Assembly (NCBI GenBank): GCA_016235815.1
Contig: JACRIM010000041.1
Location: forward strand, 1 to 64,000
Origin: Planctomycetota bacterium
GTDB taxonomy: Bacteria; Planctomycetota; Phycisphaerae; UBA1845; UTPLA1
Length of the DNA: 64,000 bases
Direction of reading: 5' to 3'
Shown here: piece after piece, positions 1 through 64,000 of the stretch
How positions within the stretch are numbered: the first letter of the stretch is position 1
Layout: each line of letters begins with the position of its first letter
Program-made: the position numbers and the translations under genes
The notes under the pieces: model-generated
The model's input: only the letters and a program-made list of their open reading frames with translations
What the model was told of the DNA's origin: nothing
Database searches by the model: none

Positions 1-1
1 G

Positions 2-127
2 GAAGCACCCCCGCAGCGGCAGCGGCTGAGATGGGCAGATTCGACCGATGCCGACGGCGACGGGACTGTTCGGAAGATGCTTCCCCACAAACCCGGAACG
101 TCCACCTTGACTCGCATCGCTTCATAG
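2..127 (+). CDS. Possible 3' end of a gene cut by the window edge
   Basis: A frame open from the first bases to a TAG at 125-127 encodes about 41 residues, including DADGDGTVRKMLPHKPGT. The acidic DADGDG stretch resembles a calcium-binding loop of the sort seen in exported planctomycete proteins. There is too little sequence to name a family, and chance openness in GC-rich DNA is possible. From here to about 360 I see no other credible gene. Confidence 0.25.
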   Translation, partial: EAPPQRQRLRWADSTDADGDGTVRKMLPHKPGTSTLTRIAS

Positions 128-360
128 ATGCTCGCCGTTTCAGCCGGGCTTCGTTTTGTTGATAAGTCGTTTGGCGGGTGAGGGTTGGCGTCGCGGCGGG
201 TGCGGGTTTTGCAGGGCGAGCCGGTTGCCGTGGTGGAATGGTCGAAGACATCGCGTCGTTTTGTGTTTGGGGCGTGACGTCGGTCGCGTGAATGGTGGGA
301 TTTGGAATCGCGTGGGGGCTCGTTATTCTAACGTTTGGATGAGCCGGCAGGAGTGCGTTT

Positions 361-401
361 GTCGAGAAGGGACTGGAAAAGTTGAATGACCCCTTTTACC
401 C
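361..401 (+). repeat. Dispersed repeat, copy 1 (beside the insertion sequence)
   Basis: This 41-base stretch, from GTCGAGAAGG to CCTTTTACCC, matches 44838-44878 at 34 of 41 positions. Weaker similarity appears to continue upstream in both copies (GCCGGC, then a G-rich stretch). The insertion sequence entered its right-hand end. In both places the element lies directly in front of a gene tail that has lost its start. Confidence 0.6.
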
Positions 402-1348
402 TTGACCTGCTCTGTAGAAAACCACGACTCGCCTGACGATCATCAGGTTGTGGGTGATGACTTTCAAGTGCAGGGATCGGTTCTGTCGGTGGAATGAATG
501 GGTGTTGAGCGTCTCGCCGAGTCGTCGCTTGATCATGCTGATGACGGTCTCGACCTGCCATCGCTGGCCGTATTGTCGGCGTTCAGGCGGGCGTTTGAAG
601 TAAGTGCGCATCTGTCTTCGGTACGGGGTGGACGGGGGCTTGTCGGTGGGACGGCCGATCAGCGGCGGAATGAGCGTGACGAGGCCGTGGTCGTCCCGCG
701 CATGGCGATGGACCCACTCGGCGTCGTAGCCTGCGTCGGCCGCAACGGTGCCGAGCGATCGCCGGGCCAGTGCCTCACGTAGGATCTGCTTGAAATGAAA
801 ATGATCCGGCCCGGGTCCGCGCCCCGGCACGGCCGCGAGGATCAAATGAGTCCGACAGTCGGCCAGGATTCCGACCTTGGGGAATCGTCGATAGGTCATG
901 GATTGCAGGTGTTTGTCGGCCCCGCGCGAGCGTCGGCGAACAAAGTAGTGGCTGACGTGATGGGCCTCAAAGCCGCTGCCGTCGACGGCCGTCAGCGGCG
1001 CGCGGTCCCCAAGGAGCCCCGCCTGGCTTGCGAGGGCCAGCGTTTGATCGAGGAGGGCGTGAGCGGCGTTTTTTTTAGAAGCCGGTCGGCGGCCTTCTGC
1101 AGAGTGGTCCAGTGCGGGACTTCGGTCAGTTCGATGACCCGGCACAAGTCGGGCGAATCGATGAGCAGTTGCATGACGCCGCGATAGTCGAGTTTCATGA
1201 ACTCCTTGAGCGTCAGACAGGCGAAAAGCTGATGCTGGGTGAACTTCTTGGGGCTGTAGCGATGGGAAAACGTCGGTAAGGCCCGCCGGGCACAAGCGTA
1301 GCCGACCTCCATCATCCTCCGCGGCGATTTGGTGGTCTTCATGACCAT
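396..1348 (-). CDS. DDE transposase, probably made by -1 ribosomal frameshifting
   Basis: The first frame starts at 1348 (MVMKTTKSPRR) and encodes an N-terminal region ending DRLLKK. The second frame supplies the catalytic part: AVDGSGFEAHH (first Asp), VAADAGYDAEW (second Asp) and YGQRWQVETVISMIKRR (Glu, with the Y-R-E signature). The frames join at an A8 run (1069-1076 on the plus strand). There the zero frame reads CTA AAA AAA ACG, a perfect A_AAA_AAA slippery heptamer, and a -1 slip gives DRLLKKNAAHALLDQ. Without the slip the product is a 118-residue protein. The final IS codon is GCA at 410-408; GGT CAA GGG TAA then come from target DNA, so the stop codon is not in the element. A plain disabling frameshift is the alternative. 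Confidence 0.8.
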
Positions 1349-1398
1349 CTATCGACAACCCAGCAAATGAAACTGGAGACTTGGTTTTCTACAGAGCA
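408..1398 (-). mobile_element. Complete 991-bp insertion sequence, IS4/IS5-type DDE superfamily
   Basis: The ends are perfect 17-bp inverted repeats at 408-424 (TGCTCTGTAGAAAACCA) and 1382-1398. They are flanked by 9-bp direct repeats CCCTTGACC at 399-407 and 1399-1407; because the next base is A on both sides, the duplication could be read as 10 bp. Intact ends and an exact duplication suggest a fairly recent insertion. The single transposase gene lies on the minus strand and is split by a frameshift. The length and the D...D...E residues of the product fit the IS5/IS4 superfamily, but the group cannot be fixed by eye. Confidence 0.9.
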
Positions 1399-1400
1399 CC

Positions 1401-1532
1401 CTTGACCCCTTTTACCCTGGGACGGCATGGGAGGACGGCAATGCATCGACTAATGTTTATCGACCAACACAAGGCAATGTTGTGAACAATTCAGGAAATT
1501 CGGGTGGCTTAGTTGGACCACCTTTCCCCTGA
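1401..1532 (+). pseudogene. Decapitated gene tail right of the insertion sequence
   Basis: A frame with no start codon reads AWEDGNASTNVYRPTQGNVV and then NNSGNSGGLVGPPFP before TGA at 1530-1532. The composition (Asn, Gly, Ser, Thr) looks like the end of an exported or repeat protein. The family is not recognised. It follows directly on the dispersed repeat that the insertion sequence entered, so the gene had lost its 5' part before or at the time the repeat arrived. Confidence 0.35.
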
Positions 1533-1584
1533 AGGGGAGAGAACGAGACGGAATCTGAGATGCAGGGTTAGAGAGGAGCGGCAA

Positions 1585-2148
1585 GTGCTTCAGTACGGCA
1601 CAGGATTATTGGATACATGCATACAGGCAATTGTCGTGGTTCTAATTCTTTCGACTGGTTGTAGGTCAAGGTCAGCTATTATGATGTCCCCGTCAAGACC
1701 AGACCCAGTTGTTATTAATGACTCCGTAGACTGGATATCACCTCTGTCTTGGGGGATGACCTTTGAAGAGTTCAAAGCCAAGAATCCTGTGATTCGTACT
1801 GGGCACAGCGAGATGCGAACTCCAAGTGAATTGTGCGGCTCTTATTCGGTCGTACTTGCGAATGGCGCCAAGGTTCGTGCATTATTCTCCAAAGTTATTG
1901 GTGGTCGCCTCGTAGCGATCCGCACAAGCGACTCCAGTCTTGTGTTTCTTTGTGGACTTTCGACCACTTCAACTTTTGCAGACCTTAAGCGTTGCAACGT
2001 TGATGTCACTCCAATCAGAATGATGGGATACGGAACGGTAGTGAATGTGACTGACAGTCTAACCTATGTGTTTAGATCGTGGGATCGCGGACTTTTCGAT
2101 GACGATAAGCCGGTTTGGGTAGATATCTCACATTCACATGTGCCATAG
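1585..2148 (+). CDS. Hypothetical lipoprotein
   Basis: The likely start is GTG at 1585, because GAGAGGAG lies just upstream and the N terminus then becomes a clean lipoprotein signal: hydrophobic CIQAIVVVLILSTGC with lipobox LSTGC. An in-frame start at 1513 exists but adds a charged, unconvincing leader. The mature part (about 165 residues) has no motif I recognise; it contains SWGMTFEEFKAKNP and two short Cys-containing strands. The gene is visibly less GC-rich than its neighbours and sits among mobile-element remains, so it may be acquired. Membrane anchoring is inferred from the lipobox. Confidence 0.6.
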   Translation: MLQYGTGLLDTCIQAIVVVLILSTGCRSRSAIMMSPSRPDPVVINDSVDWISPLSWGMTFEEFKAKNPVIRTGHSEMRTPSELCGSYSVVLANGAKVRALFSKVIGGRLVAIRTSDSSLVFLCGLSTTSTFADLKRCNVDVTPIRMMGYGTVVNVTDSLTYVFRSWDRGLFDDDKPVWVDISHSHVP

Positions 2149-2252
2149 TGTCTTGGCTCGCAGTTCAAGTGGAATCTTGGGGCATGTTTTTGTGAGAGCG
2201 TTCGGGGCCGCTACGTCGCAGCCTGAGTCAGTTGATCCAGGTTTCTCCTTAG

Positions 2253-2438
2253 CGGCTTCGGCCCAACTCTGCCTGCGCCGTCAACGCGTATCTGACCCTC
2301 GATCCGGATGGGACGGCCAACGGGCCGCCCTGCACGGCGGGATGCCTGTCGCCGGTGACGCTCACCTATGACCAGGGTATTCGTCCGGCCAACCCCGTCT
2401 ACCAATCTCTGAGCGAGGCGGTCATGCTGCTTCCGTAA
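2253..2438 (+). pseudogene. Orphan 3' gene fragment
   Basis: A 61-codon frame without a start follows a stop at 2250 and reads NSACAVNAYLTLDPDGTANG and later LTYDQGIRPANPVYQSLSEA before TAA at 2436-2438. It looks like real protein sequence, with a Cys pair and a DPDG loop, but no family is recognised. It is probably the tail of an exported protein that has lost the rest of the gene. Confidence 0.3.
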
Positions 2439-2453
2439 TGGACGGAGGAACGT

Positions 2454-2831
2454 ATGCCGCGCGAGGGAAGTCGTGACCTGACGAAAGAGCCGTTCTGGCG
2501 GCGCATGATTGGCGGCCAGGCGCGGAGCGGGCTGTCGATCAGCGGCTGGTGTCGGCGTCATGCACTTCAGGAGTCGGGGTTTCATTGGTGGCGCCGAGAA
2601 CTGTCTCGGCGGGATGCGGCCCAGCCGCGAAGGAGGCCCCGCCGAAGGACGTCATCGTTCGTGCCGGTCCGTATCGCCGGGCCGTCGGCTCCGGCGGAGT
2701 CGAGCCAGCCGGATGGTCAGATCGAGATCGTGCTATCGGGCGAGGGGCGCTCACGACCGATGGCGAGATGGTGCGAAAAGGGAATCACGTACCAACACTC
2801 CTCCACCTCTTCGGGGTGGAGAAAGGCCTGA
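2454..2831 (+). pseudogene. tnpA: IS66-family accessory gene tnpA, truncated remnant
   Basis: Residues 10-50 carry the IS66 TnpA signature: FWRRMIGGQARSGLSISGWC, then a short spacer and FHWWRREL, a helix-turn-helix-like N-terminal domain. A second block, FVPVRI...IEIVLSG, is also typical of the family. After about residue 105 the family resemblance stops and the frame runs into unrelated sequence. No tnpB or tnpC follows, so this is a relic. A purine-rich GGAGGA precedes the ATG. Confidence 0.65.
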
Positions 2832-2839
2832 AGCCCTGA

Positions 2840-3310
2840 AAACCCGGGGTACGGCTTCGCCCAACCCCGAGCTGAGTTCCATGACCCCTTTGGGGTCGTG
2901 GGGAATGAGCACCTCTCGCACCGACGGTCGGAATTTCGAATTACCGGAGTGACGATTTATGGTCGATTGGCGAAATCACGGGGAGGGGCCGAGGTTTGTG
3001 CGTCCTCCGGACGCGATAAAAATTTTGGGGGCACATCTCCGGCGGTTGAAACCGCCGGCTACGATCGTGCGCCCTCCGGGCGGCGGAGGGCGGGGAAAAA
3101 ATGGACGCGTTTAATTCTTGCCTGGGCTACAAGCCCCTGGCTACCAGCGTGCGCCCTAACGGGTGGGGAACGCAGGCGGAGACGGATTCCCCGAGGGACG
3201 CTCACGCCCAGCAATGCGTTGCGTGCGAGATGGGAATGTCTCCAAGGCGACTCTTCGACACGCACGAGCGACCAACGTGCGCCCTCCGGGCGACGCGGCT
3301 GAGGCGTTAT
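2840..3310. repeat. Cluster of short palindromic intergenic repeats
   Basis: This gene-free stretch is packed with small hairpins: GACCCC-TTT-GGGGTC at 2883-2897, CGTCC/GGACG at 3001-3013, CCGGCGGT-TGAA-ACCGCCGG at 3039-3058, and GCGCCC/GGGCG hairpins. A unit of the form GGCTACnAnCGTGCGCCCT followed by CCGGGCG recurs about three times (near 3057, 3135 and 3268, with variants). It has the look of a REP/BIME-type interspersed repeat family. No coding signal is visible. Confidence 0.5.
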
Positions 3311-3334
3311 CCGGGGGAGGAGGCTGAGACATTG

Positions 3335-4696
3335 CTATTCATGGCGCAATGCGTCGATGGGGTGGAGGATGGCGGCTTTGAAGGCGGGGATCATGCCGAA
3401 GAGGACGCCGACGCCGGCGGAGCAGGTTAAGCCCAGCGCGACGGCCCACATGGGGACATTCACCTTGACCATGGATGGGTGCAGCGAGGCGACGTAGCAA
3501 ATCGAATATCCGAGAAAGACGCCGATGGAGCCGCCGACGACGGCCAGCACGACGGCCTCGGTTAAGAACTGGGCCATGATGTCGCGGCGGCGGCCGCCGA
3601 CGCTTTTGCGGAGGCCGATCTCGCGGGTGCGCTCAGTGACCGACACGAGCATGACGTTCATGACGCCGATGCCGCCGACGATGAGGGAGATGCCGACGAT
3701 GCCGGCGAGGACGCTGGTGGCCGCGACTTTCACGCGCTCCAAGTCGCGAAGCAACTCATCCTGCGTATGCACGCGGAAGTCGCTGATGGTGCCGGGCGGG
3801 ATGTTGTGGCGCTCGCGGAGGACGCGGGTGATCTGCAGGGCGCACTCGGCGGCATCCTTCTCGCCGGTTGCTTCGACCATGAAGGGCATGAAGACGCGCA
3901 TCTCGGGCCAGACCTTCAGCGCCGTGGTGTAGGGGAGGACGACGACTTCGTCGGGGTTGTCGTCCATGACCTTGCCTTTCGGCTCCAGGATGCCGAGGAC
4001 GCGGAAGCGCTGGCCGGAGATATAAATATCCTCGCCGACGATGCGCTCGTCGCACTGCAACTGGCGGAGCATGTCGGCACCGAGGGCGCAGACATAGGCG
4101 CCGCGATCGACTTCCAGCGGGCCGAAGAAGCGGCCTTTATCCACATAGAAACTTCGGATGGACTGGAACTCCTCTGTCGCGCCGCGGATGCGCACGTTCG
4201 AAACTTTGCTGCGGCCGAACTCGATGGTGGCCTGGGAGAAGATGATCGGTGAGATGCGGCGGACCTTGTCGCAGCGTGCGCCGACGGCGCGGACATCGTC
4301 CACATCCATGGTGACGCGGCCGAGGAGGATGTCTTTGAATCCTTCGGGCGAATAGGGAAAGACGAAGATGAGGTTGGTGCCGAAGCCGCGGATGATGTCG
4401 GTGACGTAGTTGCCGAAGCCCTGGACCATGCTGACGACGGTGATGGTGCTGGTGACGCCGATGATGATGCCGAGGGTGGTGAGGACGCTGCGGCCCTTGT
4501 TGGCCCAGACTTGCACGAAGGCGGTGAGGATGTTTTGCCAGTGGCGGAGGAGGCCGCCCGTAAGGGAATGTACCGCTTTGCCGAGGCGAGACTCGGGCGG
4601 AATGACCAATTTCGAATTACCAATTACGAATGGCGACGCGAGCGCGGCCGCGCTGTGTGGCATCGAGTCATTCGTGATAGGCAATTCGCCGTTCAT
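3335..4696 (-). CDS. MacB-like ABC transporter permease, second paralogue
   Basis: This is a permease of the MacB/FtsX type: one N-terminal membrane segment (near [20 protein letters not shown]), a large periplasmic domain, then three membrane segments in the FtsX core ([35 protein letters not shown]). It would form the channel or mechanotransmitter for the ATPase encoded at 5964-6698. ATG at 4696 is chosen because it overlaps the stop of the upstream permease in an ATGA, which suggests coupled translation. The first 25 or so residues are encoded by an inverted repeat and resemble nothing in the paralogue. Both permeases end HPIDALRHE. Confidence 0.85.
   Translation of the reverse strand: MNGELPITNDSMPHSAAALASPFVIGNSKLVIPPESRLGKAVHSLTGGLLRHWQNILTAFVQVWANKGRSVLTTLGIIIGVTSTITVVSMVQGFGNYVTDIIRGFGTNLIFVFPYSPEGFKDILLGRVTMDVDDVRAVGARCDKVRRISPIIFSQATIEFGRSKVSNVRIRGATEEFQSIRSFYVDKGRFFGPLEVDRGAYVCALGADMLRQLQCDERIVGEDIYISGQRFRVLGILEPKGKVMDDNPDEVVVLPYTTALKVWPEMRVFMPFMVEATGEKDAAECALQITRVLRERHNIPPGTISDFRVHTQDELLRDLERVKVAATSVLAGIVGISLIVGGIGVMNVMLVSVTERTREIGLRKSVGGRRRDIMAQFLTEAVVLAVVGGSIGVFLGYSICYVASLHPSMVKVNVPMWAVALGLTCSAGVGVLFGMIPAFKAAILHPIDALRHE
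4615..4686. repeat. Inverted repeat inside the 5' end of the second permease gene
   Basis: The arms AATTACCAATTACGAATG (4615-4632) and CATTCGTGATAGGCAATT (4669-4686) pair at 15 of 18 positions around a GC-rich loop. A related AATTTCGAATTACC string occurs at 2934-2946 in intergenic sequence, so this is probably a dispersed element. It was inserted in frame in the permease N terminus. Confidence 0.55.
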
Positions 4697-5967
4697 TCGT
4701 GCCTCAACGCGTCGATGGGGTGGAGGATGGATGCTTTGAAGGCGGGGAGGATGCCGAAGAGCATTCCCGCGCCGAGCGAGAAGCCGGTGGCCAATGCGAC
4801 GGACCACATGGGCACGCTGATGTCGACCATCTTTGGATGCAGCGAGGCGACGTATGTGAAGGCGTAGCCGAGAGCGATGCCGATGCCGCCGCCGGTGGTG
4901 CTGAGGACGACGGCCTCGGTGAGGAACTGGGCGAGGATGTCGCGGCGGCGGGCGCCGACGCTCTTGCGCAGGCCGATCTCCTTGGTGCGCTCGGTGACGG
5001 AGACGAACATGACGTTCATGATGCCGATGCCGCCGACGATGAGGGAGATGCTGACGATGCCGGCGAGGAGGGCGGTGACGGCCATGCGAATCTTGTCGAA
5101 CTGCTTGAGCATCTGATCCTGGCGCTGGACCTGGAAATCATTCTGGGTGCCGGGTTCGAGTTTGTGGCGACGGCGGAGGACGCGGGTCAGTTCGCCTTCG
5201 GCCTCGTTGATGAACTTTTCGTCGGAGGCCTCGCAGAGGAAGCGAAGGTCTTCGCGCTGGGAGGTGTAGAGATTCAGGGCGGTGGAGTAAGGGATCATGA
5301 CGGTCTGATCCTGATCCTCGCCCATGAAGCTGCCCTTGGTCTGGAGGATGCCGACGACGCGAAAACGCTGATCGCGGATGAGGATGTGCTCGCCGATGAC
5401 GGACTCATCGCATTCGAGGAGCTTGAGCATGGTGCGGCCGAGGACGCAGACGTTTTCGCTGTTCTCGACGTCGATGGGACCGAAGAAGCGGCCGGCGTCG
5501 GCGTAGTAATTGCGGATGACCTGGTAATCCTCGGAGACGCCGCGAACGGCGATCTGCGTGGCCTTGGCGCGGCCGTAGGAAACGTCGGTCTCGGTGAAGA
5601 TGAAGGGGGTGATGCGGGAAATGTGCGGGCATTCGGCGGCGACGGCGCGGACATCATCCATGTCGAGGGTGACGCGGCCCATGCCGAAGGCGTCTTCATC
5701 CTGCGGTGTCCAGGAGCGAACGATCATCTGCTTGGTGCCGTAGCCTCGGAGCATCTTGGACATGTAGTCGCCGAAACCCTGCACGAAGGCGACGACGGTG
5801 ATGATGGCCGTGACGGCGATGATGATGCCGAGGGTGGTGAGCAGGGAGCGGCCTTTGTTGGCCCAGATCTGGCTGAAGGCGGTGGTGATATTGGATGCGT
5901 GGCGCAGGGCGGTGGTGCCGAGGCGGATGCGGAGCGCGTTGGCGCGAGCGAGGAGTCGGGCCGTCAT
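4693..5967 (-). CDS. MacB-like ABC transporter permease, first paralogue
   Basis: The 424-residue product has the same architecture as its downstream neighbour: an N-terminal membrane helix at about residues 40-60, a periplasmic MacB-type domain, and an FtsX core with [20 protein letters not shown] and [19 protein letters not shown]. The two proteins align over nearly their whole length, so they arose by tandem duplication and may form a heterodimer. Its start overlaps the stop of the ATPase gene by ATGA, and its stop overlaps the start of the second permease in the same way. Confidence 0.88.
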
Positions 5968-6698
5968 GACGCAATCCTTTGCGACTCGACCGATTCAAGG
6001 CCCTCGCTCGGCACGGTGTCGGAGGAGACGAGGCCGTCGCGAAGCGTGACGACGCGCTTGCAGCGCATGGCGATGTCAGGCTCGTGGGTGACGATGATGA
6101 TGGTCTGGCCGGCACCGTGGAGCATGTCGAAGACGGCCATGATTTCGTTGCCGGTCTTGGTGTCGAGGTTGCCGGTGGGTTCGTCGGCGAGAATGATGGC
6201 GGGCTGTTGGGCGAGTGCGCGGGCGATGGCGACACGCTGGCGCTGACCACCGGAGAGCTGGTTGGGGCGGTGTTTGGCGCGATCGGCCAGGCCGACCATT
6301 TCCAAGGCGGCGATGGCGCGTTGTTTGCTTTTCGGAAGCTGCGAGTACATGAGCGGGAGTTGCACGTTTTTCAGCGCGGTCATGCGCGGGAGCAGCTCGA
6401 AGTTCTGAAAGACGAAGCCGATCTGTCGTCCGCGTATTCGGGCGAGGCCGGATTGGGAGAGCTTGGCGACATCTTCGCCGGCGAGGAAGTAGTCACCCTC
6501 GGTGGGGACATCGAGGCAGCCGAGGATGTTCATGAGGGTGGATTTGCCGGAGCCGGAGGGGCCCATGATGGCGACGAATTCGTTTTCATGAATGGAGAGC
6601 GTGACGCCGCGGAGGGCGTGGACGAGTTCGGTGCCGACGCGATAGATCTTGCGCAGGTTGCGGAGTTCGATGAGCTTTTTGCGATTGTCGGTTTGCAT
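5964..6698 (-). CDS. ABC transporter ATP-binding protein, MacB/LolD type
   Basis: The 244-residue ATPase has Walker [10 protein letters not shown], a Q-loop in [14 protein letters not shown], signature [15 protein letters not shown], Walker [13 protein letters not shown] and the switch His in [26 protein letters not shown] is also typical of the MacB/LolD branch. As in LolCDE, and unlike classical MacB, the ATPase is a separate polypeptide from the permeases. It should power the two permeases and the membrane fusion protein around it, probably in export of a lipoprotein, peptide or toxic compound. The substrate cannot be read from the sequence. Confidence 0.92.
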
Positions 6699-6728
6699 CG
6701 GATACGTGAGCGCGAGGACGGGCTTCGA

Positions 6729-8072
6729 TCAGCCTGCGCCGTTTTCGCCGGACTTGTCGTTGCCCTCGGCGAGGTGCTTTTCGTCTTTCTTTTCTTTTAG
6801 CTTCTTCTCGTCGTCCTTGGAGAGGGCGACTTTTTGGCCTTCCTTCAATTGGTCGAGGCTGCGATAAGGCCCGGTGATGACGGTTTCCTTGGGGTCGATG
6901 CCGTTCTTCATTTCGACGAAGCGGCTGTCGGCGATGCCGGTGTCGACCAGGCGGACGCGGGCGACGTCGTTGTCTTTGACGTAGACGACTTTGATGTATT
7001 GCGCCTGGCGGGCCTGCTCGGAGAGGTCGCGGTTGCGAATGGCGTCGTACTTGCGGACGACATCTTCGGGCAGATCTTTTCTCATGCGATGGACGACGGC
7101 TTCGACTGGGATGGTGACGGCGTCGGATTGTTTGGCGACTTCGATTTCGACGTTGGAGGTCATGCCGGGGCGGACGCGATCGTCGTTGGACTGGACTTCG
7201 AGGATGGTTTCGAAGCTGACCACATCGCGGCCGACGACCTTGGTGCTTTTCGACGCGACGCGGACGACCTGCGCGGGAATGGATTTCTGCTGGTCTGCTT
7301 GGAGAAAGATGCGGGCCTTCTGGCCGGGCTTGACCATGGGCACGTCGACTTCATCGACGCGGGCGCGGACCTGCATTCGGGAGAGGTCGCTGATGGTCAT
7401 GATGACGGTGCCGGGGTTGTTCATGGTGCCGGTGACGACGATCTCGCCCTCTTTGACGCTGAGCTTGGAGATGATGCCGCCGATGGGGGCGGTGATGACG
7501 GTTTTCTTCAGGTCTTCCTTGAGGCGGGTGAGGTAGGCTTCGGATTCGGCGAGTTCCTGCGTGCGCATCTCGAGCAAGGCGCGGGATTTTTTGAAGGTGG
7601 TGCTGTAGTCCTGGCGTTCCTTGTCGCTGGTGGCGTCGACCTCGGTGAGTTGGAGCTGGCGGCGATAGTCGCGGTCGGCTTTTTCGGTTTCGGCTTCGGC
7701 GTCCACGATGGCGGCCTTAAGCCGGGCGACGCGGGCCAGACCTGACTGGACCTCGGCGCGGAGGTTGGAGTCATTGAGGCGGCAGAGCAAGTCGCCCTTT
7801 TTCACAATGTCGCCTTCTTTGACGGGCATTTCGTCGATCTTGGCGACGATTTCGGAGCGGACTTCGACTTCGAGGACGGCTTCGACATCGCCGGGGGCCT
7901 GGACGATCTGGGTGATTTCCTGGCGCGTGGGCTGGGCGATGCTGACGGTCAGCGGGACATCGTCGGCGACGTGCAGGATCGGTTTGTCATCGGCGCCGCG
8001 GCGGAAATAGCCGAGGCCGAAGATCACTCCGGCAACGACGATGAGGATGATGAGTGTCGCGAACTTACGCAT
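6729..8072 (-). CDS. Membrane fusion (periplasmic adaptor) protein, MacA/HlyD type
   Basis: An N-terminal membrane anchor (MRKFATLIILIVVAGVIFGL) is followed by a biotinyl-lipoyl-like half (VEVRSEIVAKIDEMPVKEGD), a coiled-coil hairpin of about 100 residues, the returning half (ITAPIGGIISKLSVKEGEIV) and beta-barrel domains. The C terminus is Lys/Glu-rich. It would link the inner-membrane permeases to an outer-membrane exit. ATG at 8072 is preferred over the in-frame GTG at 8093, since GGAG precedes it at good spacing. No TolC-like gene is in the window. Confidence 0.87.
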   Translation of the reverse strand: MRKFATLIILIVVAGVIFGLGYFRRGADDKPILHVADDVPLTVSIAQPTRQEITQIVQAPGDVEAVLEVEVRSEIVAKIDEMPVKEGDIVKKGDLLCRLNDSNLRAEVQSGLARVARLKAAIVDAEAETEKADRDYRRQLQLTEVDATSDKERQDYSTTFKKSRALLEMRTQELAESEAYLTRLKEDLKKTVITAPIGGIISKLSVKEGEIVVTGTMNNPGTVIMTISDLSRMQVRARVDEVDVPMVKPGQKARIFLQADQQKSIPAQVVRVASKSTKVVGRDVVSFETILEVQSNDDRVRPGMTSNVEIEVAKQSDAVTIPVEAVVHRMRKDLPEDVVRKYDAIRNRDLSEQARQAQYIKVVYVKDNDVARVRLVDTGIADSRFVEMKNGIDPKETVITGPYRSLDQLKEGQKVALSKDDEKKLKEKKDEKHLAEGNDKSGENGAG

Positions 8073-8111
8073 TCCCTTTGCTCCCTGTGCCACTGTGCGT
8101 TACGTGGACGG

Positions 8112-8870
8112 CTAGCCGGCCATCGCCGGCAGATACTGCAAACCAATGATCGCTCCGGTTGAACTTATGAACATGAGGCCGCAGGCGATGATGGCCGCGC
8201 GACGGCTGAGTTGACGCGTGATGAGCAGGCCCATCAGGATGAGAACCCAGAACCAGATTCGGAATGGGTCGATCCCGGCGAGGACGGTGGGCTTGCCCGG
8301 CTCAGCGAGCAGGCGAAGCGAGGTGTCGAGATCGAGGGTTCGATAGGTGAGCATCATGACGAGTCGCAGGGTCATGGCGGCAAGATCGACGAACGCGGCG
8401 TAGACGGTGATTGACATCAGCGTGTGCCACTCGGGCTTGCGACCGATCAGAGCGACCGATGCGTAGAGAATCGATGCGATGATGAGCGACGACACCAGCA
8501 GATAGGTCGGTGCAAAGACGACGGCCGCGAGGCGTTGGACCATTTTCATGAATTGGCCGCCCTTGCGAACGGCGTCCATGGCGTCTTTCAATTCCAGCTT
8601 GTCCACGACGCCGTATTGGGCTTTTTCGAGTTCGGCGAGTTGTTGCTCGGTTTGCTGGTCTACAACACGGTCGATCAGGCCGGTCTGGACCTGGGCATAG
8701 CCGACGAGGATGGCAAAGGCGAGGAGGACGACGAGGGCTTTCCCGTAGGCCCCGGTGTCCTCCATGCGGGAGAAGGCGGCGGCGGGGCGGACGAACATAA
8801 GGGGGATATGGCGCAGACCGATGCCGCCGGTTTCGACCTCAAGCGATGGATTCTCCGCCGTGCTCGCCAT
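8112..8870 (-). CDS. Yip1-domain membrane protein
   Basis: After a soluble lead containing RHIPLMFVRPAAAFSRM (the usual Yip1-domain opening, an amphipathic stretch before the first helix), the protein has about five membrane helices, with a charged segment (VVDQQTEQQLAELEKAQYGV) between the first two. Family members often sit beside ABC exporters in planctomycetes, and here the gene heads the MacAB-like operon 39 bases upstream. The start could also be 8885 or 8924; 8870 is chosen for a weak GGGTGA upstream. Its function is unknown. Confidence 0.65.
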   Translation of the reverse strand: MASTAENPSLEVETGGIGLRHIPLMFVRPAAAFSRMEDTGAYGKALVVLLAFAILVGYAQVQTGLIDRVVDQQTEQQLAELEKAQYGVVDKLELKDAMDAVRKGGQFMKMVQRLAAVVFAPTYLLVSSLIIASILYASVALIGRKPEWHTLMSITVYAAFVDLAAMTLRLVMMLTYRTLDLDTSLRLLAEPGKPTVLAGIDPFRIWFWVLILMGLLITRQLSRRAAIIACGLMFISSTGAIIGLQYLPAMAG

Positions 8871-8998
8871 TCCCAAGTCACCCATTGCCAAGCATTTAGA
8901 ACGAGAAACGTGGGCCGGCATCACAGGCGGCCCGCGACATGTATTGTAGCAAACGCCGGGTTTATTAACGATGAGTCGGGCGGAGCAGTTCGCTTATT

Positions 8999-11224
8999 TC
9001 AGCGGTCCGGCGGTGCGTTCGGCAATTTGAGGCTGCGGAGCTTCTCAAGCGCGGGTTCGTAGGCCGGCTGGATAGTGAGGCAGGCTCGGTAAGCGGCGGC
9101 CGCTTTGTCCGATTGGCCCAAGGCTTCGTGGCATAGCCCGACGTGGTAATGAGCGGTGACGTGTGTTGGGGAGAGTTGGACTGCCCGTTCACAGGCGCGA
9201 AGTCCGCGCTCGAACTGCTTTTGCTCATAGAGAAGCGTTCCGAGTGCGAGTGATGCGACGGCATTATCGGGCGCGGCGGTGACGGCGGCTTCGTATTTGT
9301 CAATTGCGTCCGTCGTGCGACCCTGCCGGCGCAGCAGGTTTCCATAGTTAAGAAGCGCGGTCGCATAGGTGGGTCGAACGCGGAGCGCCGCTTTGTATGC
9401 CGCCTCGGCACCGGCAAGATCGTTGGTGGCTCGTAGGGCGGTTCCGAGGTTGCTGAGAATCTCAGGGGAATCCGGTCTTGCGCTGAGCGCGGTTCGGTAG
9501 ATCGGGATTGCATCGGCGTACCGCCCGAGGTCGGCGAGGATGTTCGCGCGGCGGACGATGGTGTCAACGGAATGCGGACGAAGCTTCAGGGCGGATTCGC
9601 ATTCCGTGAGCGCGCTTTCAAATTGGCCGAGCTGTTGCAGCGCGGCGGCGAGCCGATCGTGGGCATCGAAGTTGTTGGGCGAAAGCTGAATGGCGGTGCG
9701 CAGTCGCTCGATTGCATCGTGGGTCCGGTTCATTGCAAGGAGCGAAGCCGCGAGATTGACATGGGCCGACACGAGCGTCGGATTCAACTGAATGGCCGTG
9801 GTGTGATGGGACATGGCGGCTTCGTGGCGACCGCGTGCCGCCTCGATCAGGCCGAGGTTTGTTTGGGCGTCGGCCCAGTTTGGTTGCAGAGTCAGGCATC
9901 GTTCCAATTCGGCGCGGGCATCGTCGAGGTCGCCCTTCATCATCAGGGCATACCCCAATCCGAGGTGTGCGCGGGCGTAGGTCGGCTGGGCGAGGGCGAC
10001 GCGGCGCCACATGGCGACTTCGTCGTGATAGTCGCGATTGCGAAGGTAGGTCCGCGTACCGAGCGCAACGGCGCACACGCAAAGGAGCGCGACCATGATG
10101 GGCCGACGGATTGCCATGCGCGTTGAAAGGTTCGAGGCCATCAGACAGACGACAACGCTCAAGCCCGCCAAGGGGAGATACATGCGATGTTCAAAGATGA
10201 CGTCCTTGATCGGGACGACACTTGAAGTGGGTGCGAGGGTGATGAAAACCCATGCGATCCAAAAGCCGACCGTGGGGCTTCGCCGAAGCACGATCACGGA
10301 AACGCCGAGCAGAAGGATCAATGCCGCAATCGGCAGGCCCGTTTCGGAGGCTGACTGGCAGGCGGTCCATCCATAGTCGATGCAAAGGTCGCCGGGCCAG
10401 AAGGCCAATTGAAAATAACGAATGATGACACGCGATTGAGTGAGTGCGTATTGCCAGGGGGTTATTGCGCTGACGCCGAAGCCTACGGTGTGTGATGCGA
10501 CTCCGCCGACACCGGTAAGCCCCTGAATGACGCCGGTGACGAGCAACAGACTCCAGGTCGCGGCGAGCCCTGCATACAATCGCCATCGGGATCGAATCGC
10601 CGCCCAGGATGTTGAAATAAAAACGCGGTCGTACAAGATTGCGAGGAGTGGAGCCGTCACCATGACCGCTTTGCTCAACATCCCGAGCGCACAGAAAACG
10701 AACGCGGCGGATTGCCATGGAAACGGGCTTCGAGATTCGCGCGAGCGCGCCACGGCATAAAGCGTCAGCAGATAGAACATCGTCATCATGCTTTCGCTGC
10801 GCTGGACGAGGTAGGTCACGGCCTGGGTATTGAGCGGATGGACGATCCAGATAAGCGCCGCAGCAAACGCGATCGTGTCGGCATTTCGTTGTGTTTTAAC
10901 CAACGCGCGCCGCACGACTCCATAAAGCGCCAAGCCCGCGGCGATGTGAACCGCGAGGTTTACGGCGTGATAGCTCCAAGTGGAAAGCCCGCTGATGGCG
11001 TAGTTAAGCGCGAACGTCAGACTGACGAGGGGGCGGGAATCCTTGAAATGCCCGGAAATCGGAACGACCGAGGTGATCAGCGGGTTATAGGTGATCTGTT
11101 GCAGGTCATCGAAGAGCATGACGCCGGCAAAACTGTTTGCGTATGCGATGATCGCGGCGATCGTTAGCATGAGCGAAGCAGCTCGTGGTCGAAGCGTCGG
11201 CGAGGATGTGAGTGGCATTGTCAC
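8999..11224 (-). CDS. Polytopic membrane protein with C-terminal TPR repeats (TMTC/O-GlcNAc-transferase-like layout)
   Basis: The first 400 or so residues contain about ten membrane helices with the motif GVMLFDDLQQITYNPLI, typical of the glycosyltransferase-like membrane half of TMTC-type proteins; the DD pair lies early, as in the GT-C fold. Residues 400-735 form roughly nine TPR units (for example YARAHLGLGYALMMKGDLDD, WADAQTNLGLIEAARGRHEA). A role in O-glycosylation of exported proteins is an inference from that layout. GTG at 11224 has GGAG six bases upstream; an ATG at 11218 is nearly as good. A possible extended -10 (TGCTATAAC) lies just upstream at 11247-11255. Confidence 0.75.
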   Translation of the reverse strand: MTMPLTSSPTLRPRAASLMLTIAAIIAYANSFAGVMLFDDLQQITYNPLITSVVPISGHFKDSRPLVSLTFALNYAISGLSTWSYHAVNLAVHIAAGLALYGVVRRALVKTQRNADTIAFAAALIWIVHPLNTQAVTYLVQRSESMMTMFYLLTLYAVARSRESRSPFPWQSAAFVFCALGMLSKAVMVTAPLLAILYDRVFISTSWAAIRSRWRLYAGLAATWSLLLVTGVIQGLTGVGGVASHTVGFGVSAITPWQYALTQSRVIIRYFQLAFWPGDLCIDYGWTACQSASETGLPIAALILLLGVSVIVLRRSPTVGFWIAWVFITLAPTSSVVPIKDVIFEHRMYLPLAGLSVVVCLMASNLSTRMAIRRPIMVALLCVCAVALGTRTYLRNRDYHDEVAMWRRVALAQPTYARAHLGLGYALMMKGDLDDARAELERCLTLQPNWADAQTNLGLIEAARGRHEAAMSHHTTAIQLNPTLVSAHVNLAASLLAMNRTHDAIERLRTAIQLSPNNFDAHDRLAAALQQLGQFESALTECESALKLRPHSVDTIVRRANILADLGRYADAIPIYRTALSARPDSPEILSNLGTALRATNDLAGAEAAYKAALRVRPTYATALLNYGNLLRRQGRTTDAIDKYEAAVTAAPDNAVASLALGTLLYEQKQFERGLRACERAVQLSPTHVTAHYHVGLCHEALGQSDKAAAAYRACLTIQPAYEPALEKLRSLKLPNAPPDR

Positions 11225-11371
11225 ACGAAGCTCCGATGAATTGGTTGTTATAGCAGGTGGCCGGAGGCGACGCGACGCGGCCGGGCGGCGACGTTAGACC
11301 TCGACCGCCGGTGCGTTTATCCTGAGTTGACACAAGGTTGAATCCCAGGTCCTTCTGAAAGGGGTATCCCC

Positions 11372-14077
11372 GTGAATCGCGTATACGTATCCGTCGGAGT
11401 TTTGATTGCATTCGGCGCCGGTTCGGTCTCGGCCCAGGACGTGAAGGTTGAAAAGTACCAGCTCGACAACGGCATGACGGTCATCCTGCATGAGGATCAC
11501 AGCCTGCCGGTGGCGTGCATTAATACGTGGTTCTATGTCGGCTCGAAGGATGAGGCGCCGGGGCGAAGCGGGTTTGCGCACCTGTTTGAGCATTTAATGT
11601 TCATGGGTACGCGGCGCGTCGCGGGGAATTCGTTTGACGTATTGATGGAGCGCGGCGGCGGCAACAACAATGCCTCCACGACACAGGATCGGACGAACTA
11701 CTACTCCACAGGACCATCGAGCCTGCTGCCGACGCTCTTGTGGCTGGACGCCGACCGACTGGAAGACCTCGGCAAGGAAATGACACAGGAAAAGCTCGAC
11801 AAGCAGCGCGACGTGGTGCGCAACGAGCGTCGACAGACGAGCGAAATGCGGCCCTATGGCAAGGCGGATTTGAAGATTACGGAGTTGATGTTTCCGCCGG
11901 GGCATCCGTATCACATCGAGGTGATCGGCACGCATGAGGACTTGCAGGCGGCGACGGTGCGCGACGTGAAGGACTTTTTCGCGGCGTATTACCTGCCGAA
12001 CAATGCGTCACTGGTGGTTGCGGGCGACTTCGACCCGAAGGAGATCAAGCCGCTGATCGCGAAGCTGTTTGGGACGCTGCAGCGAGGCCCGGAGCCGATT
12101 CATCGGAAGGCCGAGCCGGTTGCATTGAAGGACGTTTGCCGCGTGACCTACACCGACGCGGTGCAATTCGCCCGGACGACAATGGTGTATCACAGTCCGG
12201 CCGCGTTTTCGGATGGCGACGCGGACATGGACCTGGCGGCGGCGGTGCTGGCGACCGGGAAGTCGAGCCGGCTGTATGAGCGGCTGGTCTATCGAGACAA
12301 GATTGCAACGGAGGTATCGGCAAACCAGGAGTCGATGTACCTCGGCTCGTTGTTTCAAGTTGAGGTGACGGCCAAGCCGGGCGTGTCGCTCGATCAGATT
12401 GAGAAGACGACGGATGAGGTGCTGGCCGAATTCGTTGAGAAGGGGCCGACCCAGGAAGAGTTGGAGCGGCAGAAAACGCGAATTGAATACATGTCGGTGG
12501 CAAGTTTGCAGTCGGTTTTGGCGAAAGCGGATTCGCTGAACCGGTATCAGTTCTACTTCGGCGAGCCAAACTCCTTCAAACGCGACCTGGATCGGTATCG
12601 CCATGCGACCACGGAATCGGTGCAGGCATGGTCGAAGAAAGTGCTCACGCCCAACGCGCGGCTTGTGATGCGCGTGCTGCCGGAGGAAAAAGATGCGCCG
12701 TCGCCGCGCGACAAGCAGCCGGACCTGGTTGCGGAGAAGCCGTTTGCGCCGACAGGCCCGGAGGTGTTCACGCTGTCGAACGGTCTGGAGGTTCGGCATT
12801 GGGAGCGGCGGGAGCTGCCTCTGGTGAATTTGTTGCTGCAACTGCCGGACGGCGCAGGGAACGATGAAGCGTCGAAGGCGGGGCTTTCGGTTCTGTCGGC
12901 GGGAATGATCGATGAGGGCGCGGGCAGCCGCGGGGCGCTGGAGTTCTCCAACGAGTTGAACCTGCTTGGTGCGACGCTCATGACGTCGGTCGATCAGGAG
13001 TCGGGGCGGATCGGGCTGTCGGTGTTGCGGCGAAACTTCGATGCAGCGCTGGCGCTGTATGCGGATGCCGTCGCCCGTCCGCGCATGGAAGAAAAGGAAT
13101 GGGATCGCGTGAAGACGCTGCACCTGCAGGCGCTGAAGCAGGCGGAGGATCGGCCGACGCAGGTGGCGGCGCGCGTGGGCATGCGAACTTTCTTCGGCGA
13201 TGGGCACCCTTATGGCCGGCCGACCGAAGGAACGATGGAGACGGTGAAAGGATTGGACCTTGCCGCGATCAAGGCCCGGTATCAGCAGATGTTCAACCCC
13301 AAGGGAAGCATCCTGTTTGTCGCGGGCGATTTGTCGGCATCCGACGCGAAGGCCGCCCTGGAGAAGGCGCTGGGTTCGTGGAAGGGCACGGGGCCGATTG
13401 CAAAGCGCGAGCGGAAGGACATGCCCGCGCCGCCGGGGCCGATGCGCGTCGTGCTGGTGGACAAGCCGCAGTCGGTGCAAACCGTAATTCGATTTTATGC
13501 GCCAGCGCCGACGTATCGCTCGCCCGATCGGGTGCGACTGGGTTGCCTGAATACGATTCTCGGCGGCAGTTTCACGAGCCGGTTGAATCAGAATCTTCGC
13601 GAGCAGCATGGGTACACCTACGGGGCGCGGTCGAGTTTCAACCTGCGTTCGGGGACGGGGTATTTCTCCGCGGGCGCCGACGTGCAGGCGGAATACACCG
13701 GCGCGGCGTTGCAGGAATTCATGAAGGAGTTCGACAAGATTCGAGCCGGCGACATTACCTCGGAAGAGGCGGAGAAGGCCCGCAAGACAAATCGCGTGGA
13801 CCTCGTTGAGGCCTTTCAGGGACTGGGCGGATTGCTGGCGGTGGCGTCGGAGCGCGAACAGAACGGATTGCCGTTTTCGTCTCTGGGAGATGATCTGACA
13901 CTGCTGGGTTCGATCAGCGAGGCGGACTTGAACCCGCTGGCGCGGCCGGCGATTGCACTCGAAAACGCGGTGCTGGTGCTGGTCGGGGATAAGAAGCTGA
14001 TCGGCGAGCAGCTCAAGAATCTGGCATTACCCACTCCGAGCGAATTAACCGTGACGGGGGATCGGATCGCGAAGTAA
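11372..14077 (+). CDS. Exported M16-family zinc metallopeptidase, two-domain
   Basis: GTG at 11372 follows GAAAGGGG, and the protein opens with a signal peptide cut near SVSAQ. The first M16 domain has the inverted zinc motif HLFEH at residues 70-74, preceded by GFA and followed by LMFMGT, with the distal Glu in VVRNERRQ. The second domain (from about residue 450, FTLSNGLEVRHWERRELPLV) lacks an HxxEH and is the usual inactive partner half. It ends with the arginine/tyrosine block NLREQHGYTYGARS. At 901 residues it fits single-chain periplasmic members such as pitrilysin or PqqL. It should degrade peptides in the periplasm. Confidence 0.88.
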   Translation: MNRVYVSVGVLIAFGAGSVSAQDVKVEKYQLDNGMTVILHEDHSLPVACINTWFYVGSKDEAPGRSGFAHLFEHLMFMGTRRVAGNSFDVLMERGGGNNNASTTQDRTNYYSTGPSSLLPTLLWLDADRLEDLGKEMTQEKLDKQRDVVRNERRQTSEMRPYGKADLKITELMFPPGHPYHIEVIGTHEDLQAATVRDVKDFFAAYYLPNNASLVVAGDFDPKEIKPLIAKLFGTLQRGPEPIHRKAEPVALKDVCRVTYTDAVQFARTTMVYHSPAAFSDGDADMDLAAAVLATGKSSRLYERLVYRDKIATEVSANQESMYLGSLFQVEVTAKPGVSLDQIEKTTDEVLAEFVEKGPTQEELERQKTRIEYMSVASLQSVLAKADSLNRYQFYFGEPNSFKRDLDRYRHATTESVQAWSKKVLTPNARLVMRVLPEEKDAPSPRDKQPDLVAEKPFAPTGPEVFTLSNGLEVRHWERRELPLVNLLLQLPDGAGNDEASKAGLSVLSAGMIDEGAGSRGALEFSNELNLLGATLMTSVDQESGRIGLSVLRRNFDAALALYADAVARPRMEEKEWDRVKTLHLQALKQAEDRPTQVAARVGMRTFFGDGHPYGRPTEGTMETVKGLDLAAIKARYQQMFNPKGSILFVAGDLSASDAKAALEKALGSWKGTGPIAKRERKDMPAPPGPMRVVLVDKPQSVQTVIRFYAPAPTYRSPDRVRLGCLNTILGGSFTSRLNQNLREQHGYTYGARSSFNLRSGTGYFSAGADVQAEYTGAALQEFMKEFDKIRAGDITSEEAEKARKTNRVDLVEAFQGLGGLLAVASEREQNGLPFSSLGDDLTLLGSISEADLNPLARPAIALENAVLVLVGDKKLIGEQLKNLALPTPSELTVTGDRIAK

Positions 14078-14128
14078 TGGATGTTGATGTGCTGAGTTGA
14101 AGGTGAAGGCGTCTGACCAAGGACATGA

Positions 14129-15064
14129 ATGAACACGAATGAACGCGAGTTTCGGTTGGTGGATGCCTTTTCGTTCTCGGCCGGCGGCGGCAATGTGGCG
14201 GGGGTGATTCTCAACGCCGACGGATTGACCGACCGGCAGATGCAACTCATTGCGCGGGAGTTCGCCGCGCCGGAGACGACCTTCATTCTGACGCCGACGA
14301 CGAAGGATGCGGCGGTGCGATTTCGATGGTTCACGCCGGGGTGCGAGGTTGATTTCTGCGGACATGCGACGCTCGGGGCGGTGCACGCGCTTCTGGAAAC
14401 GGGGCGATTCTCTCGCGAGTTGACCGAGCCGGGGACGATGCTGCCGATTGAAACGCGGTCGGGGATTCTTCAGGTGCGCATTGAGACGCTCCCAGACGGG
14501 TCGAAGCCGCCGACGATCTGGCTGGACATGCCGCACTGTGAGCCGAAGAGTCGCAGTGTGATCCTGCCGCCGCTGCTCGATCGGCTGGGGCTTTCGATGG
14601 ATCAACTCGATCCGCGATTGCCGGCGATTCGGACGCAGGATGAGGATGTCATCCTTGCAGTGAAGGAACTGCCGGCGTTACTGTCGCTGGCGCCGTCGAT
14701 GAGTGAGTTGGCGCGGTATTGCAAGCACGATGGAGTGCGCGGCGTGCTTGTCACGACGACGAATGTACTCACGCCGACGACGGTGGCGCAGTCGCGATTC
14801 TTCGCGCCTGCGGCAGGAATCGATGAAGACCCGGTGACAGGATCGGCGCACGGCCCGCTGGGCCTGCACCTCGTTGAGTGCGGGGTGGCGGCGATCTCCT
14901 CCGGGCGGGCCGACTTCTATTGCGCGCAGGGAAATGCGGCGCGCGCGGGGTTGGTGCGCGTGGTGGTGACTCAATCGTCGTCTGGGACGCGCGACGTGCG
15001 CATCGGCGGCTCCTGCGTGACGACGGCGGCGGGGACGCTGCGGGCGGAGTTTCCGACGGCGTAA
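14129..15064 (+). CDS. PhzF-family isomerase
   Basis: The hallmarks of the PhzF/diaminopimelate-epimerase fold are present: VDAFSF at the N terminus, GNVAGVIL (usually GNPxAV), the catalytic-Glu region FAAPETTFIL, FRWFTPGCEVDFCGHATLGA, and DEDPVTGSAHG in the second half. Family members isomerise small metabolites; the phenazine role applies only to a few. It lies 51 bases after the M16 gene and may be cotranscribed. The substrate is unknown. Confidence 0.85.
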   Translation: MNTNEREFRLVDAFSFSAGGGNVAGVILNADGLTDRQMQLIAREFAAPETTFILTPTTKDAAVRFRWFTPGCEVDFCGHATLGAVHALLETGRFSRELTEPGTMLPIETRSGILQVRIETLPDGSKPPTIWLDMPHCEPKSRSVILPPLLDRLGLSMDQLDPRLPAIRTQDEDVILAVKELPALLSLAPSMSELARYCKHDGVRGVLVTTTNVLTPTTVAQSRFFAPAAGIDEDPVTGSAHGPLGLHLVECGVAAISSGRADFYCAQGNAARAGLVRVVVTQSSSGTRDVRIGGSCVTTAAGTLRAEFPTA

Positions 15065-15179
15065 TCGGCGCAGGATTCGCCGAATCGTCCGGTATCCGGC
15101 CGCGCCTCGACGGAAAACCGGATGGCGAATCTCGAAATCCGCTCGCCATTTGCGTGAGTTCATGCCATAGTTTGTCGTT

Positions 15180-16706
15180 GTGGTCCTCGCGGCGATTCCA
15201 TCCAAATTCACAGCGGTCGACTGGCTCGTCGTCGCGGGGTATCTCGTCGGCACGACGCTGATTGGCGCAAAGCTGGCCGGCAAGCAGGCCACGATTCGGG
15301 ATTTCTTTCTTGGCGGGCGCAAGCTGCCGTGGTGGGCGATCAGCGGGTCGATCATCGCGACGGAGATTTCGGCAGCGACGATCATCGGCGTACCGACGAT
15401 CAGCTACGCCATCGGCGGAAATCTGACCTATCTGCAACTGGCATTGGGCAGCATTCTCGCGCGATGGATCGTCGCAAAATACTTTGTTCGTCGATTCTAT
15501 GAGCACGAGATTTATAGTCCGTATGACTACGCCGGGGCGCGGCTCGGCCCGCGGGTGAAGCATACGACGACGGGGCTTTTTTTCCTCGGGGCCGTACTGG
15601 GACAGGGAGCACGGTTGTTCATCACGGCGTCGGTGCTCGGCGTCGTCGCGGGACTGAATCCGATCCCGGCGATTTGGCTGATGGGAGCGTTTGCCATCGG
15701 GTGGACGCTGCTCGGTGGAATGACGACGGTCATCTGGACGGATGTAATTCAGTTCGGCGTCATTATTGTTGGCGCCATCCTCGCGTTGATTGCATCCATC
15801 GCCGCGGTGCCGGGCGGCGCTTCGGAGGTGATTCGCGTCGCACACGAGGCGGGAAAGTTTCAACTTTTCGACTTTTCAACGGACCCCTCGCGCGAATACA
15901 CCTTTTGGTGCGGGATCCTGGCGCTGCCGTTTCTGAATCTCGCGGCGTTTGGGACGGATCAGGTCATGGCGCAGCGGATCTTCTGCTGCCGGTCGGAACG
16001 CGATGCACGCAAGGCGATCCTGTGGAGCAACGTGAGTCTCTTCATTCCGGTATTGATGCTCGGCGTGGGCATCGCGCTGTATGCCTACTTCCAGCACCGG
16101 CCTTTGACCGCGGAGGAGACGGTGCAACTCGCGACGGACAAGCAGCGGCTGTTTCCGCTCTTTATCCTTCGGGAGCTCCCGGTCGGGGTCCGCGGCATTC
16201 TCGTGGCGGCGATCTTCGCGGCGTCCATCTCGACGCTGGAAGGAGCACTTGCCGCACTGTCACAGGCAACGATGAGCTTCTTTCTGAGGCAATCGGACCT
16301 TGCGCCCGACGTGGAATCGAGCCGTGCCAATCGTGCCGTGGCGTGGTCGAAGGTGCTCGTGATCGGATGGGGCGCGTTGCTTTGTCTGATGGCGATGGGG
16401 TGTATCGAGCTGAGCAAGCAATACAACAACGTCATCGACCTGGCGTTGTCGCTCGCCCGGTATACTTATGGACCGCTGCTCGGCGTGTTCCTGCTTGCGT
16501 TTCTGGCACGGCGGAGGGATGACCGCGGTCTGTTCTGGGGTGTTGGGGCGGCCATCGCGGTGGTTCTGGCGTTGACGTGGTACCCGGTGGCCGGCGGTCG
16601 GCCGTTGCCGTTGTCGCCTTTCTGGCATTACCCGATTGCGACCGGGGTGACGTTCACGGTGGGTTATCTCGTGGGAAGGCCGATCGGGGAGCGGAAAAAT
16701 CCGTAA
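15180..16706 (+). CDS. Sodium:solute symporter (SSS family)
   Basis: The 508-residue protein has about thirteen membrane helices. Near the start it has DFFLGGRKLPWWAISGSIIATEISAATIIGVP in outline (the FxxGGRxLPWW and SxxATExSAAT blocks), which is the SSS sodium-site region, and later GTDQVMAQRIFCCRSERDARKA, the family signature. It should import a sugar, organic acid or amino acid with sodium. The GTG start has no clear ribosome site; translation may begin a few codons later. Confidence 0.88.
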   Translation: MVLAAIPSKFTAVDWLVVAGYLVGTTLIGAKLAGKQATIRDFFLGGRKLPWWAISGSIIATEISAATIIGVPTISYAIGGNLTYLQLALGSILARWIVAKYFVRRFYEHEIYSPYDYAGARLGPRVKHTTTGLFFLGAVLGQGARLFITASVLGVVAGLNPIPAIWLMGAFAIGWTLLGGMTTVIWTDVIQFGVIIVGAILALIASIAAVPGGASEVIRVAHEAGKFQLFDFSTDPSREYTFWCGILALPFLNLAAFGTDQVMAQRIFCCRSERDARKAILWSNVSLFIPVLMLGVGIALYAYFQHRPLTAEETVQLATDKQRLFPLFILRELPVGVRGILVAAIFAASISTLEGALAALSQATMSFFLRQSDLAPDVESSRANRAVAWSKVLVIGWGALLCLMAMGCIELSKQYNNVIDLALSLARYTYGPLLGVFLLAFLARRRDDRGLFWGVGAAIAVVLALTWYPVAGGRPLPLSPFWHYPIATGVTFTVGYLVGRPIGERKNP

Positions 16707-16766
16707 CCAGCGCGGACCTATCCACAACCGGAGCGGGGCCGAACCCTGTTTCACGCCCGATTTTCC

Positions 16767-16794
16767 TTGACCATGCACGTTGTCGACTTACAGT
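16767..16794 (+). promoter_or_regulatory. Possible sigma70-type promoter of the cbb3 operon
   Basis: TTGACC at 16767-16772 and TACAGT at 16789-16794 are 16 bases apart, with the first gene of the oxidase operon 128 bases downstream. The match is moderate. No convincing FNR-type dyad was seen. Confidence 0.35.
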
Positions 16795-16921
16795 CGGTGC
16801 AAATCGCGTGCCCTGACCCATTTCTTTGAATCTCTCTTCTGCTAGCACGCGAATTGCATAGACCCTGCCCATTCAAGGCGGCGGGTGATCCCGGCGCCGG
16901 CGGGATGCGGTGAGAGACATC

Positions 16922-17542
16922 ATGGATCGCAATGCGAAGCTGCGGGAGTTGGACCAGTTGCGTGCCCAGGTGGCCGCGGTTGAGGCCGAACTGGTCAGCG
17001 ACATCAACCCTCATGCATGGGTGCCGACGACGTATTACACGACGTATCACATCCTCGCGGGCATGATTCTGGGCCTGGCCGGGGCGGTGACAAGTCTGCT
17101 CTTCAATATTGTCGGTGCGGCAATGGTAGGGATGCACCCGCTGGAGCTGATCCGCGTTTATTTGACGTTTCCGCTGGGCGAAAAGGCGCTGACCATCGAC
17201 AGCGGATTCGCCCTCGCGGCGGGGTGTTGCCTGTATCTGGGGACGGGCATGATCGGGGGCGTGCCGTTTCACCTGATCTTGAGCCGTTACTTCGGGGCGT
17301 CGTCGTTTGCGGTTCGACTCTGCATTGCGTCCATCCTCGGCGTCGGCGTATGGCTGATTAACTTCTATGGCATTATCGCATGGCTGCAGCCCACGCTGAT
17401 CGGGGGAAATTGGATCGTGGAGCGGGTGCCGGTGTATGTCGCGTTGTCCACGCATCTTGTGTTTGGCTGGACGATGCTGGCCGTGGATCAGTGGGGGAAA
17501 TTCGCGCCGCCCCCTGTGGCGCGACAGGAGGCGCGGGCGTGA
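16922..17542 (+). CDS. Membrane protein of unknown function heading the cbb3 oxidase operon
   Basis: The product (206 residues from ATG 16922, preceded by GGTGAGAG) has a short coiled-coil start (NAKLRELDQLRAQVAAVEAE) and about five membrane helices. Conserved-looking blocks are INPHAWVPTTYYTTYHILAG and MHPLELIRVYLTFPLGEKAL. I cannot name a family. Its stop overlaps the start of the cytochrome gene in GTGA, so it is translated together with the oxidase and probably assists its assembly or electron supply. Confidence 0.75.
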   Translation: MDRNAKLRELDQLRAQVAAVEAELVSDINPHAWVPTTYYTTYHILAGMILGLAGAVTSLLFNIVGAAMVGMHPLELIRVYLTFPLGEKALTIDSGFALAAGCCLYLGTGMIGGVPFHLILSRYFGASSFAVRLCIASILGVGVWLINFYGIIAWLQPTLIGGNWIVERVPVYVALSTHLVFGWTMLAVDQWGKFAPPPVARQEARA

Positions 17543-18564
17543 AGCGTTGCAGCATACTGATCGGGGTGGTTTTGATTGCGTTGCCGATGATGCCGGCGTG
17601 CGACGATTCGTCGCGGCCGGATGTCGATATGTCGAAGCGGTCGCACTTTGGCTTTCAGACGAGCATCTCGACGTCGCTGATGGAAGAGGGCAAGGTGGCG
17701 TACGCGAATTATTGCGTGGGCTGCCACGGAGCGAACGGCGACGGCGTCGGTGAGGCGTCGCTCTTTCTCAACCCAAAGCCACGAAACTTTGTCATCGGGA
17801 ATTTCAAGTTCAGCTCGACACGATCGGGGCAGCTGCCGACGGACGAGGACTTGCGACGAACGATCAAGCGCGGACTCAAAGGCAGCGCCATGCCGTCGTT
17901 CAAGCTGCTGCCCGACCGTACCGTGGACAGCCTCATCGGTTACATCAAGACGTTTTCGCCAAAATGGACGGAAAACGATCCGCCGGTGCCGATTCCGCTG
18001 GTCGATGATCCGTATCGAAAGATGGCGGACAAGTCCGAGGCGATCAAGCGCGGCGAGGCGGTCTATCACGGTTATGCGAACTGCTGGTCGTGTCATCCTT
18101 CGTACGTGAATGACAAGAAGCTGAACGAGTACATCGTCGCTTTCGGCGGCCAGTCGCGCGAGACGTTCCGGCCTGACATGGATCAGTCGGTGGGCAAGGA
18201 AAACGTCGAGGAAGAAATGCTGTATCCGCCGGACTTCCGACGGGATTACGTTCGCGGCGGGATGACGGCCGACGACATTTATCGATCGGTGTCAGCGGGC
18301 ATCACGGGCACGGCGATGCCGACGTGGGTCGATTCGATCGACGTGCCGGGCAAGAAATCCGGGGATCCGCCCCTCGTCTCCCGGGCGGATCTCTGGGCCA
18401 TGTCGTATTACGTGCAAAGCCTGATCCTTCAACGGCCGCCATTGATGGAGGACGGCAAGGCGCAGATTCGCAATCGGCCGCGACCCATCTATTTGCATGG
18501 CGCGCCGCCGAAAAAGGTGGAACAGCCGGCGACGAGTCAGCCGGGGCAGAGTTTCGAGTTTTGA
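17539..18564 (+). CDS. Diheme cytochrome c lipoprotein of the cbb3 operon
   Basis: GTG at 17539 overlaps the upstream stop (GTGA) and has ACAGGAGG in front. The N terminus is a lipoprotein signal with lipobox MPAC, so the mature 320-residue protein should be anchored on the periplasmic side. Two heme c sites are visible: CVGCH (about residue 58) and CWSCH (about residue 182). Axial Met candidates are AMPSFKLLP in the first domain and TAMPTWVDS in the second. It has the layout of a CcoP-like electron donor, but with a lipid anchor in place of the CcoP membrane helices. Confidence 0.85.
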   Translation: MKRCSILIGVVLIALPMMPACDDSSRPDVDMSKRSHFGFQTSISTSLMEEGKVAYANYCVGCHGANGDGVGEASLFLNPKPRNFVIGNFKFSSTRSGQLPTDEDLRRTIKRGLKGSAMPSFKLLPDRTVDSLIGYIKTFSPKWTENDPPVPIPLVDDPYRKMADKSEAIKRGEAVYHGYANCWSCHPSYVNDKKLNEYIVAFGGQSRETFRPDMDQSVGKENVEEEMLYPPDFRRDYVRGGMTADDIYRSVSAGITGTAMPTWVDSIDVPGKKSGDPPLVSRADLWAMSYYVQSLILQRPPLMEDGKAQIRNRPRPIYLHGAPPKKVEQPATSQPGQSFEF

Positions 18565-18604
18565 TTGTTGAGCAACCGCGTCGTCGCGGGGCAGGGAATA
18601 CGTT

Positions 18605-20044
18605 ATGACGGCATTGAATGTGTCCATGAGTCCGCCGGCGTCGTCGGCTGTGAGGCCGGTGGATGGGTTAGTGGATCGGAAGCTGGCGCTGTGGCACCTC
18701 GTCGCGTCGCTGGTGTTTCTCGGCGTCGCGCTATTGGCGGGGTTTTCTTTCTCGCTGCAGTTCCTGCAGAAGTATCCTTTCCCCGGCATCGAGTTGCTTT
18801 CACCGGGCCGGTGGCGGCTGGTTCATACCAATGGCGTTGCGTATGGGTTTCTTGCCAATGCATTTCTGGGCTGTCTGTATTGGGCCGTGCCGCGCCTGAC
18901 CGGCCAGCCGGTGTACAGCCGGGCACTGTCGTGGTTCATCTTCTGGGCATGGCAGGCGATCGTCGGCGTGACGGCGGTGGGTCTGATTCTTGGGCACGCG
19001 CAGGCGCTGGAATGGGGCGAGACGCCGACGTACGTTGACCCCGTCGCATTTCTTGGATTGATCCTCGTGGCGGTTAATTTCTTGACGCCCATCTTCCGCG
19101 CCAAAGGGCCGATGTACGTGACCCTGTGGTATTTCATCGCGGCATTCGTTTGGACGCCGCTCGTTTATGCGATGGGCAATTTTCTTGCGCAGTATCTGGT
19201 CGGCGGAGCAGCGGGCGGGGCGATCGGCGGGTTGTTCATTCACGATCTGGTGGGCCTCTTCGTAACGCCGCTGGGTTGGGGGTTGATGTACTACTTCGTG
19301 CCGATCATCTTGAAGAAGCCGATGTGGAGCCACGGGCTTTCACTGGTCGGCTTCTGGGGTTTGGCGTTTTTCTATCCGCTGACGGGGATTCACCACTTCC
19401 TGTACAGCCCGATTCCGCTGTTTCTGCAACACGGCGCCGTGATTACGACGATTGCAATTGAGTTCGTGGTCACTACCGTAATCATCAACTTCTTCGGTAC
19501 TCTGGCCGGTCGCGGCGATGCACTGCGGACGAGCCTGCCGATTCGATGGTTCTACACCGGAATGGTTTTCTACTTTACGACGTGTCTGCAATGCTCGTTC
19601 CAGACCACGCTGACCTTCCAACGGCTGATCCACTTCACGGACTGGGTCGTGGGGCATGCACATCTGGTGATGTTCGGCGTGTTCGGATTCTGGCTGCTCG
19701 GGAGCATTCTGTATCTGTTTCCGCGACTGATCGGGGCGAAGGCCTATTACAGCGACGCGCTGAACAGTTGGCATTACTGGCTGAGCGCCCTGGGCACGCT
19801 GATCATGTTCACGGATCTGCTCGTGGCGGGTGTTGTGCAGGGCAATCTTTGGCGGAATCTGGCACCATGGGAAGAGTCGTTGATTGCATCGATGCCTTTT
19901 TGGCTTATCCGCAGTGTGAGCGGGACGATGATCATCGTCGGCAACTTCATGTTCTTCTGGAATCTGTACAAGACGTGGCAGATGACCGTCGCAAGTCGAC
20001 AGACGCAACCCGCTATGCCGGGAACGTCGCCGATGCCGGCGTAA
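18605..20044 (+). CDS. ccoN: cbb3-type cytochrome c oxidase subunit I
   Basis: The 479-residue catalytic subunit has about twelve membrane helices. Visible metal sites are the low-spin heme His in RLVHTNGVAYG, a CuB His in FIHDLVGLF, the CuB His pair in FFYPLTGIHHF, and the heme His residues in VVGHAHLVMFGVFGFW. The Tyr six residues before the His pair matches the cross-linked tyrosine of cbb3 enzymes. Reduction of oxygen to water coupled to proton pumping follows from the family. It lies 40 bases after the cytochrome gene. Confidence 0.95.
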   Translation: MTALNVSMSPPASSAVRPVDGLVDRKLALWHLVASLVFLGVALLAGFSFSLQFLQKYPFPGIELLSPGRWRLVHTNGVAYGFLANAFLGCLYWAVPRLTGQPVYSRALSWFIFWAWQAIVGVTAVGLILGHAQALEWGETPTYVDPVAFLGLILVAVNFLTPIFRAKGPMYVTLWYFIAAFVWTPLVYAMGNFLAQYLVGGAAGGAIGGLFIHDLVGLFVTPLGWGLMYYFVPIILKKPMWSHGLSLVGFWGLAFFYPLTGIHHFLYSPIPLFLQHGAVITTIAIEFVVTTVIINFFGTLAGRGDALRTSLPIRWFYTGMVFYFTTCLQCSFQTTLTFQRLIHFTDWVVGHAHLVMFGVFGFWLLGSILYLFPRLIGAKAYYSDALNSWHYWLSALGTLIMFTDLLVAGVVQGNLWRNLAPWEESLIASMPFWLIRSVSGTMIIVGNFMFFWNLYKTWQMTVASRQTQPAMPGTSPMPA

Positions 20045-20065
20045 CGGCGAGGAGAGATTGGACGC

Positions 20066-20782
20066 ATGTTTGAATCGAAATCAGGCATCTTTCTCATCGC
20101 GGGGCTGGGCTTCTTCGCGCTGTCCTTCGTCGTGATGGCCGTATTGCCGTGGATGATCTACTACAAAGAGCCTGAGCAGACTGTCGCGATGATGGCGCAA
20201 AAAGGGATGGTGCCGGAGTTCGCCGATCTGGCGGAGCGGTATCCCGAGCAATTCAAAAAACACTTTGGCGAGGTGAACTACAAGACCTATGCCGAGGCAT
20301 TGCAACTGGGCCACGACGTGTATGTGGCCGAGGCGTGCTGGCATTGCCATTCGCAGTTCGTGCGGCCGGTGTCGAATGAAGACCTTCGCTGGGGCCCGGT
20401 ATCGCATGCGTTGGAGTATCAAAACACGTTGCAGCGGCCGGTGCTGTTTGGAACGCGCCGTGTGGGGCCGGACTTGATTCGCGAGGCGGCGCGCCGGCCG
20501 AATGACTGGCATGTGGCGCACTTCTACAATCCCTTGTCGGTGCAGCCCACGTCGGTGATGCCGGCGTATTCCTGGTTCCTGGATGAGCAGGGCTACCCGA
20601 ACAAGAAGGGCATGGCGATCATCACCTACATCCAGTCGCTGGGGAGTTGGCTGCGCGAGTATCCGTACTTTGAGGGAGACGGGCCGCTCGGACCGGCGGC
20701 ACACCCCGAACAGCCCTATGGCGGAAAGCCGGTGCCCAAGCAGGTGGTGAACGCGCCGACCGAAGGGAGCCGTCAATCATGA
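20066..20782 (+). CDS. ccoO: cbb3-type cytochrome c oxidase subunit II, monoheme
   Basis: One N-terminal membrane helix (GIFLIAGLGFFALSFVVMAV) anchors a periplasmic monoheme domain with the site CWHCHSQF (family consensus CxxCHSQ) and the axial Met in SVMPAYSW. The sequence GTRRVGPDLIREAARRPNDW is typical of CcoO. It passes electrons from the cytochrome c partner to CcoN. GAGGAGAG precedes the ATG. Its stop overlaps the next start by ATGA. Confidence 0.93.
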   Translation: MFESKSGIFLIAGLGFFALSFVVMAVLPWMIYYKEPEQTVAMMAQKGMVPEFADLAERYPEQFKKHFGEVNYKTYAEALQLGHDVYVAEACWHCHSQFVRPVSNEDLRWGPVSHALEYQNTLQRPVLFGTRRVGPDLIREAARRPNDWHVAHFYNPLSVQPTSVMPAYSWFLDEQGYPNKKGMAIITYIQSLGSWLREYPYFEGDGPLGPAAHPEQPYGGKPVPKQVVNAPTEGSRQS

Positions 20783-21099
20783 TTGCCCGACCCGATGAGA
20801 CACGAACAAAGCGCATTGTGATCGGATGCATCGCCGTGGCGATCCTGGGGCCGGCTTCCTACGGATTCTTCGAAAAGCTGTACCTCTTCATTCTGGCGGT
20901 TAAGAAGGATCAGTTGGCGGGCTTCACGATCGTGCCGATTGCGAATTATCTGATCGTGACGGCGGGGATGGTATGCCTGCTGCTCTGGGCCACGCGGCAT
21001 GGAATGTTTCGCAATATCGAAAAACCCAAGTATGACATGCTGGAGCGCGAGGCTGAACTGGACGCGCTGGATGAACAAACGAGAAAGAACGAGCCATGA
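20779..21099 (+). CDS. Small two-helix membrane protein in the cbb3 operon
   Basis: This 106-residue protein starts on an ATGA overlap with ccoO. It has two membrane helices (IVIGCIAVAILGPASYGFF; NYLIVTAGMVCLLLWAT) and a charged C-terminal tail (MLEREAELDALDEQTRKNEP). It occupies the place of ccoQ but is longer than usual CcoQ and shows no clear homology by eye. A role in assembly or stability of the oxidase is inferred from position. Confidence 0.7.
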   Translation: MIARPDETRTKRIVIGCIAVAILGPASYGFFEKLYLFILAVKKDQLAGFTIVPIANYLIVTAGMVCLLLWATRHGMFRNIEKPKYDMLEREAELDALDEQTRKNEP

Positions 21100-21263
21100 C
21101 GAACCAGCACGATGACGCCGCTCCGCAAAGCGAGGGCCGGTATCACACGTATGTCACGCACCACATTCCGTGGTATGTCCGGGCGTTGTGGATTTGTTTC
21201 TGGGTGGGCGCCATCTGGTATGTCGTGAAGTTCGCGATACCGATGGCGAGAAACTACTTCTAA
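21096..21263 (+). CDS. 55-residue single-helix membrane protein in the cbb3 operon
   Basis: ATG at 21096 overlaps the previous stop (ATGA), and its TAA at 21261-21263 overlaps the next ATG (TAATG), so this small gene is fixed by its two neighbours. The product has a His-rich lead (GRYHTYVTHHIPWYV) and one membrane helix (LWICFWVGAIWYVVKFAI). Size and topology resemble CcoQ or CcoH-like subunits. The exact identity is not settled. Confidence 0.75.
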   Translation: MTNQHDDAAPQSEGRYHTYVTHHIPWYVRALWICFWVGAIWYVVKFAIPMARNYF

Positions 21264-23416
21264 TGAACGCAACCGACGAGCGAGGGGTGGCGGCGTGCGA
21301 CTTCTGTCACCTTCCGGTCGCGGGGGCCAACACGTCAGACGGTCCGTTGTATTGCTGTTATGGATGCCAACTGGCGGCGGACATTACGCGCGCACGCGGT
21401 GAGGCCGGCCAGTTGAACTGGATGCTGACTCGCATGGGCCTGTCGGTTTTTCTCTCCATGACGGTCATGATGTTCAGCATGTATCTCTATCGCCAGCACG
21501 GACTCAGCGCTGAGGATGTGACGCCGCTTTCGCTGCAGCTCGCGAGCGTGATGCGTTATTTGTGCCTCCTCTTCTCAGTGCCGGTGTTCTTCATGCTGGG
21601 ATGGCCGATCCTCGTCATGGCGATGGAGGGGGCGCGGCGCGGCGTCTATTCGACGGATGCACTGGTGGTGCTCGGTGTGGCGGCGTCGTTTGTGTATTCG
21701 TATGTCTCCACGCTTCGCGACAGCGGGGCCGTGTACTTCGAAACCGGATGCGTGGTGCTGGTGTTTATGACGCTGGGCCGGTGGCTGGAGGCAAACGGAA
21801 AGCTGAAGGCGTCGAAGGCGGTGGCATCGCTGGAGGGGCTGTATCCCGAGCGCGTGACGATTGTGCGCGACGATGGCGAGCAAGAGGTCGCACCGGGCGA
21901 GGTGTGCGAAGGCGATGTCCTGATCGTCCACGCGGGCCAGCGCATTGCGGCGGATGGTGAGATTGTGCATGGGCGCGCTCACATCGATGAGAGCATGTTG
22001 ACCGGCGAAAGCGTTCCCATTGTGAAGGAAGTCGGCGCGATCGTGCGGGCGGGGACGCTTAACGTGGATGGATCGTTGCGAATACGGGCGACATCGGTCG
22101 GCACGCACAGCACGATCGGCCGAATGGTCGCCTTGTTGGAGGAGGCCAAGCGATCGAAGGGCGCGTGGGAGAGGCTTACTGATCGGATCGCGACGGCGTT
22201 CGTGCCGTTGACGCTGATGCTTGCCGCGACAGGCTTCGCGCTCGGTGCGCGTCGCGGCGGAATCGACGGCGGATTGATGTCGGCGATGGCGGTGCTTTTG
22301 ATTGCATGTCCGTGTGCGTTGGGTATCGCGACACCGATGGCCGTGTGGGTGTCGCTGGGTCGCGCAGCGCGGAAAGGAATTCTGTTTCGCGGCGGCGACG
22401 TAATTGAGACACTCGCCGCGGCACGGGCGATCTGCTTCGACAAGACCGGCACGCTGTCGACCGGCGAGGCGACCGTAACGGCGTTTCATGCGGCTGAAGG
22501 TGTGACGACTTCGAATGCGCTTCAGACCGCGCGGCGACTGGCGGCTGGTTCGAACCATGTCTTGTCGAGGGCCATTGCGGAGTATGCGAGTTCTCGCCAT
22601 CACACCGAGGGACCGGCGTTAGAGGTACGCGTGGTGCCGGGGCGCGGCATCATGGCTACGGCGAATGCAGAACCGGTGATGCTCGGCAACCCCGCGATGA
22701 TGGAAGAAAACGGCTGCGTCATGGACGCTCACCTGACGGACGCAGTGGCGCGAATTCACAAGGCCGGTTCGCCGCTGGCGTGCATCGGTTGGGCGGGGGC
22801 GGTTCGCGGCGTGTTTGAGTTTGCGGAGCGATTGCGGCCCGAGGCGAGGGCTTCGATGAATGCATTGCGACACATTGGTTTGTCGCCCGTGGTGGTAACC
22901 GGGGACCATGAAGGCCGCGCTGCGGCGATTAGCCAATTGCTTGATGTCGAAGCACACGGTGCGCTGCGGCCGGGGGACAAGGTCGAGAAGATCAAGGAGC
23001 GGCGCCGCGCCTCAAGCGCGGTGGTAATGGTGGGCGACGGGATCAACGACGCCCCGGCGCTTGCCGCGGCCGACGTGGGCATTGCGATGGGCTGCGGCGC
23101 GGACATTACGCGTGAGAGCGGCGGCGTGTGTTTGCTCGGCGAGAATCTGCTTGGCGTGCCGTGGGCCATTTCGCTGGCGCGGCGCACGGTTCGTACGATC
23201 AAGGTCAATCTGTTCTGGGCGTTCGCGTATAACGTCGTCGGGATCGGTCTGGCGTTGTCAGGCCGGCTGAACCCCATCTTTGCGGCGTTCGCCATGCTAG
23301 CCAGCAGTGTGATGGTTATTGCCAATTCGCTGCGCCTGGGTCGAGGGGATCGCGACGAGATGGCCGGCGCGGAAGATGTTCGAGCCGGCAAATTCCTGGT
23401 GGAGGCAACGACGTGA
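21263..23416 (+). CDS. ccoI: Copper-transporting P1B-type ATPase, CcoI-like
   Basis: ATG at 21263 overlaps the preceding TAA and gives 717 residues. A Cys-rich N-terminal metal-binding region (CDFCHLPVAG...YCCYGCQLA) is followed by membrane helices, the actuator loop with TGES, the CPC ion motif in ACPCALGIATP, the phosphorylation site DKTGTLS, and GDGINDAPAL. The P1B signature normally reading SEHPL here reads SNHVL: the His is kept, the Pro is Val. Placement in the oxidase operon points to copper supply for CuB of CcoN, as for CcoI/CtpA. Confidence 0.92.
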   Translation: MNATDERGVAACDFCHLPVAGANTSDGPLYCCYGCQLAADITRARGEAGQLNWMLTRMGLSVFLSMTVMMFSMYLYRQHGLSAEDVTPLSLQLASVMRYLCLLFSVPVFFMLGWPILVMAMEGARRGVYSTDALVVLGVAASFVYSYVSTLRDSGAVYFETGCVVLVFMTLGRWLEANGKLKASKAVASLEGLYPERVTIVRDDGEQEVAPGEVCEGDVLIVHAGQRIAADGEIVHGRAHIDESMLTGESVPIVKEVGAIVRAGTLNVDGSLRIRATSVGTHSTIGRMVALLEEAKRSKGAWERLTDRIATAFVPLTLMLAATGFALGARRGGIDGGLMSAMAVLLIACPCALGIATPMAVWVSLGRAARKGILFRGGDVIETLAAARAICFDKTGTLSTGEATVTAFHAAEGVTTSNALQTARRLAAGSNHVLSRAIAEYASSRHHTEGPALEVRVVPGRGIMATANAEPVMLGNPAMMEENGCVMDAHLTDAVARIHKAGSPLACIGWAGAVRGVFEFAERLRPEARASMNALRHIGLSPVVVTGDHEGRAAAISQLLDVEAHGALRPGDKVEKIKERRRASSAVVMVGDGINDAPALAAADVGIAMGCGADITRESGGVCLLGENLLGVPWAISLARRTVRTIKVNLFWAFAYNVVGIGLALSGRLNPIFAAFAMLASSVMVIANSLRLGRGDRDEMAGAEDVRAGKFLVEATT

Positions 23417-24126
23417 TTGCGGAGCTGGCACCCGTGCTCGCGGGAGGATTTCTCGGATCGGCGCACTGCCTCGGCATGTGCGGCGGATTTGCCGCGGCCA
23501 TCGGTGCGGCCGACGTGCCGTTCTGGCCGATCTTCGCGCGGCAGTTGGTCTACAACGTCGGCCGAGTCTTCACGTATGCATTCATGGGGTGCCTTGCGGG
23601 GGCGGGCGGGACCTATCTTTCCAACGTTCAGATCGGGCCGGTCAATGTGCAGCAGGTTTTCTCGATCCTCGCCGGCGCGATCATGCTGTTGGTTGGGCTG
23701 TCGGCGTTGCAGATCGTGCGACTGCCGGCCGCGTGGATGAACTACACGACGGGGTTGTTCAGCCCGCTGTATGCACACTTTCTCAACGCGCGCGGGTGGT
23801 TCGGATACTTCGCCGCGGGGATCGCGAACGGATTTCTTCCGTGCGGACTTGTCTATTCGTTTGTCGCGTTGGCCGCAGCAAGAGGCGATGTCGTAGGAGG
23901 CATGGCGGTCATGATTGCATTCGGCCTGGGGACCATTCCCGCGATGATGCTGATTGGTTGCGGGACAACGATCATGACTCATGCGACGCGGCGGCGGATC
24001 TATCGCGTGGCTGCGGTGTTTGTGATTGGGCTGGGCGCGCTCACGATGTGGCGGGGGTGGCCGCGGGAGTCGCCTTGCTGCCATGAAACATCCGCGCTAT
24101 CGTCCAGCGTGGACGGAGTTGAATGA
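23413..24126 (+). CDS. TauE/SafE-like (UreH-type) membrane protein
   Basis: GTG at 23413 overlaps the ATPase stop (GTGA). The 237-residue protein has about six membrane helices with the family motifs GSAHCLGMCGGF near the start and ANGFLPCGLVYSFVALAA in the middle. The paired Cys residues could bind copper. Proteins of this type accompany cbb3 clusters in many bacteria and are thought to help copper or cytochrome maturation. The C-terminal tail has a CC pair. Its stop overlaps the next start (ATGA). Confidence 0.82.
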   Translation: MIAELAPVLAGGFLGSAHCLGMCGGFAAAIGAADVPFWPIFARQLVYNVGRVFTYAFMGCLAGAGGTYLSNVQIGPVNVQQVFSILAGAIMLLVGLSALQIVRLPAAWMNYTTGLFSPLYAHFLNARGWFGYFAAGIANGFLPCGLVYSFVALAAARGDVVGGMAVMIAFGLGTIPAMMLIGCGTTIMTHATRRRIYRVAAVFVIGLGALTMWRGWPRESPCCHETSALSSSVDGVE

Positions 24127-24521
24127 GCCGCACCGCCGTTAATTTTCTGCTTGATTGTTTTCTGCTGCTGGTGCTTGTGGTCCTGATGTGGACGACGGCG
24201 GTGGTGCAGTTCATCTTTCCCGCCGGGACAACGGCCGCGGGGTGGACATTGTGGGGGCTTGATTTCAATTCGTGGCAACGAGTGCAGGGATTCGTGTTCG
24301 CCGTGTTCCTGCTTTCGGTGCTGGTGCATTTGATCCTGCATTGGACGTGGGTTTGCGGCTTCGTCGCGGCGCGAATCGGAAAGATGCAGGGCCGGCACAT
24401 TTCAACGAACGAGGCGACGCGAACGGTCTATGGCGTGGCGATGCTCGCGATCATCCTGACGGTGCTTGGAACAGCGGTGTTCATGGCACAACTGATGGTG
24501 CGCGCTCCGGCGGCGCGATGA
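24123..24521 (+). CDS. DUF4405-like small membrane protein, last gene of the cbb3 operon
   Basis: The protein has three or four membrane helices and the pattern NFLLDCFLLLVLVVLM...FIFP...WGLDFNSWQRVQGF...VHLILHWTW, which resembles DUF4405 (a b-type-cytochrome-like fold with His in HLILHW). Heme binding is possible but unproven. It begins on an ATGA overlap with the TauE/SafE-like gene, so it belongs to the same transcript. Confidence 0.7.
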   Translation: MSRTAVNFLLDCFLLLVLVVLMWTTAVVQFIFPAGTTAAGWTLWGLDFNSWQRVQGFVFAVFLLSVLVHLILHWTWVCGFVAARIGKMQGRHISTNEATRTVYGVAMLAIILTVLGTAVFMAQLMVRAPAAR

Positions 24522-24531
24522 TGACGGCCGA

Positions 24532-26412
24532 TTAGGGCGTGATGCTGTTGATGTAATCCTCGATGTTGAGGTAGCCGTTGCCATCCGAATCTTCGGTGCT
24601 GTCCGGCCGGTTGGGGTTGGTTCGATTCAGCCATTCAACGTAATCCGGCACGCCGTCGAGATCACGATCCGTGGGCAGCCACGGCGTTTCGTTGGCGGGG
24701 TACATTCGCTCAATCAACTCGCGATCGGGGATGATTCGGGCGACGATTTCGAACTGGTAGATTTCAGGCAAGGCGAGGATGCGATCAAGATCCCGTGGCA
24801 ATTGCAATCCGTCGGCGAACGTGCACGTCATTCGACTGAGCATGGCGCGCTTGGCGTCGTTAAGGCTCTGGCCGGGCAGCATGCGATATTGGCGGGGCAG
24901 GCAGTGTCGATCCGGGTCGTTTTGCGGTTTAAACCAAAGCACATCGGCGCGCGTGCCGTCATGGGGACCGATACGACGAAGCCCGGGGTCCTGCGCCGGG
25001 TCGTATCCGGGTGACGGCAGCCCAACGGGATTCTTGGAAACGACATACGCCAATTCGTCGCAGAGACGCTGATCGACGCCATCGCGATAGGCGCCGCTTA
25101 CGCCGGCCGAGGCAAGCAACTGTTGTTGCATCACGGAGTGAGACATGGTCAGGACGGGAGGAACCGTCACCGGGCTTACGAGCTGATAAGGCGCCTGCAA
25201 CAACGGAGTCGATAACTGCACCTGGCAATAAAGGTTGGTCGGGCCGCACTGTCCTGTATTGCGAACAAAGTACGAAACGCCGACATCCCATTGCGGTTGC
25301 GTATCGAGCAATCGACGCGGGGCGATGTTGTTGGAGAGGTACAGGGCCGTTCGGCCGAGCGGGCCGGTGGGTTCGGAGACGATGATCAAATCTTTGAGGT
25401 TCGTATTGGACTGGGGGGAATCGGCGCCCATGTAATATTCGTTGTTGATGAAATTAACGTGTGCGCCGCAATCCAGGATGACCGGAAATGATTCGGCCCA
25501 GTTGTACCCGATGTTATTCCGAATATCGAAAACCGCGCCGCTTTTGATCCGCGGATTGCGTGCGGAGTTGTGGGCGAAGATGTTGTAATGGAGGGAAAGC
25601 CGGGTGAGGTTGGTGGGGACGGAAGCATCCGAGGACGTCGCGCAGAGCATTCCCGAGCCGGCGGGACCGTAGTCATTACCATAGGTCGCCCCCTCGGCCA
25701 TGATGCAATTCTGAATGGTCACATTTTCCACGATGTCGCCGATGCCGATCGTGTCGTCGATGCACCATGCGAAGGAACAATGATCGACAACCACATTGGT
25801 GACCGTGTGATTCGACACGACCTGCTCATGATTGCCAACCCGATCGAGCGTCAAGGCCTGAATGAACAAACCCTGCAAATAGTCCAGTGCTTCATCGAAG
25901 TAGGTTCGGAAGCGAAGGTATCGCAGCACCACGTCGTTGGTTCGAACAATGATCCCACGATGGGCAATGACCACACCCGGCGGCGGCGCGGTTTGGCCGG
26001 CAACGTAGACATACGGATAATCGATCCGGATCGGCTCGTTGAGAATGATGGTGCCGCCGACACGGAAGATTACGAATCGCGGGCCGCCGGCCTCGAGCGC
26101 GGCCCTCAGGCTACCCGGTGCCGCAATAAGCCGGCCCGTGGCGTCATCCCAAATTTTGTCCGCCAGAGTGGTCACAAACATGACCCGAGGCGTCATCCCG
26201 GGGAGGCCGCGACCGCCGAATGTTTTGGTACCGAATCCATATGCGCCGGGGAAGGCAATGATCGACGCTTCCGGAACAGGCTCGTAGACAAACTGGTCGG
26301 CGGGGGGCGTGTGACTGGTTCGCGAGGCGGTAACCCCCGCGCCACCCGCCAGTACCGGTGCGGTGGTGCAGAATGCAACAGTGAATGCAACGAATCGAAA
26401 AATTGGCGGCAT
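24532..26412 (-). CDS. Exported pectate-lyase-like beta-helix protein (PL1-type)
   Basis: The opening IAFPGAYGFGTKTFGGRG followed by VTTLAD, PGSLRAALE, FRVGGTIILN and YVAGQTAPPPG is the standard start of PL1-like pectate lyases of planctomycetes and Bacteroidetes. The middle has the short strands of a right-handed beta-helix. The C terminus (DRDLDGVPDYVEWLNRTNP, DSDGNGYLNIEDYINS) has two calcium-loop motifs, as in dockerin-like tails. ATG at 26412 is chosen because a signal peptide follows (FRFVAFTVAFCTTAPVLAGG); the in-frame start at 26478 adds a charged leader. Substrate may be a pectin-like or algal polysaccharide. Confidence 0.8.
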   Translation of the reverse strand: MPPIFRFVAFTVAFCTTAPVLAGGAGVTASRTSHTPPADQFVYEPVPEASIIAFPGAYGFGTKTFGGRGLPGMTPRVMFVTTLADKIWDDATGRLIAAPGSLRAALEAGGPRFVIFRVGGTIILNEPIRIDYPYVYVAGQTAPPPGVVIAHRGIIVRTNDVVLRYLRFRTYFDEALDYLQGLFIQALTLDRVGNHEQVVSNHTVTNVVVDHCSFAWCIDDTIGIGDIVENVTIQNCIMAEGATYGNDYGPAGSGMLCATSSDASVPTNLTRLSLHYNIFAHNSARNPRIKSGAVFDIRNNIGYNWAESFPVILDCGAHVNFINNEYYMGADSPQSNTNLKDLIIVSEPTGPLGRTALYLSNNIAPRRLLDTQPQWDVGVSYFVRNTGQCGPTNLYCQVQLSTPLLQAPYQLVSPVTVPPVLTMSHSVMQQQLLASAGVSGAYRDGVDQRLCDELAYVVSKNPVGLPSPGYDPAQDPGLRRIGPHDGTRADVLWFKPQNDPDRHCLPRQYRMLPGQSLNDAKRAMLSRMTCTFADGLQLPRDLDRILALPEIYQFEIVARIIPDRELIERMYPANETPWLPTDRDLDGVPDYVEWLNRTNPNRPDSTEDSDGNGYLNIEDYINSITP

Positions 26413-26486
26413 AGTTGTTCGGCGAATTGGAGACTTTGTTCTTAGGCAGGCGAGAGTCGAAGCCTTCTGAAGTGCCATACACCCTC

Positions 26487-28871
26487 ATGGCACCGGTTCC
26501 TGAATTAATACGGTACTTAAACGGCTCGACCAAGTCAAGTCTGGCGGGACGAAACGACGTTCCTACATTAGTTCGGAGTGCTCCAGCGCATCGGCTGTCC
26601 ACGCACGGCTTCGAGGGTACACTTCCCACGCTACGCATCGCCCAGACGCAGGACACCGATATCGTGCCGAGTGAGACCACCAAAGACGCCTCCGAAACTC
26701 CGAAAGGCGATGCCGCCCAAGACCTGTCGGGAACGCTTGTCTCCGAACCTGCTTCAGATTCACCTCTGATCGGAGTGCGATATCGCGCACCCGCCCGCCT
26801 GGTCGGGGCGCAGGCACACATCGAACGGCCGCGGTCGGCCATCGTCTTGACGGCGCTAAGCCTGACCCTCTCATGCTTGATCTTCCCACCGGTAAATTGG
26901 GGTCTGCTTGGATATGTCGTGCTCGTGCCGTGGTTGATTTGTGTTTGCACGGCCGCCAACGCGAAGTTCATCTATTTGCTCAGCCTTTTTTTGGGTCTGG
27001 GGTACTTCGGCTTCAACATCGCATGGCTGCTGCCGGTGACGATTCCCGGGCATTTGGCGATGTGCGCGTATTACGCGCTGTTCTTCCCGCTCGCGGCGTG
27101 GCCGATCCGGCATATGCATCAGAGGCACGGCGTTTCCGTGGCGCTGAGCACGGCCATTGTGTGGACGGCGGTGGAGTATGTTCGATCGCTTGGTGATTTG
27201 GCGTTTCCGTGGTTGCTGCTGGGACACACCCAATACAGATTTCTGAGCGTGATTCAGATTGCCGATCTGGTCGGGGTGTATGGCGTGACGTTTCTCGTCG
27301 CGATGGTGAACGGGTGGATCACCGACCTGCTCATTCAGCCGATTCTGATTTGGCGGTCAGATCAGATTGCGCGCCTTCCGCTGGGGACGGTTTCGCTGGC
27401 GATGGTGCTGGTCGGCACACTGGCCTATGGGTGGATCCGCAGCGATGAATCGGCGTTTCAACCGGGGCCGCGCGTGGCAGTCGTGCAGCATGACTTTCCG
27501 CAATATGTTGATGAGCGAGCCTGGCGCACGCCGTCGGATTTGGTGTTTCGATCGTACTTCGCACTCGGGGAATTGGCGGCGAAGGAGAATCCCGACGTCA
27601 TCGTCTTTCCGGAAACGGCGATGCAGGGCTACATCAACGACCAGTTCACCGATGCGAACCCCGCCCAACTCGAAGAAATCCGCCAGCGACGCTTTCCATT
27701 CTGGGATCGCGGCGACATGGTTCTATTGCAGGCCGAGAGTCGCCGGCTGCGCGATGCGTTTCAGAGTCTGGCCACTTCGGCAGGGGTTCCGATCATCCTC
27801 GGCTGCTCGGCGATGGAGTGGAAGCCGACGGCGCTTCCGCCGCGGGCCGAGGGGTATAACTCGTCGTATCTGCTTCTTCCCGGCAAGGAACGCCCCACGG
27901 CGCGATATGACAAGAACCATCTCGTCCTCTTTGGGGAGTATGTTCCGTTTCGCTATTCTTATCACTGGCTGTATCGATGGCTGAATTCAATCACGCCGTG
28001 GGGGCAACAGGGAGTTGAGTATTCCCTCGGCGCGGGGAGCGGGTTCACGGCGTTTGAATTCGCGTCAAGGAGCCAGGACGGCCGGCGGTATCGCGCTGGC
28101 ACGCCGATCTGCTACGAGGAGATCATGCCGTACATCGGCCGGGAATTCGCCCGGACTCGTGCCGACACCGGCAAGGGATGCGACATGCTGTTTGCCATCA
28201 GCAACGACGGCTGGTTTCTGCATTCGGCCGAACTGGAGCAGCACCTTGCGTGCGCTGTCTTTCGGGCGGTTGAGAATCGCATCAGCATCGCGCGGAGCGT
28301 GAACACCGGTGCGAGCTGCTTCGTGCATCCGAACGGGCGGATCGTGGATCGCGTGGAGTTGACGGAGGAATGGCGGGCGAGGCTGCCCGATGTACAGACG
28401 GCACTGGAGACATGCCTTGCAACGGGCAACGCGTTCCAAGCCAAATCCGGCGCGGATGCACAGCGATTCGTCGACTATGACAAGGCGCTGGGCGTACTTC
28501 ATTCGAGCCTCCAACCCCTGGGGAAGCCGTTCATGTTCATTCATGATCGGCTTCGCAAGCTGAAGCTGAATTATGAACGGGCAAGCCGAATGGCCACGAC
28601 AAAGGCTTTACCAAACACGAATCCGGGAAAGAAGGAACTCGACACGCTGTGCGGCCAGGTCATAGATGATCTCGACGCATTGCAACGGTGGACGAGCTCA
28701 CCGGGCATGGCGCCGGGATATCGCGTGTCGCAATTGCCGGTCGATGGGCGGGTGACGCTGTTTGCCCGCTGGGGGGATTGGTTCAGCCAGGGGGCGGTGG
28801 CGCTTTCGGGGATGATGATCCTCGATTGGATACTGCGCCGAATCTGGCGCAAAATGTCGACGAAGGACTGA
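26487..28871 (+). CDS. lnt: Apolipoprotein N-acyltransferase
   Basis: The product has about six membrane helices followed by a carbon-nitrogen hydrolase domain. The catalytic triad regions are visible: Glu in VFPETAMQGY, Lys in YDKNHLVLFGEYVPF, and Cys in TPICYEEIMP. NDGWF and HLACAVFRAVENRISIARS also match the family. It should add the third acyl chain to lipoproteins, several of which are encoded nearby. The first 110 or so residues before RPRSAIVLTALSLTLSC are low-complexity, Ser/Thr/Asp-rich and unlike Lnt, so the true start may be further in. ATG 26487 is only a guess. The protein also carries an extra 100-residue tail. Confidence 0.85.
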   Translation: MAPVPELIRYLNGSTKSSLAGRNDVPTLVRSAPAHRLSTHGFEGTLPTLRIAQTQDTDIVPSETTKDASETPKGDAAQDLSGTLVSEPASDSPLIGVRYRAPARLVGAQAHIERPRSAIVLTALSLTLSCLIFPPVNWGLLGYVVLVPWLICVCTAANAKFIYLLSLFLGLGYFGFNIAWLLPVTIPGHLAMCAYYALFFPLAAWPIRHMHQRHGVSVALSTAIVWTAVEYVRSLGDLAFPWLLLGHTQYRFLSVIQIADLVGVYGVTFLVAMVNGWITDLLIQPILIWRSDQIARLPLGTVSLAMVLVGTLAYGWIRSDESAFQPGPRVAVVQHDFPQYVDERAWRTPSDLVFRSYFALGELAAKENPDVIVFPETAMQGYINDQFTDANPAQLEEIRQRRFPFWDRGDMVLLQAESRRLRDAFQSLATSAGVPIILGCSAMEWKPTALPPRAEGYNSSYLLLPGKERPTARYDKNHLVLFGEYVPFRYSYHWLYRWLNSITPWGQQGVEYSLGAGSGFTAFEFASRSQDGRRYRAGTPICYEEIMPYIGREFARTRADTGKGCDMLFAISNDGWFLHSAELEQHLACAVFRAVENRISIARSVNTGASCFVHPNGRIVDRVELTEEWRARLPDVQTALETCLATGNAFQAKSGADAQRFVDYDKALGVLHSSLQPLGKPFMFIHDRLRKLKLNYERASRMATTKALPNTNPGKKELDTLCGQVIDDLDALQRWTSSPGMAPGYRVSQLPVDGRVTLFARWGDWFSQGAVALSGMMILDWILRRIWRKMSTKD
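26511..26539 (-). promoter_or_regulatory. Possible promoter of the pectate-lyase-like gene
   Basis: On the minus strand, TTGACT (26534-26539) and TACCGT (26511-26516) are 17 bases apart, about 100 bases before the ATG at 26412. The -10 is weak. If used, it lies inside the N-terminal extension assigned to the divergent lnt gene. Confidence 0.3.
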
Positions 28872-28900
28872 AACACCCGACGCAAGAATGGAGTCTGGCG

Positions 28901-29968
28901 ATGATGAACACCACACGACGAAAACGCGCCATGACCTGCTGGGGGGCGGCCGGATCGCTGCTTTTGTGCATCGGCTGTATGCCGGAGTTACGCCGGCCGC
29001 TCTCGGCCGTCGACCAGATGAAGTTTCGCCAGGAGGCGATCACCTTTCTGAAGCAGGCGGCCACCTCGAATGATCCGCCGCTTCGCATTCAGGCGCTGGA
29101 GTCGCTTCAGGTGGTGGCTCCGGCCGAGGGACTGCCGTACATCGTGGACAACATCGACAACGGCTACGCGGGCGTGAGCTTTGCGGCGCTGATGTCGGCC
29201 GGCGCGATTCAGGACAAGCGTTGTGTCGAGAAGGCCCGCATCCGCGCGGAGGACAGCGACCCGCATGTGCGCATTGCCGCGATTTACGCATTGCATCGGA
29301 TGGGCGACACCAAACGAACCAGCGAACTCGGTGAACTGCTTATGAAACACCCCGACGCCCGCGTGCGCGCCAACGCGGCCGTGGCGATTGGACGGATGGG
29401 CGAGAAGGGATCGGCGAGCCTCCTTCGAACCGCGAACCAACGCGAAAAGAAGGACGTGGTGAAGATGCAGATTCGCGAGGCGCTGGCCCTGCTGCACGAT
29501 CAGCACGCGACGGAGGAACTTATCTTTGCGGGCTTCAGCGCCGTGCCGGATCAATCGTTACCGGCCATGGCATTCCTCGCGGAGGCGGGCAATGACCGGG
29601 CGGAAGATCTGTTCCGGCTGCGTCTGCGAAAGGCCGACATCCCGGAGCAGCGGCTCATCGCGGCGCGCGGTCTTGGAAAGCTGGGGAACGACGCCGGGTA
29701 TGACGTCGCCTGTGCACATCTTTATTTCAGGTCTCCGCAGCGCGATCGACGGAACGATCCGCCGGACCAGCAGATCGCGCGCATCCGTTCGCTGGCAGCG
29801 CTGGCATTGGAGGCGATCAAGAACCCCGAGTGCCTTGGGCCGCTGTACGACGCCTTTCATGCGCCGGAGCAAAGTATGTCGGCGAAGCTGGCCATCGCGC
29901 GGGCGGCCGTGGGCATCACGAACCCTTTGGCGGCCGGGGCGGCGGGGCTGAATACCGCGCGACGTTGA
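28901..29968 (+). CDS. HEAT-repeat lipoprotein
   Basis: From ATG 28901 the N terminus has a basic start (MMNTTRRKRAM) and a lipoprotein signal with lipobox CIGC. The mature region is a run of HEAT-like helical pairs (for example DPHVRIAAIYALHRMGD, DARVRANAAVAIGRMGE). Such solenoids mediate protein contacts. It lies between lnt and mreD, 40 bases before mreD and where mreC might be expected, so a scaffold role in the envelope or elongation machinery is possible but inferred. Confidence 0.72.
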   Translation: MMNTTRRKRAMTCWGAAGSLLLCIGCMPELRRPLSAVDQMKFRQEAITFLKQAATSNDPPLRIQALESLQVVAPAEGLPYIVDNIDNGYAGVSFAALMSAGAIQDKRCVEKARIRAEDSDPHVRIAAIYALHRMGDTKRTSELGELLMKHPDARVRANAAVAIGRMGEKGSASLLRTANQREKKDVVKMQIREALALLHDQHATEELIFAGFSAVPDQSLPAMAFLAEAGNDRAEDLFRLRLRKADIPEQRLIAARGLGKLGNDAGYDVACAHLYFRSPQRDRRNDPPDQQIARIRSLAALALEAIKNPECLGPLYDAFHAPEQSMSAKLAIARAAVGITNPLAAGAAGLNTARR

Positions 29969-30008
29969 CGAACCATTTGCGAAACGCGCATTTCCGCGCG
30001 GAGCAACC

Positions 30009-30536
30009 ATGCGCTGGATTGCGTTTACCATCTTGCTGTACGTCGTGACGGTGCTGCAGACCGCCGTCGTGCCCTACCTCGGCGTGCATCACACGCGGCC
30101 GGATTTGCTGGTCATCCTCGCGGTGTATTACGCCCTGACGGCGCGATCGCAGGATGCCCTGTTGGCGGCGTGGTTCATTGGTCTGGCGGCGGACCTGACG
30201 GGGTTGGGGTTGGTTCGTCATGGGGGCATCGGGCTGCACGCCTTTTCGATGGGGCTTATCGCCATTCTGATCGTGAACACGCGGGACTTCACTTTTCGCG
30301 ACAGCGTCGTCACGCGGCTGGTCTATACGCTGCTTGCCGCGTTTGCCCAGTCGCTGCTCGTGGGGCTGCACCTTTACTACACGGCTGCGAACCGCCCCGC
30401 CATGATCGACATCGTGCTGGGCAGCCTGTATTCAGCCGTCTTCACCGCGCTGCTCGCGCCGTATGGGCACTGGATCCTCGGGCGGATTCGAACGCTGCTG
30501 GGGCTTGGTATGGTCGGGCGAGTGCGCGTAGGATGA
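30009..30536 (+). CDS. mreD: Rod shape-determining protein MreD
   Basis: This 175-residue protein has about five membrane helices with the MreD pattern TRPDLLVILAVYYALTARSQ, AAWFIGLAADL, GIGLHAFSMGLIA. The next gene is PBP2, the usual partner in the elongasome. No mreB or mreC is seen in the window. It acts in lateral wall synthesis with PBP2/RodA. Confidence 0.85.
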   Translation: MRWIAFTILLYVVTVLQTAVVPYLGVHHTRPDLLVILAVYYALTARSQDALLAAWFIGLAADLTGLGLVRHGGIGLHAFSMGLIAILIVNTRDFTFRDSVVTRLVYTLLAAFAQSLLVGLHLYYTAANRPAMIDIVLGSLYSAVFTALLAPYGHWILGRIRTLLGLGMVGRVRVG

Positions 30537-30575
30537 CGGCGCGAACCGTCCCATCGGAGAATACGTCTCACTTCC

Positions 30576-32783
30576 ATGTTTGAGCGGCGGCTGCGAATCA
30601 TTCTGGCTTTACCCGTGGTGAGTCTGCTGGCGGTGATTCTGCGCCTCGCGCAGATACAGTTGCTGCACGGCGAGGACTACGAGCAGCGGGCCGAGTCGGC
30701 GCTGATCTCGCCCCGGCAGTTTCTTCCACCCCTGCGCGGGGCCATCAAAGACCGGCATGGGCAGGTGTTGGTCTCCGACGAGCCGGCGATGGATGTGACG
30801 GTGCATTACGGGGCACTGGCGATGAGCGACCCGTATCTGCTGTTGCTGGCCAATCGCATTCGCAAGACCGAGGCGGCATGGAACGCGGCGACGCCGGCCG
30901 AGGCGCTCGATGAGGCCCGTCGGCGAATCGGCGAAATGTGGGTAACACTGGAGCGGTTATCAGGCCGAAGCCTGAAGGAACTGCGCGATCGGCGCGATGC
31001 GGTGTTTCAATCGGTCGAGCGATTGCGCGAGTACTTGCTCGCAGCCCGACGGGAAAAGGGGATCGAAAGCCTGACCGACAAGTTGCGCCTGCGCGAGGAA
31101 GAGATGTTTCACCCGATTCTTCGGGACATCTCGGCCGAGGCGCGGACACGAATCGAACTGGAATTGACGCGGTGGCCGTTCGTGCGGATCGAGCCGTCGG
31201 TGCGGCGTGTCTGGCACGACGGGTCGCGACCGATGTGTCACATCCTCGGGCAGATCGGGCCGATCTCGCCGGAGCGAATCGCCCAAGACCCTGGGCGCGA
31301 TGACCCTTTGACGGCGTATCGGGCGGATGATGACGCGGGCACCTCGGGCATCGAGCGCGTCGGCGAGCCGATGCTTCGCGGACAGCGCGGGTTTGAGGAG
31401 CGCCACTTGAATGGCGAGGTAATTACACGGCAGTCTCCGAAAGACGGGCTGGATGTGCAGTTGACGATTGACCTCGCGCTGCAATCGCAAATCGAAGGAA
31501 TTCTGAGCGACGTTGTCGCGCAACACGCTGCGTCGACCGGAGCCAGCGCCGTGGTGCTCGATGTGGAAACACGGGAGATTCTCGCGGCGGTCAGCGTGCC
31601 GACCTATGACCGCGCCATGTTGCGTGAGGATTTCCGACGGCTGCGTGATGATTCAAAGTCGCAGCCACTGCGCTTCCGGGCGGTGCAGGATCGCTATCAG
31701 CCAGGATCGATTCTGAAACCCGTCTCACTGCTGGCGGGCTTCGCGAACGATCTCATAAACGCCGACACGCGCGTGAACTGCACCGGCGCGCTGATCCCCG
31801 GGGCGATCAAGTGGCACTGCTGGACACACTGGCGAGGCCTGCCGGGTCACGGCGATATGACCGCTGAACAGGCGCTGCAACACAGTTGCAATGTCTATTT
31901 CTATACGCTGGGCCAGCGTGTCGGGGCGCAGCGGCTCACCGAGTTTTTTCGTGACTTCATCCTGGGTCCGGCCGATCGATTGCAGCCCCTGGGGGAACGC
32001 GGCACACAGTTGGTCGAGGAAAGCCGTGGGTTGATCCCGATGAAGGAATGGCTGAAGGAGCATCGGCATCGCAGCTTTTCCGAGGCGGACGGGCGCAACT
32101 ACGCGATCGGCCAGGGGGAGATTCAGATCACGCCGCTCCAGGCCGCGAACATGTTTGCGACGCTGGCGGCGGGCGTGTATCGCGACCCGACGCTGATTGC
32201 GAACGACGGTCGACCGCGGCCGACGGTCGCGTTTCCGAGGATCAGCCAGCAGGCGTGGGACGTGATGCGCAAGGGGCTTTATCGCTGCGTAAATGAAGAC
32301 GGCGGAACGGCGTTCAAATACGCCTACATGAACGCGGTGCAGATTTGCGGCAAAACCGGCAGCGCGGAGTGCGTGCCGCGCGTGATCGAGCGGCGATACA
32401 CGTTTGACGTGCCGGTCGGCGACGGCAAGACGGAAGCGCGAAGCATTGAAGCGCCGACGATTGAAGCAGCGCGGGAGTGGCTTGGCATCGCAGCGAACGT
32501 CAAGTGCATTCGGCGCGACATAACGAAACGCTGGCCGGAACCGGAATCGGCGAAGGCGGAGTCGGCCGGCCCGGATGGTGCGGGGGCGAAAATTCCGACG
32601 CACGCATGGTTTGCGGGGTTCGCGCCCTATCACCATCCCCGCATCGCCCTGGCGGTGGTGATTGAATACGGCGGCGGCGGCGGCTCGACAGCGGGGCCGG
32701 CGGCGAAGGCGATCTTCGAGGCGCTGCTTGAAAGCCCACGGGGATACTTGACGGCGGAGCGAATGGCGGGCGCGAGTCCGTAG
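30576..32783 (+). CDS. mrdA: Penicillin-binding protein 2 (elongation transpeptidase)
   Basis: The protein has a short cytoplasmic start, one membrane helix (IILALPVVSLLAVILRLAQI), a dimerisation domain with the typical RGAIKDRHGQVLVSDEPA, and a transpeptidase domain with SxxK in YQPGSILKPVSLL (Ser about 378), SxN in HSCNVYFYTLG (about 435) and KTG in ICGKTGSAE (about 592). At 735 residues it is longer than E. coli PBP2 (633); extra sequence lies in the N-terminal half and after the KTG motif. It cross-links peptidoglycan, which shows that this planctomycete keeps a classical wall. Confidence 0.92.
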   Translation: MFERRLRIILALPVVSLLAVILRLAQIQLLHGEDYEQRAESALISPRQFLPPLRGAIKDRHGQVLVSDEPAMDVTVHYGALAMSDPYLLLLANRIRKTEAAWNAATPAEALDEARRRIGEMWVTLERLSGRSLKELRDRRDAVFQSVERLREYLLAARREKGIESLTDKLRLREEEMFHPILRDISAEARTRIELELTRWPFVRIEPSVRRVWHDGSRPMCHILGQIGPISPERIAQDPGRDDPLTAYRADDDAGTSGIERVGEPMLRGQRGFEERHLNGEVITRQSPKDGLDVQLTIDLALQSQIEGILSDVVAQHAASTGASAVVLDVETREILAAVSVPTYDRAMLREDFRRLRDDSKSQPLRFRAVQDRYQPGSILKPVSLLAGFANDLINADTRVNCTGALIPGAIKWHCWTHWRGLPGHGDMTAEQALQHSCNVYFYTLGQRVGAQRLTEFFRDFILGPADRLQPLGERGTQLVEESRGLIPMKEWLKEHRHRSFSEADGRNYAIGQGEIQITPLQAANMFATLAAGVYRDPTLIANDGRPRPTVAFPRISQQAWDVMRKGLYRCVNEDGGTAFKYAYMNAVQICGKTGSAECVPRVIERRYTFDVPVGDGKTEARSIEAPTIEAAREWLGIAANVKCIRRDITKRWPEPESAKAESAGPDGAGAKIPTHAWFAGFAPYHHPRIALAVVIEYGGGGGSTAGPAAKAIFEALLESPRGYLTAERMAGASP

Positions 32784-32800
32784 CGTTCGACGCGACTTCT

Positions 32801-34042
32801 TCAAACCAGTCGACAAAGATGGATGCAGAGCAGACCGAGGTAGGTGCCAACGACGTACCCGGCGATGGCAAGAAGAACACCGACGGGGGCAAGGGCGGGA
32901 TTGAACGCGGCGGCGACGATCGGGGCCGAGACAGGTCCGCCGATGTTCGATTGCGATGACACCGCAAGGAAAAAGAACGGGGCTTTCAGCAACCGTCCGA
33001 CAGCGAAGAGAATTACGATATGGATAAGCATCCAGGTCGCGCCCAAGGCGAGGTAGCCGCCTGCGTGGCGAAGCGTGGAAAGATCGGCGCCGGCGCCGAT
33101 GCAGGCGACGAGCAGGTACAGCATCGCCATGCCGACGCGAGAGGCGCCGCGGGATTCCAATTCTCGTGCGGGGGTCAGCGACAGCAAAACGCCGAGGGTC
33201 GTGGCGAGAATGACGCGCCATGCTGCGACGTCGAGAAAGCCCACGAGCATTCGGCCGGGCGATGATCGCACCCACGCGCTCGCCGCGGCAGCCGATGCGA
33301 TGGCGACGATAAGCCCGAACACGGTAATGACAGTGAACCACGCCCATCGACGCGACGCATCGCGCGAAGGCGTTTCCCGCGTGACGCGTGTTTCGAGTGA
33401 AGCGACTTTTGCAGGATCGGCGCGAAGCCATCGATCCACGCGCTTGTGTCGCGCGGCAAGAATGAGCAATACGGCCATCCATGCGTAGGCGATGATGACA
33501 TCCACAACGATCAACGGCGCGGCGGCTTCATCGGACACATGAAAGCTGCTGGTCAGGGCGACGGCGTTGGCCGCCCCGCCGATCCAACTGCCCGCGAGCC
33601 AGGCCATGGCCTTCCATGCGTCGGGCGGAAGCGAGGACTTCCAGATGGCCAGTGAAATCGGGCCGCCGATCATGATGCTCAAACACGAGGCGGCGAAGAC
33701 GGCGAGCGCGGTGCGCCCGAGGCGAATGATGGCGCGAAGGTCGAGTGCGAGCGTGAGGAGACAAAGGCTCGCAGCGAGAATGTAGGTCTTGACCCAGCCA
33801 TACACCGGGGATTCACGAGGAAGCAGGCCCGCCATGGAGACGACGGTGGGCAGGAAATAATAGAAGACCAGCGCGGGGACGAACCTGAACAGAGGAGCAG
33901 AAAACCGGACACGCTGGAGCATCCCAACGATCGCAAGGATGGCGGCCAGCATGGCGACGACGCAAAGTGGGTGTGAGAACACAATGAAGGCCCGCGTGGC
34001 TTCGGCAAGGATGGCGTGGTGGAGCGAAAGGTCGGGCGGCAC
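32801..34042 (-). CDS. DUF819-family membrane protein
   Basis: The 413-residue protein has ten or more membrane helices. Two related halves carry the family features: GGPISLAIW...LAGSWIGGAANAVAL in the first and ACIGAGADLSTL...SSQSNIGGPVSAPIVAAAF in the second. DUF819 proteins are distant relatives of secondary carriers; a transported substrate is not known. The gene converges on mrdA with 17 bases between the stops. Confidence 0.82.
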   Translation of the reverse strand: MPPDLSLHHAILAEATRAFIVFSHPLCVVAMLAAILAIVGMLQRVRFSAPLFRFVPALVFYYFLPTVVSMAGLLPRESPVYGWVKTYILAASLCLLTLALDLRAIIRLGRTALAVFAASCLSIMIGGPISLAIWKSSLPPDAWKAMAWLAGSWIGGAANAVALTSSFHVSDEAAAPLIVVDVIIAYAWMAVLLILAARHKRVDRWLRADPAKVASLETRVTRETPSRDASRRWAWFTVITVFGLIVAIASAAAASAWVRSSPGRMLVGFLDVAAWRVILATTLGVLLSLTPARELESRGASRVGMAMLYLLVACIGAGADLSTLRHAGGYLALGATWMLIHIVILFAVGRLLKAPFFFLAVSSQSNIGGPVSAPIVAAAFNPALAPVGVLLAIAGYVVGTYLGLLCIHLCRLV

Positions 34043-34160
34043 ACGGCCGATGCTAGTCGGGGGCGGCGCGGTGCTGCAAGCGAGCGGGCAAAGCGGGCCA
34101 TTATCGGGTAGCGCCGCTGAAAACGAGGTTCGTCCGCCCCTAATATGGATGCGCGTTTTC

Positions 34161-34190
34161 TTGACTAAAAGGCTGCAAAACCGATATACT
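34161..34190 (+). promoter_or_regulatory. Sigma70-type promoter of the matrixin-like protease gene
   Basis: TTGACT (34161-34166) and TATACT (34185-34190) are separated by 18 bases, in a locally AT-rich stretch. The predicted 5' leader is about 130 bases. Two comparable promoters lie at 43621 and 63057. Confidence 0.55.
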
Positions 34191-34324
34191 TATCAGAACT
34201 TCAGCCGCGTCCCGTTCATCATATTGGCGAGGGAGTCAAAGGAGCGGGAAGCGCCTCTCCTCTTAATTCAGTTCTGCGTTCACACATTGCAGTCGCCTTG
34301 TGCGGCCGCCCCGGGAGTAGTTTC

Positions 34325-36547
34325 ATGACCAAGCTGTTGCGCATTGTCCTCGTAATTGCCCTGTTCGCCGTCTGCGGCGGAATGTTTGCAACATCGGGGG
34401 GGCGGACGACCACTCAGCCAACCGCCATCACGCGGCCGGATTATCTGCCGATGGCCGAGGCGCCCCGGTTTGATCCGTTCGCCCATGGCGTACTGTCTGA
34501 TTTCGGTTCCCGGTCCTATGAGCGGGCGTCGCTGTTGCCGCGCCTGCTGCATCCGGATCGCCTTCCTCCGGCGGTTTGCTTTGGTGAAGGGACGACGGAC
34601 GAGCGCATGCGTTCGGTGCTGGAGCAATGGGGCTGGCTGGACGTGCGATTCAACATCGGCGGTCGTTGGGCCATCGGCGTGACGGGCGACCCGGTCGCCT
34701 TGACCTGGAGCTTCGTACCCGATGGTTTGTCGATTCCGGGCGGCGGCGTAGCAGGCGAATTGACATCGCCGAGCGTGCTGTTCAGCCAGATGGACTTGCT
34801 CTTTGCCGGCCAGGGCGGTCGGGCTACCTGGGTTTCGCGAATACAGTCGTGCTTTGATCGTTGGCAGGCGCTGACGGGCTTGAGCTATACGCGGGTGACG
34901 GCTCCGGGCGTCGATTGGGACACGGGCGACCCCTGGGGAACATCCGGCAACGGTTCGACGGTCGGCGACGTTCGCATCTCCATGCACTTAATCGACGGCA
35001 GCGGAAACGTACTGGCCTATAACCAATTTCCCGGCTCCGGCACTGGCGGCGACATGGTGCTCGATTCAGCCGACAGTTGGGCTTCGGCCACCAACAACAA
35101 CGTATTCCTGCGCGATGTCATCATGCATGAGCACGGCCACGGCATCGGCTTGGCCCACGTATGCCCCGTTTTAGGAGGATTGAACGGCCGGCTCATGGAG
35201 CCGATCATCAATACGTCCATCGACGGCCCGAAGCACGACGATCTTCGCGGAGGCCAATTCAACTATGGCGACGATTTCGAGAACAATGACACGACAGGGA
35301 CGGCCACCGCGCTGGGAGCGCTGTCGAACGGCGTGCCCGTGACCCGGGGAACGATTCCCGCGCCTGCGGTTGCAAATTCGTCCACGCTGTGTCTCGATTC
35401 CAGTACCGACAACGATTACTTCAGCTTCTCAGTGGCGTTTTCATCGACGGTCAACGTGACGGTCACGCCCGTTGGGTTTACCTATGACGCGAGCCAGCAG
35501 GCCTGCTCGGCAAACCCCAACAGCTGCTGCAGCGGTAACACGGTGGACAGTTTGGCAGCCACGGATGTGAACTTCCAGATTCTCGCCTCCGATGGCGTCA
35601 CCATTGTCGTGAACGGAACTGGAGCCGCGGCAGGCTCACCCGAGATCGTCACAAACGCCCCGCTGCTTGGCAGCCCGGGCAACTTCTACCTTCGCGTGTA
35701 CACGCCCGGAGCGTTTTCGGGTTCGCAGATGTACACCCTGTCCATCACGGCCAATCAGTCCGGCGCCGATTTGTCGCCGCCGAATCCGAACCCCATGACA
35801 TTCTCCATCGATCCGGGACCATCTGGCCCAAATGCCGTGGCCATGCAGGCGACGCTGGCAGTCGATGGAGCAAGCCCGCCGGTTCAGTATTTCTTCGATT
35901 TCACGTCGGGTACCGGAACACCGGCCGGGCACGACAGCGGCTGGATTGCATCGCGCGATTACACGGACAGCGGCTTGCAGCCGAACTCGGTGTATCGATA
36001 CCAGGTCCGGGCGCGCGACAGCGCGGGAACGCCGAACATGACCGCGTTCTCGGCGGAAAAGATCGGCACGACCGGCATCGAAACGCCGACCGGCATTTCG
36101 CCCAGCGCGCTGGGCAACACATCGGTCACGCTGACGGCGACGGGGACCTTCACCAACATCGGGTTCCTCGATACTGCGTTTTTCTTTGAGATGACGCCTG
36201 CGGGCGGGACGAACGTGAATACGTGGATTTCCAACAAGATCGCCAATGTCGCGGGGCTGGCTCCTTGCACGCTCTATACCGTTCGCGTGAAGGCTCGCAA
36301 TCTGCTTGGTATTGAGACGCCATTCACAGCGCCGATCAATGTCACGACGACCGGTACTTGCACTTGTTCGCTGCTGGGCGACGTGAACCTTGACGGCATC
36401 CTGGATGGCAAGGACATCACGCCGTTTATGCGGGTGAAACTTGGCTTCCCGATCGGCGGCGATCATCCGCCGTGCGCCGACTTCATGACGGGCACGCTGG
36501 ATGGCGATGTGGCGGCGTTTTCAAGCGCCCTGCTCGCGATTCCCTAA
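34325..36547 (+). CDS. Secreted matrixin-like zinc metalloprotease with FN3-like and dockerin-like domains
   Basis: A signal peptide (MTKLLRIVLVIALFAVCGG) precedes an M10-type catalytic domain with the full zinc motif HEHGHGIGLAH (about residues 267-277) and a Met-turn LMEPIINTS. The downstream half has a beta-rich pre-peptidase-like domain and FN3-like segments. The C terminus LGDVNLDGILDGKDITPFM is dockerin-like. ATG 34325 is chosen over an in-frame TTG at 34298, since GGGAG lies upstream and the signal peptide begins there. It should act outside the cell or at its surface. Confidence 0.8.
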   Translation: MTKLLRIVLVIALFAVCGGMFATSGGRTTTQPTAITRPDYLPMAEAPRFDPFAHGVLSDFGSRSYERASLLPRLLHPDRLPPAVCFGEGTTDERMRSVLEQWGWLDVRFNIGGRWAIGVTGDPVALTWSFVPDGLSIPGGGVAGELTSPSVLFSQMDLLFAGQGGRATWVSRIQSCFDRWQALTGLSYTRVTAPGVDWDTGDPWGTSGNGSTVGDVRISMHLIDGSGNVLAYNQFPGSGTGGDMVLDSADSWASATNNNVFLRDVIMHEHGHGIGLAHVCPVLGGLNGRLMEPIINTSIDGPKHDDLRGGQFNYGDDFENNDTTGTATALGALSNGVPVTRGTIPAPAVANSSTLCLDSSTDNDYFSFSVAFSSTVNVTVTPVGFTYDASQQACSANPNSCCSGNTVDSLAATDVNFQILASDGVTIVVNGTGAAAGSPEIVTNAPLLGSPGNFYLRVYTPGAFSGSQMYTLSITANQSGADLSPPNPNPMTFSIDPGPSGPNAVAMQATLAVDGASPPVQYFFDFTSGTGTPAGHDSGWIASRDYTDSGLQPNSVYRYQVRARDSAGTPNMTAFSAEKIGTTGIETPTGISPSALGNTSVTLTATGTFTNIGFLDTAFFFEMTPAGGTNVNTWISNKIANVAGLAPCTLYTVRVKARNLLGIETPFTAPINVTTTGTCTCSLLGDVNLDGILDGKDITPFMRVKLGFPIGGDHPPCADFMTGTLDGDVAAFSSALLAIP

Positions 36548-36559
36548 GTAGCGTGGAGT

Positions 36560-38002
36560 CTAATCCATCGGCGGGTGTTGCTGAACGTCGTCAACGTCGG
36601 ACGAGAGCGGAGGGGTTGCCTTCGCATTGCGCCTCGGCGGGCGCTTGCCGGCCTTGATATCCTCATCAAATTGACGCTTCGATCGCAGGATGTGATGGTA
36701 ATGCTGCGCGAAGCGGTGGGCCTCATCGCGGACCTGTTGCAACAGGCGAAGGGCCGGGTCGTTGCGGGCGAGCTTCAGCGGCTGCTTTCGCGCCTGGATG
36801 TAGATTTCCTCCTCGCGCTTGGCGAGTGAGATCACCATCGGGGGCTTCACGAACATCTCTCCGCAGGCGGCCAGCGCGGCGTGCAGTTGGCCGAGGCCGC
36901 CATCGATCATGATGACGTCGGGGTACATCTCTTCGCCCTCGGCCGCGTGGCGGTAACGACGCTGCACGACCTCACGGATCATGGCGTAGTCGTCCTGGCC
37001 CTCCACCGTCTTGATGCCGAAGCGCTTATAGCCGCTCTTGAAGGGGACGCCGTCGATGAAGCAGACCAGCGCGCCGACGGATTCCTCGCCCTGAAGGTTG
37101 GCGATGTCGATGCCTTCGAGGATGCGCGGGGCGCGGTCGAGTTCGAGGATCTTCGCGAGGCGTTCCAGACCTTCGCGCGGATCGACATAGAAGACTTCGG
37201 GTTGGACGTGTTCATCCACGTCGCCGGACAGGGCGAGTTTTTGAATGGCCTTGATGCGATCACGGACGCGGGCGGCTTCTTCGAAGTTCAGGGCATCGGC
37301 CGCGGCCTGCATTTCGCCCTGCATTTCTCGCAGGACGACGCTCTTCTTCGACGCCATGAAACGCTTGAGCCGGTCGATGTCCTTCTTGTAATCCTCGCGA
37401 CTGATGCGGTCGGCGCAGGGGGCCGTGCATTGGTTGATCGAGTGCAACAGACAGGGGCGGAAGAAACGCTTTTTGTCGTCATCCTCGCGGATGTCCAACT
37501 CGCAGGTGCGAAACTTGAACACCTTTTGCAGGGCGTTCACCGCATCGCGAAGCGAGCCGGCCGAGGTGAAGGGCCCGTAGAGCTTGCTGCCCTTGATGCG
37601 CGGCGTGCGCGTAACGAAGACGCCGGGGAAGTCGTCATCGGTGGTGATCTCCAGATAAGGAAACGACTTGTCATCCTTCAGCATCGCGTTGTGCGGCGGC
37701 TGGATGTCCTTGATGAGGCGGTTTTCCTGCAGAAGGGCGTCGACCTCGCTGTCGCATTCGAGGAAATCAACATCGACCACCATGGCCGCCATGCGGGCGA
37801 TGTCGGGCCCGCGCGTTCGGAGAAGGTCGGCGGAATCCTGAAAATAGGAAGAGACGCGGGCGCGGAGGTCTTTGGCCTTGCCGACGTAGAGGACGCGGCC
37901 TTTGGGGTCCTTCATCAGGTAGACGCCCGGGGCCTTGGGGAATAGGGAGACTTTGTCGCGCAGGGATTGGATGCGAGTGGCGGCGTTGTGGATAGACTCC
38001 AT
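36560..38002 (-). CDS. uvrC: Excinuclease ABC subunit C, lacking the HhH tail
   Basis: An N-terminal GIY-YIG nuclease domain (APGVYLMKDPKGRVLYVGKA) is followed by the four Cys of the UvrC iron-sulfur site (FRTC; PCL; QCTAPC), a UVR helical pair (MQAAADALNFEEAARVRDRI) and the RNase-H-like nuclease (GIDIANLQG, VIMIDGGLGQLHA, VRDEAHRFAQHYH). The protein stops just after HHILRSKR, where the tandem helix-hairpin-helix normally begins. The 480 residues compare with about 600 in E. coli. The last 40 residues are low-complexity. It should make the dual incisions of nucleotide excision repair. Confidence 0.92.
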   Translation of the reverse strand: MESIHNAATRIQSLRDKVSLFPKAPGVYLMKDPKGRVLYVGKAKDLRARVSSYFQDSADLLRTRGPDIARMAAMVVDVDFLECDSEVDALLQENRLIKDIQPPHNAMLKDDKSFPYLEITTDDDFPGVFVTRTPRIKGSKLYGPFTSAGSLRDAVNALQKVFKFRTCELDIREDDDKKRFFRPCLLHSINQCTAPCADRISREDYKKDIDRLKRFMASKKSVVLREMQGEMQAAADALNFEEAARVRDRIKAIQKLALSGDVDEHVQPEVFYVDPREGLERLAKILELDRAPRILEGIDIANLQGEESVGALVCFIDGVPFKSGYKRFGIKTVEGQDDYAMIREVVQRRYRHAAEGEEMYPDVIMIDGGLGQLHAALAACGEMFVKPPMVISLAKREEEIYIQARKQPLKLARNDPALRLLQQVRDEAHRFAQHYHHILRSKRQFDEDIKAGKRPPRRNAKATPPLSSDVDDVQQHPPMD

Positions 38003-38042
38003 TTGCTTCGGATTCTATCACTCGATGAACGGAACGGCAGAC

Positions 38043-40514
38043 TTACCCGCGATACTGCGCCCGGATGATTTCGCTCGCCTTGTTGCTGGCGAGGTTCAGG
38101 GCGCCGAGGGCGCGGGAGCCGGCGGCACGCAGGACCAGATCCTTCTCGTTCATCGTGAACTCGATGAGCTGCGTCACCAGTTCGCCGGTGCCGAGCATGT
38201 TGCCGTTGCGGCGTGCACTCTCGGCCAGCGAAGCGAAGGCAGCAAGGCGTTCGGCCGCGCCGTGCTCGGTGTTCATGGCGGCCTTGGCGATGGCAGCTTG
38301 ACCATCCGCATTGCCGATGAGGGCGAGGGCGGATGCGGCCTTGACTCGCAGCGCCTCTGACTTGCTCGACAACGCCGTGATCAATGAGCCAACGGCCCGC
38401 GAGGCGTCGAACACCTTCGAGCGGCTTTCGGCGATGGCCCGCAGGACGTCGGCCGACTGCATTGCCAACGAAAGCGAAAGATCGGATGAGAGCGGCAACA
38501 TGCCGAGGGCCTTGGCGGCGCGCTCGACGCGATTCATCATCTGTTGCTTAATCTTCTCGGGGTCGCCCATATCGGTGATTTCGACGGGCAGCACATCGAC
38601 GCCGCCGACGAGTCGCGCGGCGTTCGTGGCTCTGGCCATTTCGCCGGCCTTGACGATCACGATGATCGGCGTCGCGGCGGTGGCCGGGTCGCGGCGAAGA
38701 TCGTTCACCGCCTGTAGCAGATCGGGCTTCGCCACATCCGTGGCAATGAGGATCACGTCGAAGGACGTGAGGTTCGCCTTCTGGCCGTTGTTGCGGGCCT
38801 GATGGACATTCGCGCCGCGGGCACACTCGAATCCGCCGGAGCGAAGCACGGCCTGGAACTTGTTGGCCGACTCGTCATCGGGATCGACGACCAGGGCCGA
38901 CGAATGGCCGGATGCCATCAGCGCTTCAGCAAGAACGGGCACCACATTGTCGGCACCGGAGAAGCCGGTCTTCGGCAGGGCGCGGCCCAACGCCAGGGCG
39001 GCTTTGATCCGCACCTGCTTGTTCGGGAATGCCAGAGTCTGCACGAGCGGCTGCTTGATGTCTTCATTGCCGACCAGGCTCGGCTCGCCGGCGGTCTCGG
39101 TCAGCGAGGCAATCGCTCCGAGGGCGACGCCGGGGTCGCGATCCTTGAAGGCGCGGGCGAGGACCATGTGGTTGTATTGCGGGCCGGCGGCGCGGGCGAA
39201 GTAAATCGCGCGCGGGTAATTCTCCGGCCGCGTGCCGTCCTTGTCGGTCAGCGGATCGGGCCGGTCGCTCTCGACATCGAGGCCGAGCTTGGCCTCGCGG
39301 CGGAAGTTCGCGGCGATCCAAAGGGCTGTGGCTTCGGTTTTGTCCGGGCTGAAGCGAAGGGCCTCTTCGCAACATCGCATGGCCATGACGTCGTTAAAGA
39401 TCGCGGTCGGCACTTCGACGACGCGAAGTTCATTGTCGCGAAGATACCAGACATTCGCCGTGTCGCGGCGAACGTCGGCCTTGAGCGATTCGGTGTTGTT
39501 ATAGAAGGCTTCGGCAAGGTCGTAGAAGAGCGCGGCCTTGTCAGAGCCGGAGGCAACGCCGAGCGTGCCGAGGGCCTGATTCGCGGCGGCGCGGGCCTCG
39601 GCGGTCGCTTCACTGTCATCGGCGAGCTTCGCGAGATATGCAGCGGCGGTCTTGTAGCCGATCTTGGCGAGCGAACTCGCGGCGACCTGGCGAATAACGT
39701 TGTCATTCATGGAAAGGGCGATGCACAGCGGGTTGATCGCATCGCGGCCGATCTGCGGAAGGACCTGCAGGATCGCGGCGTGAACCTTTTTCTGTTTCGG
39801 GTCGGCCAGCGCCGCAAGCATCTGCGGCACGGCGAATTCGCCAGACGACTTGAGGCGATTCGTGGCGTTGTAATTCATGCGCTCGGGGCCGGCGAGCTTT
39901 TCAATGTTTGCGGCGATTTCGTTCGCATCCATCCGCAGCATTTCTTCGCCGCGGTTAAGCAGTTCGAGGAATCGCTTGGCCGACGGGCCGACTTCCGCGT
40001 TGGCCATCAGCTTGATCAGAATGGTGTGACGATTCGGATTCTGCCGGGACAACTCCAGCAGCGCGACCGGGTCGGGGCTGGATTCATCCAACGCCTTGAA
40101 GTTCGCGTCGGCATAGGTGAATCGACCGATGGCCGCGAAATGCCAGCCGTCCTCGGCGAGGGCTTTTTGCTTTCGGCCGTTTCCAATCTTGGCGACCAGG
40201 TCCTTCGCCACGGCGGGCGCATCGGCGCTGCGGGACATTTCTTCAAGGCGAATCGAGCCGCTGCGATCGGCCATGAGGGCGAGTCGCAGATCGGACAGCT
40301 TCATGGCGGCGACGGCTTCAAGGTGCTTGGCGGCGTCCGCCTTTTCATCGCGATCGATCGCGTTCATCGCGGACTGCCACGCACTCCAGGCGGTGGTGCT
40401 CTGACCGACCATTTCATTGCCGGTGTCCTGCGCGCGGGCGGGCGAAGAATGGGCGCAGACAAGCAAGAGCGCGACGAGGACAGAGCACGTCCGGACATAA
40501 TAAGACACTGACAT
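38043..40514 (-). CDS. Exported HEAT-repeat protein with an embedded receiver-like domain
   Basis: ATG 40514 follows GGAGGG and begins a signal peptide ending SSPARAQ, giving 823 residues. Most of the chain is HEAT-like helical repeats (for example NDNVIRQVAASSLAKIGYKT, KQVRIKAALALGRAL, LRVKAASALALIGNADG). At about residues 530-660 there is a CheY-like segment: ALVVDPDDES, FDVILIATDVAKPD, NDLRRDPATAATPIIVIV. The position expected for the phosphorylated Asp seems to be Ala. An exported receiver-like fold cannot be served by cytoplasmic kinases, so it is probably structural. The function is unknown. Confidence 0.72.
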   Translation of the reverse strand: MSVSYYVRTCSVLVALLLVCAHSSPARAQDTGNEMVGQSTTAWSAWQSAMNAIDRDEKADAAKHLEAVAAMKLSDLRLALMADRSGSIRLEEMSRSADAPAVAKDLVAKIGNGRKQKALAEDGWHFAAIGRFTYADANFKALDESSPDPVALLELSRQNPNRHTILIKLMANAEVGPSAKRFLELLNRGEEMLRMDANEIAANIEKLAGPERMNYNATNRLKSSGEFAVPQMLAALADPKQKKVHAAILQVLPQIGRDAINPLCIALSMNDNVIRQVAASSLAKIGYKTAAAYLAKLADDSEATAEARAAANQALGTLGVASGSDKAALFYDLAEAFYNNTESLKADVRRDTANVWYLRDNELRVVEVPTAIFNDVMAMRCCEEALRFSPDKTEATALWIAANFRREAKLGLDVESDRPDPLTDKDGTRPENYPRAIYFARAAGPQYNHMVLARAFKDRDPGVALGAIASLTETAGEPSLVGNEDIKQPLVQTLAFPNKQVRIKAALALGRALPKTGFSGADNVVPVLAEALMASGHSSALVVDPDDESANKFQAVLRSGGFECARGANVHQARNNGQKANLTSFDVILIATDVAKPDLLQAVNDLRRDPATAATPIIVIVKAGEMARATNAARLVGGVDVLPVEITDMGDPEKIKQQMMNRVERAAKALGMLPLSSDLSLSLAMQSADVLRAIAESRSKVFDASRAVGSLITALSSKSEALRVKAASALALIGNADGQAAIAKAAMNTEHGAAERLAAFASLAESARRNGNMLGTGELVTQLIEFTMNEKDLVLRAAGSRALGALNLASNKASEIIRAQYRG

Positions 40515-40670
40515 GGAAGACCCTCCGGAGGTCATCTTCGGCCGAATGTTCTGTTTACTACCGATCCAATCGGGTGGGCAGCGCCCCGCGGCCCCAGGTC
40601 CGCAGGGAGGCATGTCGGCGACCGGCCTTGCACGACAACGTCGGGAGGCCGCTCGCGTTCCAAGCAATTC

Positions 40671-40700
40671 ATTATACAGGGGTTAGAAACGTTGGGTCAA
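40671..40700 (-). promoter_or_regulatory. Sigma70-type promoter of the exported HEAT-repeat protein gene
   Basis: On the minus strand TTGACC (40695-40700) and a perfect TATAAT (40671-40676) are 18 bases apart. The leader to the ATG at 40514 would be about 150 bases. Confidence 0.6.
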
Positions 40701-40826
40701 GCCGAGCTTTGTTTTCGCAGTCGCGCCGAACTGCGGGATCAGGCTTTGTTTATGGACGTTGGCGCTGCAAATCCGGACGGACCATGGCACGGCTTCGTCC
40801 CAGAATAGGCTCGCATTGCGTGCGTT

Positions 40827-41693
40827 CTACTTGCGGGCAGACGCAAGCGCGGTGATGTGCGCCGCGGATACGCCGCGCCCGCCTGCGATGATCGACGCGC
40901 CGGCCTTTCGCAACGCGGGCGCACGACTCGCGAAGTCGGCGGGCTTCTCCGGGTACACAACATTGCCTTCGACCAATTGCGGCATGCCGGGCGTGATGGT
41001 CGCCCATAACGAAAGCGGCGTCGCCTTTCGCATCGCAGCAACGACATCCACCATGCTTTCCGGACTGTCGCCTGTGTCGCCGCCCAACGCGGCAACGCCG
41101 GCATCGCTTAGTTCCGCAACGGCCTGGGCGATGGTGACACCGAGCGCCGTGGTTGGCGGTTCGGAAGCGGAGTCGAATGTCATGCATGCGATAACGGGCA
41201 GGCCGGACTTATCGGCGGCGAACACCGCAGCGCGGAGTGCGGCGAGTTCAGTGAAGCCGTGGCAAAGGAAGCCATCGACGCCGCCGGCCGCCAGAGAAGA
41301 TGCCTGCTCGGAATATGCGGCCTCAAGGCGGTCGGCGGTGATTTCGTTCAGGGCGATCAGCGGCTCGACCGGGCCGATGGTTCCGAGAAGCAGGCGGTTC
41401 TTTCGTGGATGGTTGTCGATGGCGGCGCGGCACAGCGCGGCCCATTGGCGGTTGACTTCCACGACGGGGCCGCTGTTCATGGCGATGGCGTTGGCCCGGG
41501 GCGTGTGCGTCGTGAGAATGTCGGCCCTTGCGTCGAGGAACGCATCCGCAACGAGGCGAACCATGTCGGCGTTGGCGATGCTCGCAAGGTCCCACATCTC
41601 CGGGCGCGAAGCAACGCGAGTGCTAAGTTCGAGCTGCCAATCGCCACAGGCAACACGGGGCGTGGAGCAATAATCTTGAACGCTGACGGGCAT
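40827..41693 (-). CDS. Homocysteine S-methyltransferase homologue without zinc ligands
   Basis: The 288 residues follow the barrel of MmuM/MetH-type methyltransferases: ARADILTTHTPRANAIAM, LLGTIGPVEPL, GGVDGFLCHGF, IACMTFDS and GGRGVSAAHI in order. In active enzymes zinc is held by a Cys after the GxN motif and by a CC pair in GGCCG near the end. Here those places read GGDTGDS and GGRGVS, so all three Cys are missing, and the N-terminal DGxxGTxL also reads GDWQLEL. It probably does not activate homocysteine in the usual way. GGAGA precedes the ATG. Confidence 0.75.
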   Translation of the reverse strand: MPVSVQDYCSTPRVACGDWQLELSTRVASRPEMWDLASIANADMVRLVADAFLDARADILTTHTPRANAIAMNSGPVVEVNRQWAALCRAAIDNHPRKNRLLLGTIGPVEPLIALNEITADRLEAAYSEQASSLAAGGVDGFLCHGFTELAALRAAVFAADKSGLPVIACMTFDSASEPPTTALGVTIAQAVAELSDAGVAALGGDTGDSPESMVDVVAAMRKATPLSLWATITPGMPQLVEGNVVYPEKPADFASRAPALRKAGASIIAGGRGVSAAHITALASARK

Positions 41694-41838
41694 GGTTTCT
41701 CCAGGTCGCCGCGCGGGCCGTCGCGCGACGACATTGTCGGACGCTCATCTTACGTCCGCATTGGGATGAAAAGGAATCCGATGGATTGGTCAACCCATCC
41801 GCAGAAGTTGCCGATTGGGGGGAGAACGGCTGGCCCTC

Positions 41839-41857
41839 TTTCGGAGGTAGGCCGGTG
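41839..41857 (+). promoter_or_regulatory. Shared leader box, copy 1
   Basis: TTTCGGAGGTAGGCCGGTG lies 23 bases before the ATG of the metalloprotease lipoprotein gene. Almost the same string (one extra G) is in the leader of the PEP-CTERM-type gene at 43674-43693. It contains GGAGG but is too far from the start to be the ribosome site. Its function is unknown. Confidence 0.35.
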
Positions 41858-41880
41858 TTTGTGCACGCGGAGTACTTCCC

Positions 41881-43167
41881 ATGCACCACCGGCGTTCGGG
41901 AGCCAGCCTCCCCATCAAAGTCGTATTCCTTTCCGTCCTCGCATTCTTCTTTGGCTGCGATACATCGTCGCTGTTCGACCTCGGCGGCCTGTCAAGCATT
42001 CGCCCGGGACCGAATGCCGCGCAAGTGAACGAAGATGCCACGGACAACAACCTCTTCGACGCCGCCCAGTCCGCGCTCCTGCCGGATGACGGCGAGATCA
42101 GCGTGACCGGAAGCGTCGACGGCGTAAACGATATCGATATTTACGCGCTCGGCCCTGTCTCGGCGGGCGACCGCATCACCGTGGATGTGATCGGCGCAAA
42201 CGGGCTAAACACGGTGGCCGCGCTTTTCGATGAGAATAAGAACATTATCGACGCGAACGATGACCGCTCGTACTACGCCGGTCAGTTGGATCCCTACATC
42301 AGCCGTGTGGTACGCCGCGACATGTCAAATATTTATGTGGGTGTGGCGGTGCCGCGCGGACGCTACTTCTCCTCGACGGATGGGCGTTTCGACAATGGCA
42401 CCTACACCCTGCGGGCCTTTCGACGGCATAATCAGACCCCGGCCGAGACGCGGCAACAGGTGGTGTATTTGAACTTCGCCGGTGGGGCCAGCGTGCAGAT
42501 CGCGCTGCAGCCTTTTGAATTCATGCGGGCGTTCTCGGCCGATGCGATCTCGCAACGCTTTGAAGGTCAGACCGCCGCGATGGCCGACCGGATCGTCGAA
42601 CTCATGCGCGCCGACTTCGCCGAATACAACGTTGTGCTGGTCGATGGTCGAAACGCCCCCCTGCCGGAAGGCGCGGTCACACAGCTTTACTTCGGGAACT
42701 ACAACCAGGCGTTCCTCGGTCTGTCGGACAACGTCGACACGGACAATGCCGTGCTGGACCAGAAGGGCATCATCTACACCGAGGATTTCCAGCTCTTTGA
42801 GTCGCTCCAGCCGACGATGGAGGAGGTCGCACAGGCCATCGCCAACACCGGATCGCACGAGCTGGGCCACTTGCTCGGCCTCGAACACGGCGGCGACCCG
42901 CTGGACATTATGTCAACGGCGGCCACGGCGCGACAGATTCTGGAGAACGATGCGTATTTCATGCAGAGCGCGTTGGACGAAGGCGTCTTCCCGGCGGGGT
43001 GGCAGGACGGCTCGGCATTGCTGATGCAAAACGCCGGAAAGAACCCGGCCTTTGCGACGACGCGCGTCCTGCAAGATGCCTCGCGAGCCGGCCGCGTCAA
43101 AGCGGATACGACGTGGCGAGCGGCGTATGACTTCGTGATGCCGACGTGCGGCAAATGTGCACATTAG
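41881..43167 (+). CDS. Metalloprotease-like lipoprotein with pre-peptidase domain
   Basis: The N terminus has a lipoprotein signal (IKVVFLSVLAFFFGC). A beta-rich domain typical of bacterial pre-peptidase modules follows (GSVDGVNDIDIYALGPVSAG, VDVIGANGLNTVAALFDEN). The C-terminal half holds a full metzincin zinc motif HELGHLLGLEH and a DIMSTAA Met-turn. It should be a surface-anchored protease. GGAG lies 9 bases before the ATG. The gene stands alone, with about 670 gene-free bases after it. Confidence 0.78.
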   Translation: MHHRRSGASLPIKVVFLSVLAFFFGCDTSSLFDLGGLSSIRPGPNAAQVNEDATDNNLFDAAQSALLPDDGEISVTGSVDGVNDIDIYALGPVSAGDRITVDVIGANGLNTVAALFDENKNIIDANDDRSYYAGQLDPYISRVVRRDMSNIYVGVAVPRGRYFSSTDGRFDNGTYTLRAFRRHNQTPAETRQQVVYLNFAGGASVQIALQPFEFMRAFSADAISQRFEGQTAAMADRIVELMRADFAEYNVVLVDGRNAPLPEGAVTQLYFGNYNQAFLGLSDNVDTDNAVLDQKGIIYTEDFQLFESLQPTMEEVAQAIANTGSHELGHLLGLEHGGDPLDIMSTAATARQILENDAYFMQSALDEGVFPAGWQDGSALLMQNAGKNPAFATTRVLQDASRAGRVKADTTWRAAYDFVMPTCGKCAH

Positions 43168-43620
43168 TCCAGTTCCCATTTGAGTGGCTGATCCGAGCCG
43201 CGCCCGTTAGAAAGCGGGTTCACTCCTTCTGGTGGAATTGGCGGATCGTGAAATCAGCCATTGATTGGGGAACCGCTGTAGACCGGATGAAGCATCCATC
43301 GAGCCGGACGAATGCGAAGGCGGGGCACTCAACGGGCCGACTACCAGTCGCACGCGCGAGCATGCAGTTTCTTCGGGCCGGATGGGTGACGATGACTCGG
43401 CTTGTCCATCCCAAACCGTCGCCGGCCTCGTAGGGTCCGCTGTGCGGACCACGGCGAACAAAGCACGCCCACCCGGCGCAGAATCATCCCCGCGTTTCAA
43501 TCTTTCATGTTACGAAAGTTGTTGAGCCGAGGGGCCTTAGCCCGTCGGCGACAATTTGATTTGACGCGCGAGCGTCAAGACGCGGCGGAGGAAAGATTTG
43601 GGCCGATTCCGGAAATTCTC
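43168..43620. other. Gene-free stretch with a dispersed GGTCCGC/GCGGACC palindrome
   Basis: No frame here looks like a gene. The notable item is the perfect hairpin GGTCCGC-TGT-GCGGACC at 43434-43450, embedded in GTAGGGTCCGCTGTGCGGAC. A near copy in the opposite orientation lies at 61362-61379 next to other palindromes. Confidence 0.5.
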
Positions 43621-43649
43621 TTGACTAACAGCCCATAATGTGATACACT
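43621..43649 (+). promoter_or_regulatory. Sigma70-type promoter of the PEP-CTERM-type gene
   Basis: TTGACT (43621-43626) and TACACT (43644-43649) are exactly 17 bases apart, about 190 bases before the ATG at 43841. Confidence 0.6.
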
Positions 43650-43673
43650 TTGTAGCAACAAGTTGGGGGCTTG

Positions 43674-43693
43674 TTTCGGAGGTAGGGCCGGTG
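43674..43693 (+). promoter_or_regulatory. Shared leader box, copy 2
   Basis: TTTCGGAGGTAGGGCCGGTG matches 41839-41857 with one inserted G. It lies in the transcribed leader predicted from the promoter at 43621. Confidence 0.35.
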
Positions 43694-43720
43694 AATAGAG
43701 GGCTGTCCGAATCATCAGCG

Positions 43721-43755
43721 CCGCAAGCCGCAAGCCGCAAGCCGCAAGCCGCAAG
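43721..43755. repeat. Five tandem copies of CCGCAAG
   Basis: Five perfect head-to-tail 7-base units lie in the leader of the PEP-CTERM-type gene. Copy number could vary by slippage. There are no spacers, so this is not a CRISPR. Confidence 0.8.
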
Positions 43756-43840
43756 GCCTTATAGCGCGCCCTCGGCCCCTTCGCGCCTATATTATCTCTA
43801 TCAGCTCCCACGTAACCATCGGCGGAAGGGGAGGTTATCG

Positions 43841-44542
43841 ATGAGAATACGACTATTGGATGGATATGCATGTGCATTGATTTTAGCATCGGCTATTCGC
43901 GCCGAGACCTCGGTCATTGTTGATCATCAGCCATTTAATACGGGGGGAGGGGCATCGGATACATTGTTCGCCACATCATTAGGACAGCCGATTTGGCAAT
44001 GGCACGCTGATGATTTTGTGTGGGCCACGAATGAGCAGTTAACTCGCGTAAATTACTGGGGTTTCTATAACGCGGACAATCCTCCGATTCATGAAACGTT
44101 TCGCTTGCGATTGTACCTGCCTCGTTCATCCGACGGTCTGCCGGGACAAGTCATTCATGAGGAAGTTATTCTAAACCCAAATCGGACGGCAACAGGACGC
44201 GAAATTCAAGTTGGGATTACCCCGAATGAATATTTTTTTGAGGCACCTTTAGTCGCCCCCGTAACCCTTAATGCCAATGACAGATATTGGCTCGAGGTGG
44301 TGCAAGTTGGTGACATCACGACACATTTTAGATGGGAAACCTCGGTTAGTGGAAATAGCCAATACGCATATGACAACCCGTTGGGTGCTGGCTGGCGAAT
44401 GGCCCAGGGACAAGGCGATCATGCCTTTCAGTTAATCTCACCAGAACCGACCAGCATCATTTTGTTCGGCCTTGCCTTAATTCTGAAAACACGTTCACGG
44501 AGGACCTCTCGCATGATTCACGATCAGTCTACTACGCTGTAA
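43841..44542 (+). CDS. Exported protein with a PEP-CTERM-type sorting signal
   Basis: ATG 43841 follows GGAAGGGGAGG. The 233-residue product has a signal peptide (LLDGYACALILASAIRAE), a beta-rich body (VNYWGFYN, FRLRLYLP, DRYWLEVVQVG) and, near the end, SPEPTSIILFGLALILKTRSRR: a PEP motif, a hydrophobic helix and a basic cluster, as in exosortase substrates. About 16 residues follow the basic cluster, which is longer than usual. The gene is AT-richer than its surroundings. It should be sorted to the surface if an exosortase is present; none is in this window. Confidence 0.72.
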   Translation: MRIRLLDGYACALILASAIRAETSVIVDHQPFNTGGGASDTLFATSLGQPIWQWHADDFVWATNEQLTRVNYWGFYNADNPPIHETFRLRLYLPRSSDGLPGQVIHEEVILNPNRTATGREIQVGITPNEYFFEAPLVAPVTLNANDRYWLEVVQVGDITTHFRWETSVSGNSQYAYDNPLGAGWRMAQGQGDHAFQLISPEPTSIILFGLALILKTRSRRTSRMIHDQSTTL

Positions 44543-44597
44543 TTACTTCATTACTTTTATTTCATAATCCAGAGTAACAAACCCAAAGGAGGGTCCC

Positions 44598-45587
44598 ATG
44601 AGCTCCCACGGAGATTCCGCGCGTACATTTCCACTCATCCTCGTCGCATCATTCACTCTACTCGTCGGAACCGCCTTAGCGGCAAAAGGGGTCATTCTAC
44701 TTTTCAGGCTCCTTCCTCGGGTAACTGTTTACCGTCTTGCGTTTCCGCTTGAGTTTAGCCGTTCTTAGAATGGCGAAAGAAGAAGGGCGAAGCCTTCTGG
44801 GAGTTCGCCATGGAGGGCGGCCGGCTGGCGCGGGCACGTCGAGAAGGAACTAGAAAACTAGAATGGAACCTTTTACCCCCTTTTGTCCATCGATTGCAAC
44901 GGCAATTTAATCTTGGATACATGGGACATTGTCCAGTCCACCAGCACCGACGTGAACACCAATTCCATTCCCGACGAGTGCGAGAAGGATTGCAACGCCA
45001 ACAGTTATCCCGACGACTATGACATCGCCATGTCCACGTCGGCGGATTGCAACGCAAACGGCATCCCCGACGAATGCGAGATTGATTGCAACGAAAACGG
45101 CGTCCCCGATGAGTGCGACATCGACCCACTCGACCCCGACGGCAACGAAGATGTGAGCGATGATTGCAACGAAGACGGTATGCCCGATGAGTGCAATATG
45201 GCCCTGCCGCCACCGTACGGTAGCTTCGACTGTAACGAAAACGGCGTGCTTGACGAGTGCGACATTGCGTCGGAGTACAGCGACGACGCAAACGACAACG
45301 GCGTGCCCGATGAGTGTGAGGAGGAAGAGCTACGCGCCGGCAGCCATCCGAGCCGCGCGCCGAATCAGAGCCGCGACCGTGAGGGAGCGGGTTTCTCCGA
45401 TGCGCTGACTGACGCCGACGCACCGGGCATTTCCACGGTGATTCAAGGCCCGAGCGAGGAGACGTGGGAGGCGTTCTATGAATGGAGCTTCTCACAGTGC
45501 TGGGGCCTGGACTGCGAATTGACGACCGGCGAACAGTTCCAAGCCTATGTAAACAAACTCACGGAACTGGGAATGACGATGCCGTGA
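44598..45587 (+). pseudogene. Disrupted gene for an exported DCNxNGxPDEC repeat protein
   Basis: AGGAGG precedes ATG 44598, and a signal peptide is encoded (FPLILVASFTLLVGTALAAKG), but the frame then changes character and stops at 44766-44768. After about 110 bases that include the dispersed repeat (44838-44880), another frame carries DCNGNLILDTWDIVQ and five or more units like DCNANGIPDECEI up to TGA/TAA near 45587, with only a TTG as possible start. The units look like calcium-binding loops of thrombospondin type 3 sort, common in planctomycete surface proteins. The simplest reading is one gene broken by insertion or deletion at the repeat. Confidence 0.6.
44838..44880 (+). repeat. Dispersed repeat, copy 2 (inside the broken DCN-repeat gene)
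   Basis: It matches 361-401 at 34 of 41 positions, from GTCGAGAAGG to CCTTTTACCC. It separates the signal-peptide part from the DCN-repeat part of the broken gene. Confidence 0.6.
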
Positions 45588-45614
45588 GTTACGAGTCTGA
45601 GTAGAGGTATATCA

Positions 45615-45649
45615 GCCGGCGCGGGAATGCCAACCGCGCCGGCATTTTC
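45615..45649 (+). terminator. Rho-independent terminator
   Basis: A perfect 10-bp stem, GCCGGCGCGG (45615-45624) with CCGCGCCGGC (45634-45643), has a 9-base loop and is followed by ATTTTCC. It lies 28 bases after the DCN-repeat frame. The stretch 45650-45995 after it holds no gene, only an imperfect CTCAAGC tandem near 45900. Confidence 0.75.
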
Positions 45650-45995
45650 CCCAACCCCTCACCTAACAAATACCTACAGAAATTCACAGCGCGGACTGAA
45701 ACACTGAGCAAGAATGATAGGTGGACAAGACTCTAGCCTTTGCCGCCGCTGAGTGATCCGCGACGGCCGCGCCCTTTCCGCGCCTGCTCTTTGACATCCT
45801 ACCGTTTCGACTTTTCGCGGTTTCGATTCTTCGGGCTGTCCGGCTCGTCCCAACTAATCTCAGCTAATCCCACCTATTTTTCTTTCCCCTACGAGCCTCA
45901 GGTCTCAAGCCTCAAGCCTCTCATGCCGTGACGGCAAACGCCAGCAAACGACACCTGTTTTCCCATTCACCCCGCCAAATTACCGCAATTGCGAA

Positions 45996-46892
45996 TCAGC
46001 CCCCGCGTCGCGCATATCGCACAAAATCCAGCACAATCGCCGCGAAGATCAGCAGCGAGCCGACGATGAACGGCGCGGACAGCGGCTCGCGGAACAGGAT
46101 CCACTCAAAGAAAATCGTCACGAGGAACTGAGCGTTGACGAAGATCATCGCCCGCGTGGCGTCATGGCGGGAGAGGACGGCGTAGGTCATCAGGTAGCCG
46201 AGAAAGCTGCTCACCACGGTGATGAACGCAAAGCCGCCGACGCCGCGAAGCGTAAGGGCACCCCAATCCAAATCGCCAAGGCTGTATAGCCCCAACGGCG
46301 TCTGCATCAATGCACCAAGCAGAAACACCGCCGTCAGCGTCGGCAGCGGGCCGAAGGCGCCGAGGGCTTTTTTGCTGGCCACGATGTACATCGACCACGA
46401 CATCGCCGCCGAGAGCAGCAGCAAATCGCCGAGCAACATCGTCTTTGTCGAGCCGCCCGGCGCGCTCCACGAAAGGTTCGGCCACAACACACACGCCGCG
46501 CCGAGGAACGCCAGGAACGCCGCCACCAGCATCACCGGTTGAAACGTATTGCGCCCGAGCAACAGGCTCAGCCAGAACACCATGACGGGATTGAGCGCGT
46601 AAAACAACGCGGCGTGCGATGCGTTCGACAGCTTCAGCCCGCCGAGGTAGCCGGCCTGATTGATCGGGACGCAGAGCAGGGCAAGACCGAGCAGCGTGGG
46701 CAAATCCTTTCGCGTGAAAGGCAGCCGTTGCCCGCGGGCGCGAAGCGTGAGCCAGAGCAAGATTCCCGCGATGCCGAACCGAAACCACGCGGCGGTCAGC
46801 GGGGGGAACTCCCGAACGGCCATGCGCCCGGCGATAGGCGTCGCGCCGCCAATGATGACCATGAGGATGAGGTAGATGGCGGTGCGGCGCAT
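45996..46892 (-). CDS. EamA-type (DMT superfamily) transporter
   Basis: The 298-residue protein has ten membrane helices in two EamA halves. The first opens GGATPIAGRMAVREFPPLTAAWFRF and the second has SWSMYIVASKKAL and later FEWILFREPLSAPFIVGSLLI, which is the characteristic end of each half. It probably exports or imports a small metabolite. It starts 15 bases after the CBM9-like lipoprotein gene, so the two may share a transcript. Confidence 0.88.
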   Translation of the reverse strand: MRRTAIYLILMVIIGGATPIAGRMAVREFPPLTAAWFRFGIAGILLWLTLRARGQRLPFTRKDLPTLLGLALLCVPINQAGYLGGLKLSNASHAALFYALNPVMVFWLSLLLGRNTFQPVMLVAAFLAFLGAACVLWPNLSWSAPGGSTKTMLLGDLLLLSAAMSWSMYIVASKKALGAFGPLPTLTAVFLLGALMQTPLGLYSLGDLDWGALTLRGVGGFAFITVVSSFLGYLMTYAVLSRHDATRAMIFVNAQFLVTIFFEWILFREPLSAPFIVGSLLIFAAIVLDFVRYARRGG

Positions 46893-46907
46893 GGTGAATG
46901 GATAACG

Positions 46908-47669
46908 TCAACGGTTCACAAACTTCACGAAGCCCCAGGTCTGCGGAATGTGCATATCGATCACCCCCTGCGGCGTCCAGACCCAGTTGTCTTCGGGGGT
47001 GTTCGGCACTTTCTGATAGACGTCGTTCGCCGTGGTGATCTTCCACTCCACGCGTGAGAAGCCGGCGCGCCACGTGTCGCCGGGGCGCGGTGGGCAGGGG
47101 CAGATTGCGTGTTCGGCGAGCGCGGTCCACGGCAGTGCGAACTCAACGGACCAGCCGTGGTCGGTGTCGCGCGGATCGTTCAAGGTGCCGTCGATATGCA
47201 CCGCCGACTTCAGGCTGGCGAGATTCCAGTCGTGCCGCGCCGGGCCGCCGTCGCGATAGGTGCGCACGAGCAGCAGGTCGAAGATGGTGTTGAGGGCGTT
47301 GATCTCGATTTCGTAATAATTGCGGGCGTCACCGTCGGGGTCGATGAAGATTTCGAAGTCGGGATCGTAAAAGACGATGTCGTCGTGCTTTCGAAGCGTG
47401 GCCCAGATGTGCGGCTCGTCGAGCGTCGCGGCGATGTAAAGGTTGTTGTCATCCCACAACAACTTGGCGCGGGTTTCAAAGAGCGGCTTGGGGTGCGATG
47501 CGCCGCGGATATCCACGAAGGGTTCAGTCCAATCGGCTCGCTTCCACGCAGGGTCATCGAGTCGGCCGTCGATGACGATCGGGCCGGTCGATCGCGCACA
47601 GTCGTAATGACGCGGGGTCGGCGACTGGCACCCTGTAATAAGGAGGAAGACGAACGCGAGGCGCTTCAT
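46908..47669 (-). CDS. CBM9-like lipoprotein
   Basis: ATG 47669 begins a lipoprotein signal (MKRLAFVFLLITGC); a longer in-frame start at 47693 is unlikely. The body matches family 9 carbohydrate-binding-like domains: IVIDGRLDDPAWKRADWTEP, LLWDDNNLYIAATLDEPHIW, DDIVFYDPDFEIFIDPDGD and WSVEFALPWTAL. Related proteins sit in outer-membrane sugar-binding or heme-domain proteins. A binding role at the periplasmic face is inferred. Confidence 0.8.
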   Translation of the reverse strand: MKRLAFVFLLITGCQSPTPRHYDCARSTGPIVIDGRLDDPAWKRADWTEPFVDIRGASHPKPLFETRAKLLWDDNNLYIAATLDEPHIWATLRKHDDIVFYDPDFEIFIDPDGDARNYYEIEINALNTIFDLLLVRTYRDGGPARHDWNLASLKSAVHIDGTLNDPRDTDHGWSVEFALPWTALAEHAICPCPPRPGDTWRAGFSRVEWKITTANDVYQKVPNTPEDNWVWTPQGVIDMHIPQTWGFVKFVNR

Positions 47670-47762
47670 GGGGGGGACTGTAGATCGACCCACGGCATGA
47701 ATGCAATAGCGACGACGTGGCTTCCGCGTATCGTTTCGACGGCACAGGAGATGCTCAGCCCG

Positions 47763-48707
47763 TTAGTGCGAGAGCGACCCTTCGGAGAAGGTCTTCATCA
47801 GGTGGATGGCGGCCGGGCCGGCGAGCACCACGAAGATCGCGGGGAAGATGAAGAGAATGAGCGGGATGAGCAGCTTGACGGCCGTCTTCTGGGCGCGTTC
47901 CTCGGCCTTTTGGCGGCGCTTGGTGCGAAGGCTCTCGGCCTGATTTCGCAGTGCCTTCGCGATGCTGGTGCCGAGCTTCTCGGCCTGCGTGATGACCGCG
48001 ACGAGGGCGCGCATCTCCGGCACGCCGGTGCGGTCGGCCATTTTTGTGAGGGCCTCGGACCGCGTCGTGCCCATCTGCGTTTCGACGACGGCGATCTGGA
48101 ATTCCTCGGCGAGGTCTTTGTGAACGTTGCTCATCTCGTCGCTGACGCGCTGCAACGAGGCATCGAGACCCAGCCCTGCTTCGACCGCCACGACCATGAG
48201 GTCCAGCGAATCGGGCATTCCGTTGCGTACCGCTTCCATGCGCTTCTTCGCGGCCATGCCAAGCCAGAAATTCGGAAGCATGAAGCCGATACCGAGGCCG
48301 AAGATGGAGTAGTAAATAACCTTTGACGTTTCGTTATTGCCGCTGGAGGCGTAGATAAAGAGCAGGATGCCGCAGAGAAGACCACCGGCCGTCTTGCTGG
48401 CAAGAAAGAAGCTCGCCGCGGACTGCTGGCGAAACCCGGCGCTGGCCAGTTTGGCGCGAAGCGTTGTTTGTTCCTGCTCGTTCTGGGGCATGGCCGGCCT
48501 GACCAGCAGGGGGATCGCGGCGTTGAGCATATTGGAGGAGGCGCGGGCGCGGGCCTTGTTCTGAAGCGAGTTCTTATCCTGATCGACGGTAAGGCCGGCG
48601 GTTCGGCGTTTGACGATTTCCTGCTGCTCTGACTTGTTGGGCATCAGGGAATAAATGATGAGCGCCGCCGCGATTCCCGCCATGACTGCAAGACCGATGA
48701 GTTCCAT
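47763..48707 (-). CDS. tadC: Tad pilus inner-membrane platform protein TadC
   Basis: The 314-residue type II secretion F-domain protein has an N-terminal helix, a central GLDASLQRVSDEMSNVHKDL block with the F-domain pattern, and C-terminal helices (LIPLILFIFPAIFVVLAGPA). The order after TadB and the ending are typical of TadC. With TadB it forms the membrane platform on which CpaF acts. It is the last gene of the tad locus. Confidence 0.9.
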   Translation of the reverse strand: MELIGLAVMAGIAAALIIYSLMPNKSEQQEIVKRRTAGLTVDQDKNSLQNKARARASSNMLNAAIPLLVRPAMPQNEQEQTTLRAKLASAGFRQQSAASFFLASKTAGGLLCGILLFIYASSGNNETSKVIYYSIFGLGIGFMLPNFWLGMAAKKRMEAVRNGMPDSLDLMVVAVEAGLGLDASLQRVSDEMSNVHKDLAEEFQIAVVETQMGTTRSEALTKMADRTGVPEMRALVAVITQAEKLGTSIAKALRNQAESLRTKRRQKAEERAQKTAVKLLIPLILFIFPAIFVVLAGPAAIHLMKTFSEGSLSH

Positions 48708-48719
48708 GGAGCGCGCCTC

Positions 48720-49733
48720 CTAGACCTTGATGTTGATGATCTTCTGAATCAGGGCGAGACCGAAGAGCTGCGAGACGCCCGCGCCGATCAGCATGTACTG
48801 GCCGATCTGATCTTCGATCATCACGTTGGCATAGGTGGGGTTCAGGACCAACTCAACAAAGAACACCACAACGGGCAGCGCAAGGAGCACATACCCCGAG
48901 AGCCGGCCTTCCGCCGTGAGTGCCCGGACGGTGCCGAAGAGCTTGATCCGCTCACGAATGACGCCGCTGATGTTGTCAAGCACTTCGGCGAGGTCACCAC
49001 CGGTCTGCCGCTGAATGAGCACGGCCGTGACGAAGAATCGCACGTCCATGATGTCCACCCGGCGGGCCATGTCTTTGAGGGATTCGTCGATCTTGATGCC
49101 GAGGTTCTGCTCGTGGAAGACGCGGGCAAACTCGGTGCCGACCGGGTCCGGGAGTTGCTGGCTGATGAGCAGCACGGCGTTGGAGAGCGAGTGCCCCGCG
49201 CGAAGCGCCTGGCTCATCAGTTCGAATACGTCCGGCAACTGATGCACGAACTTGTTCATTCGCCGCTTGGCGAGAAACCAAAAGGTAATCAGCGGGCCGA
49301 AAATAGCAAGCCCGGTGAGAGAAAGCGTGACCCATGCGGGCCATTGCAGCATGAAGCCGGCCATGTAGGAGAGCGATGCGATTCCGACGAGGTTTACGAT
49401 GACGGTGGTGGCGGTCCAGTGCAGATTCGCGCGTTCGAGATTGTGTTGGAGGTTGGAGACGAACCCGAACCGGGCGAAATACTGACTCAGCACGCCGCCT
49501 TTTTGTTCCTGGCGACGGAGAATCGAGGCCTTCGCGGCCTTCTCATTGGCGGACTCGGTGAGGGCATCCTCGCGAAGGCGCTGGGCGACCTTTTTGGTTT
49601 CCACCTTGCGCAGGTCGGCGATGAGATTGAAGATGGCATAGGTGAGCGCGACCCCGCCGACGAGCGGCAGCGCGATCATAGTGATCTGCTCGGTCATGCC
49701 GATGGACTGTGCCAGTACGAAAAGGTCCGTCAT
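48720..49733 (-). CDS. tadB: Tad pilus inner-membrane platform protein TadB
   Basis: Another F-domain protein (337 residues): LPDVFELMSQALRAGHSLSN and VFHEQNLGIKIDESLKDMARRV, followed by GGDLAEVLDNISGVIRER, are the classical TadB/PilC blocks. Membrane helices flank them. It lies 12 bases upstream of tadC and is probably translated together with it. Confidence 0.92.
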   Translation of the reverse strand: MTDLFVLAQSIGMTEQITMIALPLVGGVALTYAIFNLIADLRKVETKKVAQRLREDALTESANEKAAKASILRRQEQKGGVLSQYFARFGFVSNLQHNLERANLHWTATTVIVNLVGIASLSYMAGFMLQWPAWVTLSLTGLAIFGPLITFWFLAKRRMNKFVHQLPDVFELMSQALRAGHSLSNAVLLISQQLPDPVGTEFARVFHEQNLGIKIDESLKDMARRVDIMDVRFFVTAVLIQRQTGGDLAEVLDNISGVIRERIKLFGTVRALTAEGRLSGYVLLALPVVVFFVELVLNPTYANVMIEDQIGQYMLIGAGVSQLFGLALIQKIINIKV

Positions 49734-49786
49734 TGGGCGCGTATCCCCCGCCGGGAATAATCGGACGGAAAGCCCCGCGGCGTCAC

Positions 49787-51307
49787 TTATACGTGCTCGT
49801 CCGTGGCGAGAACTTGCCGCTCAAAGATGCCCGGATCGATGTCGCACCCGGCCGACTTCAAGCGATCGAGGAATTTCGGACGCAGCCCGGTGGCCACGAA
49901 TCGGCCCCAGGCCTTACCGGACCCATCCACGCCCATCTGCTCAAACTTGAAGATTTCCTGCATGGTGACCGCCTCCCCTTCCATGCCTTGCACTTCGGCA
50001 ATGGACATCACCTTTCGGGGACCGCCGGTCAGACGCGACGCGTTGATAAGCAGATGCACGGCACTGGCAAACTGCTGTCGAATCGCTTTCACGGGCAAAT
50101 CAAAGCCGGCCATCATGACCATCGTTTCGATACGTCCAACGGCATCACGAACACTATTGGCGTGGATCGTGGTGAGCGAACCGTCGTGGCCGGTGTTCAT
50201 CGCCTGGAGCATGTCAAGCGTTTCGGCGCCGCGGCACTCACCAACGACGATGCGGTCGGGCCGCATACGCAGAGCGTTGATGAGGAGATCTCGGATGGCG
50301 ATTCGACCTTTGCCTTCGATGTTGGCCGGGCGTGACTCAAGTCGGACGATATGCGGCTGCCGCAGGCGCAATTCGGCAGCGTCTTCAATGGTGACGATGC
50401 GGTCTGTTTCTGGAATGAACGACGACAGGTTATTGAGGAGCGTCGTCTTACCAGAACCAGTTCCGCCGGCCACGATGATGTTCAAATGGGAAACGACACA
50501 TGCCTGAAGGAAGGTGACCATTTCCTTCGTGACGGAGTTGAAGCGGAGATAGTCGTCCCAGGTAATCGGATCGGCGCCAAAGCGACGAATCGACATGGAT
50601 GGACCGTCGATGGCGAGCGGAGGAATAATGGCATTGACGCGGGAACCGTCTTTTAGCCGGGCATCCACCATCGGGCTGACTTCGTCACAGCGTCGTCCGA
50701 CCGACGAGACGATCTTGTCGATGATGTGCATCAGGTGGGCGTTGTCTTTGAACGTGCAATTGGAAAGGCTCAGCCGCCCTTTTCGTTCAACGTACACCTG
50801 CTTGGGGCCGTTAATCAAAATGTCGCTAACGTGAGGGTCTTTCAGCAGCGTTTCAAGCGGGCCCAGGCCGAACGTCTCATCCAGCACCTCGTTGATCAGG
50901 CGCTGCCGTTCATTAAAGTTGAGCAGGGCATTCTCTTTTTCGCAGAGCGAGGAGATGACCTGCTTCACTTCTTCCTTCACGTCGTCGCCCGTCCGCTTCG
51001 ACAAGGCGGCGAGATCGAGCGTCTCCACGAGCTTCTTGTGGATGCGCGTCTTGAGTTCATAGAACTCGTCCGATCGATCATTGGCTTTCGCGACCGCCGA
51101 CGCCACGGCGGCAGGCGGCTTCAGTGCCGGTACCGGCGTTGGCGCGGCCGGCGGTGCGGGAGCTTCGCCGTGCGGTGGCGAGGCGACCGGTGCCTGCTCG
51201 ACCGGCGGCGTGGCCGGCACGGCGGGCGCAGCGGGCGTAATCTTTGGAATCTTCAACGCGGGAATCTTGGTGCTTCCGAACACAGTGTCGCTCCCCCAGT
51301 GAATCAC
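49787..51307 (-). CDS. cpaF: Tad pilus secretion ATPase CpaF/TadA
   Basis: After a Pro/Ala-rich lead of about 70 residues comes the CpaF core: [33 protein letters not shown], Walker [15 protein letters not shown], the Asp box [11 protein letters not shown], the Walker-B region [13 protein letters not shown] and [16 protein letters not shown]. It is the hexameric motor for both assembly and retraction of Flp pili. The Pro/Ala-rich lead resembles a flexible tether. Confidence 0.94.
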
Positions 51308-51328
51308 TGGCGCTGGTAAATACGTTGC

Positions 51329-52579
51329 CTATACGGCCATCGGTGTCGTCGGATCAGGCTGATCGGGCTTGGGCGGCTCCGGGTGTTTATGGACACGGTT
51401 AAGCAGCTTGCCGAACAAACTGACCTGTTTCGGTTTATCTGCCTCGTACTTCTCCGGGCAGTGCAGGCGAATGGCGATGTTATGAATGTCCTGTCGCACC
51501 TTTGCCCGGTCATACTCGTACTTCAGCGGTCGGCCGATGTTGACGCTGCAACTGACGGCCTTCCAGTCGTCGGCGATGGTGGCAAAAACCTTTCGGTTGA
51601 GAATCGTCTCGACCTGCGGCACTTCCAGGTGGGCGGATTCGCGGCCCAGCCGATTCACCAGAATGCTGATGCGATTGGTGTTGAATCCCTGAACGGCCAG
51701 TTCCTGAAGAATGCGGTCGGTGTTGCGAACATTGGTCACCAAAAGCTGCAACATCAGAAAAATGTAATCCGCCGAGTCGAGCACGCTTCGCCCGCCGGGG
51801 TCGTGCCGCGTCGGGCCGTCGACCACGACGTACGCGCACATTTCCTGAAGCGTGCTCAGGACGTTGGCGCAGTGCGCCGCCGTAATCATCTCGGCCTGAG
51901 CAAACGAGTGCGGCCGGCGCAGAACGAACAGCCCGGACTCGTGCCTGACGAGGGCCTTATCGACGACCTGCGGGTCGAGTTGCTCAGGTGTCGAACAGAG
52001 ATCGGCGACGGTGTATTGCCCATGCACGTCGAGCAGCGTGGCGACGTGGCCGAATCGAAAATCGAGATCGACCAGGGCGACGCGGCCGGCGCTGCCGACC
52101 ATTTCGGCCAACTCCACGGCGAGATTTGTCGCGAGCGTGGTGCAGCCGACACCGCCGCTGCTGCCGATGATGGAGACCAGCTTGCCCGGCTGTTTGGATT
52201 TTGGCGTGATTTCGGCCAGGGCTGAGACGGCCTGTTGATATTCCTCGAGGTTGAGCGGCTTCACCAGATACTCGCGCACGCCGGCCTTCATGGCCTTGAG
52301 CACGACATCGCCTTCGGTGTGCTTGCTGAGTGCGAAGACAGGCAAATGCGGAGACGTTTCGCGAAGCTGGCGCAGACACTCCAGCACGACATGCGCCGAG
52401 GGATCGATGTCCGCGACAATCAACTCACAGTGGAATTGCGACACGGCCTGGCCGATAAGGCTCGGTTCGTCGAGCTCGGCAACGATTCGGACATTCGGCA
52501 GCGACGTGACCGCGCGGCGCAATTCGGGCGCGGCGTCGGCGTTGGCGGTGAACAAAATGACCCGAAGCGGCTGAGCCAT
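51329..52579 (-). CDS. cpaE: Tad pilus localisation protein CpaE/TadZ
   Basis: An N-terminal receiver-like domain (RVILFTANADAAPELRRAV ... LIVADIDPSAHVVLECL ... VREYLVKPLNLEEY) is fused to a MinD/ParA-type domain with SSGGVGCTTLATN in the Walker A position. Both lysines of the canonical KGGxGKT are missing, as is common in TadZ proteins, which bind rather than hydrolyse nucleotide strongly. It places the pilus machine at a cell pole or focus. It is 21 bases upstream of cpaF. Confidence 0.9.
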   Translation of the reverse strand: MAQPLRVILFTANADAAPELRRAVTSLPNVRIVAELDEPSLIGQAVSQFHCELIVADIDPSAHVVLECLRQLRETSPHLPVFALSKHTEGDVVLKAMKAGVREYLVKPLNLEEYQQAVSALAEITPKSKQPGKLVSIIGSSGGVGCTTLATNLAVELAEMVGSAGRVALVDLDFRFGHVATLLDVHGQYTVADLCSTPEQLDPQVVDKALVRHESGLFVLRRPHSFAQAEMITAAHCANVLSTLQEMCAYVVVDGPTRHDPGGRSVLDSADYIFLMLQLLVTNVRNTDRILQELAVQGFNTNRISILVNRLGRESAHLEVPQVETILNRKVFATIADDWKAVSCSVNIGRPLKYEYDRAKVRQDIHNIAIRLHCPEKYEADKPKQVSLFGKLLNRVHKHPEPPKPDQPDPTTPMAV

Positions 52580-52715
52580 AGATGATGCCGAAACGGCAAT
52601 CTCCCCCGGGCAGGACCGGACACGTGGGGCGACTCACGCCGCGGAATACGACGCCGCGCGAAAGACACCCGTCGTCTTATCGGCCACCGTGATCGCGCAC
52701 TTTGGTAACAGACAA

Positions 52716-52752
52716 CCGCCGCGATCGACCCATGTCGGATCGACCGCGGCGG
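52716..52752 (-). terminator. Strong hairpin between the VWA/TadG gene and cpaE
   Basis: The arms CCGCCGCGATCGACCC (52716-52731) and CGGATCGACCGCGGCGG (52736-52752) pair along about 15 positions. Read on the minus strand the stem is followed by TTGTCTGTT. It could terminate or attenuate transcription from the pilin end before the motor genes. The 217-base gap holds nothing else. Confidence 0.45.
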
Positions 52753-52796
52753 CCGTGTCATTCTCGGGACGCGCCCCTGCGCGGTCCGAAAAGTAG

Positions 52797-54731
52797 TTAC
52801 TTGATCAGGCGCACGGGGCGTTTGCCGCCGAGCGTCTGGAAGATTTGCTGCAACTGGGCCACGTACATCGGTTGGCCCGTCGCCGGATCAGGGGCGTTAT
52901 CGGCGAAGAAGTATTCACCGCCACCGATTTCAGCGAGCTGCTGGAGGAAGCCGTCGTTGGCATCGTTGCCGACGCCGACCGTGTAAACCACCATACCGTG
53001 CTCGGCAGCATACGTGGCGCGATCGACGCCCCACGCAACCGCCGAAGCGGCGCTGTTGCCGACGTAGGTGTTGTTCTGATCCACATTGGGCTTGCCGTCT
53101 GACAGGAAGAAGATGCACTTCTTCGCAGAGCTTCTGGCCCGCGAACTCATCAACTCGGTGATGGCCTTGTCGAGGCCGCCGCCGGCGTTGGTGGTGCTGT
53201 CGTAGTGACCGGCCTGACGCTGATTCAGCGTACTGGGAATGACCTGGAGAACGGAAGAAAGAGATTCACCCGGGCCAGGAGTCTTCAGGTCGACCTCGTG
53301 CCTTCCGGTCGTCGCAAAGATTTCCAGCGACATGTGGTCGTCGGACTGCAATTCGTTAATCGTGGTAACCAGCGTCTGCACCGCATCCTTGACGGACTTC
53401 AGCGGCATTTCTGGCGCATTATTCAAGTCCGCGCAACTGTCCTTGTTGTTCAGTTTTTCAAGGAAGTAGTTGGTCAGCGTCTTAAGCCCATAGCGATACC
53501 GGAAATCGCCGTCGGTGTTGCGCATCTCCGACGTGTTGGTCATGTAATCGATATATCCATCCCAGCTACCGCCGGGATACGGGAATGCGACCTGCTGGTA
53601 GACCTCGTTGCTGTCCACCTTGTTGTCACCGTTTCCGGGGCCGCCGTTGTACTTGCCGCCGGATTTCTTGCTGCGCCAACCGGCAAGTCCCAACAAAACC
53701 TTGACGCGATTTCGGTAGTAGGTGGTCGACGAGTCGTTCGAGCCGGACAGCAACGCCGAACGCTCGGCCGACGAGTAGCCGGCCTCAGTCAGATTCGTCG
53801 TGACGTCCGCATCCGAACAGGTTGAACTTTTCGGGATGTAATAAAGCCCCGGATCCCCCACCGGCGTGTAGGAACCAAGGACGATGGCATTGCCCCAGCC
53901 CGTCATCCAACCCCAGCGCGGACCGCCGCAGGTGCCGCCCGGACCCGTCGGACTGGCGCCCGGACTCGGATTGCCGCCCTGGCTGTTTGGCGAACCAGGA
54001 CCGGTGCCCGGTTGATCGTTGTAGTTGCTCGGGTTTCCGGGAGGAGCTGGGTCGATACCGTTGCCAACGCCATTGTTTCCCTTGGCGCAGGAGAGTGATC
54101 GCCAAACGTCTTCAATGTTGATCTTCACACCGGGGCGATCACCCGTGCCGGTTTCAGACGAATAGTTTTTGTAATGGCGGAATTCGCTGTCGTCGTTCAT
54201 GGAGCCGGAAAGGTCCACGACGACCGCGATATCGCGCGGTACCACAATGGCCGTGGCCGACGCCGTCATCTTCGCGCCCTGAACACCGACCAACTTGCCG
54301 AAGGCCAGCGACACGGGGCCGTCCGTGACGTTTTGATCGCGACGAAGCGTGATCTGCACGGCGTCGTGGGGCGTGGTGTTCGCGTTAAACGTGTACTTAC
54401 CGGTCGAGCTGTCGTAGGTCGCATGACCGAGCACCATGTCCGTGCCGATCATCTGACCGCTCGATCCGGCGATCTTATTGGCGCCGGCCAGCGAAGCCGC
54501 CTCCGCCAACGCGGCCGCCGACACGTTGCCGGACGCGCCGAGCTGCGAGGCCGCGGCGAGCGCGGCGGCGTCGGCCGCGTTCTGCAACTCCGATTTGGCC
54601 GTGAACATGAGACCCGTATCGACGGCCAACGCGGCCACGCCGACACCGACCATGCTGCCGAAGACCACCGTCTGAGTCATAATGGTGGCACGGCGCAGGC
54701 CGAAACGACTGCGATGCTTCTTCACGAACAT
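52797..54731 (-). CDS. tadG: TadG-like pilus protein with VWA domain
   Basis: ATG 54731 follows GGAGGG. The N terminus is the TadE/TadG-like start with one helix (TQTVVFGSMVGVGVAALAVD) and AKSELQNAADAAALAAASQL, diagnostic of TadG. A VWA domain follows with the MIDAS DLSGSMNDDS; a long Gly/Pro/Asn-rich insert (about residues 230-300) interrupts it, and FFLSDGKPNVDQNN supplies a later metal-site strand. A pseudopilin-like or adhesive role at the pilus base or tip is likely. Confidence 0.85.
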   Translation of the reverse strand: MFVKKHRSRFGLRRATIMTQTVVFGSMVGVGVAALAVDTGLMFTAKSELQNAADAAALAAASQLGASGNVSAAALAEAASLAGANKIAGSSGQMIGTDMVLGHATYDSSTGKYTFNANTTPHDAVQITLRRDQNVTDGPVSLAFGKLVGVQGAKMTASATAIVVPRDIAVVVDLSGSMNDDSEFRHYKNYSSETGTGDRPGVKINIEDVWRSLSCAKGNNGVGNGIDPAPPGNPSNYNDQPGTGPGSPNSQGGNPSPGASPTGPGGTCGGPRWGWMTGWGNAIVLGSYTPVGDPGLYYIPKSSTCSDADVTTNLTEAGYSSAERSALLSGSNDSSTTYYRNRVKVLLGLAGWRSKKSGGKYNGGPGNGDNKVDSNEVYQQVAFPYPGGSWDGYIDYMTNTSEMRNTDGDFRYRYGLKTLTNYFLEKLNNKDSCADLNNAPEMPLKSVKDAVQTLVTTINELQSDDHMSLEIFATTGRHEVDLKTPGPGESLSSVLQVIPSTLNQRQAGHYDSTTNAGGGLDKAITELMSSRARSSAKKCIFFLSDGKPNVDQNNTYVGNSAASAVAWGVDRATYAAEHGMVVYTVGVGNDANDGFLQQLAEIGGGEYFFADNAPDPATGQPMYVAQLQQIFQTLGGKRPVRLIK

Positions 54732-54945
54732 AACACACCCTCCGAAAAAAAACACCAATGGAATTGCCCCGGGCGAATGCCGCCCGGTGCGTTAGACCCC
54801 GGTCGGCGACCCCCACACACATTGAGGCCGCGGCGCCGAGGGCGGATTCCAGGATGTCAACCAATGGACCGTCGCCTCCTACATCGGCGGACGGCTTCTC
54901 ATCGGCACTGATCCGGGGCGCTGGGCCTGCCGGACGCCGATGTCG

Positions 54946-56838
54946 TTAGTTCTCGTCACTCTCGGCCATTCCAAACGGACCGCGCAACGCGATCTGGGAA
55001 CTAGCCCAATCGCGATTCCACTGCTGCGGCGTCGTGGCGACCGGAACGTTCTCGCGGGGCACGCCTTCGTAATCGGGGGCGGTTTGCGGAACGCCCTCGA
55101 GCTTGCCCTCTAAAAACAATTCATAATCATTCGGTTCACGCATCAGCGCGCCCGGCGGCGGGCCGACCTGATTGGGCTCAAGCGGTTCGACCAACTGTGG
55201 CGTCACCAACACGATCAATTCCGTATCGTCTTTTTGAAAACTCACGGAGCTAAACAGCGCACCGATGACCGGCAGATCGCCCAGTCCCGGAATCTTGTCG
55301 GCGACGCTGCGAACCTGCTCGCGGAGCAATCCGGCGAGCGCAAACGTCTGGCCATTGCCGCATTCGATCGTGGACTCAACACGTCGCGTCGTGAACGTGA
55401 AGATCGGCAGACCGCCGGCCAACGCAGGACCGGGGATCGCGTCGCTCACTTCGCTCATGACGTGCAGCCGAATGATCTGCCCGGCGGCGACCGTCGGAGT
55501 GAAGGCAAGTCGAACGCCGAACTCCTTGTATTCGATGGTGATCGAGCCGGCCGTGGCGCCGCCCTGGGTCACCGGGATCGGCACTTCGCCGCCTGCCAAA
55601 AACGTCGCCGTCTGGCCGCTGATCGCGACGAGATTCGGCTCCGCAAGCACACGGGCCAACTGATTCTCACGAAGGGCGTTCATGAACACCTGGAACTCGC
55701 CCTTGGGAAAGCCAAACGTGACGTTCGTGGCCGGACCATTGCCGACGCCGGCGACGGAATAGAGCATCTGGCCGCCGGCACTATTCGGTGCCAGTACGTT
55801 GGGCAGGCCCGAGCTGGAAAAGACCGTCGGGTTGATCTGGTTGATGTTGTTCGCAAAGAAAAAATTGCGAGTCCAGTCGGCGCCGCCCATGGCCCAGTTC
55901 ACGCCCAATTCGCGCAGGGCCGTCTTGTTCACTTCGGCGACCACGACGCGAAGCATGGTCTGCTGCACGCCGGCGACCGAGAGTTGATTCCGCACTTCGC
56001 CGCCCTGGGCCAGTGCCGCCAATTCGGCGATGCGCTCGGCGGTTTCGGTGTCGGGTGCGGTTCCCGAGAGAATGACCGTACCGTTCACGCTGCGCAGCGT
56101 CACTTCCGCCGTCGGGGCGATCGACTTGATGAAGTTCTGCAGCACCCGCAGGTCGAGTTCCACCGCGATCGCGATGGAGCGCTGCGTGCTGCCGACCCGG
56201 AGCACAAGCTGCGTCGTGCCAAACGCCTTGCCCGTCACGATCACGCGGGTCGGCGACGTGATCAGCACGTCGGCGATCGTCGGGTCGGCAATTTCAACAC
56301 CGTCGACCTTCGACTTCAAATTCAACACGGCGGATGAGTTTCGCGCCACGACCAGTTGGTCCGACGATTGGCCGCGAGACTGAATGGATTCGATCAACGG
56401 ATCATCAGGGCGCACGTTGTCGCCGCCGGCGGGAGGATCCTCATTGGATGCAAGCTTGACCTGCGGATTTCCCGCCATGGCGAGGGCGTGTTCGACGACC
56501 TGGTCCGTGGTGTGCGCATACGCCGGCGTTGGTTCCGCTTCCGGCGCCGTGTCGGTCAATGAAAGCGGACGATTCGCCTGAACAGGTGAGGCTTCGTCGC
56601 ACGGTTCATCTACGACCGGCTCATCACAATCTTGAATCGCGAATGCAGTATTCGCCAACACGCGCGCCGTCCCCAGCGTCTCGGCGTTCGGACCACCCAG
56701 CACCATCGCGGCGCCGACATTCAAAGCACAAAAGGCCGCGGCGCAGCTCATCCATAGCCGCCCGGTCGACCGGCGGGAGACCCGTCCCACTCGGGAGCAG
56801 GCATCGCCCGAATTTCGTCCATCCATGGGCATAATCAT
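54946..56838 (-). CDS. cpaC: Tad pilus outer-membrane secretin CpaC/RcpA
   Basis: ATG 56838 overlaps the cpaB stop in ATGA and follows GGAGG. A signal-like hydrophobic stretch (CAAAFCALNVGAAMVLGG) is followed by the pilus N-domain (NSSAVLNLKSKVDGVEIADP), a BON-like repeat (LRSVNGTVILSGTAPDTETA) and the secretin core, including VPIPVTQGG and the end block GLGDLPVIGALFSSVSFQKD...VLVTPQLVEPL. It forms the pore through which Flp pili leave. At 630 residues it is longer than many CpaC proteins because of its N-terminal spacer. Confidence 0.93.
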   Translation of the reverse strand: MIMPMDGRNSGDACSRVGRVSRRSTGRLWMSCAAAFCALNVGAAMVLGGPNAETLGTARVLANTAFAIQDCDEPVVDEPCDEASPVQANRPLSLTDTAPEAEPTPAYAHTTDQVVEHALAMAGNPQVKLASNEDPPAGGDNVRPDDPLIESIQSRGQSSDQLVVARNSSAVLNLKSKVDGVEIADPTIADVLITSPTRVIVTGKAFGTTQLVLRVGSTQRSIAIAVELDLRVLQNFIKSIAPTAEVTLRSVNGTVILSGTAPDTETAERIAELAALAQGGEVRNQLSVAGVQQTMLRVVVAEVNKTALRELGVNWAMGGADWTRNFFFANNINQINPTVFSSSGLPNVLAPNSAGGQMLYSVAGVGNGPATNVTFGFPKGEFQVFMNALRENQLARVLAEPNLVAISGQTATFLAGGEVPIPVTQGGATAGSITIEYKEFGVRLAFTPTVAAGQIIRLHVMSEVSDAIPGPALAGGLPIFTFTTRRVESTIECGNGQTFALAGLLREQVRSVADKIPGLGDLPVIGALFSSVSFQKDDTELIVLVTPQLVEPLEPNQVGPPPGALMREPNDYELFLEGKLEGVPQTAPDYEGVPRENVPVATTPQQWNRDWASSQIALRGPFGMAESDEN

Positions 56839-57734
56839 TCGTGAACCTCCGTGCGTTGGTTGGGCGGTTGTGCCTGGGCCGAATTGGCCTCATTCAACGC
56901 GGCGGAGATGCCCTCACTGGCGACTCGCCGCATGTTTCCGTTCGAATCAAATACGAGCTTCTGATATTCCTGGCCGCGCACGACATCGACGACGTGCGCC
57001 GAGCCGGTCTTGGCCTTTTTCTCTTTGGGCGTTTCGTGAGCCTTCTGCTCCAGGGACGCCTTGAGCGCCTTGATCCAGGCCGGCTCGGCGGGATCACGGC
57101 CGGCGCCCCGAAGCGCGAGGCGGATGCGCCCGCTGCCGCCGAAGGCATGAAGAATCTGAACTTCCTCTGGTTTCAGGAAGAGCGTCACGGATTTCTCCAT
57201 GCGCACGGTCTTGCCATCTTCACCGACGCGACTGAGCGACTGCCCCACCGCGCCGACTTCGACATCCGAGAGTATCAACTTTGCCGGCGTCTGATCGCGG
57301 CCCACCGCCGACACATCCACCCGGCAACCGGGCATGATGAAACCGGCGACGGCCGTTTCTTCGTTGACGCTCACCGACACGGCGCGCATTCCGCTCGGGA
57401 TAATGGCGCGAAGCCCGGGTTCGCTTCCCGGTGGAGCGAGCATCGCCTGGGTGATCGGCACGCCGGGCGCGACGGTCATCGCCGTGACGCGACCGACGAG
57501 TTCCTTCGACTTCGTGAAGGCATCGCTCGGCACGAGGGCCTGCGGCACCCTTTTCACCGAGAGCATCTGCTCAGTAATCTTGGATGCGACCTCAATCTGC
57601 TTGCCGCTGATCAATACGTCGACCTCGCCGCCCTGCGCGCCTTTGGCGCGCTGAACCATGTCGAGGCCCATCTTGACGGCGAAGAAGCCGACGCCAAGCC
57701 CGATGATCAGCGGGATGATGGTTTTTGGTTTCAT
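56835..57734 (-). CDS. cpaB: Tad pilus assembly protein CpaB/RcpC
   Basis: An N-terminal helix (IIPLIIGLGVGFFAVKMGLD) precedes an SAF domain (QIEVASKITEQMLSVKRVPQ, GRVTAMTVAPGVPITQAML) and the CpaB core (MRAVSVSVNEETAVAGFIMPG, CRVDVSAVG). ATG 57734 is preferred to an in-frame start at 57761. It probably stabilises the secretin and contacts the peptidoglycan through the SAF domain. Confidence 0.9.
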   Translation of the reverse strand: MKPKTIIPLIIGLGVGFFAVKMGLDMVQRAKGAQGGEVDVLISGKQIEVASKITEQMLSVKRVPQALVPSDAFTKSKELVGRVTAMTVAPGVPITQAMLAPPGSEPGLRAIIPSGMRAVSVSVNEETAVAGFIMPGCRVDVSAVGRDQTPAKLILSDVEVGAVGQSLSRVGEDGKTVRMEKSVTLFLKPEEVQILHAFGGSGRIRLALRGAGRDPAEPAWIKALKASLEQKAHETPKEKKAKTGSAHVVDVVRGQEYQKLVFDSNGNMRRVASEGISAALNEANSAQAQPPNQRTEVHE

Positions 57735-57803
57735 CTCTCGGTCGCACCTTTCACTAAACACGCCGAACTTTGGGTCCGGCGCACGGAGACGATCGCATCG
57801 TCC

Positions 57804-58259
57804 TTACGGAGTCGGCGCAATGCCCGAACCGCCGCCGCCGCTGGTTGACTCAATGCCTTCCCGGCGCATCGTGGTCGTGGACGAAATCGTGTACGACCCG
57901 CCGCCCATCATGGTGCCGGTGTAGGTCGCGCGGTTAAACGGAATGCTCACCTTGACCCAGACTTGCGTGTCGGTGCTGGACAAGGAGCTGATGTTGCTCT
58001 CGACCGTGTGGCCGCTGAACCCCGCCATCGTCATCGACGCGTCGGCTGCCGCCTTGGCATCGCTGAACGTGGCGCCCGGCAGTGCGGCGGCGCGGCAGCC
58101 TTCGCGGGCGGCCAGCGTCACGGTCTGCTTGGTGTTGTAGGCCTGGCCCAGTTCGAGAATGCCGAACATGGCCAGGAGCATCAGCGGAGCGACGACGGCG
58201 GTTTCGACGACGGCGCTACCGCGACGGAGCATACGACTGGTTTTTCGGTTTCGTTTCAT
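57804..58259 (-). CDS. tadE: TadE-like minor pilin
   Basis: ATG 58259 overlaps the cpaA stop (ATGA), which fixes the start. The start GSAVVETAVVAPLMLLAMFG is the TadE pattern, with a Glu after the cleavage point and a membrane helix; AAREGCRAAALPGAT follows. The Ser/Gly/Thr-rich C terminus is exposed. It would be cleaved by CpaA and join the pilus as a minor component. Confidence 0.88.
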   Translation of the reverse strand: MKRNRKTSRMLRRGSAVVETAVVAPLMLLAMFGILELGQAYNTKQTVTLAAREGCRAAALPGATFSDAKAAADASMTMAGFSGHTVESNISSLSSTDTQVWVKVSIPFNRATYTGTMMGGGSYTISSTTTMRREGIESTSGGGGSGIAPTP

Positions 58260-58816
58260 AGTGCTTCCCACCATCCAAAGAAGTTAGTGAACACAACCAT
58301 CAGCGTCCCGATACTGAGCGGGATCGCATACGGAAGGACCTGCCCCGACGGTGCCATGCTCGCTACGGAGCCGAACTCGCCGAAGGCAGTCTTTACGCTT
58401 GTCATTTTTGTCATCATCACGCCGAGGTTGGCCGTGGCGACGCGCCAGTCCCGCCGCGCGGCAATCAGCGCCATCGCCATGACACCGCCAAGCAGGCCGC
58501 CGACCACCAGGGCGTTCAGCGTTTGTTGCGGACCGAGCCAGACGCCAATGGCCGCCATGAACTTCACATCGCCGGCCCCCATCGCCTTCATGCACCACAT
58601 CAGCATGAGCGGCGCAAGACCGACCGCGAAGCCCGACAGGGCGAACGCGGCGCCGTGACCACCCGGCAGCGCGCACTGGGCGATGAGGCCCGTGGTGAGC
58701 AGGGCGGCGTTGAGCCAATTCGGCACACGGTGACGGCGATAGTCGTTCCAGGACGCGAGGATCGCGCCGAGAACGAGCGTCGCCGGCATCAGGTTCGAAT
58801 ACGTCAACGAAAGCAT
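58256..58816 (-). CDS. cpaA: Prepilin peptidase CpaA/TadV
   Basis: This 186-residue A24 aspartic peptidase has the first catalytic Asp in SWNDYRRHRVPN and the second in the GAGDVKFMAAIG motif. Six or so membrane helices are visible. It lacks the N-terminal methylase domain of full PilD, as expected for the TadV class. It matures the Flp pilins and TadE encoded beside it. Confidence 0.92.
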   Translation of the reverse strand: MLSLTYSNLMPATLVLGAILASWNDYRRHRVPNWLNAALLTTGLIAQCALPGGHGAAFALSGFAVGLAPLMLMWCMKAMGAGDVKFMAAIGVWLGPQQTLNALVVGGLLGGVMAMALIAARRDWRVATANLGVMMTKMTSVKTAFGEFGSVASMAPSGQVLPYAIPLSIGTLMVVFTNFFGWWEAL

Positions 58817-58948
58817 GACAAACTCTCACAATTCCCGGGCCAACCCGCCCGCTCATGGAATTTCTCACGCGATGCGGGCGGAGATTGGCTCCGCCCGCCC
58901 GCGTGAGAACCGTCTGTTACGTCGTAACCATGTCAAATCCCGCCGTGG

Positions 58949-59122
58949 TTACGGCAGCTTCGAGGTCACGTCGGAAAAGGTCGAGGACACCTTGGTGCCC
59001 AGAGCGCTGATCGCGCCCAGCGCGATCACGATGATCAACGCGAGCATGACCGCATACTCTGTCGCTGTGGCGCCTTCCTCGTCCCGAAGAAACGAATTCA
59101 GCTTGTTGATCCAATGCTTCAT
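58949..59122 (-). CDS. flp: Flp-type major pilin, copy 1
   Basis: The 57-residue prepilin follows AAGGAG. It has a basic lead ending in RDEEG, where cleavage by CpaA should occur after the Gly, then ATATEYAVMLALIIVIALGA (the Glu-Tyr pair and helix of Flp pilins). It differs from copy 2 mainly in the lead peptide and by a few residues near the end (SDVTSKLP against ANVTSKLP). Confidence 0.93.
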   Translation of the reverse strand: MKHWINKLNSFLRDEEGATATEYAVMLALIIVIALGAISALGTKVSSTFSDVTSKLP

Positions 59123-59203
59123 GGCTTCTTTCTCCTTCAGGTGCAGAGGCCAGCGCCCGCACCAACGAATCTTTCCAGAAATTCGCTTCGTGCTTTGCCT
59201 CAA

Positions 59204-59377
59204 TTACGGCAGCTTCGAAGTGACGTTCGCGAAGGTCGAGCTGACCTTCGTGCCCAGCGCGCTGATCGCACCAAGGGCAATCACGATGATGAGCGCCAGC
59301 ATGACGGCATATTCCGTCGCCGTGGCGCCTTCTTCGTCTCGCAGAAACGACTTGACGTTCTTGATAAAGGCCTTCAT
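59204..59377 (-). CDS. flp: Flp-type major pilin, copy 2
   Basis: The same length (57 residues) as the neighbouring pilin and nearly identical from RDEEG onward. The lead MKAFIKNVKSFL differs from MKHWINKLNSFL. AAGGAGA precedes the ATG. It is the first gene of the minus-strand tad locus. The pair probably arose by tandem duplication and may be exchanged or kept alike by gene conversion. Confidence 0.92.
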   Translation of the reverse strand: MKAFIKNVKSFLRDEEGATATEYAVMLALIIVIALGAISALGTKVSSTFANVTSKLP

Positions 59378-60480
59378 CACACAGTCTCCTTTTCTTGCAG
59401 GGTACGGACGCGGTCCGCTTCTTCCCTATGCGGCTGACGGCATCATGCCGACCGCCGAACCTCACGACCGCCCCTCCCACCGCGGGACGAGCGGCCATCG
59501 ACAGCGTCCTTACCGTCGAACGACTAACTGCATTCCGCCACGCAGCGACCGGCTCAGGGCCGGAAACCCGCGCGACGGGAAACATCAACATGTTCAGAGG
59601 GAGTGATGGATTCGCCGCATTGCTCCAAAGGCAGCGGCGGCGTACGGCAGCCTTCGCCGCACGTACGACCCAATCGTGGCCCCATCCCCCGACCTCTCGC
59701 CGGTGACCATCAGGCGTCTTCCCAGCATTCCCGAACCGACCGGCACAGCGCCGCGTCGACACGGGAGAGGCGACACTCGCCTCATTGCCAGCATTGCAAT
59801 CGGCGAGGGTCATTTTCAACATAAGAAACAACGGCGGAGTGTGCAAACCGTAATGGCAATACTGATTCATAGGATTCAGCGCACGGCGAATGATCGGCGG
59901 ACCCATCGCCACAGTGCTGATAATCGGATATCGGTAGGACACGGGAGTGGAGTTTTTCTCAGCCCCACATTCCGGAGGAAACAGGCAGGAATTGCGCGGA
60001 CCTAGTGATGTCGGACGCGCCCGGCGCAGGAATTGCGCCAATTAGGACGTGGAAAGAGAACGACGCGATCGCGGACACCGGTGACGTTAGATGGAGCACC
60101 GTCGCCCTGGGCTGTGCAAAACGATGCAGACCTTTCCAGTGCCGGATGAGCCTGAGAATCTCTCAGCGGGGCGGGCGTCCCTGCCCGCCTCCCGCCGGTG
60201 AAAAGCGAGCACGGAGGACCGCTCCACCAATTTGTTCCCAGCCCCGGATGAGGCGGCGGATCGTAGCAACGGGCGCAATCCCGTTGCCAGGGCACACCCC
60301 CGACATAAAGCCCAGAACGAGGCGACGGAGCATCCCCGGCGGCTACGAAATTGCTCAGTCTCAACACCGTTTGCAGGCGAATTCCATGGGCAGGGTGATT
60401 CGACGCTGGATGATCGCGTCACGGGTAGGCGAGACCCGCACCGTTGAAAAACGACCTATTCCCCCGTTAAAATAATTGAC
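59378..60480. other. 1.1-kb gene-free region upstream of the flp pilins
   Basis: No open frame here has convincing codon use or homology. It must contain the promoter of the tad locus (minus strand), but no clear -35/-10 pair was found. The only structures noted are the tandem hairpins CTGAGA-ATC-TCTCAG (60152-60166) and GGCGGGC-GTCCCT-GCCCGCC (60170-60189), which look like an interspersed repeat or a small RNA. Confidence 0.5.
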
Positions 60481-61347
60481 ATGGGGCCGCCCATGCGCAA
60501 TCGCACACTTCCATCTATCGGGACCGTCGGCTGGGCGTTGCTGATAATGACGACCCTGTCCATTCCGGTTGCACAGGCGCAAGTGATTGCCTTTGAAGGA
60601 ATTGATCAATTTCCAGAATCGTGCACCCCGCCCTGGACGCGTGTCGGGACTTTTGATGCGACGCGGACACTGATCGAAAACAGCCTAATGATAGATGTCG
60701 ATCTCGGAGTTTGGGCTCCAACCCCTGGCGGCGAGCAGGACGCCTATCGACGAAACATTCCTGAATTCGCCGGCGCACCTCGTTTCTTCGTGCAATGGCG
60801 ATGTTCCAGTTCGGCACCAAATAGTGAGATTCCTGGGACCGGTGGATCTGTGATAAATAGCGTAGGCGGCGCTGCCACTTATCACTTTACAATCACTCGT
60901 GACTTGGTGCAGTTTTGGAGAGGCAACTCGGTACCAATTATTGATTTCCCGATTGCTCTCGACCTGCCGCATACATATCGAGTCGAATGCATGGAGAGCA
61001 CTCAGTACGCTGTGTACTTGGATGGGGCCCTAATTGATGCTGGGATTCCAGTTGCAGTTTTTCCTACTGCTTCCGCAAGGATCATCTGGGGGGCCAACAT
61101 GTGGAACACCCCCAGTATCAACATCTGGGACTACGTCCGCTACGGCGTCATCCCACAGGAGCACAGCGGCGACTTCAACAACAACGGCACCATCGACGAC
61201 ACCGACCTCTACTACTTCGTCGACTGCCTCCTCGGCCCCGACTACGACGCCGCCGGGCCGGGTTGCAAGTGGGCCGACCTAAACGCCGACGGCAAGGCCG
61301 ACGCCGCCGACATTCAGGCGTTCGCAAATGCCATGCTGGGCGGTTGA
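60481..61347 (+). CDS. Secreted protein with dockerin-like C terminus
   Basis: A signal peptide (LLIMTTLSIPVAQAQ) begins either from ATG 60481 or ATG 60493. The body of about 200 residues looks like a jelly-roll or concanavalin-like domain (YHFTITRDLVQFW, HTYRVECMESTQYAVYLDGA). The end carries two calcium loops, GDFNNNGTIDDTDLYYFVDC and ADLNADGKADAADIQAFANA, as in type-I dockerins. Such tails are frequent on planctomycete exported proteins; a cohesin partner is not shown here. No strong ribosome site is visible. Confidence 0.72.
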   Translation: MGPPMRNRTLPSIGTVGWALLIMTTLSIPVAQAQVIAFEGIDQFPESCTPPWTRVGTFDATRTLIENSLMIDVDLGVWAPTPGGEQDAYRRNIPEFAGAPRFFVQWRCSSSAPNSEIPGTGGSVINSVGGAATYHFTITRDLVQFWRGNSVPIIDFPIALDLPHTYRVECMESTQYAVYLDGALIDAGIPVAVFPTASARIIWGANMWNTPSINIWDYVRYGVIPQEHSGDFNNNGTIDDTDLYYFVDCLLGPDYDAAGPGCKWADLNADGKADAADIQAFANAMLGG

Positions 61348-61361
61348 GCCTTGAGGAACTT

Positions 61362-61439
61362 GGTCCGCACAGCGGAACCTACGGCAATCACCGGTTGGGA
61401 AACCGGTGCCACATGGAATTCACCGACTGAAAGTCGGTG
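61362..61439. repeat. Three consecutive palindromes between convergent genes
   Basis: The palindromes are GGTCCGC-ACA-GCGGAACC (61362-61379, with one bulge), CACCGGTT-GGGA-AACCGGTG (61389-61408) and CACCGACT-GAA-AGTCGGTG (61421-61439). The first matches 43434-43450 in inverted orientation. They may end transcription from both sides. They lack long T-runs and look like an interspersed repeat family. Confidence 0.6.
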
Positions 61440-61457
61440 CCGCAATCGGACGACGCC

Positions 61458-62876
61458 CTAATCCAGATAGACGGAATCCCCCGGAACGATGGCCCGACGA
61501 ACTGTCGCGCGGCGGCGAAACTCCTCCGCATCCAACGCCACGAGCGGACTAATCTCAAAGACTCCAGCCGGCTCCCCCGCCGCGGTGCGCGGGATCGTGA
61601 TGCCGGCGGACTCCATCCATCGCGCCGCCCGGCGGCTCATGTCGCGGCGGGCCGTGTCGACGGAATCCACACCGGTCGCGTTCTTCACCGGGCTGAACTC
61701 CTCGGCGCGGCTCGTCTCCACCAGAATGGCCCGCTCCGCCAACGGCAGCGCATCAAACACGAACGACTCCAGCTTGATCCCGTTCGGCTGTGTCGGCTCC
61801 ACGCGTTTCCCGGTCGCAAGGTCGACGTGCGGCACCTTCTTTTCCGCCCGATGCCACGGGAGCGCGAAGGCCGCGGCATCGCGGGTGAGGCGCTCCGCGA
61901 ACGCGCGCGTCAGGAGGTGCACGGCGATGTTGCCGGCGTCGAACTTGCGCGAGCCGTCGGGGTTTTTCGCCCGCGCCAGCGTTTCGGGCAGGTCGGAGTA
62001 CTCAATAATCGCCAGCCGCCCGTCGGCCATGACGAAATTGCCGACGCGCTCCAGATCGTCCGCCTTGGGCAGCGTCTTGCTGGACATCTCGGATTGGTGC
62101 AGATCGTGAAGCCCGATGAACGCAGGGTCGAGGCAATAGACCAGCGGGTTATCCACCTGAAAATAGCTGATGTGCTCGACGCCATGCGTTGCCATGTCGG
62201 CGAGCATTCCGGTGCGAGCCAACGCGAGAAGCGATCCACCATGCCCATCGGGCGAGAGCGCGATGCGATGCGGCTCATCAAGAAGAATCCTCCCATCTCG
62301 ATCAAACGCCGGCATCACGCCCTGTTGAAAAAATCTCACACGCTCCGACGGAAGGTCAAAAAAGCGGTGCTCGCGAAAGTAACCTTGAGTCTCCCCATCG
62401 TTGGCCGGGCTGGTCATGATGTACCAGCGCGTCGAGCAGCCATACCGACGATCCGTCGCGACGATCGACTCCGCGAAGAGTTGAAACAGCGATTTGTTTT
62501 TAACCGGCGAAATGCGGAACGCGCCCTTTGGCCCGTCGAAGCCGAGCCGCGTGCCCTGCCCCCCCGCCACGGTGAACGCCGCCACGCGACCCTTCGCCAG
62601 CAGCTCCCGCCCGCGCTCCACGGCTTTCGTCGAAATCTCGTTGGCCCGGATGACCGTAGCCGGCTCGATGCGCCCCGCGACATGCGCCGCGCTGCCCTTC
62701 GCCGCGATGCGCGCATGGTCCGGCAGCGCGGCCAGGTTGAGGGATTGGAGGTCGGCCACCAGTTCGGCCCGTTGCCCGGTGGAGAGTGAGGGCCAGAAAT
62801 GAAAAACATGGTCCTGACCAACGGCTGCGAGTCGCGTTCGAAGGTCGCCGGGAGGGGTATCGAGGGGCTGTGGCAT
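61458..62876 (-). CDS. UDP-sugar pyrophosphorylase, UDPGP/UAP1-like
   Basis: The nucleotide-binding signature is AFTVAGGQGTRLGFDGPKGAF, followed by PVKNKSLFQLFAE, WYIMTSPAND, FFQQGVMPAFDRDGRILLD and SPDGHGGSLLAL, as in eukaryote-type UDP-GlcNAc or UDP-Glc pyrophosphorylases. VDNPLVYCLDPAFIGLH and the FESFVFDALPLA-like block (KLESFVFDALPL) also match UAP1. It should make UDP-GlcNAc or a related nucleotide sugar for wall or polysaccharide building. At 472 residues it is normal for the family. Confidence 0.88.
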   Translation of the reverse strand: MPQPLDTPPGDLRTRLAAVGQDHVFHFWPSLSTGQRAELVADLQSLNLAALPDHARIAAKGSAAHVAGRIEPATVIRANEISTKAVERGRELLAKGRVAAFTVAGGQGTRLGFDGPKGAFRISPVKNKSLFQLFAESIVATDRRYGCSTRWYIMTSPANDGETQGYFREHRFFDLPSERVRFFQQGVMPAFDRDGRILLDEPHRIALSPDGHGGSLLALARTGMLADMATHGVEHISYFQVDNPLVYCLDPAFIGLHDLHQSEMSSKTLPKADDLERVGNFVMADGRLAIIEYSDLPETLARAKNPDGSRKFDAGNIAVHLLTRAFAERLTRDAAAFALPWHRAEKKVPHVDLATGKRVEPTQPNGIKLESFVFDALPLAERAILVETSRAEEFSPVKNATGVDSVDTARRDMSRRAARWMESAGITIPRTAAGEPAGVFEISPLVALDAEEFRRRATVRRAIVPGDSVYLD

Positions 62877-63603
62877 TGCGTGACTTTCCGCCTTAGGGAG
62901 TTTTTAAGACCGAGCCTGTCATTCTCGGATTTTGGAGCGGGTTAGCCAAGTGGCCCGGGCCTGTTCGCCATTTTTCGGGCGTTGGGATGATTCCGGATAC
63001 TCGGTATCCGCGACCCCCCGCCGGGGTCGAACCCTTGTTAGGTCGTCCGAATAATCTTGACAGCCCTCGGAAATGTGATATCATATAAGTGGTAGGAGCA
63101 TGGGACAGGGTCTGTGCTCTGACTGATAATGGAGTACCAAAGGTCGGCTTACCAAAGCTATCATACCAACGTGTAATCATTCCCGCGGGTCGCACACAGC
63201 GACTCGAATTATCCTCACGCAAGCCCACGCCTTGGTCACGACAACCCTGCAACGATATTCGGTCCGCGATTCGTGAGCCGGCACCATCGCCGGTCAGACG
63301 CCTTGCCTAATCACCACGGGCGTTTGAATTGGATCGAGTGTCCTCAAAGGACGATGGAATTCCGCCCGACGCGTCTCATCCATGTCGATGAGCGTGATCG
63401 AGCAAGACGATTCGCGCAGCCTTTCGGTCATTGCGGACTGCGCGCTGGTTTTGAGGAGTTGGCCCCGTCGGGGTTCGGCCCGACAACCGCGGACGTTGGA
63501 TCGCGGTGAACGCTCTTATCAATTAACCCTGTACTAGGCTGACATCGGCGTGCCAACGGCCTGGAGAACCAGAAGTAAGCAATTGCCATAAGGAGAAGTG
63601 ACT
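62877..63603. other. Gene-free region and long leader before the prepilin-like gene
   Basis: No credible gene is seen. A promoter-like pair lies at 63057-63084. Small hairpins occur at GCCGGC-ACCATC-GCCGG (about 63278) and CCCCGTCGGGG (about 63465). If transcription begins near 63090, the leader is more than 500 bases. Confidence 0.45.
63057..63084 (+). promoter_or_regulatory. Possible sigma70-type promoter of the prepilin-like gene
   Basis: A perfect TTGACA (63057-63062) is followed after 16 bases by TATCAT (63079-63084). It is the only good pair upstream of the gene at 63604, but it is distant, so another start may be used. Confidence 0.45.
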
Positions 63604-64000
63604 GTGAGTGCCGTATTGAAAAAACTGAAAGCCTTCACCCTCATCGAACTGCTGGTGGTTATCGCGATCATCGCCCTGCTGATCTCGATCCTGCTGCCGG
63701 CCCTCTCGCGTGCCCGCGAATTGTCGAAACGCACGGTGTGCTCTTCGAACATGCGCGGCATCGGCCAGGCGTTCTACATCTACGCCCAGGACGGTGACAT
63801 CTTCCCGTGCCAGTACACGCCCTTCCCGGCCAACGGCGGCATGAGCCTGTTCCTTGGCGGCGGTTGGGTCGGACTGCCCAACGAGACCCAGCGCCGAAGC
63901 CAGCCGGACTTCACGGCCCCCGGCCAGAACCCCTACGTCACGGTCGACATGTGGAAGGTCATCAAGGACCTCAACAGCACGCCGAAGCAGTGGATCTGCC
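63604..64000 (+). CDS. Prepilin-like protein with N-terminal methylation motif (runs off the window)
   Basis: GTG 63604 has AAGGAG eight bases upstream; the in-frame GTG at 63598 is too close. The N terminus has the type IV prepilin/pseudopilin pattern [20 protein letters not shown] followed by [11 protein letters not shown], as in the large planctomycete family of secreted pseudopilin-like proteins. Cleavage should occur before the Phe by a PilD-type peptidase, not by the CpaA of the tad locus. At least 132 residues are encoded before the window ends; the C-terminal part is missing. Confidence 0.85.

Follow-up and report, generated by a model that had tools for sequence, protein, structure and literature searches.

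A nine-gene cbb3-type oxidase operon in Planctomycetota

The window, a stretch of 64,000 nucleotides of planctomycete DNA, carries nine ORFs between positions 16922 and 24521, all on the same (+) strand:

16922..17542, +, 206-residue membrane protein without a family match, candidate lineage-specific subunit; four membrane helices preceded by a soluble N-terminal helix (residues 3-26)
17539..18564, +, diheme cytochrome c lipoprotein with a lipobox, two CxxCH, and two conserved Met; 6h5l_B, not CcoP, is its nearest solved relative
18605..20044, +, CcoN, divergent catalytic subunit of a C-family oxidase; PF00115 1.8e-61, TIGR00780, PDB alignment, site survey, tree
20066..20782, +, CcoO, monoheme subunit; PF02433 1.3e-33, 3mk7_B 2.1e-23
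20779..21099, +, 106-residue protein with CcoS/FixS-like C-terminal half and an additional N-terminal membrane helix; PF03597 2.1e-4 at residues 58-88, two TM
21096..21263, +, 55-residue single-helix protein, probably a detached FixP_N-like CcoP N-terminal helix; profile comparison, intermediate in locus L176
21263..23416, +, CcoI-type copper-transporting P1B ATPase; TIGR01511 6.8e-138, TIGR01525 4.1e-157
23413..24126, +, DsbD_2/SafE-like membrane protein, probably acting in copper or thiol assembly; PF13386 1.3e-42
24123..24521, +, 132-residue three-helix DUF4405-like protein, variable cluster member; PF14358 3e-5, 24.9 bits versus a cut-off of 26.7

A first-pass annotation of this DNA had described a compact cbb3 oxidase operon, and the nine ORFs bear this out. 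It was also right that the genes overlap, although not at "seven of eight or nearly all" junctions: six of the eight do so (five by 4 nt, one by 1 nt), and gaps of 40 and 21 nt separate diheme/ccoN and ccoN/ccoO, respectively. The best FNR box found upstream of the operon was one site with 3 mismatches.

We next compared loci fetched by CcoN, restricted to the best 80 of the 364 relatives; some of these contigs are truncated, and three pairs of loci (L005/L084, L030/L034, and L077/L081) are apparently near-duplicates. The 206-, 106-, and 55-residue proteins had relatives in 74, 75, and 73 (72 at E<1e-3) of these 80 loci, respectively. The small membrane proteins thus accompany the oxidase in 73 to 75 of 80 loci, and the association is not due to chance. 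A cultured carrier of such a locus is Bythopirellula polymerisocia Pla144 (L059). Some loci lack a match to the 206- or 55-residue protein, but none of the small proteins is missing across related operons as a class. Among the same best 80 of 364, the DsbD_2 protein was found in 61 loci and the DUF4405-like protein in 43, often outside the operon. The neighborhood comparison that the annotation had proposed recovered relatives of the operon in Planctomycetota loci, and we conclude that the nine-gene operon is real and kept across the phylum. The 206-residue protein occurs in 10 of 246 genomes of the phylum, with CcoN on the same contig in 9 of the 10.

In a quick CcoN tree with SH-aLRT support only (27 of the 80 close loci and 10 of the 30 canonical sequences; partial sequences L181 and L182 excluded), the gene set diheme-ccoN-ccoO-106-55-ccoI-dsbD2 tracks one 43-row clade (SH-aLRT 99). 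The branch joining all rows that bear the 206-residue protein has a support of only 82, canonical CcoN is set apart by a branch 2.14 changes per column in length, and L175, L168, and L155 were flagged as long branches.

A divergent CcoN with a canonical CcoO

CcoN was aligned to PDB entry 6xkw_n, and its score of 209 bits against the TIGR00780 equivalog model is far under the cut-off of 583. CcoO is canonical, with a PF02433 match above the cut-off. The truncated sequences L056 and L082 were left out of alignment A2. In P. stutzeri numbering, the window CcoN has Gly at 203, Asp at 208, and Gln at 323. Trp203 and Glu323 are present in 30/30 canonical planctomycete CcoN, whereas Gly and Gln take these positions in 81/81 members of the operon's CcoN group; all 81 also keep the haem and CuB His residues, the active-site Tyr251, and the K-channel residues. 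We take Tyr223, Ser240, Asn289, Tyr317, and Glu323 to have their usual functions in CcoN. Judged from these comparisons of sequence, CcoN is a divergent subunit of C-family (cbb3-type) oxidases. Numbers 203, 207, 257, and 258 follow PMC3578206, and the remaining ones were counted from the CcoN-PDB alignment. According to PMC3578206, the cbb3-like oxidase of Nitrospina gracilis also has Gly in place of Trp203; its three subunits are fused into one 954-residue protein, whereas the subunits of the planctomycete operon are split further.

The replacement of Trp203 and Glu323, both invariant in the canonical sequences, would fit a C-family oxidase that has turned into a nitric oxide reductase. We regard this as very improbable, since Tyr251 and the K channel are retained throughout the group, copper-delivery genes lie in the operon, NorB is only a marginal PDB match of CcoN (8.5e-4), and a separate qNOR-like protein is encoded in the genome. 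We infer that the substrate is O2, for which cbb3 oxidases are the standard high-affinity enzymes.

A diheme lipoprotein and no one-piece CcoP

The diheme protein starts with GTG at 17539 and has a single N-terminal hydrophobic stretch ending in the lipobox PAC|DDSS, followed by two CxxCH motifs and no further membrane helix. This agrees with the annotation's view of a lipoprotein in place of a membrane-helix CcoP. Among its relatives, a lipobox was detected automatically in 57/71 proteins and by eye in 11 of the remaining 14 (35/72 diheme relatives were used in set A4). No likeness to CcoP was seen along its full length. Its nearest solved relative, 6h5l_B, shares the two CxxCH haems and matches over nearly the whole length (profile match 5e-58), but the operon protein differs in being a lipoprotein that adjoins an oxidase. 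The 6h5l entry is, we presume, Kuenenia kustc0457, the redox partner of the HAO-like protein kustc0458. The kustc0457/kustc0458 pair is described in PMC6423088 and PMC12485887.

A CcoP in which a FixP_N helix and the haem c domain(s) form one chain, as in C-family oxidases, is not present here: we found no FixP_N-bearing CcoP in the organism's own genome and no FixP_N in the best 80 of 364 loci at E<=10. FixP_N (42 genomes) and the 206-residue protein (10 genomes) share none of the same 246 genomes, which is weak evidence, as only ∼1.7 shared genomes are expected by chance. The diheme gene directly adjoins ccoN or the 206-residue gene in most loci. It was not found within 9 kb of the oxidase in four (L049, L061, L077, and L081), so the oxidase may not strictly require it as a subunit.

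The 55-residue protein probably corresponds to the CcoP membrane helix

The 55-residue protein has the one membrane helix ascribed to it earlier. Its profile matched FixP_N over 41 columns with P values that fell from 3.5e-4 to 1.4e-5 to 2.6e-6 (Prob 89%) as relatives were added, while the register stayed constant; the best of 100 control windows reached 0.0049 against FixP_N, and the best of 100 against the enlarged 55-residue profile reached 0.003. A stand-alone intermediate, a 67-residue protein in L176, is matched by both profiles. With FixP_N (PF14715), the 55-residue protein shares an H-x-Y start, a proline before the helix, and an aromatic helix with a Tyr near its end. It differs in being a separate protein without haem and five residues shorter, a five-column gap before the proline marking the missing conserved G-I-x-E stretch.

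Shared aromatic and proline helix ends could also produce such a likeness in an unrelated single-pass protein. Consistent with this, the protein stays under all curated cut-offs (Pfam FixP_N matched 1 of 73 members, with an E value of 0.55, and none above cut-off), hhalign in global mode gave a P of only 0.013, and two short CcoI windows (7.4e-5 and 1.2e-4) outscored FixP_N against the unenlarged profile. We nevertheless consider an unrelated origin unlikely, given the single register, the growth of the match with added relatives, the performance against controls, and the L176 intermediate; the position of the gene behind ccoO also fits. On profile comparison, this small protein probably represents the N-terminal CcoP helix in detached form. 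A PDB search with its profile gave nothing usable.

The 106-residue protein carries a CcoS/FixS domain

The predicted two membrane helices of the 106-residue protein were confirmed, which sets it apart from the single-helix FixS/CcoS proteins. Its PF03597 match (21.4 bits) falls just below the cut-off of 23.1, but 68/76 family members match at E<=1 (best 4.1e-6), and the FixS/CcoS motif WA-x3-GMF-x-DIE-x-PK-x2-ML is conserved after the second helix. It is the sole FixS-like match in the genome. By these sequence criteria it is a CcoS/FixS domain protein with one extra N-terminal helix (106 residues versus 44 model positions). A PDB search with its profile returned nothing usable. Compared with a CcoQ set of just 7 sequences, the 106- and 55-residue profiles gave P values of 0.15 and 0.067, i.e., no signal of a CcoQ origin.

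These assignments bear on whether the enzyme could be a two-subunit CcoNO oxidase, with the diheme lipoprotein only a membrane-tethered donor and the small proteins assembly factors that leave the complex. Cytochrome cy is such a tethered donor to the Rhodobacter enzyme. The diheme protein's lack of CcoP likeness, its lipid anchor, its absence near four oxidases, and the CcoS-like nature of the 106-residue protein (FixS is a maturation protein in its Pfam description) all fit this arrangement. However, the 55-residue protein resembles a structural helix and is retained where the diheme gene is missing, and the diheme gene is mostly adjacent to ccoN or the 206-residue gene. On balance, we view a CcoNO enzyme as a less probable alternative.

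The 206-residue protein matches no recognized family

AlphaFold2 (mean pLDDT 90.5) and hydropathy give this protein four membrane helices, not the five first assigned, plus the soluble N-terminal helix. Searches of Pfam, NCBIfam, and PDB sequences, including the HMM check that the annotation had proposed, found no family match. Sub-threshold hits to NMN_transporter (0.015) and DUF3040 were scattered and were discounted, since they changed from one member to the next, and PDB hits to bacteriorhodopsin (0.11) and a nucleoporin coiled coil were set aside as compositional. Foldseek returned no match to the model at E<=0.001 (best E, 0.35), and the best VIA match (FtsX; Z 6.8, 116 residues aligned, rmsd 4.1) falls among the values that common helical arrangements give. 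A bis-histidine haem b site is unsupported, as only His 178 is invariant. Most likely, the protein is an added structural subunit packed on CcoN and gained within the clade.

The annotation had recognized no known subunit in the three small proteins. This holds for the 206-residue protein, fails for the 106-residue protein, and probably fails for the 55-residue protein. Of the outcomes that it named as refuting its proposal, a match to CcoQ, CcoS, or CcoH families was found for one protein (CcoS), and absence from related operons for none.

Discussion

Relative to canonical CcoNOQP (3mk7 and 6xkw) and its planctomycete relatives, the operon retains the CcoN metal ligands, Tyr251, the K channel, CcoO, CcoI, and the CcoS motif. 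It differs by lacking a one-piece CcoP, by Gly203, Asp208, and Gln323 where the canonical enzyme has Trp, Asn, and Glu, by the added 206-residue protein and diheme lipoprotein, and by the lack of a match to the 7 CcoQ sequences compared. CcoN, CcoO, CcoI, the CcoS-like protein, and DsbD_2 are all known parts, as in an ordinary cbb3 operon whose CcoP and CcoQ are merely poorly conserved. This reading is highly unlikely: the canonical operons of the phylum have a FixP_N CcoP and small CcoQ-like genes with a CcoN of a separate clade, and neither the 206-residue protein nor the diheme family is among the canonical parts.

Taken together, the data point to a probable split-CcoP variant of cbb3 oxidases with a lineage-specific four-helix subunit. 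The helix that a usual CcoP places in the membrane next to CcoN would come from the separate 55-residue protein, and the haem c domains from a diheme cytochrome that is lipid-tethered and belongs to a different family; the 206-residue protein would be packed on CcoN; we infer that the small proteins, at least the 206- and 55-residue ones as subunits, belong to the complex. Electrons would pass from a bc-type complex to the diheme lipoprotein, then through CcoO haem c and CcoN haem b to haem b3/CuB, while protons would reach this site by a single K-type channel, whose residues are conserved (Tyr223, Ser240, Asn289, Tyr317, and Tyr251). The genome has two cytochrome b hits; alternative complex III was rejected as a partner because the genome has no NrfD. 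Copper and maturation may come from CcoI, the 106-residue CcoS-like protein, and the DsbD_2 protein, and the CcoI-type, DsbD_2/SafE-like, and DUF4405-like proteins are consistent with a cbb3 assembly neighborhood. No CcoG was found in the genome.

The glutamate of CcoP is the proton entry. More tentatively, the operon may represent a separate class of C-family O2 reductases that is widespread in Planctomycetota. Besides CcoN and CcoO, such an enzyme would comprise a CcoP helix on its own, a diheme wire tethered by lipid, and a four-helix subunit not described before. Its haem b3 pocket would be altered (Gly203 and Gln323), and it would have no CcoP glutamate stretch near the canonical proton entry, such that electron and proton entry would reside on separate, exchangeable parts. 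PMC13253579 reports that the cco genes of Scalindua do not form a canonical ccoNOQP operon and include no clear ccoQ. In the open-access literature searched, we found no description of a split-CcoP arrangement.

If this reading is correct, the clade would distinguish the structural part of CcoP, its helix, from exchangeable wiring, the cytochromes. Natural enzymes with Gln323 and Gly203 allow the roles assigned to those residues to be tested, and the 206-residue protein offers a defined target in the search for new respiratory subunits. Annotation with curated models tends to miss or misname this oxidase, because CcoN lies far below the equivalog cut-off and FixP_N and CcoQ find no match; oxidases missed in this way would bear on statements about microaerobic respiration in planctomycetes.

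Gene content and conservation of the operon

We located nine reading frames at 16922-24521, all on the plus strand, as the first-pass annotation had placed them. They overlap at six of the eight junctions, not at seven or nearly all as first read; gaps separate the diheme gene from ccoN (40 nt) and ccoN from ccoO (21 nt). Pfam and NCBIfam searches gave, in gene order:

206-residue protein: no family match
Diheme protein: cytochrome c domains
CcoN: PF00115, 1.8e-61; TIGR00780, 209 bits (cut-off 583)
CcoO: PF02433, 1.3e-33 (Pfam)
106-residue protein: PF03597 (FixS) at residues 58-88, 21.4 bits, slightly below cut-off
55-residue protein: nothing reliable in Pfam
CcoI-type copper ATPase: identified
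DsbD_2 protein: identified
DUF4405-like protein: 24.9 bits (cut-off 26.7)

Elsewhere in the window we observed:

396-1358, minus strand, transposase-like frame near the left end (named by eye)
36560-38002, minus strand, 480-residue frame that we take to be UvrC-like, seemingly short for UvrC (usually ~600 residues)
~47763-57761, Tad-type pilus locus with CpaF-, TadB/TadC-, RcpA- and CpaB-like frames (named by eye from translations), beside the next feature
58949-59377, minus strand, two tandem, near-identical Flp-pilin-like genes of 57 residues each

Related loci, Planctomycetota nearly throughout, were fetched by CcoN. In the best 80 of 364 relatives, iterated profiles detected CcoO in 79, the 106-residue protein in 75, the 206-residue protein in 74, the 55-residue protein in 73 (72 at E<1e-3), the diheme protein in 72, CcoI in 66 and DsbD_2 in 61. 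A DUF4405-like protein was detected in 43 of these loci. The 206-residue gene adjoins the diheme gene in two orders in this set, preceding it in 22 loci and following it in 44, and ccoN-ccoO-106-55-ccoI-dsbD2 lies downstream in most loci of either order. Because the small genes recur across loci in these two orders, the three small proteins are not absent from related operons, and their neighborhood is conserved in planctomycetes.

A probable detached CcoP helix and a different diheme cytochrome

In the 55-residue family, Y19, P25, W32 and W36 are invariant, and H17, I24, W26, F35, Y42 and P49 nearly so. A Pfam scan matched FixP_N in one of 73 members, at E 0.55. We compared the family profile with the FixP_N domain from 27 canonical planctomycete CcoP proteins, which gave P 0.013 in global mode and P 3.5e-4 over 41 columns in local mode; the best of 100 control windows from other operon proteins reached 0.0049 against FixP_N, and two CcoI windows outscored FixP_N against the 55-residue profile, over 18 columns. 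With 15 relatives from fetched divergent loci added, the match improved to P 1.4e-5 (Prob 80%), and with four more remote relatives to P 2.6e-6 (Prob 89%), the best of 100 controls for the enlarged profile being 0.003. Thirteen divergent members on their own gave P 1.5e-4 in an unchanged register, which was identical, five-residue gap included, across all enlarged comparisons. An intermediate occurs at one locus (L176), where a 67-residue stand-alone protein downstream of ccoO is matched by FixP_N over nearly its full length (E 0.0074) and by the 55-residue profile (E 0.0068). These comparisons and the intermediate suggest that the 55-residue protein is probably the CcoP helix produced as a separate protein. 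It differs from FixP_N of CcoP in that the conserved Glu of D-G-I-x-E falls among the residues missing at the gap.

The diheme protein had been described as lipid-anchored, and this is borne out in its relatives: automatic detection gave a lipobox in 57 of 71, and inspection raised the count to 68. Both CxxCH motifs and two Met are invariant among 36 aligned proteins. The profile matched 6h5l_B at 5e-58 over nearly the full length, whereas CcoP chains were matched at 1.9e-11 or weaker, mostly around single CxxCH regions. This contrast rules out a shortened CcoP; judged from its sequence, the protein is a member of another diheme cytochrome family. Four loci (L049, L061, L077 and L081) have no diheme gene within 9 kb and retain the 55- and 206-residue genes.

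The phylum has a second, canonical kind of cbb3 operon, in which CcoP carries a single CxxCH and small CcoQ-like genes are present. FixP_N was detected in 42 of 246 phylum genomes, in none of the ten among them that carry the 206-residue protein, and not in the window's own genome (4.58 Mb, 60 contigs). A search of that genome found neither CcoG nor NrfD; it returned two cytochrome b matches and a strong second COX1 match. In the same genome, a 797-residue quinol-dependent NO reductase-like protein (L003, named by eye) lies ~7 kb from a cytochrome b match on contig C54.

The 106- and 206-residue proteins

The claim that the 106-residue protein matches no recognized subunit did not hold: FixS matched 68 of 76 family members (best 4.1e-6), and the protein is the sole FixS-like match in a whole-genome search (E 0.053). 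It has two membrane helices versus one in FixS/CcoS, and we take it as CcoS plus one extra helix.

For the 206-residue protein, a PDB sequence search likewise found no solved relative, in keeping with the earlier view that it matches no recognized subunit. An AlphaFold2 model (73 rows; mean pLDDT 90.5, pTM 0.78) predicts the five helices first proposed, but only four in the membrane (40-68, 95-123, 129-160 and 171-187), the N-terminal helix (3-26) being soluble. Fold searches with the model gave a best E of 0.35 (Foldseek) and a best Z of 6.8 (VIA). In nine of the ten carrier genomes the protein and CcoN share a contig, which ties it to this oxidase; in the tenth (G225) its gene adjoins a weak 55-residue match on the opposite strand. 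The gene points away from ccoN's neighbors in L156 and L157, and is absent from the upstream DNA covered in 4 of the 80 loci (L012, L028, L048 and L062), where this DNA is not truncated. We infer its role solely from linkage to this oxidase.

Catalytic subunit and phylogeny

CcoN residues (P. stutzeri numbering) were read from an alignment to 6xkw_n of 81 sequences, the window's and those of the 80 loci above. All 81 retain the six His, Tyr251, Tyr223, Ser240, Asn289 and Tyr317, and all share Gly203, Asp208 and Gln323. Canonical planctomycete CcoN (L115-L144) has Trp203, Asn208 and Glu323 in 30/30; Gln323 is found in 33 of 34 further non-canonical CcoN, and PMC3578206 reports Gly203 for Nitrospina and Sinorhizobium. 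Divergent CcoN-like proteins in other planctomycete genomes (L160, L167 and L169) have Gly for the channel Ser240, with Gly203 and Gln323.

In a quick 70-row CcoN tree, the gene set diheme-ccoN-ccoO-106-55-ccoI-dsbD2 coincides with one 43-row clade (support 99), and the 206-residue protein with a 32-row subclade (support 82), four rows of which are without it. Canonical CcoN forms a separate clade (support 100) on a long branch. Within the 43 rows, matches are missing for the 106-residue protein, CcoI and DsbD_2 in L155, for the 55-residue protein in L174, and for the 206- and 55-residue proteins in L062; in several further rows the gene set is limited by a contig end. Long frames in L153 (ccoO, 901 residues), L175 (ccoN, 937) and L161 (ccoN, 1518) may be fusions or mere open extensions.

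Proposed organization of the oxidase

We infer every aspect of the composition of the complex. The most likely electron path would start at a bc-type complex and lead through the lipid-tethered diheme protein, CcoO and haem b to haem b3/CuB. The 55-residue helix would occupy the CcoP helix position beside CcoN, and CcoI, the CcoS-like protein and DsbD_2 would mature the metal site. In the R. capsulatus supercomplex, as described in PMC7876108, the CcoP helix touches cytochrome b; a detached helix could keep this contact, with the cytochrome part becoming exchangeable. CcoN, CcoO, CcoI, the CcoS-like protein and DsbD_2 are the ordinary parts of this oxidase; its unusual features are a probable split of CcoP, a different diheme family, altered conserved residues and one four-helix protein without a known family.
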